A DNA stretch of 43,578 bases from a virus: the IMG/VR virus record IMGVR_UViG_3300037485_000689, positions 1 through 43,578 of that record; one strand, written 5' to 3'. Made by a program: the position numbers and the translations under genes. The notes beneath the pieces were generated by a model. It did no database searches. It was given only the letters and a program-made list of their open reading frames with translations, and had not been told where the DNA came from. Below, in pieces: positions 1 to 43,578 of this stretch (position 1 is the stretch's first letter; each line of letters opens with the position of its first letter).

Positions 1-26
1 CATATAGGAAGATTACCGTTTCTTCG

Positions 27-119
27 TGGTCAGGACAGGTTCTGCCCCTGTATGTGTACCGAGTTATAGATTATGAGTACACTTAACCTTATTAGCGTCT
101 ACTATTCCGCCACCTAACC
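27..119 (-). tRNA. class II (Leu-like) tRNA-like gene with irregular anticodon arm
   Basis: Read on the minus strand, bases 119-113 pair with 34-28 as a 7-bp acceptor stem with one G-U. T8/G9 follow, then a D arm GCGGAATAGTAGACGC that matches the usual bacterial tRNA-Leu D arm apart from one missing loop G. The T arm has a perfect 5-bp stem (ACAGG/CCTGT), but its loop GGCAGAA lacks the usual TTC. The 43 bases between the D and T arms do not give a normal 5-bp/7-base anticodon arm. Options are GGTTA/TAACT around a 17-base loop, or GTGTAC/GTACAC closing a long hairpin, so no anticodon can be assigned. No CCA is encoded. It lies 14 bases downstream of the last gene of the minus-strand operon and is probably co-transcribed with it. 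It may be a degenerate or specialised tRNA. Confidence 0.5.
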
Positions 120-133
120 ATATTTTTATTTTA

Positions 134-499
134 TTATCTACTTATTACCATACCATTGTGAGTTAGTGTTACCTGACAAGGCATTTCCACATTCTCCACT
201 TGCTTGTGTCTTTTTCTCAACCTCTTACAATACTGCTCGTAAGTCCACTGGCAATCGTTTTTAATATTATAAGACTGCCATCTGTAAATCAATCCTTTAG
301 CGCAATTATGTGTTAAATCGTACACTATGTCTCTGATATTGAAGTAGTAGTGCTCAAAATATTTTACAATATTCCCAGATTCTTGAGCCATATTGTAATC
401 AAAACTAATTTTTTGCTTCTTTATAAACTCATCAATATATCCTGTGCATATGCGCTCGTACTGAAAGTTTAATGTGGATATAGTTTCTTTGCGTGTCAT
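134..499 (-). CDS. hypothetical early protein, 121 aa
   Basis: I do not recognise this family. The protein is basic and rich in Tyr, Lys and aromatic residues. It has no signal peptide, membrane segment or obvious catalytic motif. The central part (about residues 35-75) looks helical and the C-terminal third is very basic (a KRLRKRHK stretch near residues 91-98), so nucleic-acid contact is possible but only inferred. It starts two bases after the stop of the metallophosphoesterase gene, so it is the third gene of the leftward operon driven from the promoter near 2038-2068. The tRNA-like sequence follows 14 bases after its stop. Confidence 0.75.
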   Translation of the reverse strand: MTRKETISTLNFQYERICTGYIDEFIKKQKISFDYNMAQESGNIVKYFEHYYFNIRDIVYDLTHNCAKGLIYRWQSYNIKNDCQWTYEQYCKRLRKRHKQVENVEMPCQVTLTHNGMVISR

Positions 500-501
500 A
501 A

Positions 502-1713
502 TTAAAAGATATAATCGTGATTACTAATTTGTCCGTTTATATAATAGTTCCTAAAACTAAATCCGCTCATACTATTCTGAAAGTTAGTCTTAACCCAATT
601 ACTTGGTGGAGCAAAGCTTGGAAAGTTATGATATTGGAACTTAGTACTACAAGACTTATCAACTAACAGCTGATGACTATCTCCTTTATCAAATTCTATT
701 ATCATATCTTTCTTAGATAAATAATTTTGGTCGATAAAATGCGATATAACCTTGATAATCTTATCATTAATTTGCGGTTTAAAACCAAACTTCATAGTTC
801 CACCATCCTTACCGTGGCACTCAATAATACAAAATTTATCCATAACAATATAATAATCCATAAACTTTCTTTGTATGTTTATTGTCACGTTGTTTGGATA
901 TTTAAGTTCTATATAAGTCTTGAAAGCTGAGTTAACTATATAAGAGAAAGCTCCAGAGTGATTATCATCTGTAATATTATTACAAACAATTTTATCGTAA
1001 TAAGGAATTAAAATATCTATCATTTTGATTTTAAACCTTAATCCAACATCAAAAGCTTTTTGATTATCCATGTTTTGTGGTAGGTGATGTTCCCTTCTTA
1101 TTGTCATTCCATCCCAGCCGTCCATAAAATCTCCTAAATCACTGATATACAAAGTATTAAACTTTTTGTGCTCTAGTATCCACTTAATTGCTATTGTTAA
1201 TCTATTGCTTAATTGTTCTTCGTCCCACTTACCTTCATACAAAGCAAAACCATCCTTATCAACACACATTCCAACGTGAGCGTCAGTATAAATAAACCTG
1301 TCAAATCCATAAATACTATCAACTGAAGGTTCTAATACAATAGGCTCTATTTTATCCTTAAATATTGACAGAAAATCTATTTCCTTAAAATCTACCTCAC
1401 TATCCTCTGTCTTTATATAATTAGGGTTCTTTACAAATACCGAAAAGTCCTTATTTCTTTTATCCCAGTAGTGAGGAACATCTTGACTAGCCATATTTAC
1501 AGCATCAGAAACTTCGTAATCTCCCTCATGCTTGTCTAGAATCCTATTTCTATTCCTTCTTACATAAGTCCTCAATAACTCAACTTGATACTTATCTTCT
1601 TCTCCTATAACTAATCTAGCTACTTGAATATCAGATAATGACTCATTTTCAGTTAAAAACTTCTTGATATTATCATCGTAAGAAGCCCATTGTGATGTTG
1701 ATTTATTTGCCAT
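502..1713 (-). CDS. calcineurin-like metallophosphoesterase, 403 aa
   Basis: The protein carries the metal-binding signatures of the metallophosphoesterase superfamily in order: D144-x-H146 in YTDAHVG, G194-D195 in the ISDLGDFMDG segment with D198 nearby, N251-H252 (DDNH), H300 in ECHGKDGG and H347 in KGDSHQL. These residues would hold a two-metal centre for phosphomono- or phosphodiester hydrolysis. Residues about 7-60 look like a helix-turn-helix, which is common at the front of phage versions and suggests a nucleic-acid substrate. The closest analogy is to SbcD/Mre11-like or phage DNA-processing phosphoesterases, but the substrate is not evident. Gene order is DUF3310, this gene, unknown protein, with spacings of 8 and 2 bases. 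Its early-operon position fits a role in DNA metabolism or host takeover. Confidence 0.85.
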   Translation of the reverse strand: MANKSTSQWASYDDNIKKFLTENESLSDIQVARLVIGEEDKYQVELLRTYVRRNRNRILDKHEGDYEVSDAVNMASQDVPHYWDKRNKDFSVFVKNPNYIKTEDSEVDFKEIDFLSIFKDKIEPIVLEPSVDSIYGFDRFIYTDAHVGMCVDKDGFALYEGKWDEEQLSNRLTIAIKWILEHKKFNTLYISDLGDFMDGWDGMTIRREHHLPQNMDNQKAFDVGLRFKIKMIDILIPYYDKIVCNNITDDNHSGAFSYIVNSAFKTYIELKYPNNVTINIQRKFMDYYIVMDKFCIIECHGKDGGTMKFGFKPQINDKIIKVISHFIDQNYLSKKDMIIEFDKGDSHQLLVDKSCSTKFQYHNFPSFAPPSNWVKTNFQNSMSGFSFRNYYINGQISNHDYIF

Positions 1714-1721
1714 ATGTTTTT

Positions 1722-2015
1722 TTATAAGTAAGATTCTGCTATTCTTTTTAATTGATTTTCTTGCTCTTCTCTTAGCTGAATTTCCATCTCCTCAATTATA
1801 TTTGACTTACTTTTCATATTATCAACTTCTCTTTGTAAGTTCCACAATGCTTTTTCTAAGTCTTCAAGTTTATTTCCTTTTTTACCTGCTCTTAACACAT
1901 ACTTTATAGTATTGCCTAACATAAAGTTTAGGTCGTAGTGCTCTATAATCTTGATAGGTTCAAATGGATTATCTTTGCCTCCGTAATGTACTGGGTGATT
2001 GACTTTATTCTCCAT
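1722..2015 (-). CDS. DUF3310 family protein, about 97 aa
   Basis: The N-terminal half has the DUF3310 pattern: VNHPVHYGG, then a short segment ending in EHYDL, then LGNTIKYVLRAGKKG and DLEKALWNLQRE. The family is small, widespread in tailed phages and often labelled a nucleotide kinase-like protein without proof. The C-terminal 30 residues are a charged helix. The reading frame opens 12 codons earlier at 2051, but that upstream ATG overlaps the -7 promoter box (2038-2045), so transcripts would start inside it. I therefore place the start at 2015, whose A-rich leader (CAAAATAAATAATAGAAATAAT) is like other leaders in this phage. It is the first gene of the leftward operon. Confidence 0.85.
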   Translation of the reverse strand: MENKVNHPVHYGGKDNPFEPIKIIEHYDLNFMLGNTIKYVLRAGKKGNKLEDLEKALWNLQREVDNMKSKSNIIEEMEIQLREEQENQLKRIAESYL

Positions 2016-2037
2016 ATTATTTCTATTATTTATTTTG

Positions 2038-2068
2038 CAAATATATTTCATAAAATGAGAAAAACAAA
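2038..2068 (-). promoter_or_regulatory. Bacteroidota promoter for the leftward operon
   Basis: On the minus strand there is a -33 box TTTG (2068-2065), a 19-base spacer and a perfect -7 box TATATTTG (2045-2038) followed by C. The start codon at 2015 is 22 bases downstream of the box. This is the best consensus match on the minus strand. Confidence 0.85.
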
Positions 2069-2070
2069 TT

Positions 2071-2090
2071 TATTTTAAATTATTTTAAAT
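2071..2090. repeat. tandem TATTTTAAAT repeat in divergent control region
   Basis: Two exact head-to-tail copies of TATTTTAAAT, followed by TATTATTATT, sit directly upstream of the minus-strand -33 box and between the two divergent promoters. This could be an UP-like element, a regulator binding site or an AT-rich unwinding site. No function is proven by the sequence. Confidence 0.6.
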
Positions 2091-2159
2091 TATTATTATT
2101 GTGGTGTATATGCTAATAATTTTAATTGATTGATTTTCATTAAAAGTTAAAAATAAAAC

Positions 2160-2189
2160 TTGTTGGTTTAAAATACTAAACTACATTTG
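2160..2189 (+). promoter_or_regulatory. Bacteroidota promoter for the replication operon
   Basis: -33 box TTG (2160-2162), 19-base spacer, -7 box TACATTTG (2182-2189). Only four bases separate the box from the ATG at 2194, so the transcript should start at or almost at the start codon. Confidence 0.8.
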
Positions 2190-2193
2190 CCAC

Positions 2194-2337
2194 ATGGAAA
2201 ATATAGAAAATTATAAAAGCGTTTTAGAATACGCCAAGGAAAAAAGTATAAGCGTTCAAGCTGTATACCAAGCAATATCAAGAAAGACCTTAGATTGCAT
2301 TAAGCTAGGCAAAACTATTTTAGTAAAGGTTAAATAA
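2194..2337 (+). CDS. small HTH-like DNA-binding protein, 47 aa
   Basis: This short frame encodes a 47-residue protein. Its middle (EYAKEKSISVQAVYQAISRK) reads as helix-turn-helix followed by a short hydrophobic strand pair (LDCIKLGKTILVKV). This is the layout of MerR/excisionase-type winged helices and of the small HTH proteins often found first in Bacteroidota phage replication operons. It begins four bases after a consensus -7 box and ends 14 bases before the replication organiser gene. It may regulate the divergent promoters just upstream. The HTH reading is from pattern only. Confidence 0.7.
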   Translation: MENIENYKSVLEYAKEKSISVQAVYQAISRKTLDCIKLGKTILVKVK

Positions 2338-2351
2338 AAAAATAACAAATC

Positions 2352-2987
2352 ATGGCGGAGAATAAAAAATCATTTTTACTTTATTGTGATATAATTTACA
2401 CAATAGAAAAGCTAACAGACGAGCAGGCAGGAAAACTTTTAAAACATACTTTAAAATATGTAAACGATTTAAATCCAATTCCAGAAGATATACTAACCGA
2501 AGTTGCTTTTGAGCCTATAAAACAATCTTTAAAAAGGGATTTACTTAAATACGAGGGAATTAGAGTAAAGAATAAGGAGAATGCAGATAAAAGATGGGCG
2601 GATAAAAATAATGCGACCGCATCCGACCGCATCCCATCGGATACCAAAAATGCCGATAGTGATAGTGATAGTGATATAGTAAAAAGTATTATAAATTGGA
2701 CTGAGCTTTTAAAGTTCTTTAATTCTAAAACCAATAAAAACTGCAAGGTTATACCAACAAAAGCTAAAACTGCTTTTACTGCTAGGCTAAAAGAAGGTTA
2801 CAGTAAACAAGATTTTGCTACAGCTATACAGAACTGTGCGGCAGACGAGTTTCATATAAACAATCCTCATCATCTAACTCTAGAGTTTATAAGCAGACAG
2901 GATAAACTAGATAAATACTTAAATATTGGAGATAAACCAAAAAACGCAGAAAAACAAAATCCTAAAAACCTAAGAGTAGTAATATGA
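2352..2987 (+). CDS. DUF6291/DnaD-type replication organiser, 211 aa
   Basis: Residues 1-85 match the DUF6291 pattern common in Bacteroidota phages: SFLLYCDIIYTIEKL, a hydrophobic helical core and the closing ENADKRW motif. A flexible linker (about 86-112) contains a Ser-Asp repeat encoded by a GATAGT repeat. Residues about 115-195 resemble the C-terminal domain of phage replisome organisers: a WTELLKFFNSKTNK segment, ARLKEGYSKQDF and a helix ending in KLDKYLN. Such proteins bind the origin or load helicase. The stop overlaps the start of the helicase gene by four bases (ATGA), consistent with coupled translation of an organiser-helicase pair. The exact role is inferred from the family and position. 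Confidence 0.8.
   Translation: MAENKKSFLLYCDIIYTIEKLTDEQAGKLLKHTLKYVNDLNPIPEDILTEVAFEPIKQSLKRDLLKYEGIRVKNKENADKRWADKNNATASDRIPSDTKNADSDSDSDIVKSIINWTELLKFFNSKTNKNCKVIPTKAKTAFTARLKEGYSKQDFATAIQNCAADEFHINNPHHLTLEFISRQDKLDKYLNIGDKPKNAEKQNPKNLRVVI
2655..2676 (+). repeat. GATAGT microsatellite in the replication organiser gene
   Basis: Three and a half tandem copies of GATAGT encode the Asp-Ser alternation in the linker of the 211-aa organiser. Because the unit is six bases, slippage would change linker length without breaking the frame. Confidence 0.75.
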
Positions 2988-3979
2988 AAGTCAAAAGAAT
3001 TAACGATGTAACAGAACAGCTATTCGACTTACATAAAAACAATACAGCAAATTTACTAAGCACTGGTTTTAAAACTTTAGACAATTATTATCAAGTTAGA
3101 CCTAGTAATACTACCATCATTTACGGCTACCCTAGTGCAGGTAAGAGTGAGTTTGCTATGCAATTACTTATAGGTCTTACAGTTAAGTACGGAAAGAAGC
3201 ATTTAATCTATACACCTGAGACAGGAACGGCAGAGGAAATATTCTCCGAGATAGCACACTCATTAACAGGTAAAAGCTTTGATAAAAGATTTCCTAATTA
3301 CATCACAGAAGCTGAAATCTACAGGGTACAACCTTTTATTCAAGAACATTTTGCAGTTATTGAGGACGATGGAGTAAACGGATTGAGTCTTGATAATTAT
3401 TTTGAGTTAGCTAGAGAAGTGAAGAGGGACAGAGGTCTAGACTGCACTTTACTAGACAACTTCAACGATTTAGAGCACAGTGCATCAGATTTAGCCAATA
3501 TTGCATCTTATCTTCCTGTCTTTCTTCCTAAATGGAACAAGTTTTCTAAGATAGAGAACCTGCATTCTTTTATGATATGTCACGCAAGAAACCCTACAGG
3601 TGTCAAGTCTGGCGAGTTACCAAAAGCACCAAGTGTATTTGAGATAAATGGCGGTCAGGCTTGGTATGCTAAGGCTCAGAGTTTAATCTGTGTTGATAGA
3701 CCCTATGAAGAGATAAATGGATTAATGCAACAGTCAAATACGGCAAACATTGATGTTAAAAAGATTAAACCTAAGATTGTAGGTAAAAAAGGATTAGTGC
3801 CTTTAGAGTTTGAGTTTAGTAAGAAGTGCTACAACGAGACAGTTGATGGTCGTATACTTAGAATAGATACTGGATTTAAAAACTCGTATCAAGTTCCAGA
3901 AGAAACTAAAAAGAAGATAGGCGAGAAGATAGTTACGCAAGCAAGTTTTGATTTACCAGAAGATTACACCCCTTTTTAA
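2984..3979 (+). CDS. DnaB-type replicative helicase (RecA-like ATPase), 331 aa
   Basis: The Walker A motif is GYPSAGKSEF with K54. The Walker B strand is CTLLDNFNDL with D158. A segment MICHARNP near residue 205 fits the DnaB H3-like sensor histidine region. ETGTAEEIF after the second strand carries a candidate catalytic glutamate. The length matches the C-terminal ATPase domain alone, so the DnaB N-terminal primase-contact domain is missing. This short form is common in phages, and the 211-aa organiser just upstream may supply loading. It should unwind DNA at the phage fork. The gene overlaps its upstream partner by four bases and is followed two bases later by a small unknown gene. Confidence 0.87.
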   Translation: MKVKRINDVTEQLFDLHKNNTANLLSTGFKTLDNYYQVRPSNTTIIYGYPSAGKSEFAMQLLIGLTVKYGKKHLIYTPETGTAEEIFSEIAHSLTGKSFDKRFPNYITEAEIYRVQPFIQEHFAVIEDDGVNGLSLDNYFELAREVKRDRGLDCTLLDNFNDLEHSASDLANIASYLPVFLPKWNKFSKIENLHSFMICHARNPTGVKSGELPKAPSVFEINGGQAWYAKAQSLICVDRPYEEINGLMQQSNTANIDVKKIKPKIVGKKGLVPLEFEFSKKCYNETVDGRILRIDTGFKNSYQVPEETKKKIGEKIVTQASFDLPEDYTPF

Positions 3980-3981
3980 AT

Positions 3982-4377
3982 ATGACACTAGAAGAATATA
4001 AAGAAATACAAAAAGTAAGAGCAGACGATTATAAGGTAATGGTCAAAAAGGTTGAAGAGTACTTTGCCTTATTTTCAACTAACACTAGAAACGTAGAGCT
4101 GTACGCAGAATTCTGGGAGTTCAATGAGTTTATAGAGACTTTTGAGCTGAAAGCTATGAAAGCAGAAGGAAAGCAAAAGGAGAACGCCCTAGAGCACTTA
4201 AAGACTCTTTACCGTATGCAGGAGTTTAATGCAAAGGTATTTGCTAGGTTTAATTACGAGAATGTCTTGCTAAATGCAAAGGCTAAGAGGTTGCAAAAGG
4301 AGCAATTCATCTTCCTAGATGAAATTAAAGATTTAAAGGAACAAATAGAACTTACAGAAAAAATACAAAACTTATAA
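3982..4377 (+). CDS. hypothetical helical protein, 131 aa
   Basis: I do not recognise this family. The protein is almost entirely helical and charged (Glu/Lys rich), with heptad-like hydrophobic spacing from about residue 45 to the end, consistent with a coiled coil. It has no cysteine, signal peptide or membrane segment. It lies two bases after the helicase stop and 10 bases before the next gene, so it belongs to the replication operon. A structural or helicase-accessory role is possible but not shown. Confidence 0.75.
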   Translation: MTLEEYKEIQKVRADDYKVMVKKVEEYFALFSTNTRNVELYAEFWEFNEFIETFELKAMKAEGKQKENALEHLKTLYRMQEFNAKVFARFNYENVLLNAKAKRLQKEQFIFLDEIKDLKEQIELTEKIQNL

Positions 4378-4387
4378 GAAATAACAC

Positions 4388-4819
4388 ATGAAAAAAAATC
4401 TAAATTACAAAGAATGCTCTTTTATCCTAAATAGGTCTGAGGAATATTGCCAAGGTCTTATGATGAAAGAACAAGGCAAGATGGGTATCCACAAGGATTT
4501 AACTCCAAAAGAATTTAAGGAAGAGATTGCGTCTTGGAGAATCTCAGTAGACAGATTATCAGAGATAACCAAGATAGATGTAGCTCATTTACTGGAGGAT
4601 ATTAACAAGAACTTCTTTAGAAACGAGGTTTGCGTTGAGTACTTACTAAAGAAAGTAAATCAGAAGTTTAAACCAAATGCAAAGACTGGTGCTTACCCTA
4701 TTTCAATAGTTATTCCTGAAGAAATCACAACTTTTATGGACGAGGAAAACCAAAAGAGATGTATAAAGGTATTAGAGGAAAGAGTTAGTAAAAATGTTAA
4801 TTTTAAAATAGTTCAATAG
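4388..4819 (+). CDS. hypothetical protein of the replication operon, 143 aa
   Basis: Unknown family. Residues 1-35 (NYKECSFILNRSEEYCQGLM) contain two cysteines. The middle is helical (about 40-90), and the last 40 residues look like a small alpha/beta unit (YPISIVIPEEI, then a helix and VNFKIVQ). No catalytic motif is visible. It is preceded by the A-rich leader AAGAAATAACAC without a Shine-Dalgarno sequence, and its neighbours are within 12 bases on both sides. The operon context suggests a role in DNA replication or early takeover, but nothing in the protein proves it. Confidence 0.75.
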   Translation: MKKNLNYKECSFILNRSEEYCQGLMMKEQGKMGIHKDLTPKEFKEEIASWRISVDRLSEITKIDVAHLLEDINKNFFRNEVCVEYLLKKVNQKFKPNAKTGAYPISIVIPEEITTFMDEENQKRCIKVLEERVSKNVNFKIVQ

Positions 4820-4830
4820 AAAAAAAATAT

Positions 4831-5205
4831 ATGATAACAAAATCACAATGGGCAGCAATGTCAGAAGAAGAAAAAGACAAGATTATGACTAATATCAGGA
4901 TATCCATGGTTGGTTTACACGCCACACTAAACGCTGCCAAACACTATAAAGATTTTATAAAAGAATACGAGGTCGGAATAGGCAATAAGAAGACTGTCAA
5001 GGTTTTAAAGGACGCTTTTTATAGTTTGGAGTACTTATTGACATTTATTGACGGTGCTTTTAGAGGAAGTAAGGAAGTTAAACAGGAGCACATGGATGCA
5101 GAAGAGGAGTTTACCTATAAAATTCTTGAGAACTTAGAGGACGAGTGTTTCCAGTTTGTCAATCACGAGATGGGTTTCAATATGATTAAAAAGGTTATTG
5201 GATGA
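4831..5205 (+). CDS. hypothetical helical protein, 124 aa
   Basis: Unknown family. The protein begins ITKSQWAAMSEEEKDKI and continues as a run of amphipathic helices, with an acidic stretch (HMDAEEEF) near residues 89-96 and a C-terminal segment FVNHEMGFNMIKKVIG. There is no membrane segment or known active-site pattern. Its stop overlaps the start of the next gene by four bases (ATGA), which suggests translational coupling with the 63-aa protein. Confidence 0.75.
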   Translation: MITKSQWAAMSEEEKDKIMTNIRISMVGLHATLNAAKHYKDFIKEYEVGIGNKKTVKVLKDAFYSLEYLLTFIDGAFRGSKEVKQEHMDAEEEFTYKILENLEDECFQFVNHEMGFNMIKKVIG

Positions 5206-5393
5206 TGGAAATTAGAATACTGAAGCAGGGTGCTTATGAGACGGACAAGGGAGAGAGAATAAAAATTATCGAAATATGGTATGGGGCTAATCCTCGTATC
5301 GTATTTCAAATAGGTGATACGGTTTATACAAGAAGCAGGGAAATATTTGAGGATGGAATCAGAAATAACAAAATAATTAAAAAACTTTATTGA
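5202..5393 (+). CDS. small beta-rich hypothetical protein, 63 aa
   Basis: Unknown family. The sequence looks like four to five short beta strands (EIRILKQGAYE, RIKIIEIWYG, RIVFQIGDTVYT) with a basic C-terminal tail NNKIIKKLY. It could be a small barrel (SH3-like), but that is only an impression. It begins MM, and the first ATG overlaps the previous stop by four bases. It is the last gene of the replication operon; the -33 box of the next promoter starts inside its stop region and a terminator follows about 70 bases later. Confidence 0.7.
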   Translation: MMEIRILKQGAYETDKGERIKIIEIWYGANPRIVFQIGDTVYTRSREIFEDGIRNNKIIKKLY

Positions 5394-5418
5394 AATGTGA
5401 AAAATGTTTTTATATTTG
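5390..5418 (+). promoter_or_regulatory. consensus promoter upstream of small RNA unit
   Basis: -33 box TTG (5390-5392), 18-base spacer, -7 box TATATTTG (5411-5418) followed by C. No gene starts in the usual distance; a terminator follows instead about 50 bases downstream. Confidence 0.8.
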
Positions 5419-5422
5419 CACC

Positions 5423-5498
5423 TGATTGGTGGATGTGATTAATCCAAGTTCTTCATGTGATTGAAAAAAGCTCAGTAGTAATATTGGGCTTTTTTTTG
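5423..5498 (+). ncRNA. predicted small RNA of about 75 nt (promoter-to-terminator unit)
   Basis: The start is inferred a few bases after the -7 box at 5411-5418 and the end is at the T-run of the terminator. The body has a 5-bp hairpin TGGAT/ATCCA with loop GTGATTA (about 5430-5446), then a single-stranded stretch and the terminator hairpin. No start codon with a sensible frame lies inside. It sits exactly between the replication and virion modules. Alternatives are a trans-acting regulatory RNA, a short attenuated leader, or a cis antitermination site. Confidence 0.55.
5464..5497 (+). terminator. rho-independent terminator after replication operon
   Basis: Stem 5464-5477 pairs with 5482-5495 around a GTAA (GNRA) tetraloop. 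The core AGCTCA/TTGGGCT is flanked by an A-run and a run of eight T. It ends both the replication operon and the predicted small RNA. Confidence 0.85.
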
Positions 5499-5512
5499 TT
5501 TGAATATATGAT

Positions 5513-5520
5513 TACATTTG
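5513..5520 (+). promoter_or_regulatory. -7 box of the first virion-gene promoter
   Basis: TACATTTG followed by C, 34 bases upstream of the ATG at 5555 and 16 bases after the terminator. No well-spaced -33 box is visible because the terminator T-run occupies that place; a TTTG at 5499-5502 is too close. Confidence 0.65.
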
Positions 5521-5554
5521 CATTATAATAAAGACAATTAAATCAATATTTTTT

Positions 5555-6355
5555 ATGATAGCACAAGCAATAGGAGCAGGTTTACAATTAGCAAATATGG
5601 GAATGTCTTGGCAGGCTCAAAAAGCTGCTGAAGCAAAAGCAGCCCAATTAGACGCTCAACCACTAGAGAAATACACCCCAGACTCAAGATTAAATAGTTT
5701 CTATCAGCAAGCAGTTGCTGGTGTTGCTAACCCACAAGGATACACAGGAGCAGAAACAGCAGGATATAAATCTCGCTTAGCTGAATTAATAAATTCTAGA
5801 AACTATAACGCTAATAAAATAGGTGGTGGTCAGTTATCAGGAGCTATTGGAGCTATGAGTAACGCAGAATCTATAAACGCTTTAAATCAATTTAGCGGTA
5901 ACGATGCTGCTCTAAGAAGAAGCGCATTTAACGCTGCCATGGGTAGACAACAAAGTGCTATGAATGAGTACAATAGACTTGGAATTATGAACACTCAAAC
6001 AGCTTTACAAAGAAGATTAATGAAGGAGCAGGCTCTGGGTCAGGCTATTCAAAGCAATAAGGCTATGATAGGAAATAGCTTGAATAATATAGGCGGAGAT
6101 TTAATGGGTTACGGTATGACTAAGGATTTGATGGCACAAAGATTAGCTGGAACTAATCCTGCAACCACCACAGGAAGTCCTAGTGCTGATTTGGCAAGAA
6201 CTTATTTTGGAACAGGCGGTAAAATGAAATTAGGAAACAGGTTTGGAAATTATGCAAGACCAATTGCAGGAAATTCTATGTTCCCTCAACCTGAAGAATA
6301 TTACAAAACACCATACACTGCAACAGAAGGTATGGATTATAACAACTTTGAATAA
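5555..6355 (+). CDS. candidate internal virion / DNA pilot-like protein, 266 aa
   Basis: The protein begins with a hydrophobic glycine-rich helix (AIGAGLQLANMGMSW) followed by Ala/Gln-rich helices with little sequence complexity. It ends in a Gly/Tyr/Pro-rich tail. This is the usual look of small phage ejection or pilot proteins such as the gp14-like or VP2-like proteins, in which the N-terminal helix contacts membrane. It is the first gene of the virion module and overlaps the next by one base (TAATG). Two still larger candidate ejection proteins follow. No specific family can be named; the role is from composition and position. Confidence 0.6.
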   Translation: MIAQAIGAGLQLANMGMSWQAQKAAEAKAAQLDAQPLEKYTPDSRLNSFYQQAVAGVANPQGYTGAETAGYKSRLAELINSRNYNANKIGGGQLSGAIGAMSNAESINALNQFSGNDAALRRSAFNAAMGRQQSAMNEYNRLGIMNTQTALQRRLMKEQALGQAIQSNKAMIGNSLNNIGGDLMGYGMTKDLMAQRLAGTNPATTTGSPSADLARTYFGTGGKMKLGNRFGNYARPIAGNSMFPQPEEYYKTPYTATEGMDYNNFE

Positions 6356-7815
6356 TGGAAGATACTATAGGACTCGCAGGGAGCTTAGGCTTAATAAATA
6401 AGGGCGGTGCTGCCTTTGGCGGTAACGTATTAACAAGAGCGGCTAACAAAGAGCTTGAGATAAGTGTAGCCGAAAAGAAGGCTGAGGCATTAAGATTGGC
6501 TAAACAAGCTCAAGAAGAGAAATTGTTAATTAACAGGATAAGACCTAGTGGTAAATTCGATGAGTTGGCTAGAAAAAACATGGAAAAAACTTATGCTGAT
6601 ATGGTTATAAACAAGAAATATAACGACCCAGAAGAAGTATATAAATTTGGACTTTATAAAGACCAGCAAGAGCAAGCAACTAGAGAAAGAGCTACTGCTA
6701 AGGAAACTATGACCAAAAATGACTATGTTACTGTTCTACCAAAAGACAGACAGGCTTTAATAGACCATGACATTCCATATTTAACAGAAAGAGCGAAAGA
6801 CCCTGCAAGTGGAATTACAGCAGACCCTAATTTGTCAGACGTATTCCATTTAGCTCCTGAGAAAATGATTAAAAGGCTAGATGCCAATAAGATGATGACT
6901 GATATAGGTTCTAATATCCCTAAAGATGCTCCTTCTTATGATTACAGCCAGAAGTCAAAAACAATGAGTATTAACGGTAAGAACGTGATAGTATTCCCAG
7001 TTAAGAACGAAATATTAAATAGAGTTGCTGAGAATGTTTTTGGCTACGGAGTTGAAGGTGCTACTCAAGGTAACCCTGAAATAGCAGAAAACTTTAAAAC
7101 TGCTAACAAACAAAAAATAGATGCGGAAATAGCAGCCAATCCTAAGCTAACTCCTTATGAGGCTACTAAGAAAGTATTTATTGATGTTCTAAGAGAAAAG
7201 ACAATGGGTGGCGATGAGAATAAGCCTAGTGGCAAAGGAAGTGTTTTTAATTGGAACTCTGGAAGCGGAGGCAGTATAAGTAATGGAGAAATATCACTAG
7301 ACCCAATTACAGGAGACACTGGCGGATACAATGTTAGATATGTAAATGGTAAGAATCCTGAATTGAAGTCATATAACTTTAGCGGAACTGACAAAAAAGG
7401 AAACCCAATTACAATTTCTTTCTCTAATGTTGATAATGTATATAAGAACAGTGATGGAAGTGCTTATGTTGTGGGTGCGGTAGGGAAAGATGAATTAAGC
7501 GGCAAGGTGGTAAGCGGAACGATATATAACGTACAACCTTCTGAGTTGTTTAGTAATATAAAGCTTTCACAAGATGGATTTGACAAGCTAAAGGCAAAAC
7601 CAGCAGGCTCTTTTAATCCAGTAGCCGAATATAAGGCAAGAGAAGCTGCTTTTGAAGAGTATAAAGCAAAAAATCCAAAAGGTATGCTTGATATTGAAAC
7701 TCTATTTAATGACCCTAAAATTACAAAATATATAGCACTTAAACCTGCTAAAAAAGTAGAAGCTGCAAAGCCTAAAACAGCTTCGATAGGCGGAGCACCA
7801 AGACCAAAAAAATAA
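6355..7815 (+). CDS. candidate internal virion protein, 486 aa
   Basis: Unknown family. Residues 1-30 are Gly/Ala-rich (IGLAGSLGLINKGGAAFGGN), followed by a long charged helix (about 32-70) and mixed helical sequence to about 290. A low-complexity Gly/Ser segment near 297-308 leads to a beta-rich region (about 310-420) and a Lys/Pro-rich end. It starts inside the stop codon of the previous gene and ends 12 bases before the 2444-aa gene, so the three are co-expressed. By position it may be a core or ejection protein, but no enzyme motif is visible. Confidence 0.6.
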   Translation: MEDTIGLAGSLGLINKGGAAFGGNVLTRAANKELEISVAEKKAEALRLAKQAQEEKLLINRIRPSGKFDELARKNMEKTYADMVINKKYNDPEEVYKFGLYKDQQEQATRERATAKETMTKNDYVTVLPKDRQALIDHDIPYLTERAKDPASGITADPNLSDVFHLAPEKMIKRLDANKMMTDIGSNIPKDAPSYDYSQKSKTMSINGKNVIVFPVKNEILNRVAENVFGYGVEGATQGNPEIAENFKTANKQKIDAEIAANPKLTPYEATKKVFIDVLREKTMGGDENKPSGKGSVFNWNSGSGGSISNGEISLDPITGDTGGYNVRYVNGKNPELKSYNFSGTDKKGNPITISFSNVDNVYKNSDGSAYVVGAVGKDELSGKVVSGTIYNVQPSELFSNIKLSQDGFDKLKAKPAGSFNPVAEYKAREAAFEEYKAKNPKGMLDIETLFNDPKITKYIALKPAKKVEAAKPKTASIGGAPRPKK

Positions 7816-7827
7816 AAATATTAGGAT

Positions 7828-10800
7828 ATGCCACAAGAACCAGATTACACAAGCGAAATATATAAATACCTAGGAACTTTAGATAAGACTTATCAAAAAG
7901 AAATTAGTCTAGATAAATTCAAGGAATCTATGAAGGATAAGAACTATGCTTCTGATATTCATTCTTGGATTGGAAGCAAGGACGAAACCTTTACTAAAGA
8001 CGTGCCTTTTGATGATTTTTATGGCTCTATAAATCCAAAAACTCCTGCCGTTCCATCGTTCTCAACAGATATGTCAAATACATTACCTGTAATGAAAGAT
8101 TCTCCTTTACAAGCAAATGTAGATAAGGTTGTTAAAGAACCTGTTGTGCCTGCTATGCCAAAAGCATTTAGCATTCCTAAAGAAAAAGCAATAGTAGATA
8201 AAGACCCAATAGGTAGAACTAATTTATATAAAAGCACTGTTGACAATATAACAAAAAGAATTTCTAACAACCTTTTAATTGCAGATGAATTAGGGAAAAA
8301 AGGTGATGGTCAAGGTATGCAGAACGTAATGTCGCAAATAAACCAAGACCAAAAGAAAATAGAGTCATTAAATAAAGGCATAGATGCTCAACGTGTTATA
8401 GCAGAAGACATGGGCTACAACACTAAAGGAGAAAGTTTGTTAAGAGGTGTTAAGAGTACGCTTGCCTACTTCCTTACAGCTCCAGAAGGTTACGATGAAT
8501 CAATATCAGCCATAGAAAGAAGTTTTTATGGTATGGTTGGCATTGACACTGGTAAGATGACAAAAGATATTATTGATTGGAAAGCTAAGACAGAAAAAGA
8601 ATTAGGAAAGCCTATTGGAGTAGAAGAAATGAGGTTAAGCGATGATTTAGCTGTTATTGGAAGAAAAATATTAGACCAAACAAGTAAAGAAAAAAGCATA
8701 GCTAATTTAGGTTCTAAGTATAGCGGAGACGTAATTAAACTTGTAAAAAGTGGAGATGTTGGAGAGATTGTAAGTCAAGGAGTAAATTCATTTTTAGAAA
8801 ACGCACCTACGTCTTTAGCTTTTTTAAATCCATATTCAGCAGCAGGAGTAGTTGGTGGAATGATGAACCAAGAAATTACACAAGCTAAAAGCGAAGGTAA
8901 GGAAATTGGCGCACAAGTAGTAGCTGCTGGAGCAATAAAAGCAGCATTGGAATTTGCTACTGAGAATATGATGGGTGGAGGTAAAGTTGTAAAAGATTTA
9001 GTGGCATCAATAGGAAAGGAAGCAGCAGAAAAAGTTGTTAAGGAATCTATTGAAAAAATGGTCAAAGAAGGTTTCCTTAAAAAATATGGTAAAGCTATTA
9101 AAGAAGAAATATTAGGAGAAGTTACTAATCAAATAGGTAGTAATGCTGTTGATATTTATATGAACGGCAAAAAAGATGTTAAACTCAGTGACGGTATTAG
9201 TGATGCTGCTTTTGCCGCAATATTTTCAAGTGGGATACAAACAGCACCTGCATTATTAGCACAGAAGTATGTAGATAAAAAAGCGATAGCAGCTTCTCAA
9301 GAAAAGAAAGCACAAGCAGCAAAATTAATGGAAAGTGCTGTATCTCAACCAACTATAGCAGCACAAGATGCCATAGAAGAAAAAGCACAAAAACTAGAAG
9401 CAGAGGCTAATAAAGAAATTGACAGCCATGTTGAAACGGCTAAAAAAGCAACAGACGAAGATTTATCAAAAATAGATAATTTAGATACTTCAATTGACGA
9501 AATAAGTGCAAGTATCAACGAAAATTCTGACCCAGAAGTAATTGCAATACTTGAGGAAAAGAAGCAAGAACTTGAAAAAGAGCGTACAAGCACAATAAAA
9601 GAAATAGAAAAAAGACCAACATCAAACACTAAGTTCTATCAAGGTGTTGATTTTAAGGCACAAACAGGATTGCCTAATGGTGACTACACTGAAGAACAAG
9701 TAAAGGCGGCAAGAGAAAACAAATTAAAAGAAGCAGGCGTACCGCCATTAGAAATAGAAAAAATAAATGCAGAACAAGAAATTATACCAGCAACTGAAAC
9801 CTCTGCTGCACCAATTAGCGGTGTTAGTAGTGAAGTACAGGAATCTGGTGATGTAAAAGAAGCTGAAAAAGATATAGAAAGACGTAGGCAAGAAGACCTA
9901 AACGAGCCAAAAAAATATGCTAATTATGAGGCAATAGGAGATATTGAAAAAGTCAACGCCTACAAATATACTGATAAAGGTGAATTAATGGTCGGTTATG
10001 AAACCGAAACAAAAGCAGGCTCTTATTCGGGAGTAAAAGGTAGTATATCAGAACAGCAAGTTAAAAACATAGAAGAAAAAGATGGGAAAGAAGCTGCAAT
10101 AAATTATATAAAAGAGCAACTGTTAATAGCAGAAAAAAGAAGAACTGATTATATAAATGCTAAATATAATAGAGAGTTAGCAGAATTAGAAACTAAAACC
10201 AATAAACAAAATGATAAAGAAAACGGAACAGGGGTACAAAGTAACATCGGAGAAGGGAAAGAACCTGTCAAAACCCAACCTATCGAAACCACAGGCGGAG
10301 AAAAGATTGAAGCAGGTGGAAATGTTCAAGCATCTGAAGAAGAAGTAGTTAAACCAAGAGAAGAGAAAGAAGTAACTAAAAAGACAACAGAGGTTACCCC
10401 TAAAGAAGGTGATAGCTCAATTACTAAGTCTGCAAGAGGTATGATTCAAAACATGGTCTTTAAGGATGGTGAGTGGCAAATTAAATTTGGTAAAGTCTTT
10501 ACTACAGTTTCTAATGCTGTTCAGAAAGAAGCTCAAGATGCGTTTAATGAAAAGAATGCACCTGTCGCTGTAGAAGGTAAGGTCAAAGTAAAACCTTACA
10601 AGCAAGGAGATGGTGGAACAAAGGGAGTTTTTGAAGGAGAAGATGGTAAACTTTATAAATCTATCGAGCCGCAAGAGGCAGTTCAAGATAAAGAAGGAAA
10701 CTTTAATCGTCAAACTATTAAAGACACACTAACAGATGAACATGAAATACTGTCAGACCTACAAGATAACCCCCATGTGCCTAAAGTAGGTAAAATTGTA

Positions 10801-13800
10801 GATACCACAGAAGGTAAAGCTTTTGAAATAGAAAAATTAGACGAAGTTGATACATTTACAAAAGAAGAGTACAGAGAAATTCAAAAAATACTAAATGATT
10901 TAAACGACAAAGGTTATCATGTAGGAGATAGAGTTACTGTTATGAAACGCCCAAAAACAGGCGAACTTGTTATTATTGATTTTTCTGCTGGGTACAAAGG
11001 AAGTAGAATGTCAAGAGATGCCGATGAATATATGGGTGATGTAGCAAAAAAATTAAGTAAATCTGATGCTATAAATATTAAGTTAGAAGACTTCTCAGAA
11101 ACAAATAAAGAACAAGCTAATGCTTTTTTTGGCAAGGAATCAACTAACGAATATTATTTAACACAAAGACCCCCAAGCATAGGAACGCATCCAACAGATG
11201 GATTATTATCAGTTAACGAAGCAGAATATAGAAACAGAAAAAATGTTTATATACTTAAATATGATAGAAAACTTACACCAAACGAAATAGCTAACTTTGA
11301 ACTAACTCCTAAAGTAACAAATAAAGAATTTTTAGGTCAAAAAATATTAGGTGTATATGGTAAAACTCCATTTTATGTAACTGAAATAGATTACAAAAAT
11401 GGAATTGTAAAAATGGCTGCGGAGGTAGTTGGAAAAGAAGTAAAAAAAGAAATTTCTTTTAGGGAGTTTAGTAAAAATATAGACGAAGGTAAATATAAAG
11501 TAGAAGCACCTGTAGTTAAGGAGCAAGCCGCACCTCCAGTAAAAGCTGAAGAAAAACCAGCTAAGGAACAAAAAGAACCTGTTAAGGAACAAGCACCTGT
11601 AATAGAAGCTCCTAAACTAGAGATACCTGTTGTAGAAGAAACTGTAACTGAGCCTGCGGCTGCGGTAGAGGAAGAAGAAGAACAATACGAACCTATAACA
11701 GTATCAGACACTAGTCACGATACATTCACCAAGGACAACGCTGTAGACTACGAAGAAGGAGAAAAATACGGAGATAATGGACGTTCTTATTCCTACCTAG
11801 CATCAGTAACTGTAGAGTTAATAGATGATGTTAGTGGTGATAGCATAGGAACAATATCTAAGTTGAAAGACGAGGATGGCGAAATTACTTGGAATGCTGA
11901 GAACAATGACGGAGACCTAGTAGTTGAAGAAGCTAGTAGTAAAGGCGAGGCTCAACAAGCTCTTGTAGATAATTATAACAAACAGAAACTAAAGGAGTTT
12001 AATAAAGAAAAGGCTAAGGCTGCTAAGGAGAAAATTAAAGAGGCAGAGAAGGCTAAACAGAAAGCTGAGAAAGAAGCTGCGAAGGCGGCAAAAGCTGCTG
12101 AAAAAGCTGATAAAAAATCTAAGCCAGAACAAATAGGAAATGGATTACTAGACCTATTAGGAATAGAACCAGAGGAAACAACAGGTAAAAAAACTCCTAA
12201 GAAAAAACCTGTAAATGTAAGTAATAAATCAGAATTAGCTGAATTAGAAAATAACGCACAGGGAAACAAAAAAACTATAATAGAGGCAGCAAAGAAAGCG
12301 ATAGCCACTCTTAAATCTATATTCCCTGAAATGGATATCTATTTGCACGAAGACTCAGAATCTTATAACGAAACTATGAGAGACGAAGTGGGTGGTGTTG
12401 AGAATTCAAGGGGTAACTTTGCTTTTGAAAGAGATTCAAATAATAATCCAACAGGAAGGGGCAGGATAGATATAAATCTAAATAATGCTAAAGACACAAC
12501 AGTAGCGCACGAAATAACTCACGCTATTCTTTTAAAAGCTTTTGGAGATAATCCAGCATTATTTAAAATATTTAGAGATAGAATCTCCAGAATATTAAAT
12601 TCTGACCTAAACGATAAAGTTACGGCATTTGAAGACTTATATTCAGGTAACGAAGTAGCCTCAGAGGAATACTTGACAGAACTTTCTGCATTGCTTTCAC
12701 AAAGCGGAGAAAAAGTTACATATAAGCCAAGTACCTTAAAAAGGGTAGCTGCGGCAATAAATGACATAGTTTCAAAAATAACAAAAGGAAAGTTCCAGCC
12801 TTTTAAATCAGAAGTAGACTTTAAAAACTTTGTTGATTTTTTAAATCAAATATCAGGAGCAATAAATGAAGGCTCTGAAATAAACTTAGAATCAAAAGAA
12901 TCGGGCGATGCAGTAATAAGTGGCGTTGTGCCGTTAAGTAGATTAAAAAACAAATCGGACTTAGGATTTAAAAAATTTGATGTTAAGTGGGATGTTGGTG
13001 CTAAATCTAATATTAAGTTAAGTGTTCCAGCAGAAAGAAAAAGCCTATACAATGTAGTAGTAAAATCAGGAGGTGCAGTAGTAATTATAAATTCAGACGC
13101 TACAGGCATAGGTCTTACAAAAGATAAGGACTTATTGCAAGGTGGTATTGGATATACTTTTATCAGTGAAAACGTAAATGAAAATATGGCATTTGCTGCA
13201 AGTAACGATGGTAAAATACCTTCTTTTTATGCAGCGGTTGTTGATGCGGCAAATAAAAGAGATGCTGAGTACCCCGAAATGAAAGGCAAGCCTGTAGCCG
13301 TATTTGTAATGGTACAAACGCCTGCTGCTATGTTTGGAAACGCTTATTCAGCAGATTATTTTGGAAGAGTATTAAAGAAAATAACTAAAGATAAGTTAAT
13401 TAGTACTGAAGAAGCTAAAAAAGAACTTATTGAATTTATAGAAGATTATAAAGCTAACAATAAAACAGGTGAAAAATATAGAAATTCGTTAGACCTTCTT
13501 TCGGACTTAATAATGGAAACTGATTTTTCAAAAGAAGAATCATTAGGCAAATTAGTTGATTTGTTAATAAGCAATAGAACTTCTAAAGAAGATAAGTCTG
13601 CTAAATTTGGTTTTGATATTAGACGTTCATTCTTTGAAAAGTTTTTTGTTGGAGTAGGAACTGTAAAAAAAGAAGCTCCTGCTAGAAACCTAAGACTAAA
13701 GCTTAAAGAAAAAGGATATAATCACGAAGGATTCTTCAAGGAGTTTGGAGACAAAAATGTAATGTCTTTATTAGAAGGAGAGACAGCAGGTAAAAAACTA

Positions 13801-15162
13801 GCTGATGGTAATTTTGCTTTGACTGGTTTTTTTGTTGACCCTTATCAAGATAAAAGTACTTATATTGAAAATAGTAAAAAAGGAACTTACAAACACAAAC
13901 AATTTAATTCTAAATTTTACGGTGTAGACCCATTTGTATTAGATGGAAAATATTATGTAGATAAAATGTTTCCAGAAGCTAGATTTATAAGCAAAAAAAC
14001 AGGAGAAGAAGTTCCTGTACAAGTTGCGGCAGCTGGCTCTTTGTATCCCAGAACTCAAAGGTCGTCTCAATCAATAGTTGAAAGAGCAAAAAAAACACAA
14101 GAAGAATCTGAAGCAGCTGACAATAAAGGAACAATGGTGAGTAAGTCTCAAAAAGAGGCAGTAGATAAGGCGGTAGAATATAAAAAAGAAAGCGGTACAA
14201 CACAAGTAGCAACTACAACTGGTAGTTATGAAAAAGCTGCTAATATATTAAAAGGAATGGGCATTAGTTCTGATGTGTTAGACTACGGTGCAGGATTAGG
14301 ATACGGCTCTGATGCCATGTCAAATGTATTAGGATTTAATGTCGATAGTTTTGAACCTAACTCTGAAAGATGGAAAGGTAAAAATGATGTAACATTTAAA
14401 AGTTCTAATGATATAAATAAGAAGTATAATTCTATAGTTTCGTTAAGTGTATTAAATGTAGTTGAAAAATATATAAGAGACTCAATTGTTAAGGACATTT
14501 ATAATAATTTAAAGGATGGCGGAACTGCTATTATTAGCACTAGAAAATGGAGTGGAGATGTAAACCAAGCTAAAAATGCAGTTGACGGTGGGGAAAAAAA
14601 TAGTTTATATATTACAAGGACTCAAGAAGGCAAAAAAGTAAAGGTTTTTCAAAAAGGATTTGACGGAAACGAGTTGGTAGATTATATAAAAGATTTACTT
14701 GGCGACAAGGTAAGTGTAGAGAAAAATAACACGTTTGGTGCTGCTGGCGTTATTATCAAAAAGAATGGTAATATAAAATCTAAATCTCAAAGCTCACAAG
14801 ATTCTAAAATAAGAGACTACATAGAAAGCCAAAGAGAGGCTGGAGAATCCGATGCCGATATTAGAGCAGGTGTAGAAATGGTGGCTGATAAATTAGGTTT
14901 AACTAAAGAAGACATAAATAACTTAATGTCTGAAAATGAACCTAATAAGGCAACCACAGAGCAAGCAGAATTTATTCCAGATGCTAAGGATATAGCAGCA
15001 TTTAGTAAAATACTGGGAACTAAAAGCGGTGCTATTAGAAATAAGAACATAGCTGAGGCTATTAAAGTAAATCCTAAAATACAAGAGATTATGGACAACT
15101 TTGAAGAGCTAAAGAAACAATTAATGACTAGTGTTGAGTTAACGGAAGACTGTTCTTGGTAA
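7828..15162 (+). CDS. giant polyvalent virion protein with kinase-like, metallopeptidase and methyltransferase regions, 2444 aa
   Basis: Residues about 12-70 hold two copies of a 30-residue repeat ([WY][LI]G[ST]xDxT[FY]xK). Residues about 315-480 are Ala/Gly-rich and membrane-prone, as in ejected inner-core proteins. About 925-1075 is kinase-like, with a candidate K944, HVGD (1031-1034) and IIDFS with D1051. The usual catalytic-loop Asn is not evident. A YYLTQRPPSIG motif follows. About 1395-1435 is a Lys/Ala coiled coil. A zincin domain has HEITH at 1561-1565 and a possible third ligand E1618. About 1690-2050 is an unnamed domain. A class I methyltransferase has VLDYGAGLG at about 2150-2158 and LSVLNVVEK near 2207. 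The architecture fits phage polyvalent proteins thought to be packaged and injected to counter host defences. An AGGA lies just upstream of the ATG. Confidence 0.8.
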   Translation: MPQEPDYTSEIYKYLGTLDKTYQKEISLDKFKESMKDKNYASDIHSWIGSKDETFTKDVPFDDFYGSINPKTPAVPSFSTDMSNTLPVMKDSPLQANVDKVVKEPVVPAMPKAFSIPKEKAIVDKDPIGRTNLYKSTVDNITKRISNNLLIADELGKKGDGQGMQNVMSQINQDQKKIESLNKGIDAQRVIAEDMGYNTKGESLLRGVKSTLAYFLTAPEGYDESISAIERSFYGMVGIDTGKMTKDIIDWKAKTEKELGKPIGVEEMRLSDDLAVIGRKILDQTSKEKSIANLGSKYSGDVIKLVKSGDVGEIVSQGVNSFLENAPTSLAFLNPYSAAGVVGGMMNQEITQAKSEGKEIGAQVVAAGAIKAALEFATENMMGGGKVVKDLVASIGKEAAEKVVKESIEKMVKEGFLKKYGKAIKEEILGEVTNQIGSNAVDIYMNGKKDVKLSDGISDAAFAAIFSSGIQTAPALLAQKYVDKKAIAASQEKKAQAAKLMESAVSQPTIAAQDAIEEKAQKLEAEANKEIDSHVETAKKATDEDLSKIDNLDTSIDEISASINENSDPEVIAILEEKKQELEKERTSTIKEIEKRPTSNTKFYQGVDFKAQTGLPNGDYTEEQVKAARENKLKEAGVPPLEIEKINAEQEIIPATETSAAPISGVSSEVQESGDVKEAEKDIERRRQEDLNEPKKYANYEAIGDIEKVNAYKYTDKGELMVGYETETKAGSYSGVKGSISEQQVKNIEEKDGKEAAINYIKEQLLIAEKRRTDYINAKYNRELAELETKTNKQNDKENGTGVQSNIGEGKEPVKTQPIETTGGEKIEAGGNVQASEEEVVKPREEKEVTKKTTEVTPKEGDSSITKSARGMIQNMVFKDGEWQIKFGKVFTTVSNAVQKEAQDAFNEKNAPVAVEGKVKVKPYKQGDGGTKGVFEGEDGKLYKSIEPQEAVQDKEGNFNRQTIKDTLTDEHEILSDLQDNPHVPKVGKIVDTTEGKAFEIEKLDEVDTFTKEEYREIQKILNDLNDKGYHVGDRVTVMKRPKTGELVIIDFSAGYKGSRMSRDADEYMGDVAKKLSKSDAINIKLEDFSETNKEQANAFFGKESTNEYYLTQRPPSIGTHPTDGLLSVNEAEYRNRKNVYILKYDRKLTPNEIANFELTPKVTNKEFLGQKILGVYGKTPFYVTEIDYKNGIVKMAAEVVGKEVKKEISFREFSKNIDEGKYKVEAPVVKEQAAPPVKAEEKPAKEQKEPVKEQAPVIEAPKLEIPVVEETVTEPAAAVEEEEEQYEPITVSDTSHDTFTKDNAVDYEEGEKYGDNGRSYSYLASVTVELIDDVSGDSIGTISKLKDEDGEITWNAENNDGDLVVEEASSKGEAQQALVDNYNKQKLKEFNKEKAKAAKEKIKEAEKAKQKAEKEAAKAAKAAEKADKKSKPEQIGNGLLDLLGIEPEETTGKKTPKKKPVNVSNKSELAELENNAQGNKKTIIEAAKKAIATLKSIFPEMDIYLHEDSESYNETMRDEVGGVENSRGNFAFERDSNNNPTGRGRIDINLNNAKDTTVAHEITHAILLKAFGDNPALFKIFRDRISRILNSDLNDKVTAFEDLYSGNEVASEEYLTELSALLSQSGEKVTYKPSTLKRVAAAINDIVSKITKGKFQPFKSEVDFKNFVDFLNQISGAINEGSEINLESKESGDAVISGVVPLSRLKNKSDLGFKKFDVKWDVGAKSNIKLSVPAERKSLYNVVVKSGGAVVIINSDATGIGLTKDKDLLQGGIGYTFISENVNENMAFAASNDGKIPSFYAAVVDAANKRDAEYPEMKGKPVAVFVMVQTPAAMFGNAYSADYFGRVLKKITKDKLISTEEAKKELIEFIEDYKANNKTGEKYRNSLDLLSDLIMETDFSKEESLGKLVDLLISNRTSKEDKSAKFGFDIRRSFFEKFFVGVGTVKKEAPARNLRLKLKEKGYNHEGFFKEFGDKNVMSLLEGETAGKKLADGNFALTGFFVDPYQDKSTYIENSKKGTYKHKQFNSKFYGVDPFVLDGKYYVDKMFPEARFISKKTGEEVPVQVAAAGSLYPRTQRSSQSIVERAKKTQEESEAADNKGTMVSKSQKEAVDKAVEYKKESGTTQVATTTGSYEKAANILKGMGISSDVLDYGAGLGYGSDAMSNVLGFNVDSFEPNSERWKGKNDVTFKSSNDINKKYNSIVSLSVLNVVEKYIRDSIVKDIYNNLKDGGTAIISTRKWSGDVNQAKNAVDGGEKNSLYITRTQEGKKVKVFQKGFDGNELVDYIKDLLGDKVSVEKNNTFGAAGVIIKKNGNIKSKSQSSQDSKIRDYIESQREAGESDADIRAGVEMVADKLGLTKEDINNLMSENEPNKATTEQAEFIPDAKDIAAFSKILGTKSGAIRNKNIAEAIKVNPKIQEIMDNFEELKKQLMTSVELTEDCSW

Positions 15163-15186
15163 TCAGATAACAAAGACTTAAATTTG
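15156..15186 (+). promoter_or_regulatory. promoter for the ferritin-like gene
   Basis: -33 box TTG (15156-15158, inside the end of the giant gene), 20-base spacer, -7 box TAAATTTG (15179-15186) followed by C. The ATG at 15195 is eight bases later, predicting a leader of a few bases at most. Confidence 0.75.
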
Positions 15187-15194
15187 CATAAATT

Positions 15195-15689
15195 ATGAAA
15201 GAATATTATATGATATCAGACGAGGCAATGGAGATTATCGCTCCATTAGCTGAAATAGAGCTAGAACAATCGACCTTCTACAATCAATTGGCTGTAACTG
15301 CTAATAGATTAGGATTTCTAAGGGCACAAAAATATTTTAACCAAGAAGCTATAGAAGAGAAAGAACACTTCATGGGATGGGTTGATTATATCTCTGGAAG
15401 GGGCAACGCTTATACTATTCCTGCTATTGGAACAACTAAGTGCAAGAGCAAGAGCTTGTACGAGCTAATAGAAATGGCATTAGCTAAAGAAATTGAGGTT
15501 AGTAAGTTATATGCAGAGCAAGGTATGAAGTTATTTAATGTAGACCAACTTGCATACCAGAAGTTAATTGGTTACTTACAAATACAAAACGAAGCTATAA
15601 TATTCTATACCGATTTGTGTGCAAAGTTCGAAGGACTAGATAAAGCAGGAGAGTTAACAGCAGAACACTCGGAATTCGAAATAGGATAA
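15195..15689 (+). CDS. ferritin-like di-iron protein, 164 aa
   Basis: The protein has the ferritin helix layout. Helix A holds EIELEQSTFYNQL with candidate ligand E24. Helix B holds YFNQEAIEEKEHFM with the ExxH pair E55/H58. A connecting segment YISGRGNAYTIPAI closely resembles the ferritin B-C linker. Helix C (ELIEMALAKEIEVSKLY) offers a further Glu, and helix D (YLQIQNEAIIFYTDL) ends the bundle. Length is near that of bacterial ferritin. It would store or oxidise iron and might protect DNA or serve inside the virion. It has its own promoter and lies between two giant virion genes, so a virion or infection role is possible. A Dps-like identity is less likely because of the linker. Confidence 0.75.
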   Translation: MKEYYMISDEAMEIIAPLAEIELEQSTFYNQLAVTANRLGFLRAQKYFNQEAIEEKEHFMGWVDYISGRGNAYTIPAIGTTKCKSKSLYELIEMALAKEIEVSKLYAEQGMKLFNVDQLAYQKLIGYLQIQNEAIIFYTDLCAKFEGLDKAGELTAEHSEFEIG

Positions 15690-15702
15690 AAAAAAATTAA
15701 GT

Positions 15703-15771
15703 CAAGGTGTCGTATAAAGGCAATTACGCTAGTTTATAATTAGTATTGTGGTTCAATTCCATGCCCTATGA
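15703..15771 (+). tRNA. small tRNA-like sequence, candidate anticodon UAU
   Basis: The T arm is canonical (TGTGG, loop TTCAATT, CCATG). The D arm is GTA/TAC with a GG-containing loop. The anticodon stem GCTAG/TTAGT (two G-U pairs) closes loop TTTATAA with U33 and anticodon TAT. Faults are a variable loop of only two bases, no base 26, and an acceptor stem CAAGGTG/CCCTATG with two mismatches. Four more outer pairs (15699-15702 with 15771-15774) extend the acceptor helix, unlike a normal tRNA. UAU would read AUA (Ile). It could be a decayed phage tRNA or a tRNA-like RNA element. It follows the ferritin-like gene by 13 bases. Confidence 0.4.
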
Positions 15772-15780
15772 CTTTTATCA

Positions 15781-15811
15781 TTTGCTATTTCAAAGATTAG
15801 TATTAAATTTG
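15781..15811 (+). promoter_or_regulatory. consensus promoter for second small RNA
   Basis: -33 box TTTG (15781-15784), exact 19-base spacer, -7 box TAAATTTG (15804-15811). No coding start follows before the terminator about 85 bases later. Confidence 0.8.
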
Positions 15812-15816
15812 TGCGT

Positions 15817-15929
15817 TGATGTTAGGAATCAATGATTCAATTTGTATATTTAATTTTTTATAATAATATAACCGCCTTTAGATAGGCAACAAAAAGAGCT
15901 CGGATATCCTAACTATCTGGGCTTTTTTG
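15817..15929 (+). ncRNA. predicted small RNA of about 110 nt
   Basis: The start is inferred from the -7 box at 15804-15811 and the end from the terminator T-run. The 5' part can form TTGAT/ATCAA or the alternative GAATC/GATTC hairpin, the middle is AU-rich, and a GCCT/AGGC mini-hairpin precedes the terminator. Its terminator core (AGCTC...GGGCTTTTTT) resembles that of the unit at 5423-5498, but the bodies do not align clearly. No credible frame lies inside. Confidence 0.55.
15897..15928 (+). terminator. rho-independent terminator
   Basis: A 10-bp stem AGCTCGGATA/TATCTGGGCT (two G-U pairs) with loop TCCTAAC is preceded by AAAAA and followed by a run of six T. It would end the small RNA and also read-through from the ferritin-like gene. 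Confidence 0.85.
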
Positions 15930-16100
15930 CTTTTATCAACATAATGTTCCATTAGTCTGTGCAGAGGTTTTACACCATTCGCTAATTACGATTACCAAAT
16001 TTTTACTTTTAAATTTAAAGCAAGTTGCCAACACTTAAATATTCTTCTTTTAGAATACTCCTACTTTAGAGCCAAAGCCAATTCCTATAAACTCATTATA

Positions 16101-16195
16101 CGATAGTACGGTAAGAGATGTTGCTCTCATTCAGGGGGTAGGGGGCAACACCTTTTACTTACCTACCTCAAACCTTAAATCTATAACCGATAGTA
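16101..16195 (+). promoter_or_regulatory. G-rich structured leader element with alternative pairing
   Basis: GGTAAG (16110-16115) pairs with CTTACC (16158-16163), and inside it TGTTGC (16119-16124) pairs with GCAACA (16145-16150). The apical loop carries GGGGGTAGGGGG, which is striking in such AT-rich DNA. GGTAGG (16137-16142) can instead pair with CCTACC (16162-16167), which overlaps the outer stem, giving a two-state or pseudoknotted fold. The 8-base sequence CGATAGTA occurs at both ends (16101-16108 and 16188-16195). Because the gene promoter lies downstream at 16233, this may act in a longer read-through transcript or as DNA. No known riboswitch class is recognised. Confidence 0.45.
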
Positions 16196-16232
16196 ATTAA
16201 GTGTAAAACTTTAAATTACAACATAAATTCAT

Positions 16233-16240
16233 TAAATTTG
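16233..16240 (+). promoter_or_regulatory. -7 box for the 1571-aa gene
   Basis: TAAATTTG followed by CC. A weak TTTA at 16210-16213 stands at the -33 distance. The ATG at 16270 follows a 29-base A-rich leader with AATAATAA repeats. Confidence 0.7.
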
Positions 16241-16269
16241 CCTAATAATAAAAAATAATAAAAAAAACC

Positions 16270-19200
16270 ATGGCTTGCTTCGTAAATTACAAAGGAAAAA
16301 GATATAGTGAACCCGAATTCTTCGCATTGCTAGCGGCTGGCGAGTACGATAAGCTAGTTGCTGAAGGAAAGTTTGAACCTAAGAAATTAACTAGCACCTC
16401 AACTGCGTCTACTCAAGAAGAAATAAAGGAAAGAAATAGAATAAACGATGAACTAGGCGGTGGCGTAAGTCAATGGTTAGATAGGTTTAACTCAGACGTA
16501 GTGATTCCAGAAAGAATGAAGGAGTTGATAGCTGAGAACAATAATAACAAAACAACCTTAACCAATCAAACTTCTCTCGAACAAGCTCAGGAACTTATAA
16601 ACCAATATGAAAATGAGCGTAAGGCTGGAAACAGAAAAGCAAAAGGTAGAGACGCTGTCACTAGAATAATAGAAGAAATAAAGAACGGTGAGCTTACAAA
16701 TGCTTTGTCTGTTGCTGCGGCAATGATAATCTTCAAGAATACTGCTGTGGAAATATCAAGAGCTCTAAAAACTGGAAATACAGCAAAGGCAGAATACTTC
16801 TTTAAGATACAAACAGATGTTATAATAGCCTTAAAAGAAAAAGGAACTGAAACAGGTCGTGAGTTGCAAGCATTCTCATTACTAGATAAGTATATACTAT
16901 CAGACCCAGAACTAGCTGATTTCTACTACAGAAAGAAAGTAGAGGCTAGTAACACAGAGGCAATGAATAATGAAACTAACAAATCATCTGCAAATGAAGT
17001 TGTTGACACTGTAAACAAAGCAAAGGAAGCTGCCAAAAAGAAAACAGCAGCAGCAGTTGTCAAAGACGTAAACGCAGCTCTAGAAAAAGAGATGAGAAAA
17101 GGTCTTGTTAATCCTACAGAAGCTAAGAAAAATCAGGTAAAATCATTTTTTAATAAACTTAGAGTAGACGAAACTAAAACACTGAACAATAAAACATTCT
17201 CAGCCATAATACCAATAAACGTAATTATAGACCCTAAGAAATACAATAAATTTATAGATGGAGTAGAGGCACTTGTTTTAGGCGGGATGAATTTAGGTAT
17301 AGCCATAACAAAAATGAAGGCAAAGCTATTAGGAACTGAAGGTTATGACGAAAAGCAAATCAATGCAATGCAGAAGTTATTTGTTTCTAGCATAAAAGAA
17401 ACTCAAAATCCTAAAGCAAAAACAAAGCTACAGCTAGAAAGAGAGGCTGCCAATGCTGAGTTTAAAGCAGTAAAAGAACAATACAACGCTAAGCAAAAAG
17501 AAATAAAAGATGCTAAAGAAAAAGCTAGACTAGCTGACGAAGCTGTACAAAAAATTCTAGACGATGTTGAAAGGGAGAACTTTAAAAGAATAGTATCAGA
17601 ACAAGAAGAGCTGAAGAAGCAAAGAGAAAAATTAGCAGCTGATAAAATAAAGGAAAGACAAGACCTTGAGGCGGCAATTATTAAACTTGAAGAAAAAAAC
17701 CAAAAAGCATTAGCTGCTGCCGAACAGAAAATAGCTGACGCTGTTGAAAAAGAAAACTTTAAGAGAATTGTGGCGGAACAAAATGAAGCTAACAAAAAGA
17801 AAAAGAAATTAGAAAGTGATATAGACAAACTAACTAAAGAAATATTATCTACTGCAAAAAAGAGTAATACCAATGCAGTTGAGGCTATTATAGATATGTT
17901 CTACTCTGGTGACAATCAACTGCAATCAAACTTAGAAGAGATGGTAGTAGAGGCTTTGGATGTAACACCGCAAGAAGCAGTCAAAATTGCTGAGAAGATA
18001 AAGAACTCAATGGAAAATGAGCTTAGGTCTAAATTGTTAAAAGATTTAGCTAGCACAATTAAGTACGCAGAAGAGAAAGAAAATCCACCTGTAGCTAAAA
18101 CCAATAAGCCATATATAGATAAATTTATCAGTGCTATAAGTACAGGAAATATAGCAGGCAAGACAACTGTCGTAGATAAGTTAATTCAGCTTAGCATGAT
18201 GGGCGTACTATCAGCCGATGACGTAATGAACTTAGTTAAGAAGAAGTACGGTATGAGTGAATTCACTATTGAAATGGCACAATTTGTTAAAGAGCAGGCT
18301 AAGAAAATAAGTGAAGCTACATTACAAGACAGAAAGAATAAAGAGATGGCTAAACTCCTTAACGAGATGACTAGACTAACTCCTCTTTATTATAATGACG
18401 CAATGAATAGTTTATGGTACGCTTCTGTATTAAGTGGTGTAGGAACTCAGGACGCAAACATTTCGTACAATATAGCTCAAGTATTTAATAACTACGGAAA
18501 CGTAGCTTTTGTAAATCTTGCAAATAAAATAGCAAGTATTAAGAATGTTGGTCTTAAAAATGCCTCAAGAAACTTTTTGTATGATAGTATGTACAGCATA
18601 TTAAGAGGCTTGTATCAAGATTCTTTAAGCAGTACGTCTAAATTAGGTGTTGGAAGCTCATCTTTAGTAAATCTTATTTTTGGAGTGAGAGAGGGAGTAT
18701 CTAGTTATGCAGAATCTGAAAAAATTGTAAGCAGTCAGACTCAAGGAGAAGTAGATTACAGCAGGTTGAAAAAAGGAATGAAGTTTTTGAATAATACAAA
18801 ATATATAGGAAGAATGCTTTCTTCAGTGGATTTGGCTATTCAAGACTTACAAAAAAATCCTTGGCTAGCGATAATGATAAGAGAGGTTTACGAGAAGCAA
18901 GGATTAGATACAGCCGCTATAGATGCTATAATAAAAGCGCAATTAGTAAGTACGGAACTTGAACTAGAAGTAGCTAACCAAAAAGCTGTAGAAGATATTC
19001 TCAAATACGATATTACTATAAAAGAAAAAGATGGTAAGTTTATTGTGATGTATAATAACAGCAAAAGGGGCATATTTGACACAATGCAAGAAGCCGAAGA
19101 TGCTAGAGAGGGAATTGCTAAAAACGAAGGCATTGCAATTAAAAGATGGGCGTACAAGTATTTACAAGAAAAAATTAATAGAGATGTGGTAGAGTCGGCA

Positions 19201-20985
19201 ACGCATTTATCCCAAGAAAGTATAATGTCTTCTGCTCCTACTGGAGTTGCAAGTAGATGGATTTATGATAACATGATAAACTTAAAAAGCACCATGACTA
19301 AGAAGAGTATGGAGCTAGAACAAGAATCAAGAGCCTCTAATTCTTACGCAACAAAATACGCAAAAAGCTTCTTTTCTAGGTCTATATACGCAGCAGAAAG
19401 AACAGTAGCGTTTGTTAAGATGTCAGTTAACTTAATGAATAACTTCTTTGTATTAGATACTCCTTTAGGTATATGGAGAGCATATAGTATTCAAAGAATA
19501 ACAAAAAACCCTATAGGAAATACGCAAAACAAAATAGCAGATTTCTATAAAACACAAACTCAAATTGACGCATTAAAATCAAGAGCTATTATGAGCACCT
19601 TGGCTTGGGCTGTTCCATTATTGTTTACAACACTACTTAAAGGTAAAGATGATGATGACGATGAAAAAAAGAGAATTAAAGCAGAGCAATCTAAAGAAAT
19701 AGCTGATGCTTATGCAGAAGAAAATCAAGACAAGATAGATGAAAGCAGTCCTTATCTTATAACTCCTGAAGACGGAGAGGTATTTGGTGCTTTAGACTTT
19801 ATGACTCCAGAAATGAAAAAATCATTAGAAAATGCTGGTTTAGCTAAAGAACACTCTGTATATAAGGGCGTATATCCAAATGGTAGATTTGTATCTATTG
19901 TTTCAGACCCTAGTAAATTTAATTTTGCAGCTGTTCTTGTAAATACTATAAAAATGTATCAAAAATACATAATAAACGATACTAACAACAAGACGCCTTT
20001 AGCAGAAAGACAAAAAAGATTAAGTGAATTAATAATGCAGTCAGCAGTATATTCTATGATGTCTTTTGGAAGTTTTAGTATAAACAAAAGAGCTAAATCA
20101 TTAGTTGAGACTGCGAAACAATCAGAAGGTAAGGTAATAGACGTTGCTACGGCTGCTATTGAAACAGCTATCCCAGAATTTCAGTTAGCAAACCCAAATA
20201 TACTAAAGCAATCAATAAGATATTTTGATGGTGCTGCCAGAGAAATGATTCGCCCTTCAGAAGACTTTACTACTTATGCAAAAACAAAAATACCAATATT
20301 AGGTTCTTTTGTAAGCGTGTACGGAGCAACCGAAAGGTTTGGTATGTTTGGAGAAAAAATGTATTCAGTACCAGCAATGTCTCAGGGTGCGGTTTCCCAA
20401 TATTATTTTAACTTTATGTATGGAGATAAGAATAAGGAATACAAAGAAATGTATCGTTTCTTAGCCAGCAAAGGGTATAATAAAGTGAAATCAATGCCTA
20501 GTAGCTTTTATGTGGGAGACCTTTATATAACTCCACAAGAAAGAGATAAGCTAGGATTACAGGCAGCAAAAGAGGTATTCGAAAAGATAAATAAAGAAAA
20601 ATCTTCTTTAAGTACTTTGCCAGACAAAGAAGTTGGTAGATATGTAGACAAACTGTTTAATCTTAAATTCTTAAATGTATTTTTAAAAGAAAGAGGTGTA
20701 TACGATGAAGCTAAGGTAAAATTAGAGAACGAAAAGTTTGATATAGATTTCCAAGGCAGATTAATTAAACAAGAACAAGAAGCTGCAAAAGAAGAATACC
20801 TTGAAGTTACTCCAAAAGAAAAAGAATTAATAAAAAAAGCTGGAACTAGTAAGGCTCAAAGATATTCTGTAGTACATCCTTTACTTGAAACCTCTAAAGA
20901 CCCATTAACCGATATTTCAAGGTACTTTAGATTAGGAATAATATCGAAAGAACAAGCGATTGAATTTAACACTGAGTTTGAATAA
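16270..20985 (+). CDS. giant internal virion/ejection protein candidate, 1571 aa
   Basis: No enzyme motif is recognised. Residues 1-40 form a small domain (ACFVNYKGKRYSEPEF). About 370-530 is a long charged coiled coil containing an imperfect duplication around EKENFKRIV / ERENFKRIV. About 700-1100 has blocks typical of large inner-core polyvalent proteins, such as NSLWYASVLSGVG and a later FVKMSVNLMNNFFVLDTPLG segment. One strong membrane helix (about 1103-1122, IMSTLAWAVPLLFTTLL) is followed by a KGKDDDDDEKK run. The protein may form a core or translocation channel with the 2444-aa protein. It is flanked by its own promoters. No lytic transglycosylase signature was found. Confidence 0.65.
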   Translation: MACFVNYKGKRYSEPEFFALLAAGEYDKLVAEGKFEPKKLTSTSTASTQEEIKERNRINDELGGGVSQWLDRFNSDVVIPERMKELIAENNNNKTTLTNQTSLEQAQELINQYENERKAGNRKAKGRDAVTRIIEEIKNGELTNALSVAAAMIIFKNTAVEISRALKTGNTAKAEYFFKIQTDVIIALKEKGTETGRELQAFSLLDKYILSDPELADFYYRKKVEASNTEAMNNETNKSSANEVVDTVNKAKEAAKKKTAAAVVKDVNAALEKEMRKGLVNPTEAKKNQVKSFFNKLRVDETKTLNNKTFSAIIPINVIIDPKKYNKFIDGVEALVLGGMNLGIAITKMKAKLLGTEGYDEKQINAMQKLFVSSIKETQNPKAKTKLQLEREAANAEFKAVKEQYNAKQKEIKDAKEKARLADEAVQKILDDVERENFKRIVSEQEELKKQREKLAADKIKERQDLEAAIIKLEEKNQKALAAAEQKIADAVEKENFKRIVAEQNEANKKKKKLESDIDKLTKEILSTAKKSNTNAVEAIIDMFYSGDNQLQSNLEEMVVEALDVTPQEAVKIAEKIKNSMENELRSKLLKDLASTIKYAEEKENPPVAKTNKPYIDKFISAISTGNIAGKTTVVDKLIQLSMMGVLSADDVMNLVKKKYGMSEFTIEMAQFVKEQAKKISEATLQDRKNKEMAKLLNEMTRLTPLYYNDAMNSLWYASVLSGVGTQDANISYNIAQVFNNYGNVAFVNLANKIASIKNVGLKNASRNFLYDSMYSILRGLYQDSLSSTSKLGVGSSSLVNLIFGVREGVSSYAESEKIVSSQTQGEVDYSRLKKGMKFLNNTKYIGRMLSSVDLAIQDLQKNPWLAIMIREVYEKQGLDTAAIDAIIKAQLVSTELELEVANQKAVEDILKYDITIKEKDGKFIVMYNNSKRGIFDTMQEAEDAREGIAKNEGIAIKRWAYKYLQEKINRDVVESATHLSQESIMSSAPTGVASRWIYDNMINLKSTMTKKSMELEQESRASNSYATKYAKSFFSRSIYAAERTVAFVKMSVNLMNNFFVLDTPLGIWRAYSIQRITKNPIGNTQNKIADFYKTQTQIDALKSRAIMSTLAWAVPLLFTTLLKGKDDDDDEKKRIKAEQSKEIADAYAEENQDKIDESSPYLITPEDGEVFGALDFMTPEMKKSLENAGLAKEHSVYKGVYPNGRFVSIVSDPSKFNFAAVLVNTIKMYQKYIINDTNNKTPLAERQKRLSELIMQSAVYSMMSFGSFSINKRAKSLVETAKQSEGKVIDVATAAIETAIPEFQLANPNILKQSIRYFDGAAREMIRPSEDFTTYAKTKIPILGSFVSVYGATERFGMFGEKMYSVPAMSQGAVSQYYFNFMYGDKNKEYKEMYRFLASKGYNKVKSMPSSFYVGDLYITPQERDKLGLQAAKEVFEKINKEKSSLSTLPDKEVGRYVDKLFNLKFLNVFLKERGVYDEAKVKLENEKFDIDFQGRLIKQEQEAAKEEYLEVTPKEKELIKKAGTSKAQRYSVVHPLLETSKDPLTDISRYFRLGIISKEQAIEFNTEFE

Positions 20986-21005
20986 AATAAAATAACGTAT
21001 ATTTG
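20977..21005 (+). promoter_or_regulatory. promoter for the 303-aa structural gene
   Basis: -33 box TTTG (20977-20980, inside the end of the upstream gene), 17-base spacer, -7 box TATATTTG (20998-21005) followed by C. The ATG at 21013 is seven bases later, so the mRNA should be leaderless or nearly so. Confidence 0.75.
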
Positions 21006-21012
21006 CATTAAT

Positions 21013-21924
21013 ATGAGCCTTTACCCAACAAATAACCTAGAAATTGTAGACCCTTTCGGGGAGATAATTAACTTTACAGATACCACAGGTGGTTACGCCA
21101 CAAACAACACTGACGGATATGGAAGTCCTAACCTAACCTACGCACAGGTTGGCGGTATAAATTTACTAATAGGAAACTATGTAAATATAACTCCCTCAGC
21201 ACTAGGCGTTGGAGCTGCTTTAGTTCCATACACTCAATACATTAAGACTAGTGGAGCTTCACAAACTTACGACAGCAAGATAGTAACAGTAGGTAATTAC
21301 TTTGTACCTCACACAACAGGACTAGTAGTAGCGGCTGGCGACACATTTGAGACAACAGGATATTACAATCCGCTAATAACTCCATCAAGATGGTTGCCAA
21401 CAGCTTTAGGAACTCCCTTATACTTAAGTACGCAAGACTTAGGTTATACCACACTTGGCGTTATTCCTGATAGCATATTAACTTTACAGTACGAAGTGTA
21501 CGGAATTGTAAATACTACAGCTTTCACAACAACTTTAGGTACTAAGTACTTAGTTACTGGAACTGGAACTGTTATATACTTAGGAAGCACCTATAAGCAA
21601 GGAGAAGTATTTACAGCTTCAGGAGCATCAACAGTAAGTGTAGGTAGTGGAACTTTTGGAGTTGCACCTTATAATAGTGGAGCAGTAAGTAACTTTCAAA
21701 CTATCTATAACTTAGAAACTAGTTTGGTAGCCCTGCAAACATCAAATATTTTAAGTCCAAAAAGTCAAGGAAGGGAGTACAACTATCAGGTAGCCACCAT
21801 CTTTACAAATATCTACACTATGCAGAATGCTGCCAATATTGGTTTAGTAAGTTTAGGTCAGGCATATAATAATATTGTAAGTTTACAGGAAGAAGTTGAT
21901 AATTTAGCTAATAATATTTATTAA
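21013..21924 (+). CDS. tail/appendage structural protein candidate, 303 aa
   Basis: Unknown family. The protein is Thr/Gly/Tyr-rich and beta-rich over residues 1-220, ending in a helical C-terminal segment (about 225-303). The segment LGTKYLVTGTGTVIYLG...GEVFTASG matches in layout a segment of the 287-aa protein at 23539-24402 (GTYIVKGTPNT...GQVFTKSG), so the two share a beta-sandwich-like module and may be paralogues. It begins the appendage cluster and overlaps the following 84-aa gene by one base (TAATG). Confidence 0.65.
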   Translation: MSLYPTNNLEIVDPFGEIINFTDTTGGYATNNTDGYGSPNLTYAQVGGINLLIGNYVNITPSALGVGAALVPYTQYIKTSGASQTYDSKIVTVGNYFVPHTTGLVVAAGDTFETTGYYNPLITPSRWLPTALGTPLYLSTQDLGYTTLGVIPDSILTLQYEVYGIVNTTAFTTTLGTKYLVTGTGTVIYLGSTYKQGEVFTASGASTVSVGSGTFGVAPYNSGAVSNFQTIYNLETSLVALQTSNILSPKSQGREYNYQVATIFTNIYTMQNAANIGLVSLGQAYNNIVSLQEEVDNLANNIY

Positions 21925-22178
21925 TGGACTACAATCAAATAATATATCAATTAAGACTAGAGCAAGTTCGTTGTACGCAATTAGGATTACCATTTGATGT
22001 TAGTGATAACACTATTATTTATTTAAGTAATCTTATTCACAGTTATAATTTTGTTGGAATAACTGATAGTCAAAGAATAATAATAAAGAATGAGATTAAC
22101 GGTATAGTACAAGACGTTAACTATTATACGTCTTTTACTCAAGGGTTATTTAACGGCTACTATAATTCACAAGTTTAA
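21924..22178 (+). CDS. small hypothetical protein, 84 aa
   Basis: Unknown family. The sequence is Asn/Tyr/Ile-rich and starts DYNQIIYQLRLEQVRC. There is no membrane segment or motif. It starts within the stop codon of the 303-aa gene, so translation is probably coupled, and it ends just before the -33 box of the fibre promoter. It may be a chaperone or minor component of the 303-aa protein, by position only. Confidence 0.65.
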   Translation: MDYNQIIYQLRLEQVRCTQLGLPFDVSDNTIIYLSNLIHSYNFVGITDSQRIIIKNEINGIVQDVNYYTSFTQGLFNGYYNSQV

Positions 22179-22180
22179 AC

Positions 22181-22212
22181 TTTGTAAATTACAGAGGAAA
22201 AGACTAATTTTG
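22181..22212 (+). promoter_or_regulatory. promoter for the tail fibre gene
   Basis: -33 box TTTG (22181-22184), 20-base spacer, -7 box TAATTTTG (22205-22212) followed by C. A 25-base leader containing AATAATAATAATAATAA precedes the ATG at 22238. Confidence 0.75.
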
Positions 22213-22237
22213 CAATAGAAAATAATAATAATAATAA

Positions 22238-23536
22238 ATGTCAATACAGTTATCAAGAGCGAACACAGGAACGCCATTAACCACAGCAGATTACAACAGT
22301 GATAATCTAATAGTGGAAACTGCTGTTAATTCATTACTAGGCACATCTAGCAGTGGAGGTACTGTAACAAACTTTACAGAGGTAGATACAGACGTTGCTG
22401 AATTATTTAGTGCAAGTGTGTCTAATCCGACTACAACACCAGAAATAACATTCTCAAGAATAAGCAAGGCAGCTAATCTTGTATATGCTTCTCCAGACGG
22501 AACTTCAGGCAAACCTACAATGAGAGCCTTGGTGTCGACAGACTTACCAGTAGTTCCTTTTAATAAAGGAGGTACAGGAATAACAACAGCTATGACCGAC
22601 AATAAGGTTTTAAGTCAAAGAAGCGGAACAATAAAATACACAGGAATAACAGCGGCAGGCACAAGCAGAATAGTTGTAACACCAACAACTGATAATTTTG
22701 AAATAGATATAGTACCAGCTAATATAGAAATAAATACACTTGCATCAACAACTCCTTTGTCTTTTGCTAAGGGAGGAACTAACTCAACTTCACAACAAGC
22801 AGCAATAAATTCTCTAACAGCGGTATCAGGAGCAACTAATGAGTTTGTATTAACAAAAGACACTTCTACTGGAAATGCTATATATAAAGCTCAGTCAACT
22901 GGAATTGTAACATTAAACGGACTAACAGGAGCTACAGTAACTATAGGTGCTGATAATATTTTAGCAGGAGCTACTAATAAGTGGTATACCGCAACAGAAA
23001 TAGCACAGATGGCAGCTAATACAGCAAAGGTTACTAACGCTACTCACACAGGTGATGTTACAGGAAGTGGTGCTTTAACAATAGCTGCGAACGCAGTTAC
23101 TTACGCTAAAATGCAGGCAATAAGTGCTACTAAAAGATTATTAGGAAGAATTAGTGGAGGTGCAGGAAGCGCAGAAGAAATAGCAATTAGTGGTAACTTA
23201 GCAATGAGTGCTACTGACTTAATTGTTAGAACTTCTAAAATAAAAACTATTACAGCTAATTATAGTGTACCTATCACAGAAGGAACTATTTTAGTAAATG
23301 GTTCAAGTTTAACAATAACATTACCAGATACCGCTACAGTAGCAAATGGTGATGAATTTATAATTAAAAATATAGCAGGTGCTACAACAAATTCGTTGGT
23401 AGTTTTTAACGCAGGTATTGAAGAAATAGATGGTTCGGCTACCTATACTGGTTTAAACTTAGCCTACAACTGTGTTACCGTTAAATACGGTGGCTCAAAC
23501 AGATGGTATATAATGAGTAAAATAACAACTGGATAA
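22238..23536 (+). CDS. tail fibre protein, 432 aa
   Basis: Two copies of the phage fibre repeat are clear: PFNKGGTGITTA near residue 109 and SFAKGGTNSTSQQ near residue 176, the second followed by SLTAVSGATNEFVLT. The rest is Thr/Ala/Gly-rich beta sequence with a segment THTGDVTGSGALTIAANAVTYAKMQ, which is also seen in many fibres. The C-terminal 100 residues (ITLPDTATVANGDEFIIKN...) resemble a compact beta domain at fibre tips. It should form a trimeric appendage that touches the host surface. It has its own promoter and is followed three bases later by the 287-aa gene. Confidence 0.8.
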   Translation: MSIQLSRANTGTPLTTADYNSDNLIVETAVNSLLGTSSSGGTVTNFTEVDTDVAELFSASVSNPTTTPEITFSRISKAANLVYASPDGTSGKPTMRALVSTDLPVVPFNKGGTGITTAMTDNKVLSQRSGTIKYTGITAAGTSRIVVTPTTDNFEIDIVPANIEINTLASTTPLSFAKGGTNSTSQQAAINSLTAVSGATNEFVLTKDTSTGNAIYKAQSTGIVTLNGLTGATVTIGADNILAGATNKWYTATEIAQMAANTAKVTNATHTGDVTGSGALTIAANAVTYAKMQAISATKRLLGRISGGAGSAEEIAISGNLAMSATDLIVRTSKIKTITANYSVPITEGTILVNGSSLTITLPDTATVANGDEFIIKNIAGATTNSLVVFNAGIEEIDGSATYTGLNLAYNCVTVKYGGSNRWYIMSKITTG

Positions 23537-23538
23537 TC

Positions 23539-24402
23539 ATGGCAACAGATATAATCATCTCAACAGACAACAGTACAAATACCACCTTAGGTATATACGA
23601 TAGTACTGACTACACTGGACTAGGAATTAGTATTTCTGATGTGAAGGCAGTTAGGTTCTTGTTCTCTACTTATAATAGTGTATTAAACTCTGGTACAGTA
23701 GGGGCTTTAATAGCTAATAATGAATATATTGTAATAACAGGAACTTTTGAAATGAATGGTATTGATTATTCTTCAGGAGATGTATTTGTAGCATATGCAG
23801 CTTTTACATTACCAGTTGACCCAACTCTTTTAGTAAGCTCTACTGGTTACTACAGCACATACAATACATTAATACCAAGCACAATAACTAACTATAATTT
23901 TTACCCTTCTGATTTAAACGAGAACTCTACAACATTTGCAGATTCGGCAAGAACAGTTAATTACGAAATTTATACAACAGAAAGTGCAGCAGGAACAATA
24001 GCAGCAGGAACTTACATTGTCAAAGGAACACCAAATACTTTTATTTCAATAGTAGTAGGTTTGAAAACCCAAAAGTATTATGTAGGTCAAGTATTTACAA
24101 AATCAGGTTCTTTTACATTCTCAGGAACACCGACAGTTGTAAGAAGCTTTGATGAAAACTCTTTTGACTTCTGGACTAACGCAGCATCAAGTGTTATATA
24201 CCAAAGCTATGTGAATAGTTTGTCTAATAGTACACTAAACGCAAGCGAAGATTTCAAGGATAATTTTATAAGAACCAATACTTTATACTCTTTACCTTAT
24301 GTGCAGAGTGCTACTAGCATTGCATATGACTTTAGCGCAGTACAAGCATCACTTGATATTATTGTCAACTACTTAGGAACTAAAAACAAAAACGTAAAAT
24401 AA
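23539..24402 (+). CDS. tail/appendage structural protein candidate, 287 aa
   Basis: Unknown family. The protein is beta-rich with many Thr, Ser and Tyr. Two similar internal blocks are seen: VIVITGTFEMNG-like near residues 70-95 and GTYIVKGTP...YVGQVFTKSG near residues 155-190, the latter also shared with the 303-aa protein. The C-terminal 70 residues are helical. It starts three bases after the fibre stop and ends three bases before the next gene, in one appendage operon. It could be a fibre adaptor or accessory adhesin. Confidence 0.65.
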   Translation: MATDIIISTDNSTNTTLGIYDSTDYTGLGISISDVKAVRFLFSTYNSVLNSGTVGALIANNEYIVITGTFEMNGIDYSSGDVFVAYAAFTLPVDPTLLVSSTGYYSTYNTLIPSTITNYNFYPSDLNENSTTFADSARTVNYEIYTTESAAGTIAAGTYIVKGTPNTFISIVVGLKTQKYYVGQVFTKSGSFTFSGTPTVVRSFDENSFDFWTNAASSVIYQSYVNSLSNSTLNASEDFKDNFIRTNTLYSLPYVQSATSIAYDFSAVQASLDIIVNYLGTKNKNVK

Positions 24403-24405
24403 AAA

Positions 24406-24642
24406 ATGTTAAGACCTAATTTCAATTCAATGTTCATAAGAACCTGTAAAAAAATATCTGACAAACAGATTTCTAATATTGCAGACTTTAAGAAAGGCAG
24501 AACAACACTAATGGGCTCTCAGTTTGTTAATTACAATTCTTTTGTAACAACTCAAACTCAGGACAACTTAATGAATGGAAACACAGACTATAACAGCATG
24601 AATATTAACTTAGACTACTTACTACAAAAATGGGATTACTAA
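24406..24642 (+). CDS. small hypothetical protein, 78 aa
   Basis: Unknown family. The protein is polar and Asn-rich (FNSMFIRTCKK, then VNYNSFVTTQTQ) with no visible motif. The gene is tightly packed: it starts three bases after the previous stop and overlaps the next gene by 13 bases. A role in fibre assembly is possible from position only. Confidence 0.65.
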   Translation: MLRPNFNSMFIRTCKKISDKQISNIADFKKGRTTLMGSQFVNYNSFVTTQTQDNLMNGNTDYNSMNINLDYLLQKWDY

Positions 24643-25403
24643 CACCGATAAACACAAACATAATTACAGGTTTAATTAACTATCTTAAAAACACAGTTAT
24701 TACTATAAACATAGCAACTCAAGCAGAAGCAGAATCAGCAGCTAGCGGAGTTCTTGCTAGTATTGATAATACAAAAATAATAACCCCTAAAGGCTGGAGA
24801 TATGCTTGGAACAAAGCATTAACTTTAGCTTGGACATTTACAGAAAAAATATCCTTTTCAAAAGGATTAAATGTGGTAAGCAGCACAGTTCCGTTAGTAG
24901 ATGGTGATATTACATTTAATTCAACAAAGTATAATGGAAAAATTAGCGGAAATGTTGTTTCTTTTATAACAAGTAATTCAGCAGCAACAGAAAGTGTACA
25001 AGGAATAGCAGAAATAGCAACACAAGCTGAAACAGATGCTGGTTTAGACGACACAGGATTTATTACTCCATTAAAACTAAGAACAAACCAGTTTAATGCT
25101 GCTAGTGTTACTGCTGTTCTTGGAAATCCATATATAGTTACTTTAAATAGTATTGCAGGAAATATTATTATACCTGCTGGTATTGGGTGTAATATTGTTT
25201 CAGGAACTACGCAAACAATTACACTAAATAATAATAAAATAACAACAACATCTGTAATTGAATATACTATTAGAGGGTACGGTAAAGCATTATTACAAGG
25301 AGGTTATAATGTAACTACTAATCAGGCTCAAATAAGTTTATTTAACGCAGATGTTTCAAATGTTCTTCAGTTAGATATTTATTTCAAAATACTAAACCCC
25401 TAA
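24630..25403 (+). CDS. tail fibre-type protein, 257 aa
   Basis: Two copies of the fibre motif ATQAE[AT][ED]... are present: ATQAEAESAASGVLASIDNT ending in ITPKGW near residues 30-58, and EIATQAETDAGLDDTGFITPLKL near residues 128-151. This pattern is widespread in tail fibre and baseplate-linked proteins. The C-terminal half is a beta-rich domain that may bind the receptor or trimerise. It is the last gene of the appendage operon; the 25414-25442 hairpin follows its stop. Confidence 0.75.
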   Translation: MGLLTPINTNIITGLINYLKNTVITINIATQAEAESAASGVLASIDNTKIITPKGWRYAWNKALTLAWTFTEKISFSKGLNVVSSTVPLVDGDITFNSTKYNGKISGNVVSFITSNSAATESVQGIAEIATQAETDAGLDDTGFITPLKLRTNQFNAASVTAVLGNPYIVTLNSIAGNIIIPAGIGCNIVSGTTQTITLNNNKITTTSVIEYTIRGYGKALLQGGYNVTTNQAQISLFNADVSNVLQLDIYFKILNP

Positions 25404-25413
25404 CTAATAAAAA

Positions 25414-25442
25414 TCATTTTTAGCGTGAAGAACTGAAAATGA
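25414..25442 (+). other. 10-bp hairpin upstream of the terminase genes
   Basis: TCATTTTTAG pairs with CTGAAAATGA (one T-G wobble) around loop CGTGAAGAA. There is no T-run after it, so it is not a standard terminator. It could stabilise or process the mRNA, or mark a packaging site, since it sits 25 bases before the candidate small terminase gene. Confidence 0.55.
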
Positions 25443-25466
25443 ATCGTATAAATAAAAAAAACACAT

Positions 25467-25817
25467 ATGGAAATAAATTTAGAGAAATTTCTTAATCATA
25501 AAGATAAAGAAGTTAGAGATTTAGCTATTAAGCTTGAGAAGATGTTTGGCAAGGTAGATTACGAAGCTTTTGTTTCGTTATCTGTTCAGTTATCTAGTTT
25601 TTTTAAGCAGTATCAAGAAAAGAAAATAGATTTATTTAATGCAGACGATAAGCCTGTCTTCGAGATGGCTTACAAGTTTTTTAATGAGCTAAAGCCTCTT
25701 ATTGAATTGCAAGATTATTTAAGAGCGAAGCTAACCCCACAAGAGCAAGATAAAGCTAAAGTTGCAACAAGTTTACTAGAACAAGCCCTTCAAGAAAGTG
25801 GAGCAATCAAAGAATAG
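25467..25817 (+). CDS. candidate small terminase subunit, 116 aa
   Basis: The protein is wholly helical and charged, with an N-terminal segment LNHKDKEVRDLAIKLEKMF and a hydrophobic central helix (YEAFVSLSVQLSSFFKQY). No clear HTH is seen. It lies directly before the large terminase gene and overlaps it by 20 bases, the usual place and size for TerS, which recognises the packaging site. The assignment rests on position and size; a minor head or unknown protein is the alternative. Confidence 0.5.
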   Translation: MEINLEKFLNHKDKEVRDLAIKLEKMFGKVDYEAFVSLSVQLSSFFKQYQEKKIDLFNADDKPVFEMAYKFFNELKPLIELQDYLRAKLTPQEQDKAKVATSLLEQALQESGAIKE

Positions 25818-27804
25818 TTTTACACTCGGACAAGAATCTAGTTTCATTAAGTACGAAACTCCTGCTATACCTAATAAAAAGGATATAGATGGGCATGATT
25901 TGCCAAAAGAAAAACAAAAGTTTATTCGTTGGAAGTTCCCAAAAGATAGAGAGTTTAACTTACTTTCAGAATCAGAGCAGCTAGAAACTATTAAGTATGT
26001 CCTTAAAAAAAGGAAAGAAGGTTATTGGTTTTATAATAACGGAGAATCTACATATATAACTGGAGTACATTGGTTTTACTTGACGTTCTGGCAACTAGAT
26101 GTTGGCTATGCTGATTATCGTGCATCTGATAGAGATAAGTTTTATTATTGGGATTATTGCGTAACAGACGAAAGTTCTTACGGAATGATAAACATGGAGA
26201 ATAGAAGGGGAGGGAAAACAGAGCAAGCTAATTGTATGATTTATGAGTACATTAGTAGAACTGAAAGAGCTGATGCTGGTATTCAAAGTAAGACTAATAC
26301 AGATGCAAAAGTTGTTTTCCTAAAACTTACGAGAGCATGGAAGCGTATTCCTCAGTGGTTAAATCCAATAGACGAGGGAGACACTCAGCCAAAGGCAGCT
26401 TTACGTTTCTTTGAACCAAGTAAAAGAAGTACTAAAGGAAAAGAAAAGAGCTATGGTGTTGCCTTGGACAGTATGATTGATTTTGGTACTGCTAAGGACG
26501 AACATTATGATGGTAAAAAACTTCACCGCTACTTTAGAGATGAAGCAGGAAAGACAACAGAGGGTGATGTTTATGAGTCTTGGCAAATTGTAAAAGAGTG
26601 TTTAGTGCAAGGTCAGAATATTATTGGTAAGGCTGTTATATCTACTACGGTAGAAGAGATGGAGAAAAAAGGAGGTAAAAACTTTAAAAAGCTTTGGGAT
26701 AGTAGCGATAACAGTAATAGAGATGCCAACGGAAGAACCATAACAGGTTTGTTACCATACTTTAAACCAGCTTACTATTGTTTAGAGGGATTCATTGATG
26801 TGTACGGTAATTCGGTTACAGAGACTCCAGAAAAGCCTGTGCTAGGAATAGATGGCAAATGGATAACTATAGGCTCAAAACAATACCTAGACAATAAGAG
26901 AGCATCTTTATCAGGCAGCGCACTTGCTTCTGAAAAAAGAAAGTATCCATTTGAAGCAGATGAAGCTTTTGGTGTTATATATGCAAATATTTGGGAACAA
27001 GATGTTATTGAGATAATAAATAGAGCAGAAAAAGAAGAAAAAACAAATCCTTCTCAAATACAATATGTTAAGATGTATGAGTTTGATGGTAAGGTAGAAA
27101 CAAACCCATCTAAAAAAGATGATGATGTTGCAAAGATACTTGAACCTATACAATCAGATTGTAAATATACTTTAGGTATAGATAGTATCGGAACTGATAA
27201 TGAAACTGGTTCTGAAAATGGGTCTAGAATAGCAGCTGTTTTAACAAAAGGATTTGGAGGAATGGAAAAGATGAGCTTCTCTGCTGTACTAACATATTCT
27301 GAACGACCTGATAAACTAGAGTCTGCTTACGAAAAAATAGCTTTAATAGTTAAGTATGTAGAGCAAAGAGGCGGACTAATTCAAGTTGTTGGAGAGTTAA
27401 ATGCAGGAGGTACTAATCTTTTGAATTATCTTATAAATAGAGGATTGAAAAAGTTTATGATGAAGAGACCCAAAAGTCTAGGCACTAGCTTTGAAAGCAC
27501 AGATGGAAAGTATTGGATTTATAGGGACGAACACGTCAAGTCTTTTCAGATACTATTAGCAAATAGATTTATTCGCAGGTATGGTCATAACATGAAGATT
27601 ATGAGTTTAATACAATCTTTACAAATGTTTGGCAAACAAAATGCGGATGAGGCGGATGCTTTCTTGGTTTCTTTACTTGGATTTACTGACTTTGATAAGC
27701 CTGTAGTCAAAGAGAAGACAAGGAGACCTACTATACTAAGTAAAATAGAAAATGGGATAACTATTTGGTACGAACTAGAAAGCGGTAAACCTATAGAAGC
27801 CTAA
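25798..27804 (+). CDS. terL: terminase large subunit, 668 aa
   Basis: The ATPase domain has the terminase Walker A variant NRRGGKT with K140 and Walker B YFRDEAG with D248/E249. The nuclease domain has the three acidic clusters of an RNase H-like fold: D462 in LGIDSIG, E533 in VVGELNAGG, and D617/D620 in the NADEADAF stretch. This motor cuts and packages DNA into the prohead through the portal encoded next. The start is a GTG at 25798; no internal Met occurs before residue 130, so the GTG or another non-ATG start in the overlap with the previous gene is required. Length is normal for this class. Confidence 0.93.
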   Translation: MEQSKNSFTLGQESSFIKYETPAIPNKKDIDGHDLPKEKQKFIRWKFPKDREFNLLSESEQLETIKYVLKKRKEGYWFYNNGESTYITGVHWFYLTFWQLDVGYADYRASDRDKFYYWDYCVTDESSYGMINMENRRGGKTEQANCMIYEYISRTERADAGIQSKTNTDAKVVFLKLTRAWKRIPQWLNPIDEGDTQPKAALRFFEPSKRSTKGKEKSYGVALDSMIDFGTAKDEHYDGKKLHRYFRDEAGKTTEGDVYESWQIVKECLVQGQNIIGKAVISTTVEEMEKKGGKNFKKLWDSSDNSNRDANGRTITGLLPYFKPAYYCLEGFIDVYGNSVTETPEKPVLGIDGKWITIGSKQYLDNKRASLSGSALASEKRKYPFEADEAFGVIYANIWEQDVIEIINRAEKEEKTNPSQIQYVKMYEFDGKVETNPSKKDDDVAKILEPIQSDCKYTLGIDSIGTDNETGSENGSRIAAVLTKGFGGMEKMSFSAVLTYSERPDKLESAYEKIALIVKYVEQRGGLIQVVGELNAGGTNLLNYLINRGLKKFMMKRPKSLGTSFESTDGKYWIYRDEHVKSFQILLANRFIRRYGHNMKIMSLIQSLQMFGKQNADEADAFLVSLLGFTDFDKPVVKEKTRRPTILSKIENGITIWYELESGKPIEA

Positions 27805-27810
27805 AAAAAT

Positions 27811-27840
27811 TTTGTAATTCATTTAAATATGTTAATTTTG
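27811..27840 (+). promoter_or_regulatory. promoter for the portal operon
   Basis: -33 box TTTG (27811-27814), 18-base spacer, -7 box TAATTTTG (27833-27840). The ATG at 27849 is eight bases later. Confidence 0.75.
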
Positions 27841-27848
27841 TAGTATAT

Positions 27849-29975
27849 ATGCAATTAGATATTAATACATACCCTGCGGTTCAACCTTTACAAACAGTTG
27901 AAAACGAAAAGTGGGATGACGAAAATTACTGGAGACAGAATGTTCGTTGGGTTTGTTCTATGTATAATCAATTGGTAGTAACACCTCAATTAATTGGACT
28001 TCCTAACCAAGACCCTTTCTACGGTCTTCAAAATAGATATGTTCCACAATATGTAAAGTACGCTAGATACGTTTTTGGATGGCAGTACGGAACTTCTTAC
28101 GAGCTAACAGCAAAGGACGGAAATAACAACAACACTCAAATTCCTTTATACAGAGGCAAGGATATTATCGCCTTATTCAATTACTTTAGAGGTAAGTTTG
28201 GCTATTTAATCAAACCTATTCCAGATATTATGCAGGCTGGTTGTATAGCTGGTGATGCATTAAGCAGAAAGACTACAGAAAAGAATGTAATGAAGTACAT
28301 GATGGACGGTAGAAACTTCTTAAAGCAACAACAACTATTAGGCAACATTCAAGTAGAGGCAGGAACAGACTTAGACATTACAGACGAACAAGATATAGAG
28401 GCTTTATACACAAACTTCGTAGAGGCGAGTGAGAAGACTTATATTAAGTTCGGCAAGAGTTTTTACATATCAAACGAGTGCTACGACCAATTTATAAAAG
28501 GAGCTCAATACTGCTTCATTGGAGGAAGAGCAACATCATTCATAACAGAAAGAAACGGTAAAGTTTTTATGGACTTAGTTCCACCTGAGTACGCTGTTGT
28601 TGACATGAACAAGAATGATGACCAACACAGAGACGATGACTATGCTGGACAAATTAAACCATACTCGGTATCTGACGTTGTTTCTAAATGGAAATTGACT
28701 AAAGATGAGGCTGAAGACCTTGAAAGAATCGCAAGAGACGGAACAAGTCAAGCTCCTTATGTAACAGGATGGGTTAACTTCAACTGGTACAGTAATTATA
28801 ATGGTGTGCCTAAGGTTTGGGTAGCAGAGAAAATACAATGGCAATCAATTACTTATGTAGACGGAGTACCTGTATCTTGCATAAGAGAGGCTACTTTAAT
28901 TGGTAATAAATATTTAAAAGACCAAAAGATTGTTCCTAACTCTATTTTAGATAAGAGAGATAAAAGAAGAAAGAGATTAAGTTATATTACTTGTACTCCT
29001 AATACAATCCTAGGTGCAAACCAAGGTGTTATTGGTATGGTAAGTGATATGCAGGATATTAAAGATAGTTTAATTACTATGATGCTTAACTCTGTAGCTA
29101 GAAGTATAGGTAAGGCAATCTACATTGACACTGCTCAACTTCCTGAAGGAATGAGAAGCCCTGAGTTCTTATCGCAGTTAAAACAAAATGGTGTGATAGC
29201 AGCTAACAGGTCTGAAATTGATGCTGACCAGAAAATGAACCCTCTAATCGAGGTAATGGACTTAACACTAGACCCTAATATCAACTCACTTCTAAATCAA
29301 GTAGCTTATTTTGACAATGCAATAGCAGATGTTTTGAATATGCCTAAGAATGTAAGACTAGGAAGTGGTTCATACCAATCAGAAGGACAGAGAAATAGTA
29401 ATGCAGAGAATAGCGATACAGGTAATCAGTGGTTGTACGGAAGCTTAACCAAGTGGATTGAGAACAATATAGAATTTGCTGCTGACTTATGGATTAAGAT
29501 AGCTGCCGAGGGTGGTGAAGATATAGCTGTTATGGTAGGTGATACCATGGCTGAGATGCTGACTAACAAAGAGATTCAAGATTGTTACGATAGCGATTAT
29601 AAAATGTACTTAAACTTCGATAATACCGTAACTCAAGAAGCTAAAGTAACCTTACAAGGAATGGCAGTACAAGAGGCTGGCGTTAATCCTGATGCTAAGT
29701 TAGAGTTCTTAAATATATTAGAACTTAAAACTATTTCTGGAATGAAGAGCTACTTACAGAACGAAAAACGCAAGAGACAACAAAGAGAAGACGCAGCTAT
29801 TAAGCAACAACAAGAAGCAGCAGCGGCTAACTCACAAATGCAGGCAGAAGCTCAACAGAACATAGCAGCACAACAAGGACAGACTGCTCTAGAGAATTCA
29901 GCAATGAACAACAATGCGAAGCAAGAGGAGATGATGTTGCAGAATGAGATGAATAATGCACAGCCACCACAATAA
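27849..29975 (+). CDS. portal protein, 708 aa
   Basis: Its position right after TerL, its size and its composition fit a podovirus-type portal. The N-terminal part has many aromatic residues (YGLQNRYVPQYVKYARYVFGWQYG). The middle has a long helix with QGVIGMVSDMQDIKDSLITMM, like portal stem/wing regions, and LNMPKNVRLGSGSYQSEGQ, typical of the crown-side loop. The last 80 residues are a Gln/Ala/Asn-rich helix, as in portal barrels. Twelve copies would form the DNA channel at the head vertex, docking the terminase and later the adaptors. Confidence 0.85.
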   Translation: MQLDINTYPAVQPLQTVENEKWDDENYWRQNVRWVCSMYNQLVVTPQLIGLPNQDPFYGLQNRYVPQYVKYARYVFGWQYGTSYELTAKDGNNNNTQIPLYRGKDIIALFNYFRGKFGYLIKPIPDIMQAGCIAGDALSRKTTEKNVMKYMMDGRNFLKQQQLLGNIQVEAGTDLDITDEQDIEALYTNFVEASEKTYIKFGKSFYISNECYDQFIKGAQYCFIGGRATSFITERNGKVFMDLVPPEYAVVDMNKNDDQHRDDDYAGQIKPYSVSDVVSKWKLTKDEAEDLERIARDGTSQAPYVTGWVNFNWYSNYNGVPKVWVAEKIQWQSITYVDGVPVSCIREATLIGNKYLKDQKIVPNSILDKRDKRRKRLSYITCTPNTILGANQGVIGMVSDMQDIKDSLITMMLNSVARSIGKAIYIDTAQLPEGMRSPEFLSQLKQNGVIAANRSEIDADQKMNPLIEVMDLTLDPNINSLLNQVAYFDNAIADVLNMPKNVRLGSGSYQSEGQRNSNAENSDTGNQWLYGSLTKWIENNIEFAADLWIKIAAEGGEDIAVMVGDTMAEMLTNKEIQDCYDSDYKMYLNFDNTVTQEAKVTLQGMAVQEAGVNPDAKLEFLNILELKTISGMKSYLQNEKRKRQQREDAAIKQQQEAAAANSQMQAEAQQNIAAQQGQTALENSAMNNNAKQEEMMLQNEMNNAQPPQ

Positions 29976-30019
29976 AAAGAAAAAAAAACACAAAAATAAA
30001 TAATAATAATAAAAAAACA

Positions 30020-31210
30020 ATGGATAAGAAAGCACACGTTGAGGTTTACAAACTTCGCACAATTGAGAGATGTGAGACATCACCTCAAATTAAGTTAATG
30101 AGTATGAACAACTCAAAAAATATGTATGAGTACCTAGCTAATGTTGATGGTACATACCAATCTTTTTTAGGCTTTCCACAGGAACAGCATTTAAGAGAAA
30201 TTGTTGCGTTTTACCCTAATATGCCAACAGACCAAAAAGGTTCTAGGTACATCTGGGAGTACAACTTGGAGGTTGCTACAGACGAATATTTATTATTCTT
30301 AGAGCATAACCCTACAGCAGACAGATTGAGCGTTGTTAACTACAAGAATAATAAATCTTTGGTTCAATTATTAAAGAGTCACAGACAAGTTATTTGGAAA
30401 GACGGTGGAAGAGAAAACAAGAATACTAATATCAAGAGTGACGTTGTTATCTTTGAGTTAGTAAACACTACTGAAATTACAAGTGTAAGAACTAAATTAG
30501 AGAAGTTAGCTATCGAGGCAAGTGCTAAGATTAACTACTGGAGCGAATTTGATACTAAAACTTATTTAAACTTCTGCTACTTATGGGGTGTTCAAGGAAT
30601 TGAAACTTTTACAAAAGAAGCTTTATTTAGCTCTATGATTAATAGCGTTAAATCTAATTTAGACAAGTATAGAGAAGTAATAGGCTGGTTAGATAACGAA
30701 ACTAGAATCTATATTAGTATGGGTCTAGCTACCTTATTAAAAGATGAGAGCAAGAAGACTATTATAACAAAAGATGGTAACTACTATACCTTTAACAAGG
30801 AATTAGCAGGAGTTACTATCGATGAGGTTGTTAATTACTTTACTACTCATCCTCAGTCATATAGGTTATTAAAGAACTTATTAGATGTTAAGGATAGTAT
30901 AGATGTTGAGTTACCAAGCGCACCTAAGGTGTCAATGGACAAGAACGAAATTACTCCAGCTATCTCAGCAGCAGAGCAAGACAAAGAAAAAGAAAAGCAT
31001 ATTGCTGAAATTGAGCGTAAGTTAACTCAAGTAAAAGAAGGCAAGAACGTAATGGGAGAGAAAGAAAAAGGAAGATTTCCTTTAATAGATAACGTGTTGA
31101 TTACCACTACAGATGTTTTAGCTCAATTGGCTAGTACAGAAATAGTAGTTAAGCATGGCTTACAAACTCATTACTGGGCTAAAGCAAAAGAATTTAAACT
31201 AACAAACTAA
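30020..31210 (+). CDS. hypothetical head-operon protein, 396 aa
   Basis: I do not recognise the family. Residues 1-150 are mixed alpha/beta (HVEVYKLRTIERCETSPQ, then a FGFPQEQ-like segment). Residues 150-290 are helical with many aromatic residues. About 305-345 is a charged coiled coil (AEQDKEKEKHIAEIERKLTQVKEGK), and a small C-terminal region contains TDVLAQLAS, which reads like a helix-turn-helix. It lies between the portal and a connector-like gene with an A-rich leader of repeated AATAATAAT. It may be a head assembly factor or a minor capsid component. Confidence 0.65.
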   Translation: MDKKAHVEVYKLRTIERCETSPQIKLMSMNNSKNMYEYLANVDGTYQSFLGFPQEQHLREIVAFYPNMPTDQKGSRYIWEYNLEVATDEYLLFLEHNPTADRLSVVNYKNNKSLVQLLKSHRQVIWKDGGRENKNTNIKSDVVIFELVNTTEITSVRTKLEKLAIEASAKINYWSEFDTKTYLNFCYLWGVQGIETFTKEALFSSMINSVKSNLDKYREVIGWLDNETRIYISMGLATLLKDESKKTIITKDGNYYTFNKELAGVTIDEVVNYFTTHPQSYRLLKNLLDVKDSIDVELPSAPKVSMDKNEITPAISAAEQDKEKEKHIAEIERKLTQVKEGKNVMGEKEKGRFPLIDNVLITTTDVLAQLASTEIVVKHGLQTHYWAKAKEFKLTN

Positions 31211-31221
31211 TAATAAAATAA

Positions 31222-31917
31222 ATGAATAACGAGATAGGTTTATTTGACACGATAAGTGCGGATTATATAGTAGCAGGTGTAAAGATGGAGTTAGACTTAA
31301 CTTCAACTACTACCCAAGACTTTTACTTAGAAAATAAAGTAAATGAGGGGATAGGAGCTTTACGCAGTGCATATACATTAATTCCAAGTATTGCTGTATT
31401 AAATATAGACCCTGATACGTTTTCAGCGAAGTTACCCAAAGGTTTTGTTAGACTAGTGGGTAAGAATTCAGTTAGAATATTAGATAACACAAGGAATCAG
31501 AGTGACAATGGGACGGTTATACTAGGTACAACCTCTCCCATTGGTAACTCGAACGGATTCTATAAAGGAGATTTAGCTATTAACTTTACCGCACAGGTAG
31601 TTGATGGTTACTTGTACTTTGGTAGTGCTATTACACAGACAATGTGTGAAATAAGTTATATCGGAACAAACATAGACGCAAACGGAGAACTAAAGATACC
31701 AGCCTTGGCTTACAGACCGTTATTAGCATTCGTTTGTTCTGAATGGCTATTTAAAAACAATGACCCTAAGAGTCAAAAATGGGATTTAAGATGGAAGCAG
31801 GGTAAAAGCTGGTTCAAGGGAATAATGGCTCAACCAGATGCTATGGAAGCACAATTACTAGGATACATGAACAACCACATGGCTACATACGGTCAAGGTG
31901 GGTACTGGGTATTCTAA
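31222..31917 (+). CDS. connector/structural protein candidate, 231 aa
   Basis: The protein begins with a helix (ISADYIVAGVKMELDL) and contains a central beta region (about 60-150). It ends with a helical segment including RPLLAFVCSEWLFKNNDPKSQKW and a WFKGIMAQPD stretch. That helical pattern, with Trp-rich positions and NDP, resembles the part of adaptor/head-closure proteins that packs against the portal. It follows the 396-aa gene by 11 bases. Its stop overlaps by four bases the stop of a minus-strand gene. The connector role is inferred. Confidence 0.6.
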   Translation: MNNEIGLFDTISADYIVAGVKMELDLTSTTTQDFYLENKVNEGIGALRSAYTLIPSIAVLNIDPDTFSAKLPKGFVRLVGKNSVRILDNTRNQSDNGTVILGTTSPIGNSNGFYKGDLAINFTAQVVDGYLYFGSAITQTMCEISYIGTNIDANGELKIPALAYRPLLAFVCSEWLFKNNDPKSQKWDLRWKQGKSWFKGIMAQPDAMEAQLLGYMNNHMATYGQGGYWVF

Positions 31918-32156
31918 AGCTTTAAGAAATTATTTTTATATCTAGTAAGACTTCCTTTAATTATGGAGGTCTTATCTAGACCTAAAAGAGCACATAACTC
32001 AAATAGCTCTACCACCTCACGTTGGGTACACCTGAAATTTATTATGGAACTTCCGTTCTTAGAGTTGTTAAGAACCTTGATGCATTGCTCACTCAGTTTT
32101 TGACTAGGGAGGTTTGCAATTCTCTCTAACAACCTAATATCTATCGTTTTATCCAT
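31914..32156 (-). CDS. small DNA-binding regulator candidate, 80 aa
   Basis: The protein is predicted helical. The C-terminal part LLGLDKTSIIKGSLTRYKNNF resembles helix B of ribbon-helix-helix repressors, and the middle TQREVVELFELCALLG could be an additional recognition helix. It is the only minus-strand gene inside the head operon. A promoter with TTTG, 18 bases and TACCTTTG lies just upstream, and a perfect 8-bp inverted repeat sits at the expected transcription start, which suggests self-repression. Transcripts would be antisense to the end of the 231-aa gene only by read-through. RHH versus HTH identity is uncertain. Confidence 0.7.
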   Translation of the reverse strand: MDKTIDIRLLERIANLPSQKLSEQCIKVLNNSKNGSSIINFRCTQREVVELFELCALLGLDKTSIIKGSLTRYKNNFLKL

Positions 32157-32160
32157 TAAA

Positions 32161-32182
32161 TGTTTTACCTATATGTAAAACA
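32161..32182. promoter_or_regulatory. perfect palindrome, probable operator
   Basis: TGTTTTAC and GTAAAACA form a perfect 8-bp inverted repeat with a 6-base centre CTATAT. It lies between the -7 box (32183-32190) and the start codon (32156) of the small regulator gene, covering the predicted start of transcription. A dimeric repressor bound there would block its own gene. Confidence 0.7.
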
Positions 32183-32212
32183 CAAAGGTAACTATAATTT
32201 TATATAAACAAA
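32183..32212 (-). promoter_or_regulatory. promoter for the small minus-strand regulator
   Basis: On the minus strand: -33 box TTTG (32212-32209), 18-base spacer, -7 box TACCTTTG (32190-32183). The ATG at 32156 is 26 bases downstream, with the operator palindrome in between. Confidence 0.75.
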
Positions 32213-32220
32213 TATAAATA

Positions 32221-32229
32221 TAATCTTTG
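32221..32229 (+). promoter_or_regulatory. possible imperfect -7 box for scaffold/capsid genes
   Basis: TAATCTTTG followed by C has one extra base relative to TAnnTTTG, and no clear -33 box. It is 32 bases upstream of the ATG at 32262 and diverges from the regulator promoter. The weak match may mean activator dependence or that capsid genes are read from upstream. Confidence 0.35.
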
Positions 32230-32261
32230 CAAGAGAAAAAAACATTAATACAATAAACATT

Positions 32262-33320
32262 ATGGAAGAAAGAGTATTAGACGCAATGGAGCAGTTGCGC
32301 CATGACGAGCTAAATGCAGCACTAGGTGGTGTAAAGAAGCAAGAAGAACAAGATGCAGCAACTGAGTTATTAAACTCACAGAATGCAGAAGCAGAACAAA
32401 AAAGACTAACAGCAGCTGAAAATGAATCATCAGAAGAAAATAAAACTGAAGAAACAGCAGCAGCAGAAGAAGTCGTAGAATTATCGTTCATTGAAAAATT
32501 AAATGCAGACCCAGCAGCAGTAGTAACTGAAACTGAAAATGTACCTGAATCTGTTAAAGCTCAATTAGAGGCTTACGAAGCACTAAAAAAGCAAGTAGAA
32601 GAACAAGAGAACTCAGATGTAGCTAAACTACTAAAAAGTGGGTTAACTTTACAACAGATTGCAGACGGCATAAAGAAGATAGATTACTCTAGCCACTCTA
32701 TAGAAGACTTAATAAAGTTAGAACTAGAGAAGGAAGGAATAACAGGAGACGACTTAGAAACAGCTCTAGATGAAGAAGTTTCTAATTATAATTCACTATC
32801 AATATTAGCAAGAGCAAAGTATGATTCAGCTTTAAAGGCTAATTATAAATCAGAGGTTGTAGTTGATGATGCAATAAAGTTATTAAACGAAAAGCTAAAT
32901 GAGAATGCTAGTGCTTTAGACCCTAAACAAAAACAATTAGCGATTGAAGCAATGGCTAAGGAAGATTTAGGAGCTGTAGACCAAGTATTTGATACTTTAA
33001 GAAAACAGAACTACGAAGTTAATAACGATGTAGTAGCAGCTATAAAAGAAAGGTATAATCCTATAATGGCTGAGTTATATGTAACAAAAGAAGGTGGTTT
33101 TGACGTAAAGAAATTTATTGAAGAGAGCTACACTTTGAAGTATCATAAACAAGAAAAAGAGTCGGCAGTAGCAGCCGCAGAGAAGAGAGCCTACGAGAAG
33201 GCTAAAAGAGAATTTGCTAACCCCGATATGAGTAGTAGAGGAGGAGGAGCAACAGGAACTGGGAAGTCGGTTGAACAACAACTAGAAGAACAGGAACTAA
33301 AAAGATTAAAAGGACAATAA
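32262..33320 (+). CDS. capsid scaffolding protein candidate, 352 aa
   Basis: The protein is very acidic and Glu/Ala/Gln-rich over residues 1-125, with coiled-coil helices (VKKQEEQDAATELLN). A globular helical middle follows (about 125-290), then a basic, Ala-rich C-terminal helix (VAAAEKRAYEKAKREF) and the Gly-rich stretch SSRGGGATGTGKSVEQQ. This is the usual layout of phage head scaffolds, where the basic C-terminal helix contacts the capsid protein. It lies directly upstream of the major capsid gene, as expected. It has no protease motif. Confidence 0.75.
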   Translation: MEERVLDAMEQLRHDELNAALGGVKKQEEQDAATELLNSQNAEAEQKRLTAAENESSEENKTEETAAAEEVVELSFIEKLNADPAAVVTETENVPESVKAQLEAYEALKKQVEEQENSDVAKLLKSGLTLQQIADGIKKIDYSSHSIEDLIKLELEKEGITGDDLETALDEEVSNYNSLSILARAKYDSALKANYKSEVVVDDAIKLLNEKLNENASALDPKQKQLAIEAMAKEDLGAVDQVFDTLRKQNYEVNNDVVAAIKERYNPIMAELYVTKEGGFDVKKFIEESYTLKYHKQEKESAVAAAEKRAYEKAKREFANPDMSSRGGGATGTGKSVEQQLEEQELKRLKGQ

Positions 33321-33349
33321 CAACAAAAAAATAAATAATAAAAAAAACA

Positions 33350-34675
33350 ATGAGTAATCAAACAATTATCAATGGTAATACCTCAAGTGTCAATATATTT
33401 GATGCTTTGAATTTAACTCCACGTCAGATTGAACGCCAAACTGTTATGACACAGCCTGCGTATGCAATGGGACAAGCTAAAATTCCTTTGGCTATGAGCA
33501 ACTACGGTGAATCATCAGCTTTCAAATCTGGTAGCAGAACTTGGGATATCCCTCGTATGAATAACCAATTCAAAAAGGCTAATGTTCAAAGTTCTACAGG
33601 TTCAACAACTTCTGTATTACAGGTAACTTTAACTGACCCTACTTTTAGTGCAATCCCTGCTGGAACTTTAGTTCAAGACCCTACAAGCGGTACTTACGCT
33701 ACTGTATCTAATGCAGCTAACGGACAGTTAACTTTAGTTTATGATACAAACGCAAACTCTAGTGGAACTACTTTTACTGCTACAGATTTTGCAACAGGTA
33801 ACTTAATCTCTCCTAGAGGTGTAGTAGGTAACATTTCAACTCGTCAAGAGGTAGAAGGTACTTACACAATTCCAGAAATTGATACTTACCAAATTGGTTC
33901 ATGGGACAAAACTTGTACAATGTCTTTAGAGGAATTAAAAACTCAAACTTACATTGCTTCAGTTGATGGAACAGACTACTACGCTAAGAACAAACAATTA
34001 GAAGTATTAAACGAGTTCTACACTTCGTACTACGCTTTCTTATATTCTGATGCAAAAGGTGTAACTAGTGCTACTAGCCCTCGCTCTCCTTCTTTAATCA
34101 ACCAAATCAAAACTTTTGCTCCTAACAACATCGTAATGAAGTCACAAGCTGACATCACATTATCAGAGTTCGAAAGCACTGCAAAAGAATTTGTTCGTAA
34201 TGGTTCATTAAACTCAAACGAAATATTAGTATTTGGTGGTTTAGACTACTTATCTAATATGTACAACATCTTACGTCCTTACATCTTAACAGCTGGTAAA
34301 GACAACGTATTAGGTGGTGATTTAGTAAAAGGTTTAGACGTACAGTACTACCAAGCTTTTGGTTTAACTTTCAAATTCGTATTGGATATGTTTGTTGAGA
34401 ATCAAAACATTTGGGGCAGAACTCGTTCTAACTCAGCTATGTGGGTTGATGCTTCTAAAGTTCAATTACAAAATGGTTCTATGGCAGCTCCAATCTACAA
34501 AGTATACAAAGCAGTAGATGGTTTACACGCTTGGAACATTAATGGTGGTAGCGATATCAACGGTAACTTGGTTAAAACAGGTTCTACTGGTCAGTTAGCT
34601 GCTTCTACTCAATTCCATATGGAAGGTTCTTATATCATTGCTAACCCTAAAGCAGCTTTATATCACTCATTTTAA
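33350..34675 (+). CDS. major capsid protein, 441 aa
   Basis: Its position after the scaffold, its length, and a codon choice visibly different from its neighbours (more TTC, AAC, CGT and GGT codons), consistent with very high expression, all point to the major capsid protein. Residues about 95-150 form a beta-rich insertion (SVLQVTLTDPTF through GTTFTATDF) that may be a surface domain. The flanking parts (SAFKSGSRTWDIPRMNN, and EEFVRNGSLNSNEILVFGG-like helix-strand) fit an HK97-type fold. The C terminus includes a loop MEGSYIIANPKAALYHSF. A strong hairpin follows the stop. No cleavage site is obvious. Confidence 0.85.
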   Translation: MSNQTIINGNTSSVNIFDALNLTPRQIERQTVMTQPAYAMGQAKIPLAMSNYGESSAFKSGSRTWDIPRMNNQFKKANVQSSTGSTTSVLQVTLTDPTFSAIPAGTLVQDPTSGTYATVSNAANGQLTLVYDTNANSSGTTFTATDFATGNLISPRGVVGNISTRQEVEGTYTIPEIDTYQIGSWDKTCTMSLEELKTQTYIASVDGTDYYAKNKQLEVLNEFYTSYYAFLYSDAKGVTSATSPRSPSLINQIKTFAPNNIVMKSQADITLSEFESTAKEFVRNGSLNSNEILVFGGLDYLSNMYNILRPYILTAGKDNVLGGDLVKGLDVQYYQAFGLTFKFVLDMFVENQNIWGRTRSNSAMWVDASKVQLQNGSMAAPIYKVYKAVDGLHAWNINGGSDINGNLVKTGSTGQLAASTQFHMEGSYIIANPKAALYHSF

Positions 34676-34683
34676 TTAATAAT

Positions 34684-34714
34684 AATAGCACTTGGGTTCT
34701 TCCTGAGTGCTATT
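34684..34714 (+). other. 13-bp hairpin after the major capsid gene
   Basis: AATAGCACTTGGG pairs with CCTGAGTGCTATT (two G-U pairs) around TTCTT. Only a weak TTTAAT follows, so it is a leaky terminator or an mRNA-stabilising 3' end that would raise capsid protein over the downstream gene. Confidence 0.7.
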
Positions 34715-34756
34715 TAATCATAAAACATAAAATAAAAATAATAATAAATAAAAAAA

Positions 34757-35782
34757 ATGATATCAAATATTTCAGTTTTAAATACAGTTAAGGACAATGC
34801 AGCAGACTTTTTTGTTGATGCAGACGGATTCCTTAACATTACAGGATGCCCTAAAGTAAAGGCAAAAACAGCTAAGGTAAATACTATAGCTATTGTTCAG
34901 CCTACAGCAGGTATTTACACAGTTACTTTTACAGCAGTAGCAAGCTACACTTATAACTTTAGAGTTACAGGTTATGATGCTACTAACACTTTAGTAACTT
35001 TAACTATGGCTTACACTTCTCCTTCTTCTGGAGCTACAGCAACTACAATTGCTACAGCTATAGCAGCTAGAATTAACGCTAGTCCTATTGCAGCTCAATT
35101 TGCTTCAGTAGTAGGTGGCGCAACTTTAATTTTAACGGCTACAACCCTTAACCCATTAATCTCTTTCCAAAACTTTAATGCTGACCCTAACATTGTTATA
35201 TCAGCAGTAGGTTCTGGTACTACTTTAGGCGTTGAAGCTCAAGGTTACGGAGCAGATTTATTGCTTAATTACGGTGGATTCGTAGGTGGAAGCTCAATAG
35301 TTGCAACAAACTACTACACTCAACACGAGATTACTTTAAACCCTGATATTATTACAGCTGGACAAGCTGCATACGAAACAGGATTAACTACTTACATCGT
35401 ATTGGTTAACGCTTCTGCTGTAACAGGTGGAACAGATAACGTAGCAGTAAACATTGCTTTGATTAACAACGCTACTTATGGTGCAGCAGCATTATTAAAA
35501 GCTGGTTACAGAGCAGTAGCTCCAACTACAGCAGCAACTACTACAGCAGCAATTACTATTACAAGTGGTTTAGTGACATTAGCTAGTGGAGCAGTAACAT
35601 TTGCTTCTTTAGGAGCTCAAAGTGGAGATTACTTAGTAGTTAACTCTGGTACTACATTTAGTACTTCTGTAAGCACTAAGATTACTGGTATTACTACTAA
35701 CTTATTAGCTTACGGTACTAATATAGTAGCACAATCAGCAGAATCTTTCAAATACATCGCAGTAAGAAATATTGCTAACTAA
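34757..35782 (+). CDS. head decoration/structural protein candidate, 341 aa
   Basis: The protein is rich in Ala, Thr and Gly with almost no charged stretches, and it is predicted beta-rich. Residues about 45-140 (AIVQPTAGIYTVTFTAVASYTYNFRV and onward) look like an Ig-like or tail-tube-like beta unit. A later low-complexity region (APTTAATTTAAITITSG) precedes a C-terminal beta unit. It lies downstream of the major capsid gene on the same transcript and shares some codon bias with it, so it may be an abundant decoration or tail-surface protein. The family is not recognised. Confidence 0.65.
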   Translation: MISNISVLNTVKDNAADFFVDADGFLNITGCPKVKAKTAKVNTIAIVQPTAGIYTVTFTAVASYTYNFRVTGYDATNTLVTLTMAYTSPSSGATATTIATAIAARINASPIAAQFASVVGGATLILTATTLNPLISFQNFNADPNIVISAVGSGTTLGVEAQGYGADLLLNYGGFVGGSSIVATNYYTQHEITLNPDIITAGQAAYETGLTTYIVLVNASAVTGGTDNVAVNIALINNATYGAAALLKAGYRAVAPTTAATTTAAITITSGLVTLASGAVTFASLGAQSGDYLVVNSGTTFSTSVSTKITGITTNLLAYGTNIVAQSAESFKYIAVRNIAN

Positions 35783-35830
35783 AAAAAATAGTTAGATATA
35801 AGAAACTTTCCATGTGTTTTCTTCGCAATT

Positions 35831-35854
35831 AAGCCCCCTAAAAAGGGCTTTTTT
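35831..35854 (+). terminator. rho-independent terminator after the head operon
   Basis: AAGCCC (35831-35836) pairs with GGGCTT (35845-35850) around loop CCTAAAAA, followed by a run of six T. It ends the capsid transcript. Confidence 0.85.
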
Positions 35855-35879
35855 GTTTTTATAAATTATAGTATATTTG
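35852..35879 (+). promoter_or_regulatory. promoter for the adaptor genes
   Basis: -33 box TTTG (35852-35855, formed by the end of the terminator T-run), 16-base spacer, -7 box TATATTTG (35872-35879). The ATG at 35885 is five bases later, predicting a leaderless mRNA. Confidence 0.7.
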
Positions 35880-35884
35880 TAACC

Positions 35885-36511
35885 ATGACTGGTGCAGATA
35901 TAAAACGCATATTTTACTCGAAATATGATGAAATTACAAATGGTGTTATAAGCCCTACAAGACTTAACGACCAATTCCTTCAGGCGGTAACTGAATACTT
36001 TATGCCTTTACTAAGAGAGTACGGTAGAACTGGTGCGATAAATGATGAGTTAAGATGCTTACAAACAACTGTGACCGTAACAAGTCCTGCTAACTATTTG
36101 ATTGCATTCTCATCAATGCCATTATACCAAAGTTTAACTAGTATCGAGACTACCTACACTGAAAATGGGCAGACATATGTAAAGACAGCTACTCAATTAC
36201 CATACAACGCCATGAATAAGAGTTATAGTGATGGTAAGACTTACGCTCCTAGATATGAAATCATGGGAACTAATGTAAGAATATATCCAAAAGCAGGCAC
36301 GCTATCTAAAGTTGATATTGAGTACCTTACCACTCCTCCTGTAATCAATGTAACAGATGCTGCTACCCAGTTGACATACAGCGACCAAAACGTATCAGGA
36401 ATAGTAGATAAGGTAATGAGCATATACGCAGCTTCTTTAGGGGATATGGAAGCTTACAACGTAGCAGAGAGAAGCGAAAGTCAAAATACTAACACAGCAC
36501 CTAGAAGATAA
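35885..36511 (+). CDS. head-tail adaptor protein, 208 aa
   Basis: The protein has the helix-strand-helix layout of podovirus-type adaptors: an N-terminal helical region (GADIKRIFYSKYDEI, then a helix NDQFLQAVTEYFMPLL), a beta core with YEIMGTNVRIYPKAGTLSKV near residues 120-139, and a C-terminal helical end IVDKVMSIYAASLGDMEAYN. The motif RIYP...I.YLTTPP is common in the family. It likely forms the ring attached to the portal. It begins the tail operon, with the next gene eight bases downstream. Confidence 0.72.
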   Translation: MTGADIKRIFYSKYDEITNGVISPTRLNDQFLQAVTEYFMPLLREYGRTGAINDELRCLQTTVTVTSPANYLIAFSSMPLYQSLTSIETTYTENGQTYVKTATQLPYNAMNKSYSDGKTYAPRYEIMGTNVRIYPKAGTLSKVDIEYLTTPPVINVTDAATQLTYSDQNVSGIVDKVMSIYAASLGDMEAYNVAERSESQNTNTAPRR

Positions 36512-36519
36512 TAAATAAA

Positions 36520-37164
36520 ATGACTTTATACGAAATAACAGAAACTCTAATAAGAGCAGCAAACGGAGGGAACTTCTCTTCAGATATGAAATGGGATATT
36601 CCTTATATCGAAAGTATAGTACATCAAGTTAGGGAGCAGGCTATAATAATTTCGTATAACGGAAATCAAGCTACAGGAGCTAATAAGACCATATCTCCAG
36701 ATTGGTTACAGAAGAATACATACACAGTGTTCACTAAAGTGGACAATGAAAAAGAGCCATCTTATTTAACTACATCAGCATTGCCTGTAGTAAGAGTTAA
36801 CTCAAATCAAACAGGGGTAGCATACCAAGGAACAGCAGGAGCAACACAGAAATTCTACGAGGCTCTTACTAAGGGACAAATTAACACTTGGTACACACAA
36901 GGATTCTTTAAGAACAACAAGAGAGTAGCTATACTAAGAACAGGCGAGAGCATGGAAGTGTACGGCAATACTTTACTATCTTCTATAAGCGAAGAGGCTA
37001 TATACCAAAGACCTGATTTAGTGGCTGGATGGAACTACGACACAAGTAGATATCCTATAAACGAAGGTTTAGTACCAATGATGAAGATGTTATTCGTACA
37101 ACAAATTAGACCTGAGATGATGGTAGGTAAAGATGCTGTATCAGATAGAGCAGTAACTCTGTAA
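36520..37164 (+). CDS. second connector/tail ring protein candidate, 214 aa
   Basis: Unknown family by motif. Residues 1-45 are helical (YEITETLIRAANGGN and a helix with ESIVHQVREQAIII). The rest is beta-rich with hydrophobic strands (RVAILRTGESMEVYG) and a C-terminal helix VPMMKMLFVQQIRPEMM. Together with its position between the 208-aa adaptor and the giant tail protein, this fits a head-tail connector or tail ring subunit. The leader TAAATAAA lacks a Shine-Dalgarno sequence. Confidence 0.65.
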   Translation: MTLYEITETLIRAANGGNFSSDMKWDIPYIESIVHQVREQAIIISYNGNQATGANKTISPDWLQKNTYTVFTKVDNEKEPSYLTTSALPVVRVNSNQTGVAYQGTAGATQKFYEALTKGQINTWYTQGFFKNNKRVAILRTGESMEVYGNTLLSSISEEAIYQRPDLVAGWNYDTSRYPINEGLVPMMKMLFVQQIRPEMMVGKDAVSDRAVTL

Positions 37165-37195
37165 AATCCTTATATATAATATCGAAATAAAATAG

Positions 37196-37203
37196 TATTT
37201 TTG
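37196..37203 (+). promoter_or_regulatory. -7 box for the giant tail gene
   Basis: TATTTTTG lies five bases before the ATG at 37209. No clear -33 box is seen. The frame is open from a GTG at 37203, but that GTG uses the last base of the box, so the ATG is the start. Confidence 0.6.
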
Positions 37204-37208
37204 TGCGT

Positions 37209-40200
37209 ATGGCACAGGACACCACAATTAACTCTTTTGAGGGCGGCTTAAACAAAGACGTAGCCCTAGTATCTTTACCTTCTAATCAATATGACGAGGC
37301 TAATGATGTAGAATTTATATCTGATGAAATAGGTAAATTATCAACTTTAGAAGCTAAAAAGGGGACAGGACTTGCTAAGGTTAGTGTTCCTAATGCAACT
37401 CCACAAACAATTATGTTTAGGGTAAGAACTTACTCGGACTTAGGGCAAGCAATAGGCGGACAATATTGGACAAATCAAACTTTTACTTTTAAAGATGCTA
37501 ATGGTGTACAAGTAGGCTCTCCTCTTTTAATAATAAATTTATTAGGAAATAGTGTTACAAACTCTGATTTTAAAACTTATTTAGATACTGAATTTGCTGG
37601 TAACGGCACAGTAGCTTTACAAGGAACAAGCGTACTATACACAACAATTACATTTACAACTACTGTATATAATTCAGTAGTAAGCTGTACTCAGCAAGTA
37701 ACTATAAACGGAGTTGCTGATTTTAAGACTAACGAACTTGTTTTAATTAGAGATTTAATTACAACCGAAACTCAATTAGAGCCTATAGCTTATGTTAACA
37801 GTCAGAACCTAGGTTTTGTACTAAGTGTAAGCGATGACAATACTATTACAGAGATTGGTGTAGCAGACGAAGATAATAACTGGGCTTATACAAGATTATT
37901 AAGAACAAAGAACTTCGTTCTGAGCAAGACACAGCCTATTAAGTTTATAGTAGAGCAACAAAACGATGGAGTATATGCCTTATACTTTACTGATAACACT
38001 ATTAAGGACAAATGTGTATACGTTCCATTTGCCATAACTCAAGATTGCTGTTTAGTATATAGCCCTACAAATATTCAAGTAGCAGGCAAGGGAATATACA
38101 ATTTAGTAAAAACCGATGCTCAAACTAATAGCCAATTAATAAATAATATTGGGTACGTTAGTTATAAAAATACGCTACAAAGCGGTGGTGGCTTGCTTAC
38201 AGGAGGAAAAAGGTATGTGTGCAGGTTTGGAATAAATGGTTCTAATATTACTACTCAATGGAGTATACTAAGCAATATTATCCCTGTTATAGCTGCAAGT
38301 GCTGACAGTGGACTTGCTTGGGTAAGTACACAAGGAACACCAAGCGGAACACCTACAAGCAAACAAAATGTCATTACAGTTAATAACGCTCAGGCAGATG
38401 TATTTAACTTTGTTGAGCTAGGAGTAGTTAACTACGCAGGAGAAAATGCTACATCAGCAGAATTGATTGGAAGATTTGATGTGTTGAGCGAAAGCTTTGA
38501 TATTATTCATAGTGGTTTAGAACAAACAACATTATTAGATGTCGTAAGTCTTATAGAGGCAGAGCCTGTCTTACTTAAGGTTAGGGACATTGAAACCAAG
38601 AAAAATAGATTAAATAGAGCTAATACTGTAACCGCTAACGAAGACGCTAAGTGGCAAACAATAGCTGAAAATGCAGTTGTTACTACTCAAAGGTTTTCAG
38701 ACAGCCTAAGCAATACTGGTTTACTGCCTACATCAGGTGGCAATAGAAGATTTTATGGATACGGAGACAGCGTAGCAATGGGCATTATACCAAGTAGCGA
38801 TACAAGAAATATAGAGAGAAAAATAGAATATGTCTCTCAAGTATCAGTTCCTCCAATAGTATCTCCACCTACTTATGTGTCAGGAGTTTATACTGTAACT
38901 GCTACTGATAGCCCTTTATTACAAATAAATTTAACAGGTAAAGTAGTAATAAAAACTAGCCCAACTATAATAAGTACATTTCCAGCTATTTGGGCTTACT
39001 ATGACACAACTTCTATTGTTTCTTTTAAGATAAGAAGGATAAGAGCAGGAGTTACTACTGATGTTATAAATGATGTTATTGACACAAGACTAAGCACTCA
39101 CGAATTTTTTGCACCAACAGATTTAAATAAAACTTATAATATCGAAACAAATGCTGGAGATTATATAGAATTTTGGTGGGGCGTTTATATGGGTAGTAAC
39201 GAGATTTCTGTTGTAGATTTTTCATATATAAATATCAATCAGGCGGCAACAGCTTCTTCTACTCAATTTTCAGGAACACAAGTAGGTGAATATCAAATAC
39301 CATATAACGTAGCTAATAGAGCTGGGTATATGCTATATGAGTACTACATGACTTATGTTAGATTTCATTTAAAGAATGGTTATACAACAGCCCCATATCC
39401 TTTAGGAAAGTATTATATAGATAATGCTACTTATAAACGAGGATTAGTACAAATATTGCCATTAGACCCTACAATGCCATTTACAGATACTAGCATAATA
39501 ACAGCTAGCAGAAAAGTGTATAATTATGCATTAAACGTAAGTGGATTAGACCTTACTTATGTTAAAGACGAATTATTAGGAGTAAGCTTTGAAAGAAGCG
39601 ACCCTTTGAATACAGTTATTGGAAGTGGTATATACCATAATGCAAGAGTAATAGATGGAGATGTTTATACTTCTGGGTATAATACTACAACAGTTGTACC
39701 AACTATTACAGATGCCAGAAGAAAGTTTGGAATATTTATTAGTAACGATTTAGATAATCAAACTATTAAGTACAGTAAAGGTGATTACTTACAATTATTA
39801 GGAGTTCCAAGAACTTTAGGTTCTAATGCTAATTACAAAAGTGGCAATAATAACATAGGGCTTATAAAAGAATTATTAGGAAGTGTAGAGATTGGAGGAG
39901 ATGCAATGATAGCTACTAAATGGGTTATTGAAGATAGCGCAAGTGTGGACTTTAATTCGGTAGGAGATGTTATTTACAATACAACTGCAAATTTGTATTA
40001 CAAACCTAGTACGAGCATATTAAATAATGCTTATTCTAATTCTAAAGGAGTGGCGGTTTCAACAACAGGTTTTGTAAGAACTTCGGGTGGTACTAAGGAG
40101 GAAATAAATACTTTCGTAGCGTTTTATATTAGACCTATTGATTTAAATACAATAGATTATAAGAACTATAAGCCAGTACCAACAGGAGAAATAATAAAGA

Positions 40201-41807
40201 TTACTTCATCAACCCCAGCTGTATTACCTGCTACTACAGTATATGGCGGAGATACTTATACTCAAAAAGTAATAAGAAAAGAGGCTGATTGGTATGTAGA
40301 GCCAACACCCTCTACTAGCATTGCGAGTAGCGTAATTACGTTTTATGCACAGAACAGATTGAATAGTCAATTGTTTTATACAGATACCACTGCACCAAAA
40401 GGAACTTGGAACTTACAAGGAAGCAAAAGCTTGTACCAATACCTATTTCCGTTTGTTAACTCAAGCGAATTGGTAGACGAACAACACAACTTTGACAAGA
40501 GCTACATAGGAGAAAATCAAGTAAATAGGATAGCACCTTACAACCCTTTACTTCCATACCCTACAAGTAACCCAACAAGAATATACTATTCTGACGAGAA
40601 GGCTGTAGGAAGCTTATACGATGCATACAGAAAGGTTAAACCATTAAACTTCGTAGACTTAGAACTTCAGAACGGAGCTATATCAGCAATATATGATATT
40701 AGAGACGTGATGGTAGTGATACAGCCTACATTCGTGGGAGCAATTCCTTACGCTGCCGATACTTTAATTCAGAGCGATAGTACAGCCAAGATATTAGTTG
40801 GTACTGGAACTGTGTATAGCAACAGGGTGTATCCTTTATCAAGTTTTGGAACTAGCTTAAAGACAATGAGCTGTAAAGGGTATAACTCTAATGGTAATCC
40901 TCAAGTGTACTGGATGTCAGATGATTTCTCTAATTTTAACCGTTACGATTACAGTGGTGTTAAGATATTAAGTTCTGATAACAATATGAGGACTTGGTTC
41001 TTAAATAATACAGCTAACATTAAGAACGAGTTTGATGTAAATATATACTACAACACTAAGAAGGAAGACGTAGTAATGACATCAAGAGCGGTTAAGGTTT
41101 TCCCTACATGGAATCCTGCAACAACTTACACTCCTTTTACTTATGTTTCTTATGGAGCAGCAGGAAGATGGAAAAACTTTGAGGAAATTCCTTCTATATA
41201 TAGCTCTAACATAGATGGTAATTTAAACTCAAACCCTTTTGATAATCCTACTGACTGGGCTTTTGTAAACCCTGCAAACAGCACATACTACAATATGTGG
41301 AGCTTAATCTTCAACGAGAAGAGAAACAACTTCACTACATTTATGAGTCCTTTACAGAAAAGATACTTTAAACATAATAACTTAACACTAACTCCTAGAG
41401 GAGTAGTCACAAAAGGATTGATTTATCAAATGGATAACGTAAATGGTAATTACTTACAATGGTTTCCTTTGGCAGGAAATACAGACTTCAAACAAGGAGA
41501 ATTTAGATTATCTACTGTGTTTAATAAGTTCGGAACAGACAGGAAGATGATTAATGTCAATTTTGAAAGAGGAGACGATGCTCCTGTACAGCCAACAACT
41601 GTAACGGCTATAACACCAACACAAAGTATAGGCTTACCAATTAACGAAACTAGATTAGGAGTAACTTACTACCCATCTTATTACGATAGTATTGGCGATA
41701 CTCCTTACGGACAGTTTATTAAGATACTAATTAAGAAGAGCTCTTACCTTAAAATAAGGACTATAGCAATGAAATTTAAAAATAAATTCCCATTGAGGAT
41801 GAAATAG
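37209..41807 (+). CDS. tail nozzle/tubular protein B-like giant tail protein, 1532 aa
   Basis: The N terminus contains SFEGGLNKDVALVSLPSNQY followed by ANDVEFISDE, the pattern seen at the start of podovirus nozzle proteins (T7 gp12-like), which ring the end of the short tail. The remainder is almost entirely beta, with repeated immunoglobulin-like and propeller-like strands. About residues 500-540 (SGGNRRFYGYGDSVAMGII) mark a conserved-looking turn. At 1532 residues it is much longer than T7 gp12 (about 800), so extra domains may form tail decorations. It follows the adaptor genes. Start at the ATG, five bases after a -7 box. Confidence 0.7.
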   Translation: MAQDTTINSFEGGLNKDVALVSLPSNQYDEANDVEFISDEIGKLSTLEAKKGTGLAKVSVPNATPQTIMFRVRTYSDLGQAIGGQYWTNQTFTFKDANGVQVGSPLLIINLLGNSVTNSDFKTYLDTEFAGNGTVALQGTSVLYTTITFTTTVYNSVVSCTQQVTINGVADFKTNELVLIRDLITTETQLEPIAYVNSQNLGFVLSVSDDNTITEIGVADEDNNWAYTRLLRTKNFVLSKTQPIKFIVEQQNDGVYALYFTDNTIKDKCVYVPFAITQDCCLVYSPTNIQVAGKGIYNLVKTDAQTNSQLINNIGYVSYKNTLQSGGGLLTGGKRYVCRFGINGSNITTQWSILSNIIPVIAASADSGLAWVSTQGTPSGTPTSKQNVITVNNAQADVFNFVELGVVNYAGENATSAELIGRFDVLSESFDIIHSGLEQTTLLDVVSLIEAEPVLLKVRDIETKKNRLNRANTVTANEDAKWQTIAENAVVTTQRFSDSLSNTGLLPTSGGNRRFYGYGDSVAMGIIPSSDTRNIERKIEYVSQVSVPPIVSPPTYVSGVYTVTATDSPLLQINLTGKVVIKTSPTIISTFPAIWAYYDTTSIVSFKIRRIRAGVTTDVINDVIDTRLSTHEFFAPTDLNKTYNIETNAGDYIEFWWGVYMGSNEISVVDFSYININQAATASSTQFSGTQVGEYQIPYNVANRAGYMLYEYYMTYVRFHLKNGYTTAPYPLGKYYIDNATYKRGLVQILPLDPTMPFTDTSIITASRKVYNYALNVSGLDLTYVKDELLGVSFERSDPLNTVIGSGIYHNARVIDGDVYTSGYNTTTVVPTITDARRKFGIFISNDLDNQTIKYSKGDYLQLLGVPRTLGSNANYKSGNNNIGLIKELLGSVEIGGDAMIATKWVIEDSASVDFNSVGDVIYNTTANLYYKPSTSILNNAYSNSKGVAVSTTGFVRTSGGTKEEINTFVAFYIRPIDLNTIDYKNYKPVPTGEIIKITSSTPAVLPATTVYGGDTYTQKVIRKEADWYVEPTPSTSIASSVITFYAQNRLNSQLFYTDTTAPKGTWNLQGSKSLYQYLFPFVNSSELVDEQHNFDKSYIGENQVNRIAPYNPLLPYPTSNPTRIYYSDEKAVGSLYDAYRKVKPLNFVDLELQNGAISAIYDIRDVMVVIQPTFVGAIPYAADTLIQSDSTAKILVGTGTVYSNRVYPLSSFGTSLKTMSCKGYNSNGNPQVYWMSDDFSNFNRYDYSGVKILSSDNNMRTWFLNNTANIKNEFDVNIYYNTKKEDVVMTSRAVKVFPTWNPATTYTPFTYVSYGAAGRWKNFEEIPSIYSSNIDGNLNSNPFDNPTDWAFVNPANSTYYNMWSLIFNEKRNNFTTFMSPLQKRYFKHNNLTLTPRGVVTKGLIYQMDNVNGNYLQWFPLAGNTDFKQGEFRLSTVFNKFGTDRKMINVNFERGDDAPVQPTTVTAITPTQSIGLPINETRLGVTYYPSYYDSIGDTPYGQFIKILIKKSSYLKIRTIAMKFKNKFPLRMK

Positions 41808-41839
41808 TTGTATTATCAACCAAAAAAAACTTAAATTTG
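41808..41839 (+). promoter_or_regulatory. promoter for the receptor-binding gene cluster
   Basis: -33 box TTG (41808-41810), 21-base spacer, -7 box TAAATTTG (41832-41839) followed by C. The leader CAACACTAATAATAATAATAAT precedes the ATG at 41862. Confidence 0.72.
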
Positions 41840-41861
41840 CAACACTAATAATAATAATAAT

Positions 41862-42161
41862 ATGAGAGGCGATAATAACGAATCAATACTTTTAAATACT
41901 TTCCAAAGCGCATTTGGAGCACAAGCAGGCAACTTAAACTTAACAGGAACTAGTCCTTCTGGTTTAGGCTCTTGGTCTTCTTTTCAAGTAATAAGCGATA
42001 CAGCTACAGTAGCATCTATTACAATGGATGGTAAGGCTGCTGATACTTCTTGGAGTGGCTTTACATTACCAGCAGGTATGATTGTTTATGGACAAATTAC
42101 AAATATAACCCTTTCAACAGGTTATGTAAGACTATACGGAACAAACCAAAACCCTCAATAA
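41862..42161 (+). CDS. small beta-rich structural protein, 99 aa
   Basis: The protein is Gly/Ser/Thr-rich and ends in repeated strands (SWSGFTLPAGMIVYGQITNITLSTGYVRLYG). This pattern recurs in small phage proteins that sit beside receptor-binding proteins and may form a trimeric tip or decoration. No family name is certain. It is the first gene after its own promoter, with the next start five bases downstream. Confidence 0.68.
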   Translation: MRGDNNESILLNTFQSAFGAQAGNLNLTGTSPSGLGSWSSFQVISDTATVASITMDGKAADTSWSGFTLPAGMIVYGQITNITLSTGYVRLYGTNQNPQ

Positions 42162-42166
42162 CTATT

Positions 42167-43288
42167 ATGTTAGGAATAGGATTAGGCTTAAACAAATTAA
42201 GGTCTTCAGGGCTTGCTAATTACCTTGCAGGCGCAATGGTATGGGGATTTAGGTCTAAATTTAAATGGAGTCAAACTTCTACCGACATATGGGGATTTGC
42301 TAATCCTAATGATATAGACCCTGAAGCACAAGCAGTTTACGATAGAATTATTGCCGATGGTGGCGTAAGTAACCTAACAAGATTAAATTATTTTGTAGTA
42401 GGCTTAAAGACTATATACGGAACTTTAGCTAACGTGCCAGTGTGTTACGATGCACATTGGATAGGTTATAAATTAGGTTCAGGAACAGGCGCAACAGCAG
42501 GACAAGCAGCAGCGAAACTTTACACAATATCAGTAATTCAAACTGTAAGCGATAGTGATGCACAAGCATTTATTTATCGTGTTTATAATGCAGGTGGAGA
42601 ATTAACTAATACAGAAGCAAGTGCGGTAAATCAACTTGTTTTAGATATGAAATCAGCAGGTGTATGGACAAGTATGAAAGCAGTATATCCTATGGTTGGT
42701 GCAAGTGCAGCAGCGTGTGCGCAAAACTTAAAGTCATCAAGTTTTACAGGAACTTTTAATGGTGGTTGGACTTATGCGAATACGGGTGTAACACCAAACG
42801 GAACGAATGCGTATATGGCGATGGGTTTAAATCCAAGTACATCATTAACAAATAGTAGTGGTCATTTTTCTTATTATAGTAGAACAAATTCGGCTGCTGG
42901 TAATAAATATGAAATGGCAAATTATGCAGGGGCATTTGGTAATGCTTTAATTGTAAAATCTACGGGAGATATATTTTGTGCTGCATATGGTACATACAAT
43001 GCAACTACTACAAATACTGATTCTCGTGGTTTTTTTGTTACCAATAGAAATTCATTAACAAATACTACGGGATTCAAAAATGGTATTAAATTAATTGATA
43101 CTATAAGTACGGGAACAACTGCAAATAGAAATATTATATTAGGTGCGGAAAATTTCACACCCATTTCGGGTTTTACAGATAGGCAATGTGCTTTCAGTTC
43201 AATCGGTGACGGCTTAACCGACGCCCAAGCATCAAACTTCTACACATCAGTACAAACATTTCAAACAACTTTAAGCAGACAAGTATAA
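42167..43288 (+). CDS. receptor-binding/tail fibre-type protein, 373 aa
   Basis: Residues about 55-125 (DPEAQAVYDRIIADGG, then a segment with VGLKTIYGTLANVPVCYDAHW) form an adaptor-like domain common to Bacteroidota phage tail proteins. About 165-373 looks like a concanavalin/LamG-type beta sandwich (KAVYPMVGASAAACAQNLKS through FTDRQCAFSSIGDGLTDAQA), which often binds host-surface sugars. The frame is open from further upstream but overlaps the 99-aa gene, so the ATG at 42167 is the best start. From about 42700 the gene uses more ACG, GCG and GGT codons than its neighbours, suggesting exchange of the receptor-binding part. Confidence 0.75.
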   Translation: MLGIGLGLNKLRSSGLANYLAGAMVWGFRSKFKWSQTSTDIWGFANPNDIDPEAQAVYDRIIADGGVSNLTRLNYFVVGLKTIYGTLANVPVCYDAHWIGYKLGSGTGATAGQAAAKLYTISVIQTVSDSDAQAFIYRVYNAGGELTNTEASAVNQLVLDMKSAGVWTSMKAVYPMVGASAAACAQNLKSSSFTGTFNGGWTYANTGVTPNGTNAYMAMGLNPSTSLTNSSGHFSYYSRTNSAAGNKYEMANYAGAFGNALIVKSTGDIFCAAYGTYNATTTNTDSRGFFVTNRNSLTNTTGFKNGIKLIDTISTGTTANRNIILGAENFTPISGFTDRQCAFSSIGDGLTDAQASNFYTSVQTFQTTLSRQV

Positions 43289-43509
43289 TGATTGGATACA
43301 AACTTACAGTTGCACAAAAAGAGGATATTCAAGGCAAAGAATATGCACCTTATCAAGCATTTAATTGCGTACAAGATATAAATGAAATTTGGTTTACATT
43401 TTTAACTGACGAAGATAAAATATTAATTATTAATACTGAATACAGTTGGTTATTAGAATGCCAACAATCAGAGTATGTTCCACCGATTTTAAAAAATAAT
43501 ATTATATAA
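43288..43509 (+). CDS. small hypothetical protein, 73 aa
   Basis: Unknown family. The protein is acidic and aromatic (KLTVAQKEDIQGKEYAPYQAFN, then ECQQSEYVPPI) with no membrane segment. It starts on the last base of the previous stop codon (TAATG), so it is probably translated with the receptor-binding protein. Small proteins of this type next to fibre genes are sometimes chaperones or fibre-tip partners; here that is only inference. Confidence 0.65.
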   Translation: MIGYKLTVAQKEDIQGKEYAPYQAFNCVQDINEIWFTFLTDEDKILIINTEYSWLLECQQSEYVPPILKNNII

Positions 43510-43511
43510 TT

Positions 43512-43578
43512 ATGATAGCAGCAGATGCAGTACAATCAACAGCAGCAAGTCAGCCATTGTTATTAGCGCATAATGGAG
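43512..43578 (+). CDS. partial receptor-binding/LamG-type protein, cut by window end
   Basis: Only 22 residues are present, beginning IAADAVQSTAASQPLLLAHNG. This opening is typical of phage proteins with a concanavalin-like fold (AADAVQ...SQPLLL). The gene starts two bases after the previous stop and continues beyond the window. Confidence 0.6.
   Translation, partial: MIAADAVQSTAASQPLLLAHNG

Follow-up and report, generated by a model that had tools for sequence, protein, structure and literature searches.

Introduction

Iyer et al. (2017) described polyvalent proteins of phages and conjugative elements, in which disparate domains are joined in one polypeptide around a zincin hub and which are predicted to be injected (PMC5512222). 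In the same work, zincin-mediated self-processing of these proteins was proposed, recombinational variability was raised for one bacterial locus, that of Verrucomicrobium, and a reduced kinase group was reported from Bacteroidetes (PMC5512222). Here, we describe a giant protein from an uncultured Bacteroidota-type phage that has hallmarks of this class; with DarA_C, zincin and methyltransferase it contains at least two biochemically unrelated domains. Beyond the polyvalent proteins described before (PMC5512222), we directly observe presence or absence of cassettes, a junction linker that is conserved and, at the level of silent sites, exchange between diverged phages; a domain linked to the peptidase has no counterpart in the family libraries that we searched.

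Other known systems share single traits with it. DarA, Hdf and DdrB of phage P1 have the DarA_C domain in common with it, and DdrB also has a zincin, but in our protein DarA_C is the only DarA domain detected, and it is part of a single giant protein of a podovirus. The crAss001 proteins gp45-gp50 are large cargo proteins of a short-tailed Bacteroidota phage, likewise encoded with muzzle and ring proteins (PMC10172136); the crAss001 cargo includes RNA polymerase subunits, whereas none are seen in the protein described here. The closest syntenic counterpart is the 3.7-kaa 'structural protein' of elemoviruses (YP_010108907, QMP85520), which has the same type of zincin (27% identity) followed by a large domain. 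There, however, a single fused gene is present, and the domain after the zincin, referred to below as the L5-type domain, resembles ours by eye only. Exchange of domains within phage proteins is a general rule (Smug et al. 2023, PMC10684548), which our locus follows, but the main text of that study does not use the terms ejection, polyvalent or internal virion.

Gene and gene neighbourhood

The window, i.e. the whole stretch of DNA analysed, comprises 43,578 nt of virus record IMGVR_UViG_3300037485_000689 and encodes terminase, portal, capsid and tail genes. Its terminase is closest to those of elemo, Cellulophaga and Maribacter phages and of an unclassified spring-water phage (~29-37% identity), and the Crassvirus muzzle protein has a match in the ORF at 37203-41807 (E 3e-17, Pfam scan). 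The polyvalent protein gene is located exactly where an earlier note on this DNA had placed it, at 7828..15162 on the plus strand, as are all features given below; it starts with ATG, is open for all codons and encodes 2444 aa. It is preceded by a conserved small ejection-protein-like gene (5555..6355, 266 aa) and by a 486-aa gene in a conserved slot (6355..7815), the 3' part of which is also exchanged in the relative L002. This order of a small and a medium gene of ejection-protein type and then a giant gene is the same in L002, L004, L005, L020, L019 and the elemo phages. In the latter, the giant gene is labelled 'structural protein' and lies next to virion genes, a label that may rest on annotation alone.

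Domain content, gene order and synteny with the elemo 'structural protein' give good support to a polyvalent protein encoded in a virion or ejection operon, in line with the earlier note, and the gene lies in the ejection-protein slot of a crAss-/elemo-like podovirus. For the phage-encoded injection or virion context of polyvalent proteins, synteny and the muzzle protein are indirect evidence. Packaging of the protein in the virion is likely because the gene slot is of the virion type and crAss001 cargo proteins of this kind were detected in virions by mass spectrometry (PMC10172136). PADLOC gave no match for the polyvalent protein.

Directly downstream follows a gene for a ferritin-like protein (15195..15689; PF00210, E 2.8e-9) that is 90-93% identical in L002, L004 and L005 and 48% identical in L020; it is thus fixed inside the ejection-gene cluster. 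A second large protein of 1571 aa (16270..20985) is also exchanged: the relatives have versions of 1232-1242 aa instead, which clearly share only the first ~38-58 residues, besides one weak stretch.

Framework

Protein and DNA comparison with relatives, the close ones all being metagenomic contigs, revealed a framework that is shared by four contigs. It comprises aa 71-130 (8038..8217), present in L002, L004 and L005; aa 598-699 (9619..9924), starting with NTKFYQGVDFKAQTGLPNGDYTEEQV and matched over aa 598-691 in the protein comparison; aa 774-914 (10147..10569), which stops at a cassette junction; aa 1289-1405 (11692..12042), a small beta domain with a helical linker according to alignment and model; and the C-terminus, aa 2333-2444 (14824..15159), which ends with VELTEDCSW. 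In front of it lies an N-terminal leader with two similar halves (aa 1-70; 7828..8037) that is exchanged: it differs from L002, for which the alignment begins at aa 71, and is shared with L004, which can be aligned from the first residue. In L002, the leader is exchanged jointly with the 3' part of the preceding gene (486 aa), over 6870-8038. By eye, the leaders vary between phages and each apparently consists of a duplicated short motif (window, L002, L005, L019, L020), which is perhaps a packaging or docking signal.

Residues 130-510 (8215..9357) are 96% identical in L002 and replaced in L004 and L005. This region had been regarded as membrane-prone, but it is only mildly hydrophobic. On the Kyte-Doolittle scale, its most hydrophobic stretches of 19 residues score 1.27-1.42, under the usual threshold of 1.6, and a membrane segment is therefore not convincing.

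Kinase-like and DarA_C cassette

The first cassette (10572..11508) is absent from L003 and L004 and present in L020. Its N-terminal part (aa 925-1060; 10600..11007) had been called kinase-like, and indeed a glycine-rich loop (GDGGTKG), a lysine (YK), a glutamate, H-x-x-D and IIDFS follow each other in kinase order within aa 927-1053. However, searches of Pfam, PHROGs and PDB sequences gave no kinase match, and apart from the peptidase and the framework domain the AlphaFold2 model of aa 925-2081 is poor. The kinase assignment was therefore not adopted and the region stays a motif resemblance.

The cassette further contains a DarA_C domain (PF18789, aa 1106-1161; 11143..11310) that had been overlooked. 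It is above the Pfam cutoff in our protein (E 2.8e-9) and in L020, and it points to the P1 defence-against-restriction proteins. The DarA N-terminal domain is not among the Pfam matches of the protein up to E 1, but may have diverged. A putative SH3/Tudor-like small barrel follows (aa 1165-1229; 11320..11514), modelled with low confidence, and then a junction linker of the KEQAP type (11515..11691).

Peptidase and its linked domain

The HExxH peptidase of the earlier note held up. The motif, HEITH, is at aa 1561-1565, and both the motif and a downstream acidic EExLxEL are conserved across distant homologues. The block (12211..12903) was modelled by AlphaFold2 with a pLDDT of mostly 75-89, lower at the end, and the model is zincin-like. 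It matches the zincins anthrax lethal factor, PPEP-3 and Certhrax over 146-164 residues with Z ~5.2-6.3, i.e. below our caution line for structure matches of Z 8, and these matches would indicate kinship of the fold only, the names being those of a fold.

The peptidase is followed by a domain that travels with it (aa 1694-2081; 12907..14070). The central region around aa 1690-2050 had been described as without assignment, and comparison with Pfam, NCBIfam, PHROGs and sequences of the PDB bore this out, matches of the linked domain in Pfam, PHROGs and the PDB sequences staying at chance level at best. No match was obtained among phages up to E 10, plasmids gave one match at chance level, and two scans of genome contigs, the first of them including the peptidase, yielded none. 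The domain nevertheless recurs with 81% identity in a phage polyprotein that is otherwise unrelated, encoded by the 49-kb contig L019, and there too the peptidase lies in front of it. L019 shares only aa 1462-2105, that is peptidase and linked domain, and the match ends before the methyltransferase. This block has 72-75% amino acid identity and 42% identity at four-fold sites; the neighbouring genes of L019 have 17-32% four-fold identity, based on small counts. With 75% identity in amino acids versus 42% at four-fold sites, the exchange must be old and purifying selection strong. As far as sequence comparison tells, aa 1694-2081 is a constrained, conserved domain, and it may act as an effector, regulate the peptidase next to it or be part of the virion. 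The polyvalent ORF of L019 (L019:2568-14651, 4027 aa) also has a weak ART-PolyVal match (E 4e-4) and, by eye, a ParB-like stretch.

A large domain after the zincin is also found in 19 loci of the elemo or L005 type. This L5-type domain has the motifs PDxxFxG, EGKGGVYYP, FWAST and HESYP. The 16 best PDB matches of its model (pLDDT 84.7) are all YTH domains, of the PUA-like YTH/EVE fold, with Z 5.5-7.3 over ~120-147 residues and thus also below the caution line; the next PDB match is the restriction enzyme VcaM4I. Sequence support for the YTH-like match was sought and none was found, and Foldseek against the PDB gave nothing below E 0.2. Against a viral structure library, 17 matches below E 1e-3 were obtained, all of them phage proteins and mostly unnamed. 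By eye, a collinear series of motifs is common to the linked domain of our protein and the L5-type domain. A profile comparison of the two gave 2.3 bits, with shuffles reaching up to 9.5, and an hhalign probability of 0.6%. Since this score is no better than that of shuffled sequence, homology is not claimed.

Methyltransferase

The methyltransferase region was likewise borne out. Pfam and the alignment of homologues place a predicted class I SAM methyltransferase at aa 2105-2312 (14140..14763), and Methyltransf_23 matches aa 2148-2240 with 31.6 bits (1.7e-7) in a scan of the fragment, above the cutoff of 27 bits, but with 26.6 bits in the whole protein. Motif I (DYGAGLG) is conserved in six phage homologues, and the family alignment has in common a T...T..TY.KA stretch, DYGAGLG, NLNVLNV, I-x-TRG and QKGF-x-x-x-EL. 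The (D/N/S)PP(Y/F/W) motif was searched for in aa 2105-2312, which have no PP dipeptide; NLNVLNV is found there in the aligned family. A role in protecting the phage DNA was considered and rejected: because the DNA-adenine-methylase motif is absent, self-methylation against restriction is not indicated.

Homologues of ~31-37% identity are embedded in large proteins of unrelated Pelagibacter, Roseobacter and Mycobacterium phages, such as HTVC104P gp54 (1638 aa), the 'tape measure' Myrna gp97 and CRP-738 gp40. CRP-738 gp40 is located between portal and coat genes, and the C-terminus of HTVC104P gp54 reads like a lysozyme domain. Homologues are also encoded by stand-alone genes, in MJing1 and L021. 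The repeated fusion to virion-type proteins supports the idea that the methyltransferase would be delivered with the particle. In HTVC104P gp54 (L045:401-5317), a motif of the DVFSQF type is seen by eye in the N-terminal part and again between the methyltransferase and the lysozyme-like end.

Exchange of cassettes

At the DNA level, the window is ~82-97% identical to L002, L004 and L005 over most of the flanks, and whole blocks inside the polyvalent gene are unmatched. L002 matches with 89-97% identity across most of the DNA before 6870 and, once more, from 8038 to 9862. Between 9862 and 14930 only short framework matches are left (10350-10570, 11683-12140), before matches resume with 85-93% across 14930-15888 and 20981-24376. 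The unmatched blocks include 10570-11683, 12140-14930 and the next large gene, 15888-20981. Between the framework segments the relatives carry other domains. By eye, the cassettes of L002 contain a stretch like RelA/SpoT and an EVQSDW module, neither of which matched a Pfam family.

The kinase-like/DarA_C cassette is missing in L004, where 14515-14887 and 14892-15466 correspond to 10201-10570 and 11496-12074 of the window, and positions 10570 and 11496 thus adjoin at 14887 and 14892. The empty site in L003 and L004 is one continuous repeat-like linker, AEVKEQAPVVKEQAAPPVKAEEKPVKEQKEPVKEQ. This architecture was found in these two assemblies, which are from different samples; the other architectures were seen once each. 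In L003 and L004, three ORFs take the place of one polyvalent gene (1366, 389 or 408, and 1338 aa; L004:9001-18345), and the corresponding region of the elemo phages is one 3.7-kaa protein.

In the 73-kb contig L020, related linker pieces flank the cassette on both sides, and 38 nt of the junction linker are identical in L003, L004 and L020. The L020 cassette is ~94-95% identical to that of the window in amino acids, 94% in nucleotides and 84% at 101 four-fold sites. The three L020 genes next to the giant gene have only 41%, 29% and 48% amino acid identity and 44-56% identity at four-fold sites. Such silent-site identity is unattainable by selection at the protein level and therefore the cassette moved recently relative to the divergence of the lineages. 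After the cassette, L020 carries a peptidase of the L002/L005 type (79-85%) and then C-terminal modules of the L002 type (43-53%), and cassettes therefore occur in differing combinations. Strong direct repeats that could serve as recombination sites were found neither at the cassette edges nor within the gene. Judged from these comparisons, phages shuffle the effector part of the protein among themselves, which is what Iyer et al. (2017) had suspected to happen at polyvalent loci.

Discussion

Probably, the protein serves as cargo (ejection) protein of a crAss-/elemo-like podovirus and is modular, with a conserved framework that holds exchangeable cassettes. This framework consists of a short segment in the N-terminal part, two mid segments of low complexity, the small beta-domain and the C-terminus, and the cassettes here are kinase-like plus DarA_C plus SH3-like, zincin plus linked domain, and methyltransferase. 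Cassettes may be swapped by recombination in the framework and in the repeat-like KEQAP linkers, with the reading frame kept. The protein would be carried in the head or tail and would leave the particle with the DNA or before it. Its own zincin may cleave it, and its parts, if catalytically active, would act on host targets early in infection. In line with the earlier note, the polyvalent protein may enter the host cell and block host defences, and effects on defence appear plausible. It is tempting to go one step further and to regard the injected protein as a polymorphic-effector system, in which framework and linkers dock cassettes and diverged phages trade them; in this way the arsenal could change with the virion kept constant. 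We consider this extension, which would also cover the virion-borne methyltransferase family and the unnamed peptidase-linked domain, an even bet.

An unlikely alternative is that the protein has mainly a structural or ejection-channel function, of the kind of T7 gp16 or the crAss cargo, and that its enzyme-like domains are decayed or serve assembly, for example self-processing or head-size control, rather than attack on the host. In P1, head morphogenesis involves DarA and Hdf (PMC12810830), the gene slot and the long linkers suit a cargo protein (PMC10172136), and the kinase-like loop is without a clear catalytic Asn. However, the peptidase and methyltransferase motifs are retained, the block of peptidase and linked domain is under purifying selection when compared with L019 (75% versus 42%), and a purely structural role would not explain why phages whose virion genes are similar exchange enzyme-like cassettes. 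That the mosaic reflects differential selection or assembly chimeras and not an exchange of cassettes is very improbable. The contigs are metagenomic, the relatives few and the flanking genes of L020 strongly diverged, but constraint on the protein cannot yield 84% silent-site identity in the cassette next to 44-56% in its neighbours; furthermore, L003 and L004 from different samples agree, and the cassette borders are at the same linker in independent contigs. Somewhat less doubtful than a purely structural role, though still not favoured, is the possibility that the peptidase is the functional core of the module, with the linked domain as a prodomain or substrate gate and the other cassettes freed by cuts in the linkers. 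This would be in line with the joint travel of both domains, with the large domain after the peptidase in the 19 L5-type loci and with the self-processing proposed by Iyer et al. (PMC5512222), but in L004 a domain that by eye is of the same class sits before the peptidase and not after it.

Returning to the modular cargo protein, Iyer et al. (2017) had already described the protein class as such; what looks new are the cassette system and two of the domains. What we add are presence or absence of cassettes and their transfer between phages, the conserved junction linker, the peptidase-linked domain and a family of methyltransferases associated with virion proteins. Silent sites and the empty site are direct comparative evidence for cassette exchange in phage proteins that are probably injected, an exchange that for polyvalent loci had so far been a suggestion. 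Should the cassettes be counter-defence effectors, which the cultured elemo phages would permit to test, the junction linkers could be used to list such effectors from metagenomes with no need for their folds.
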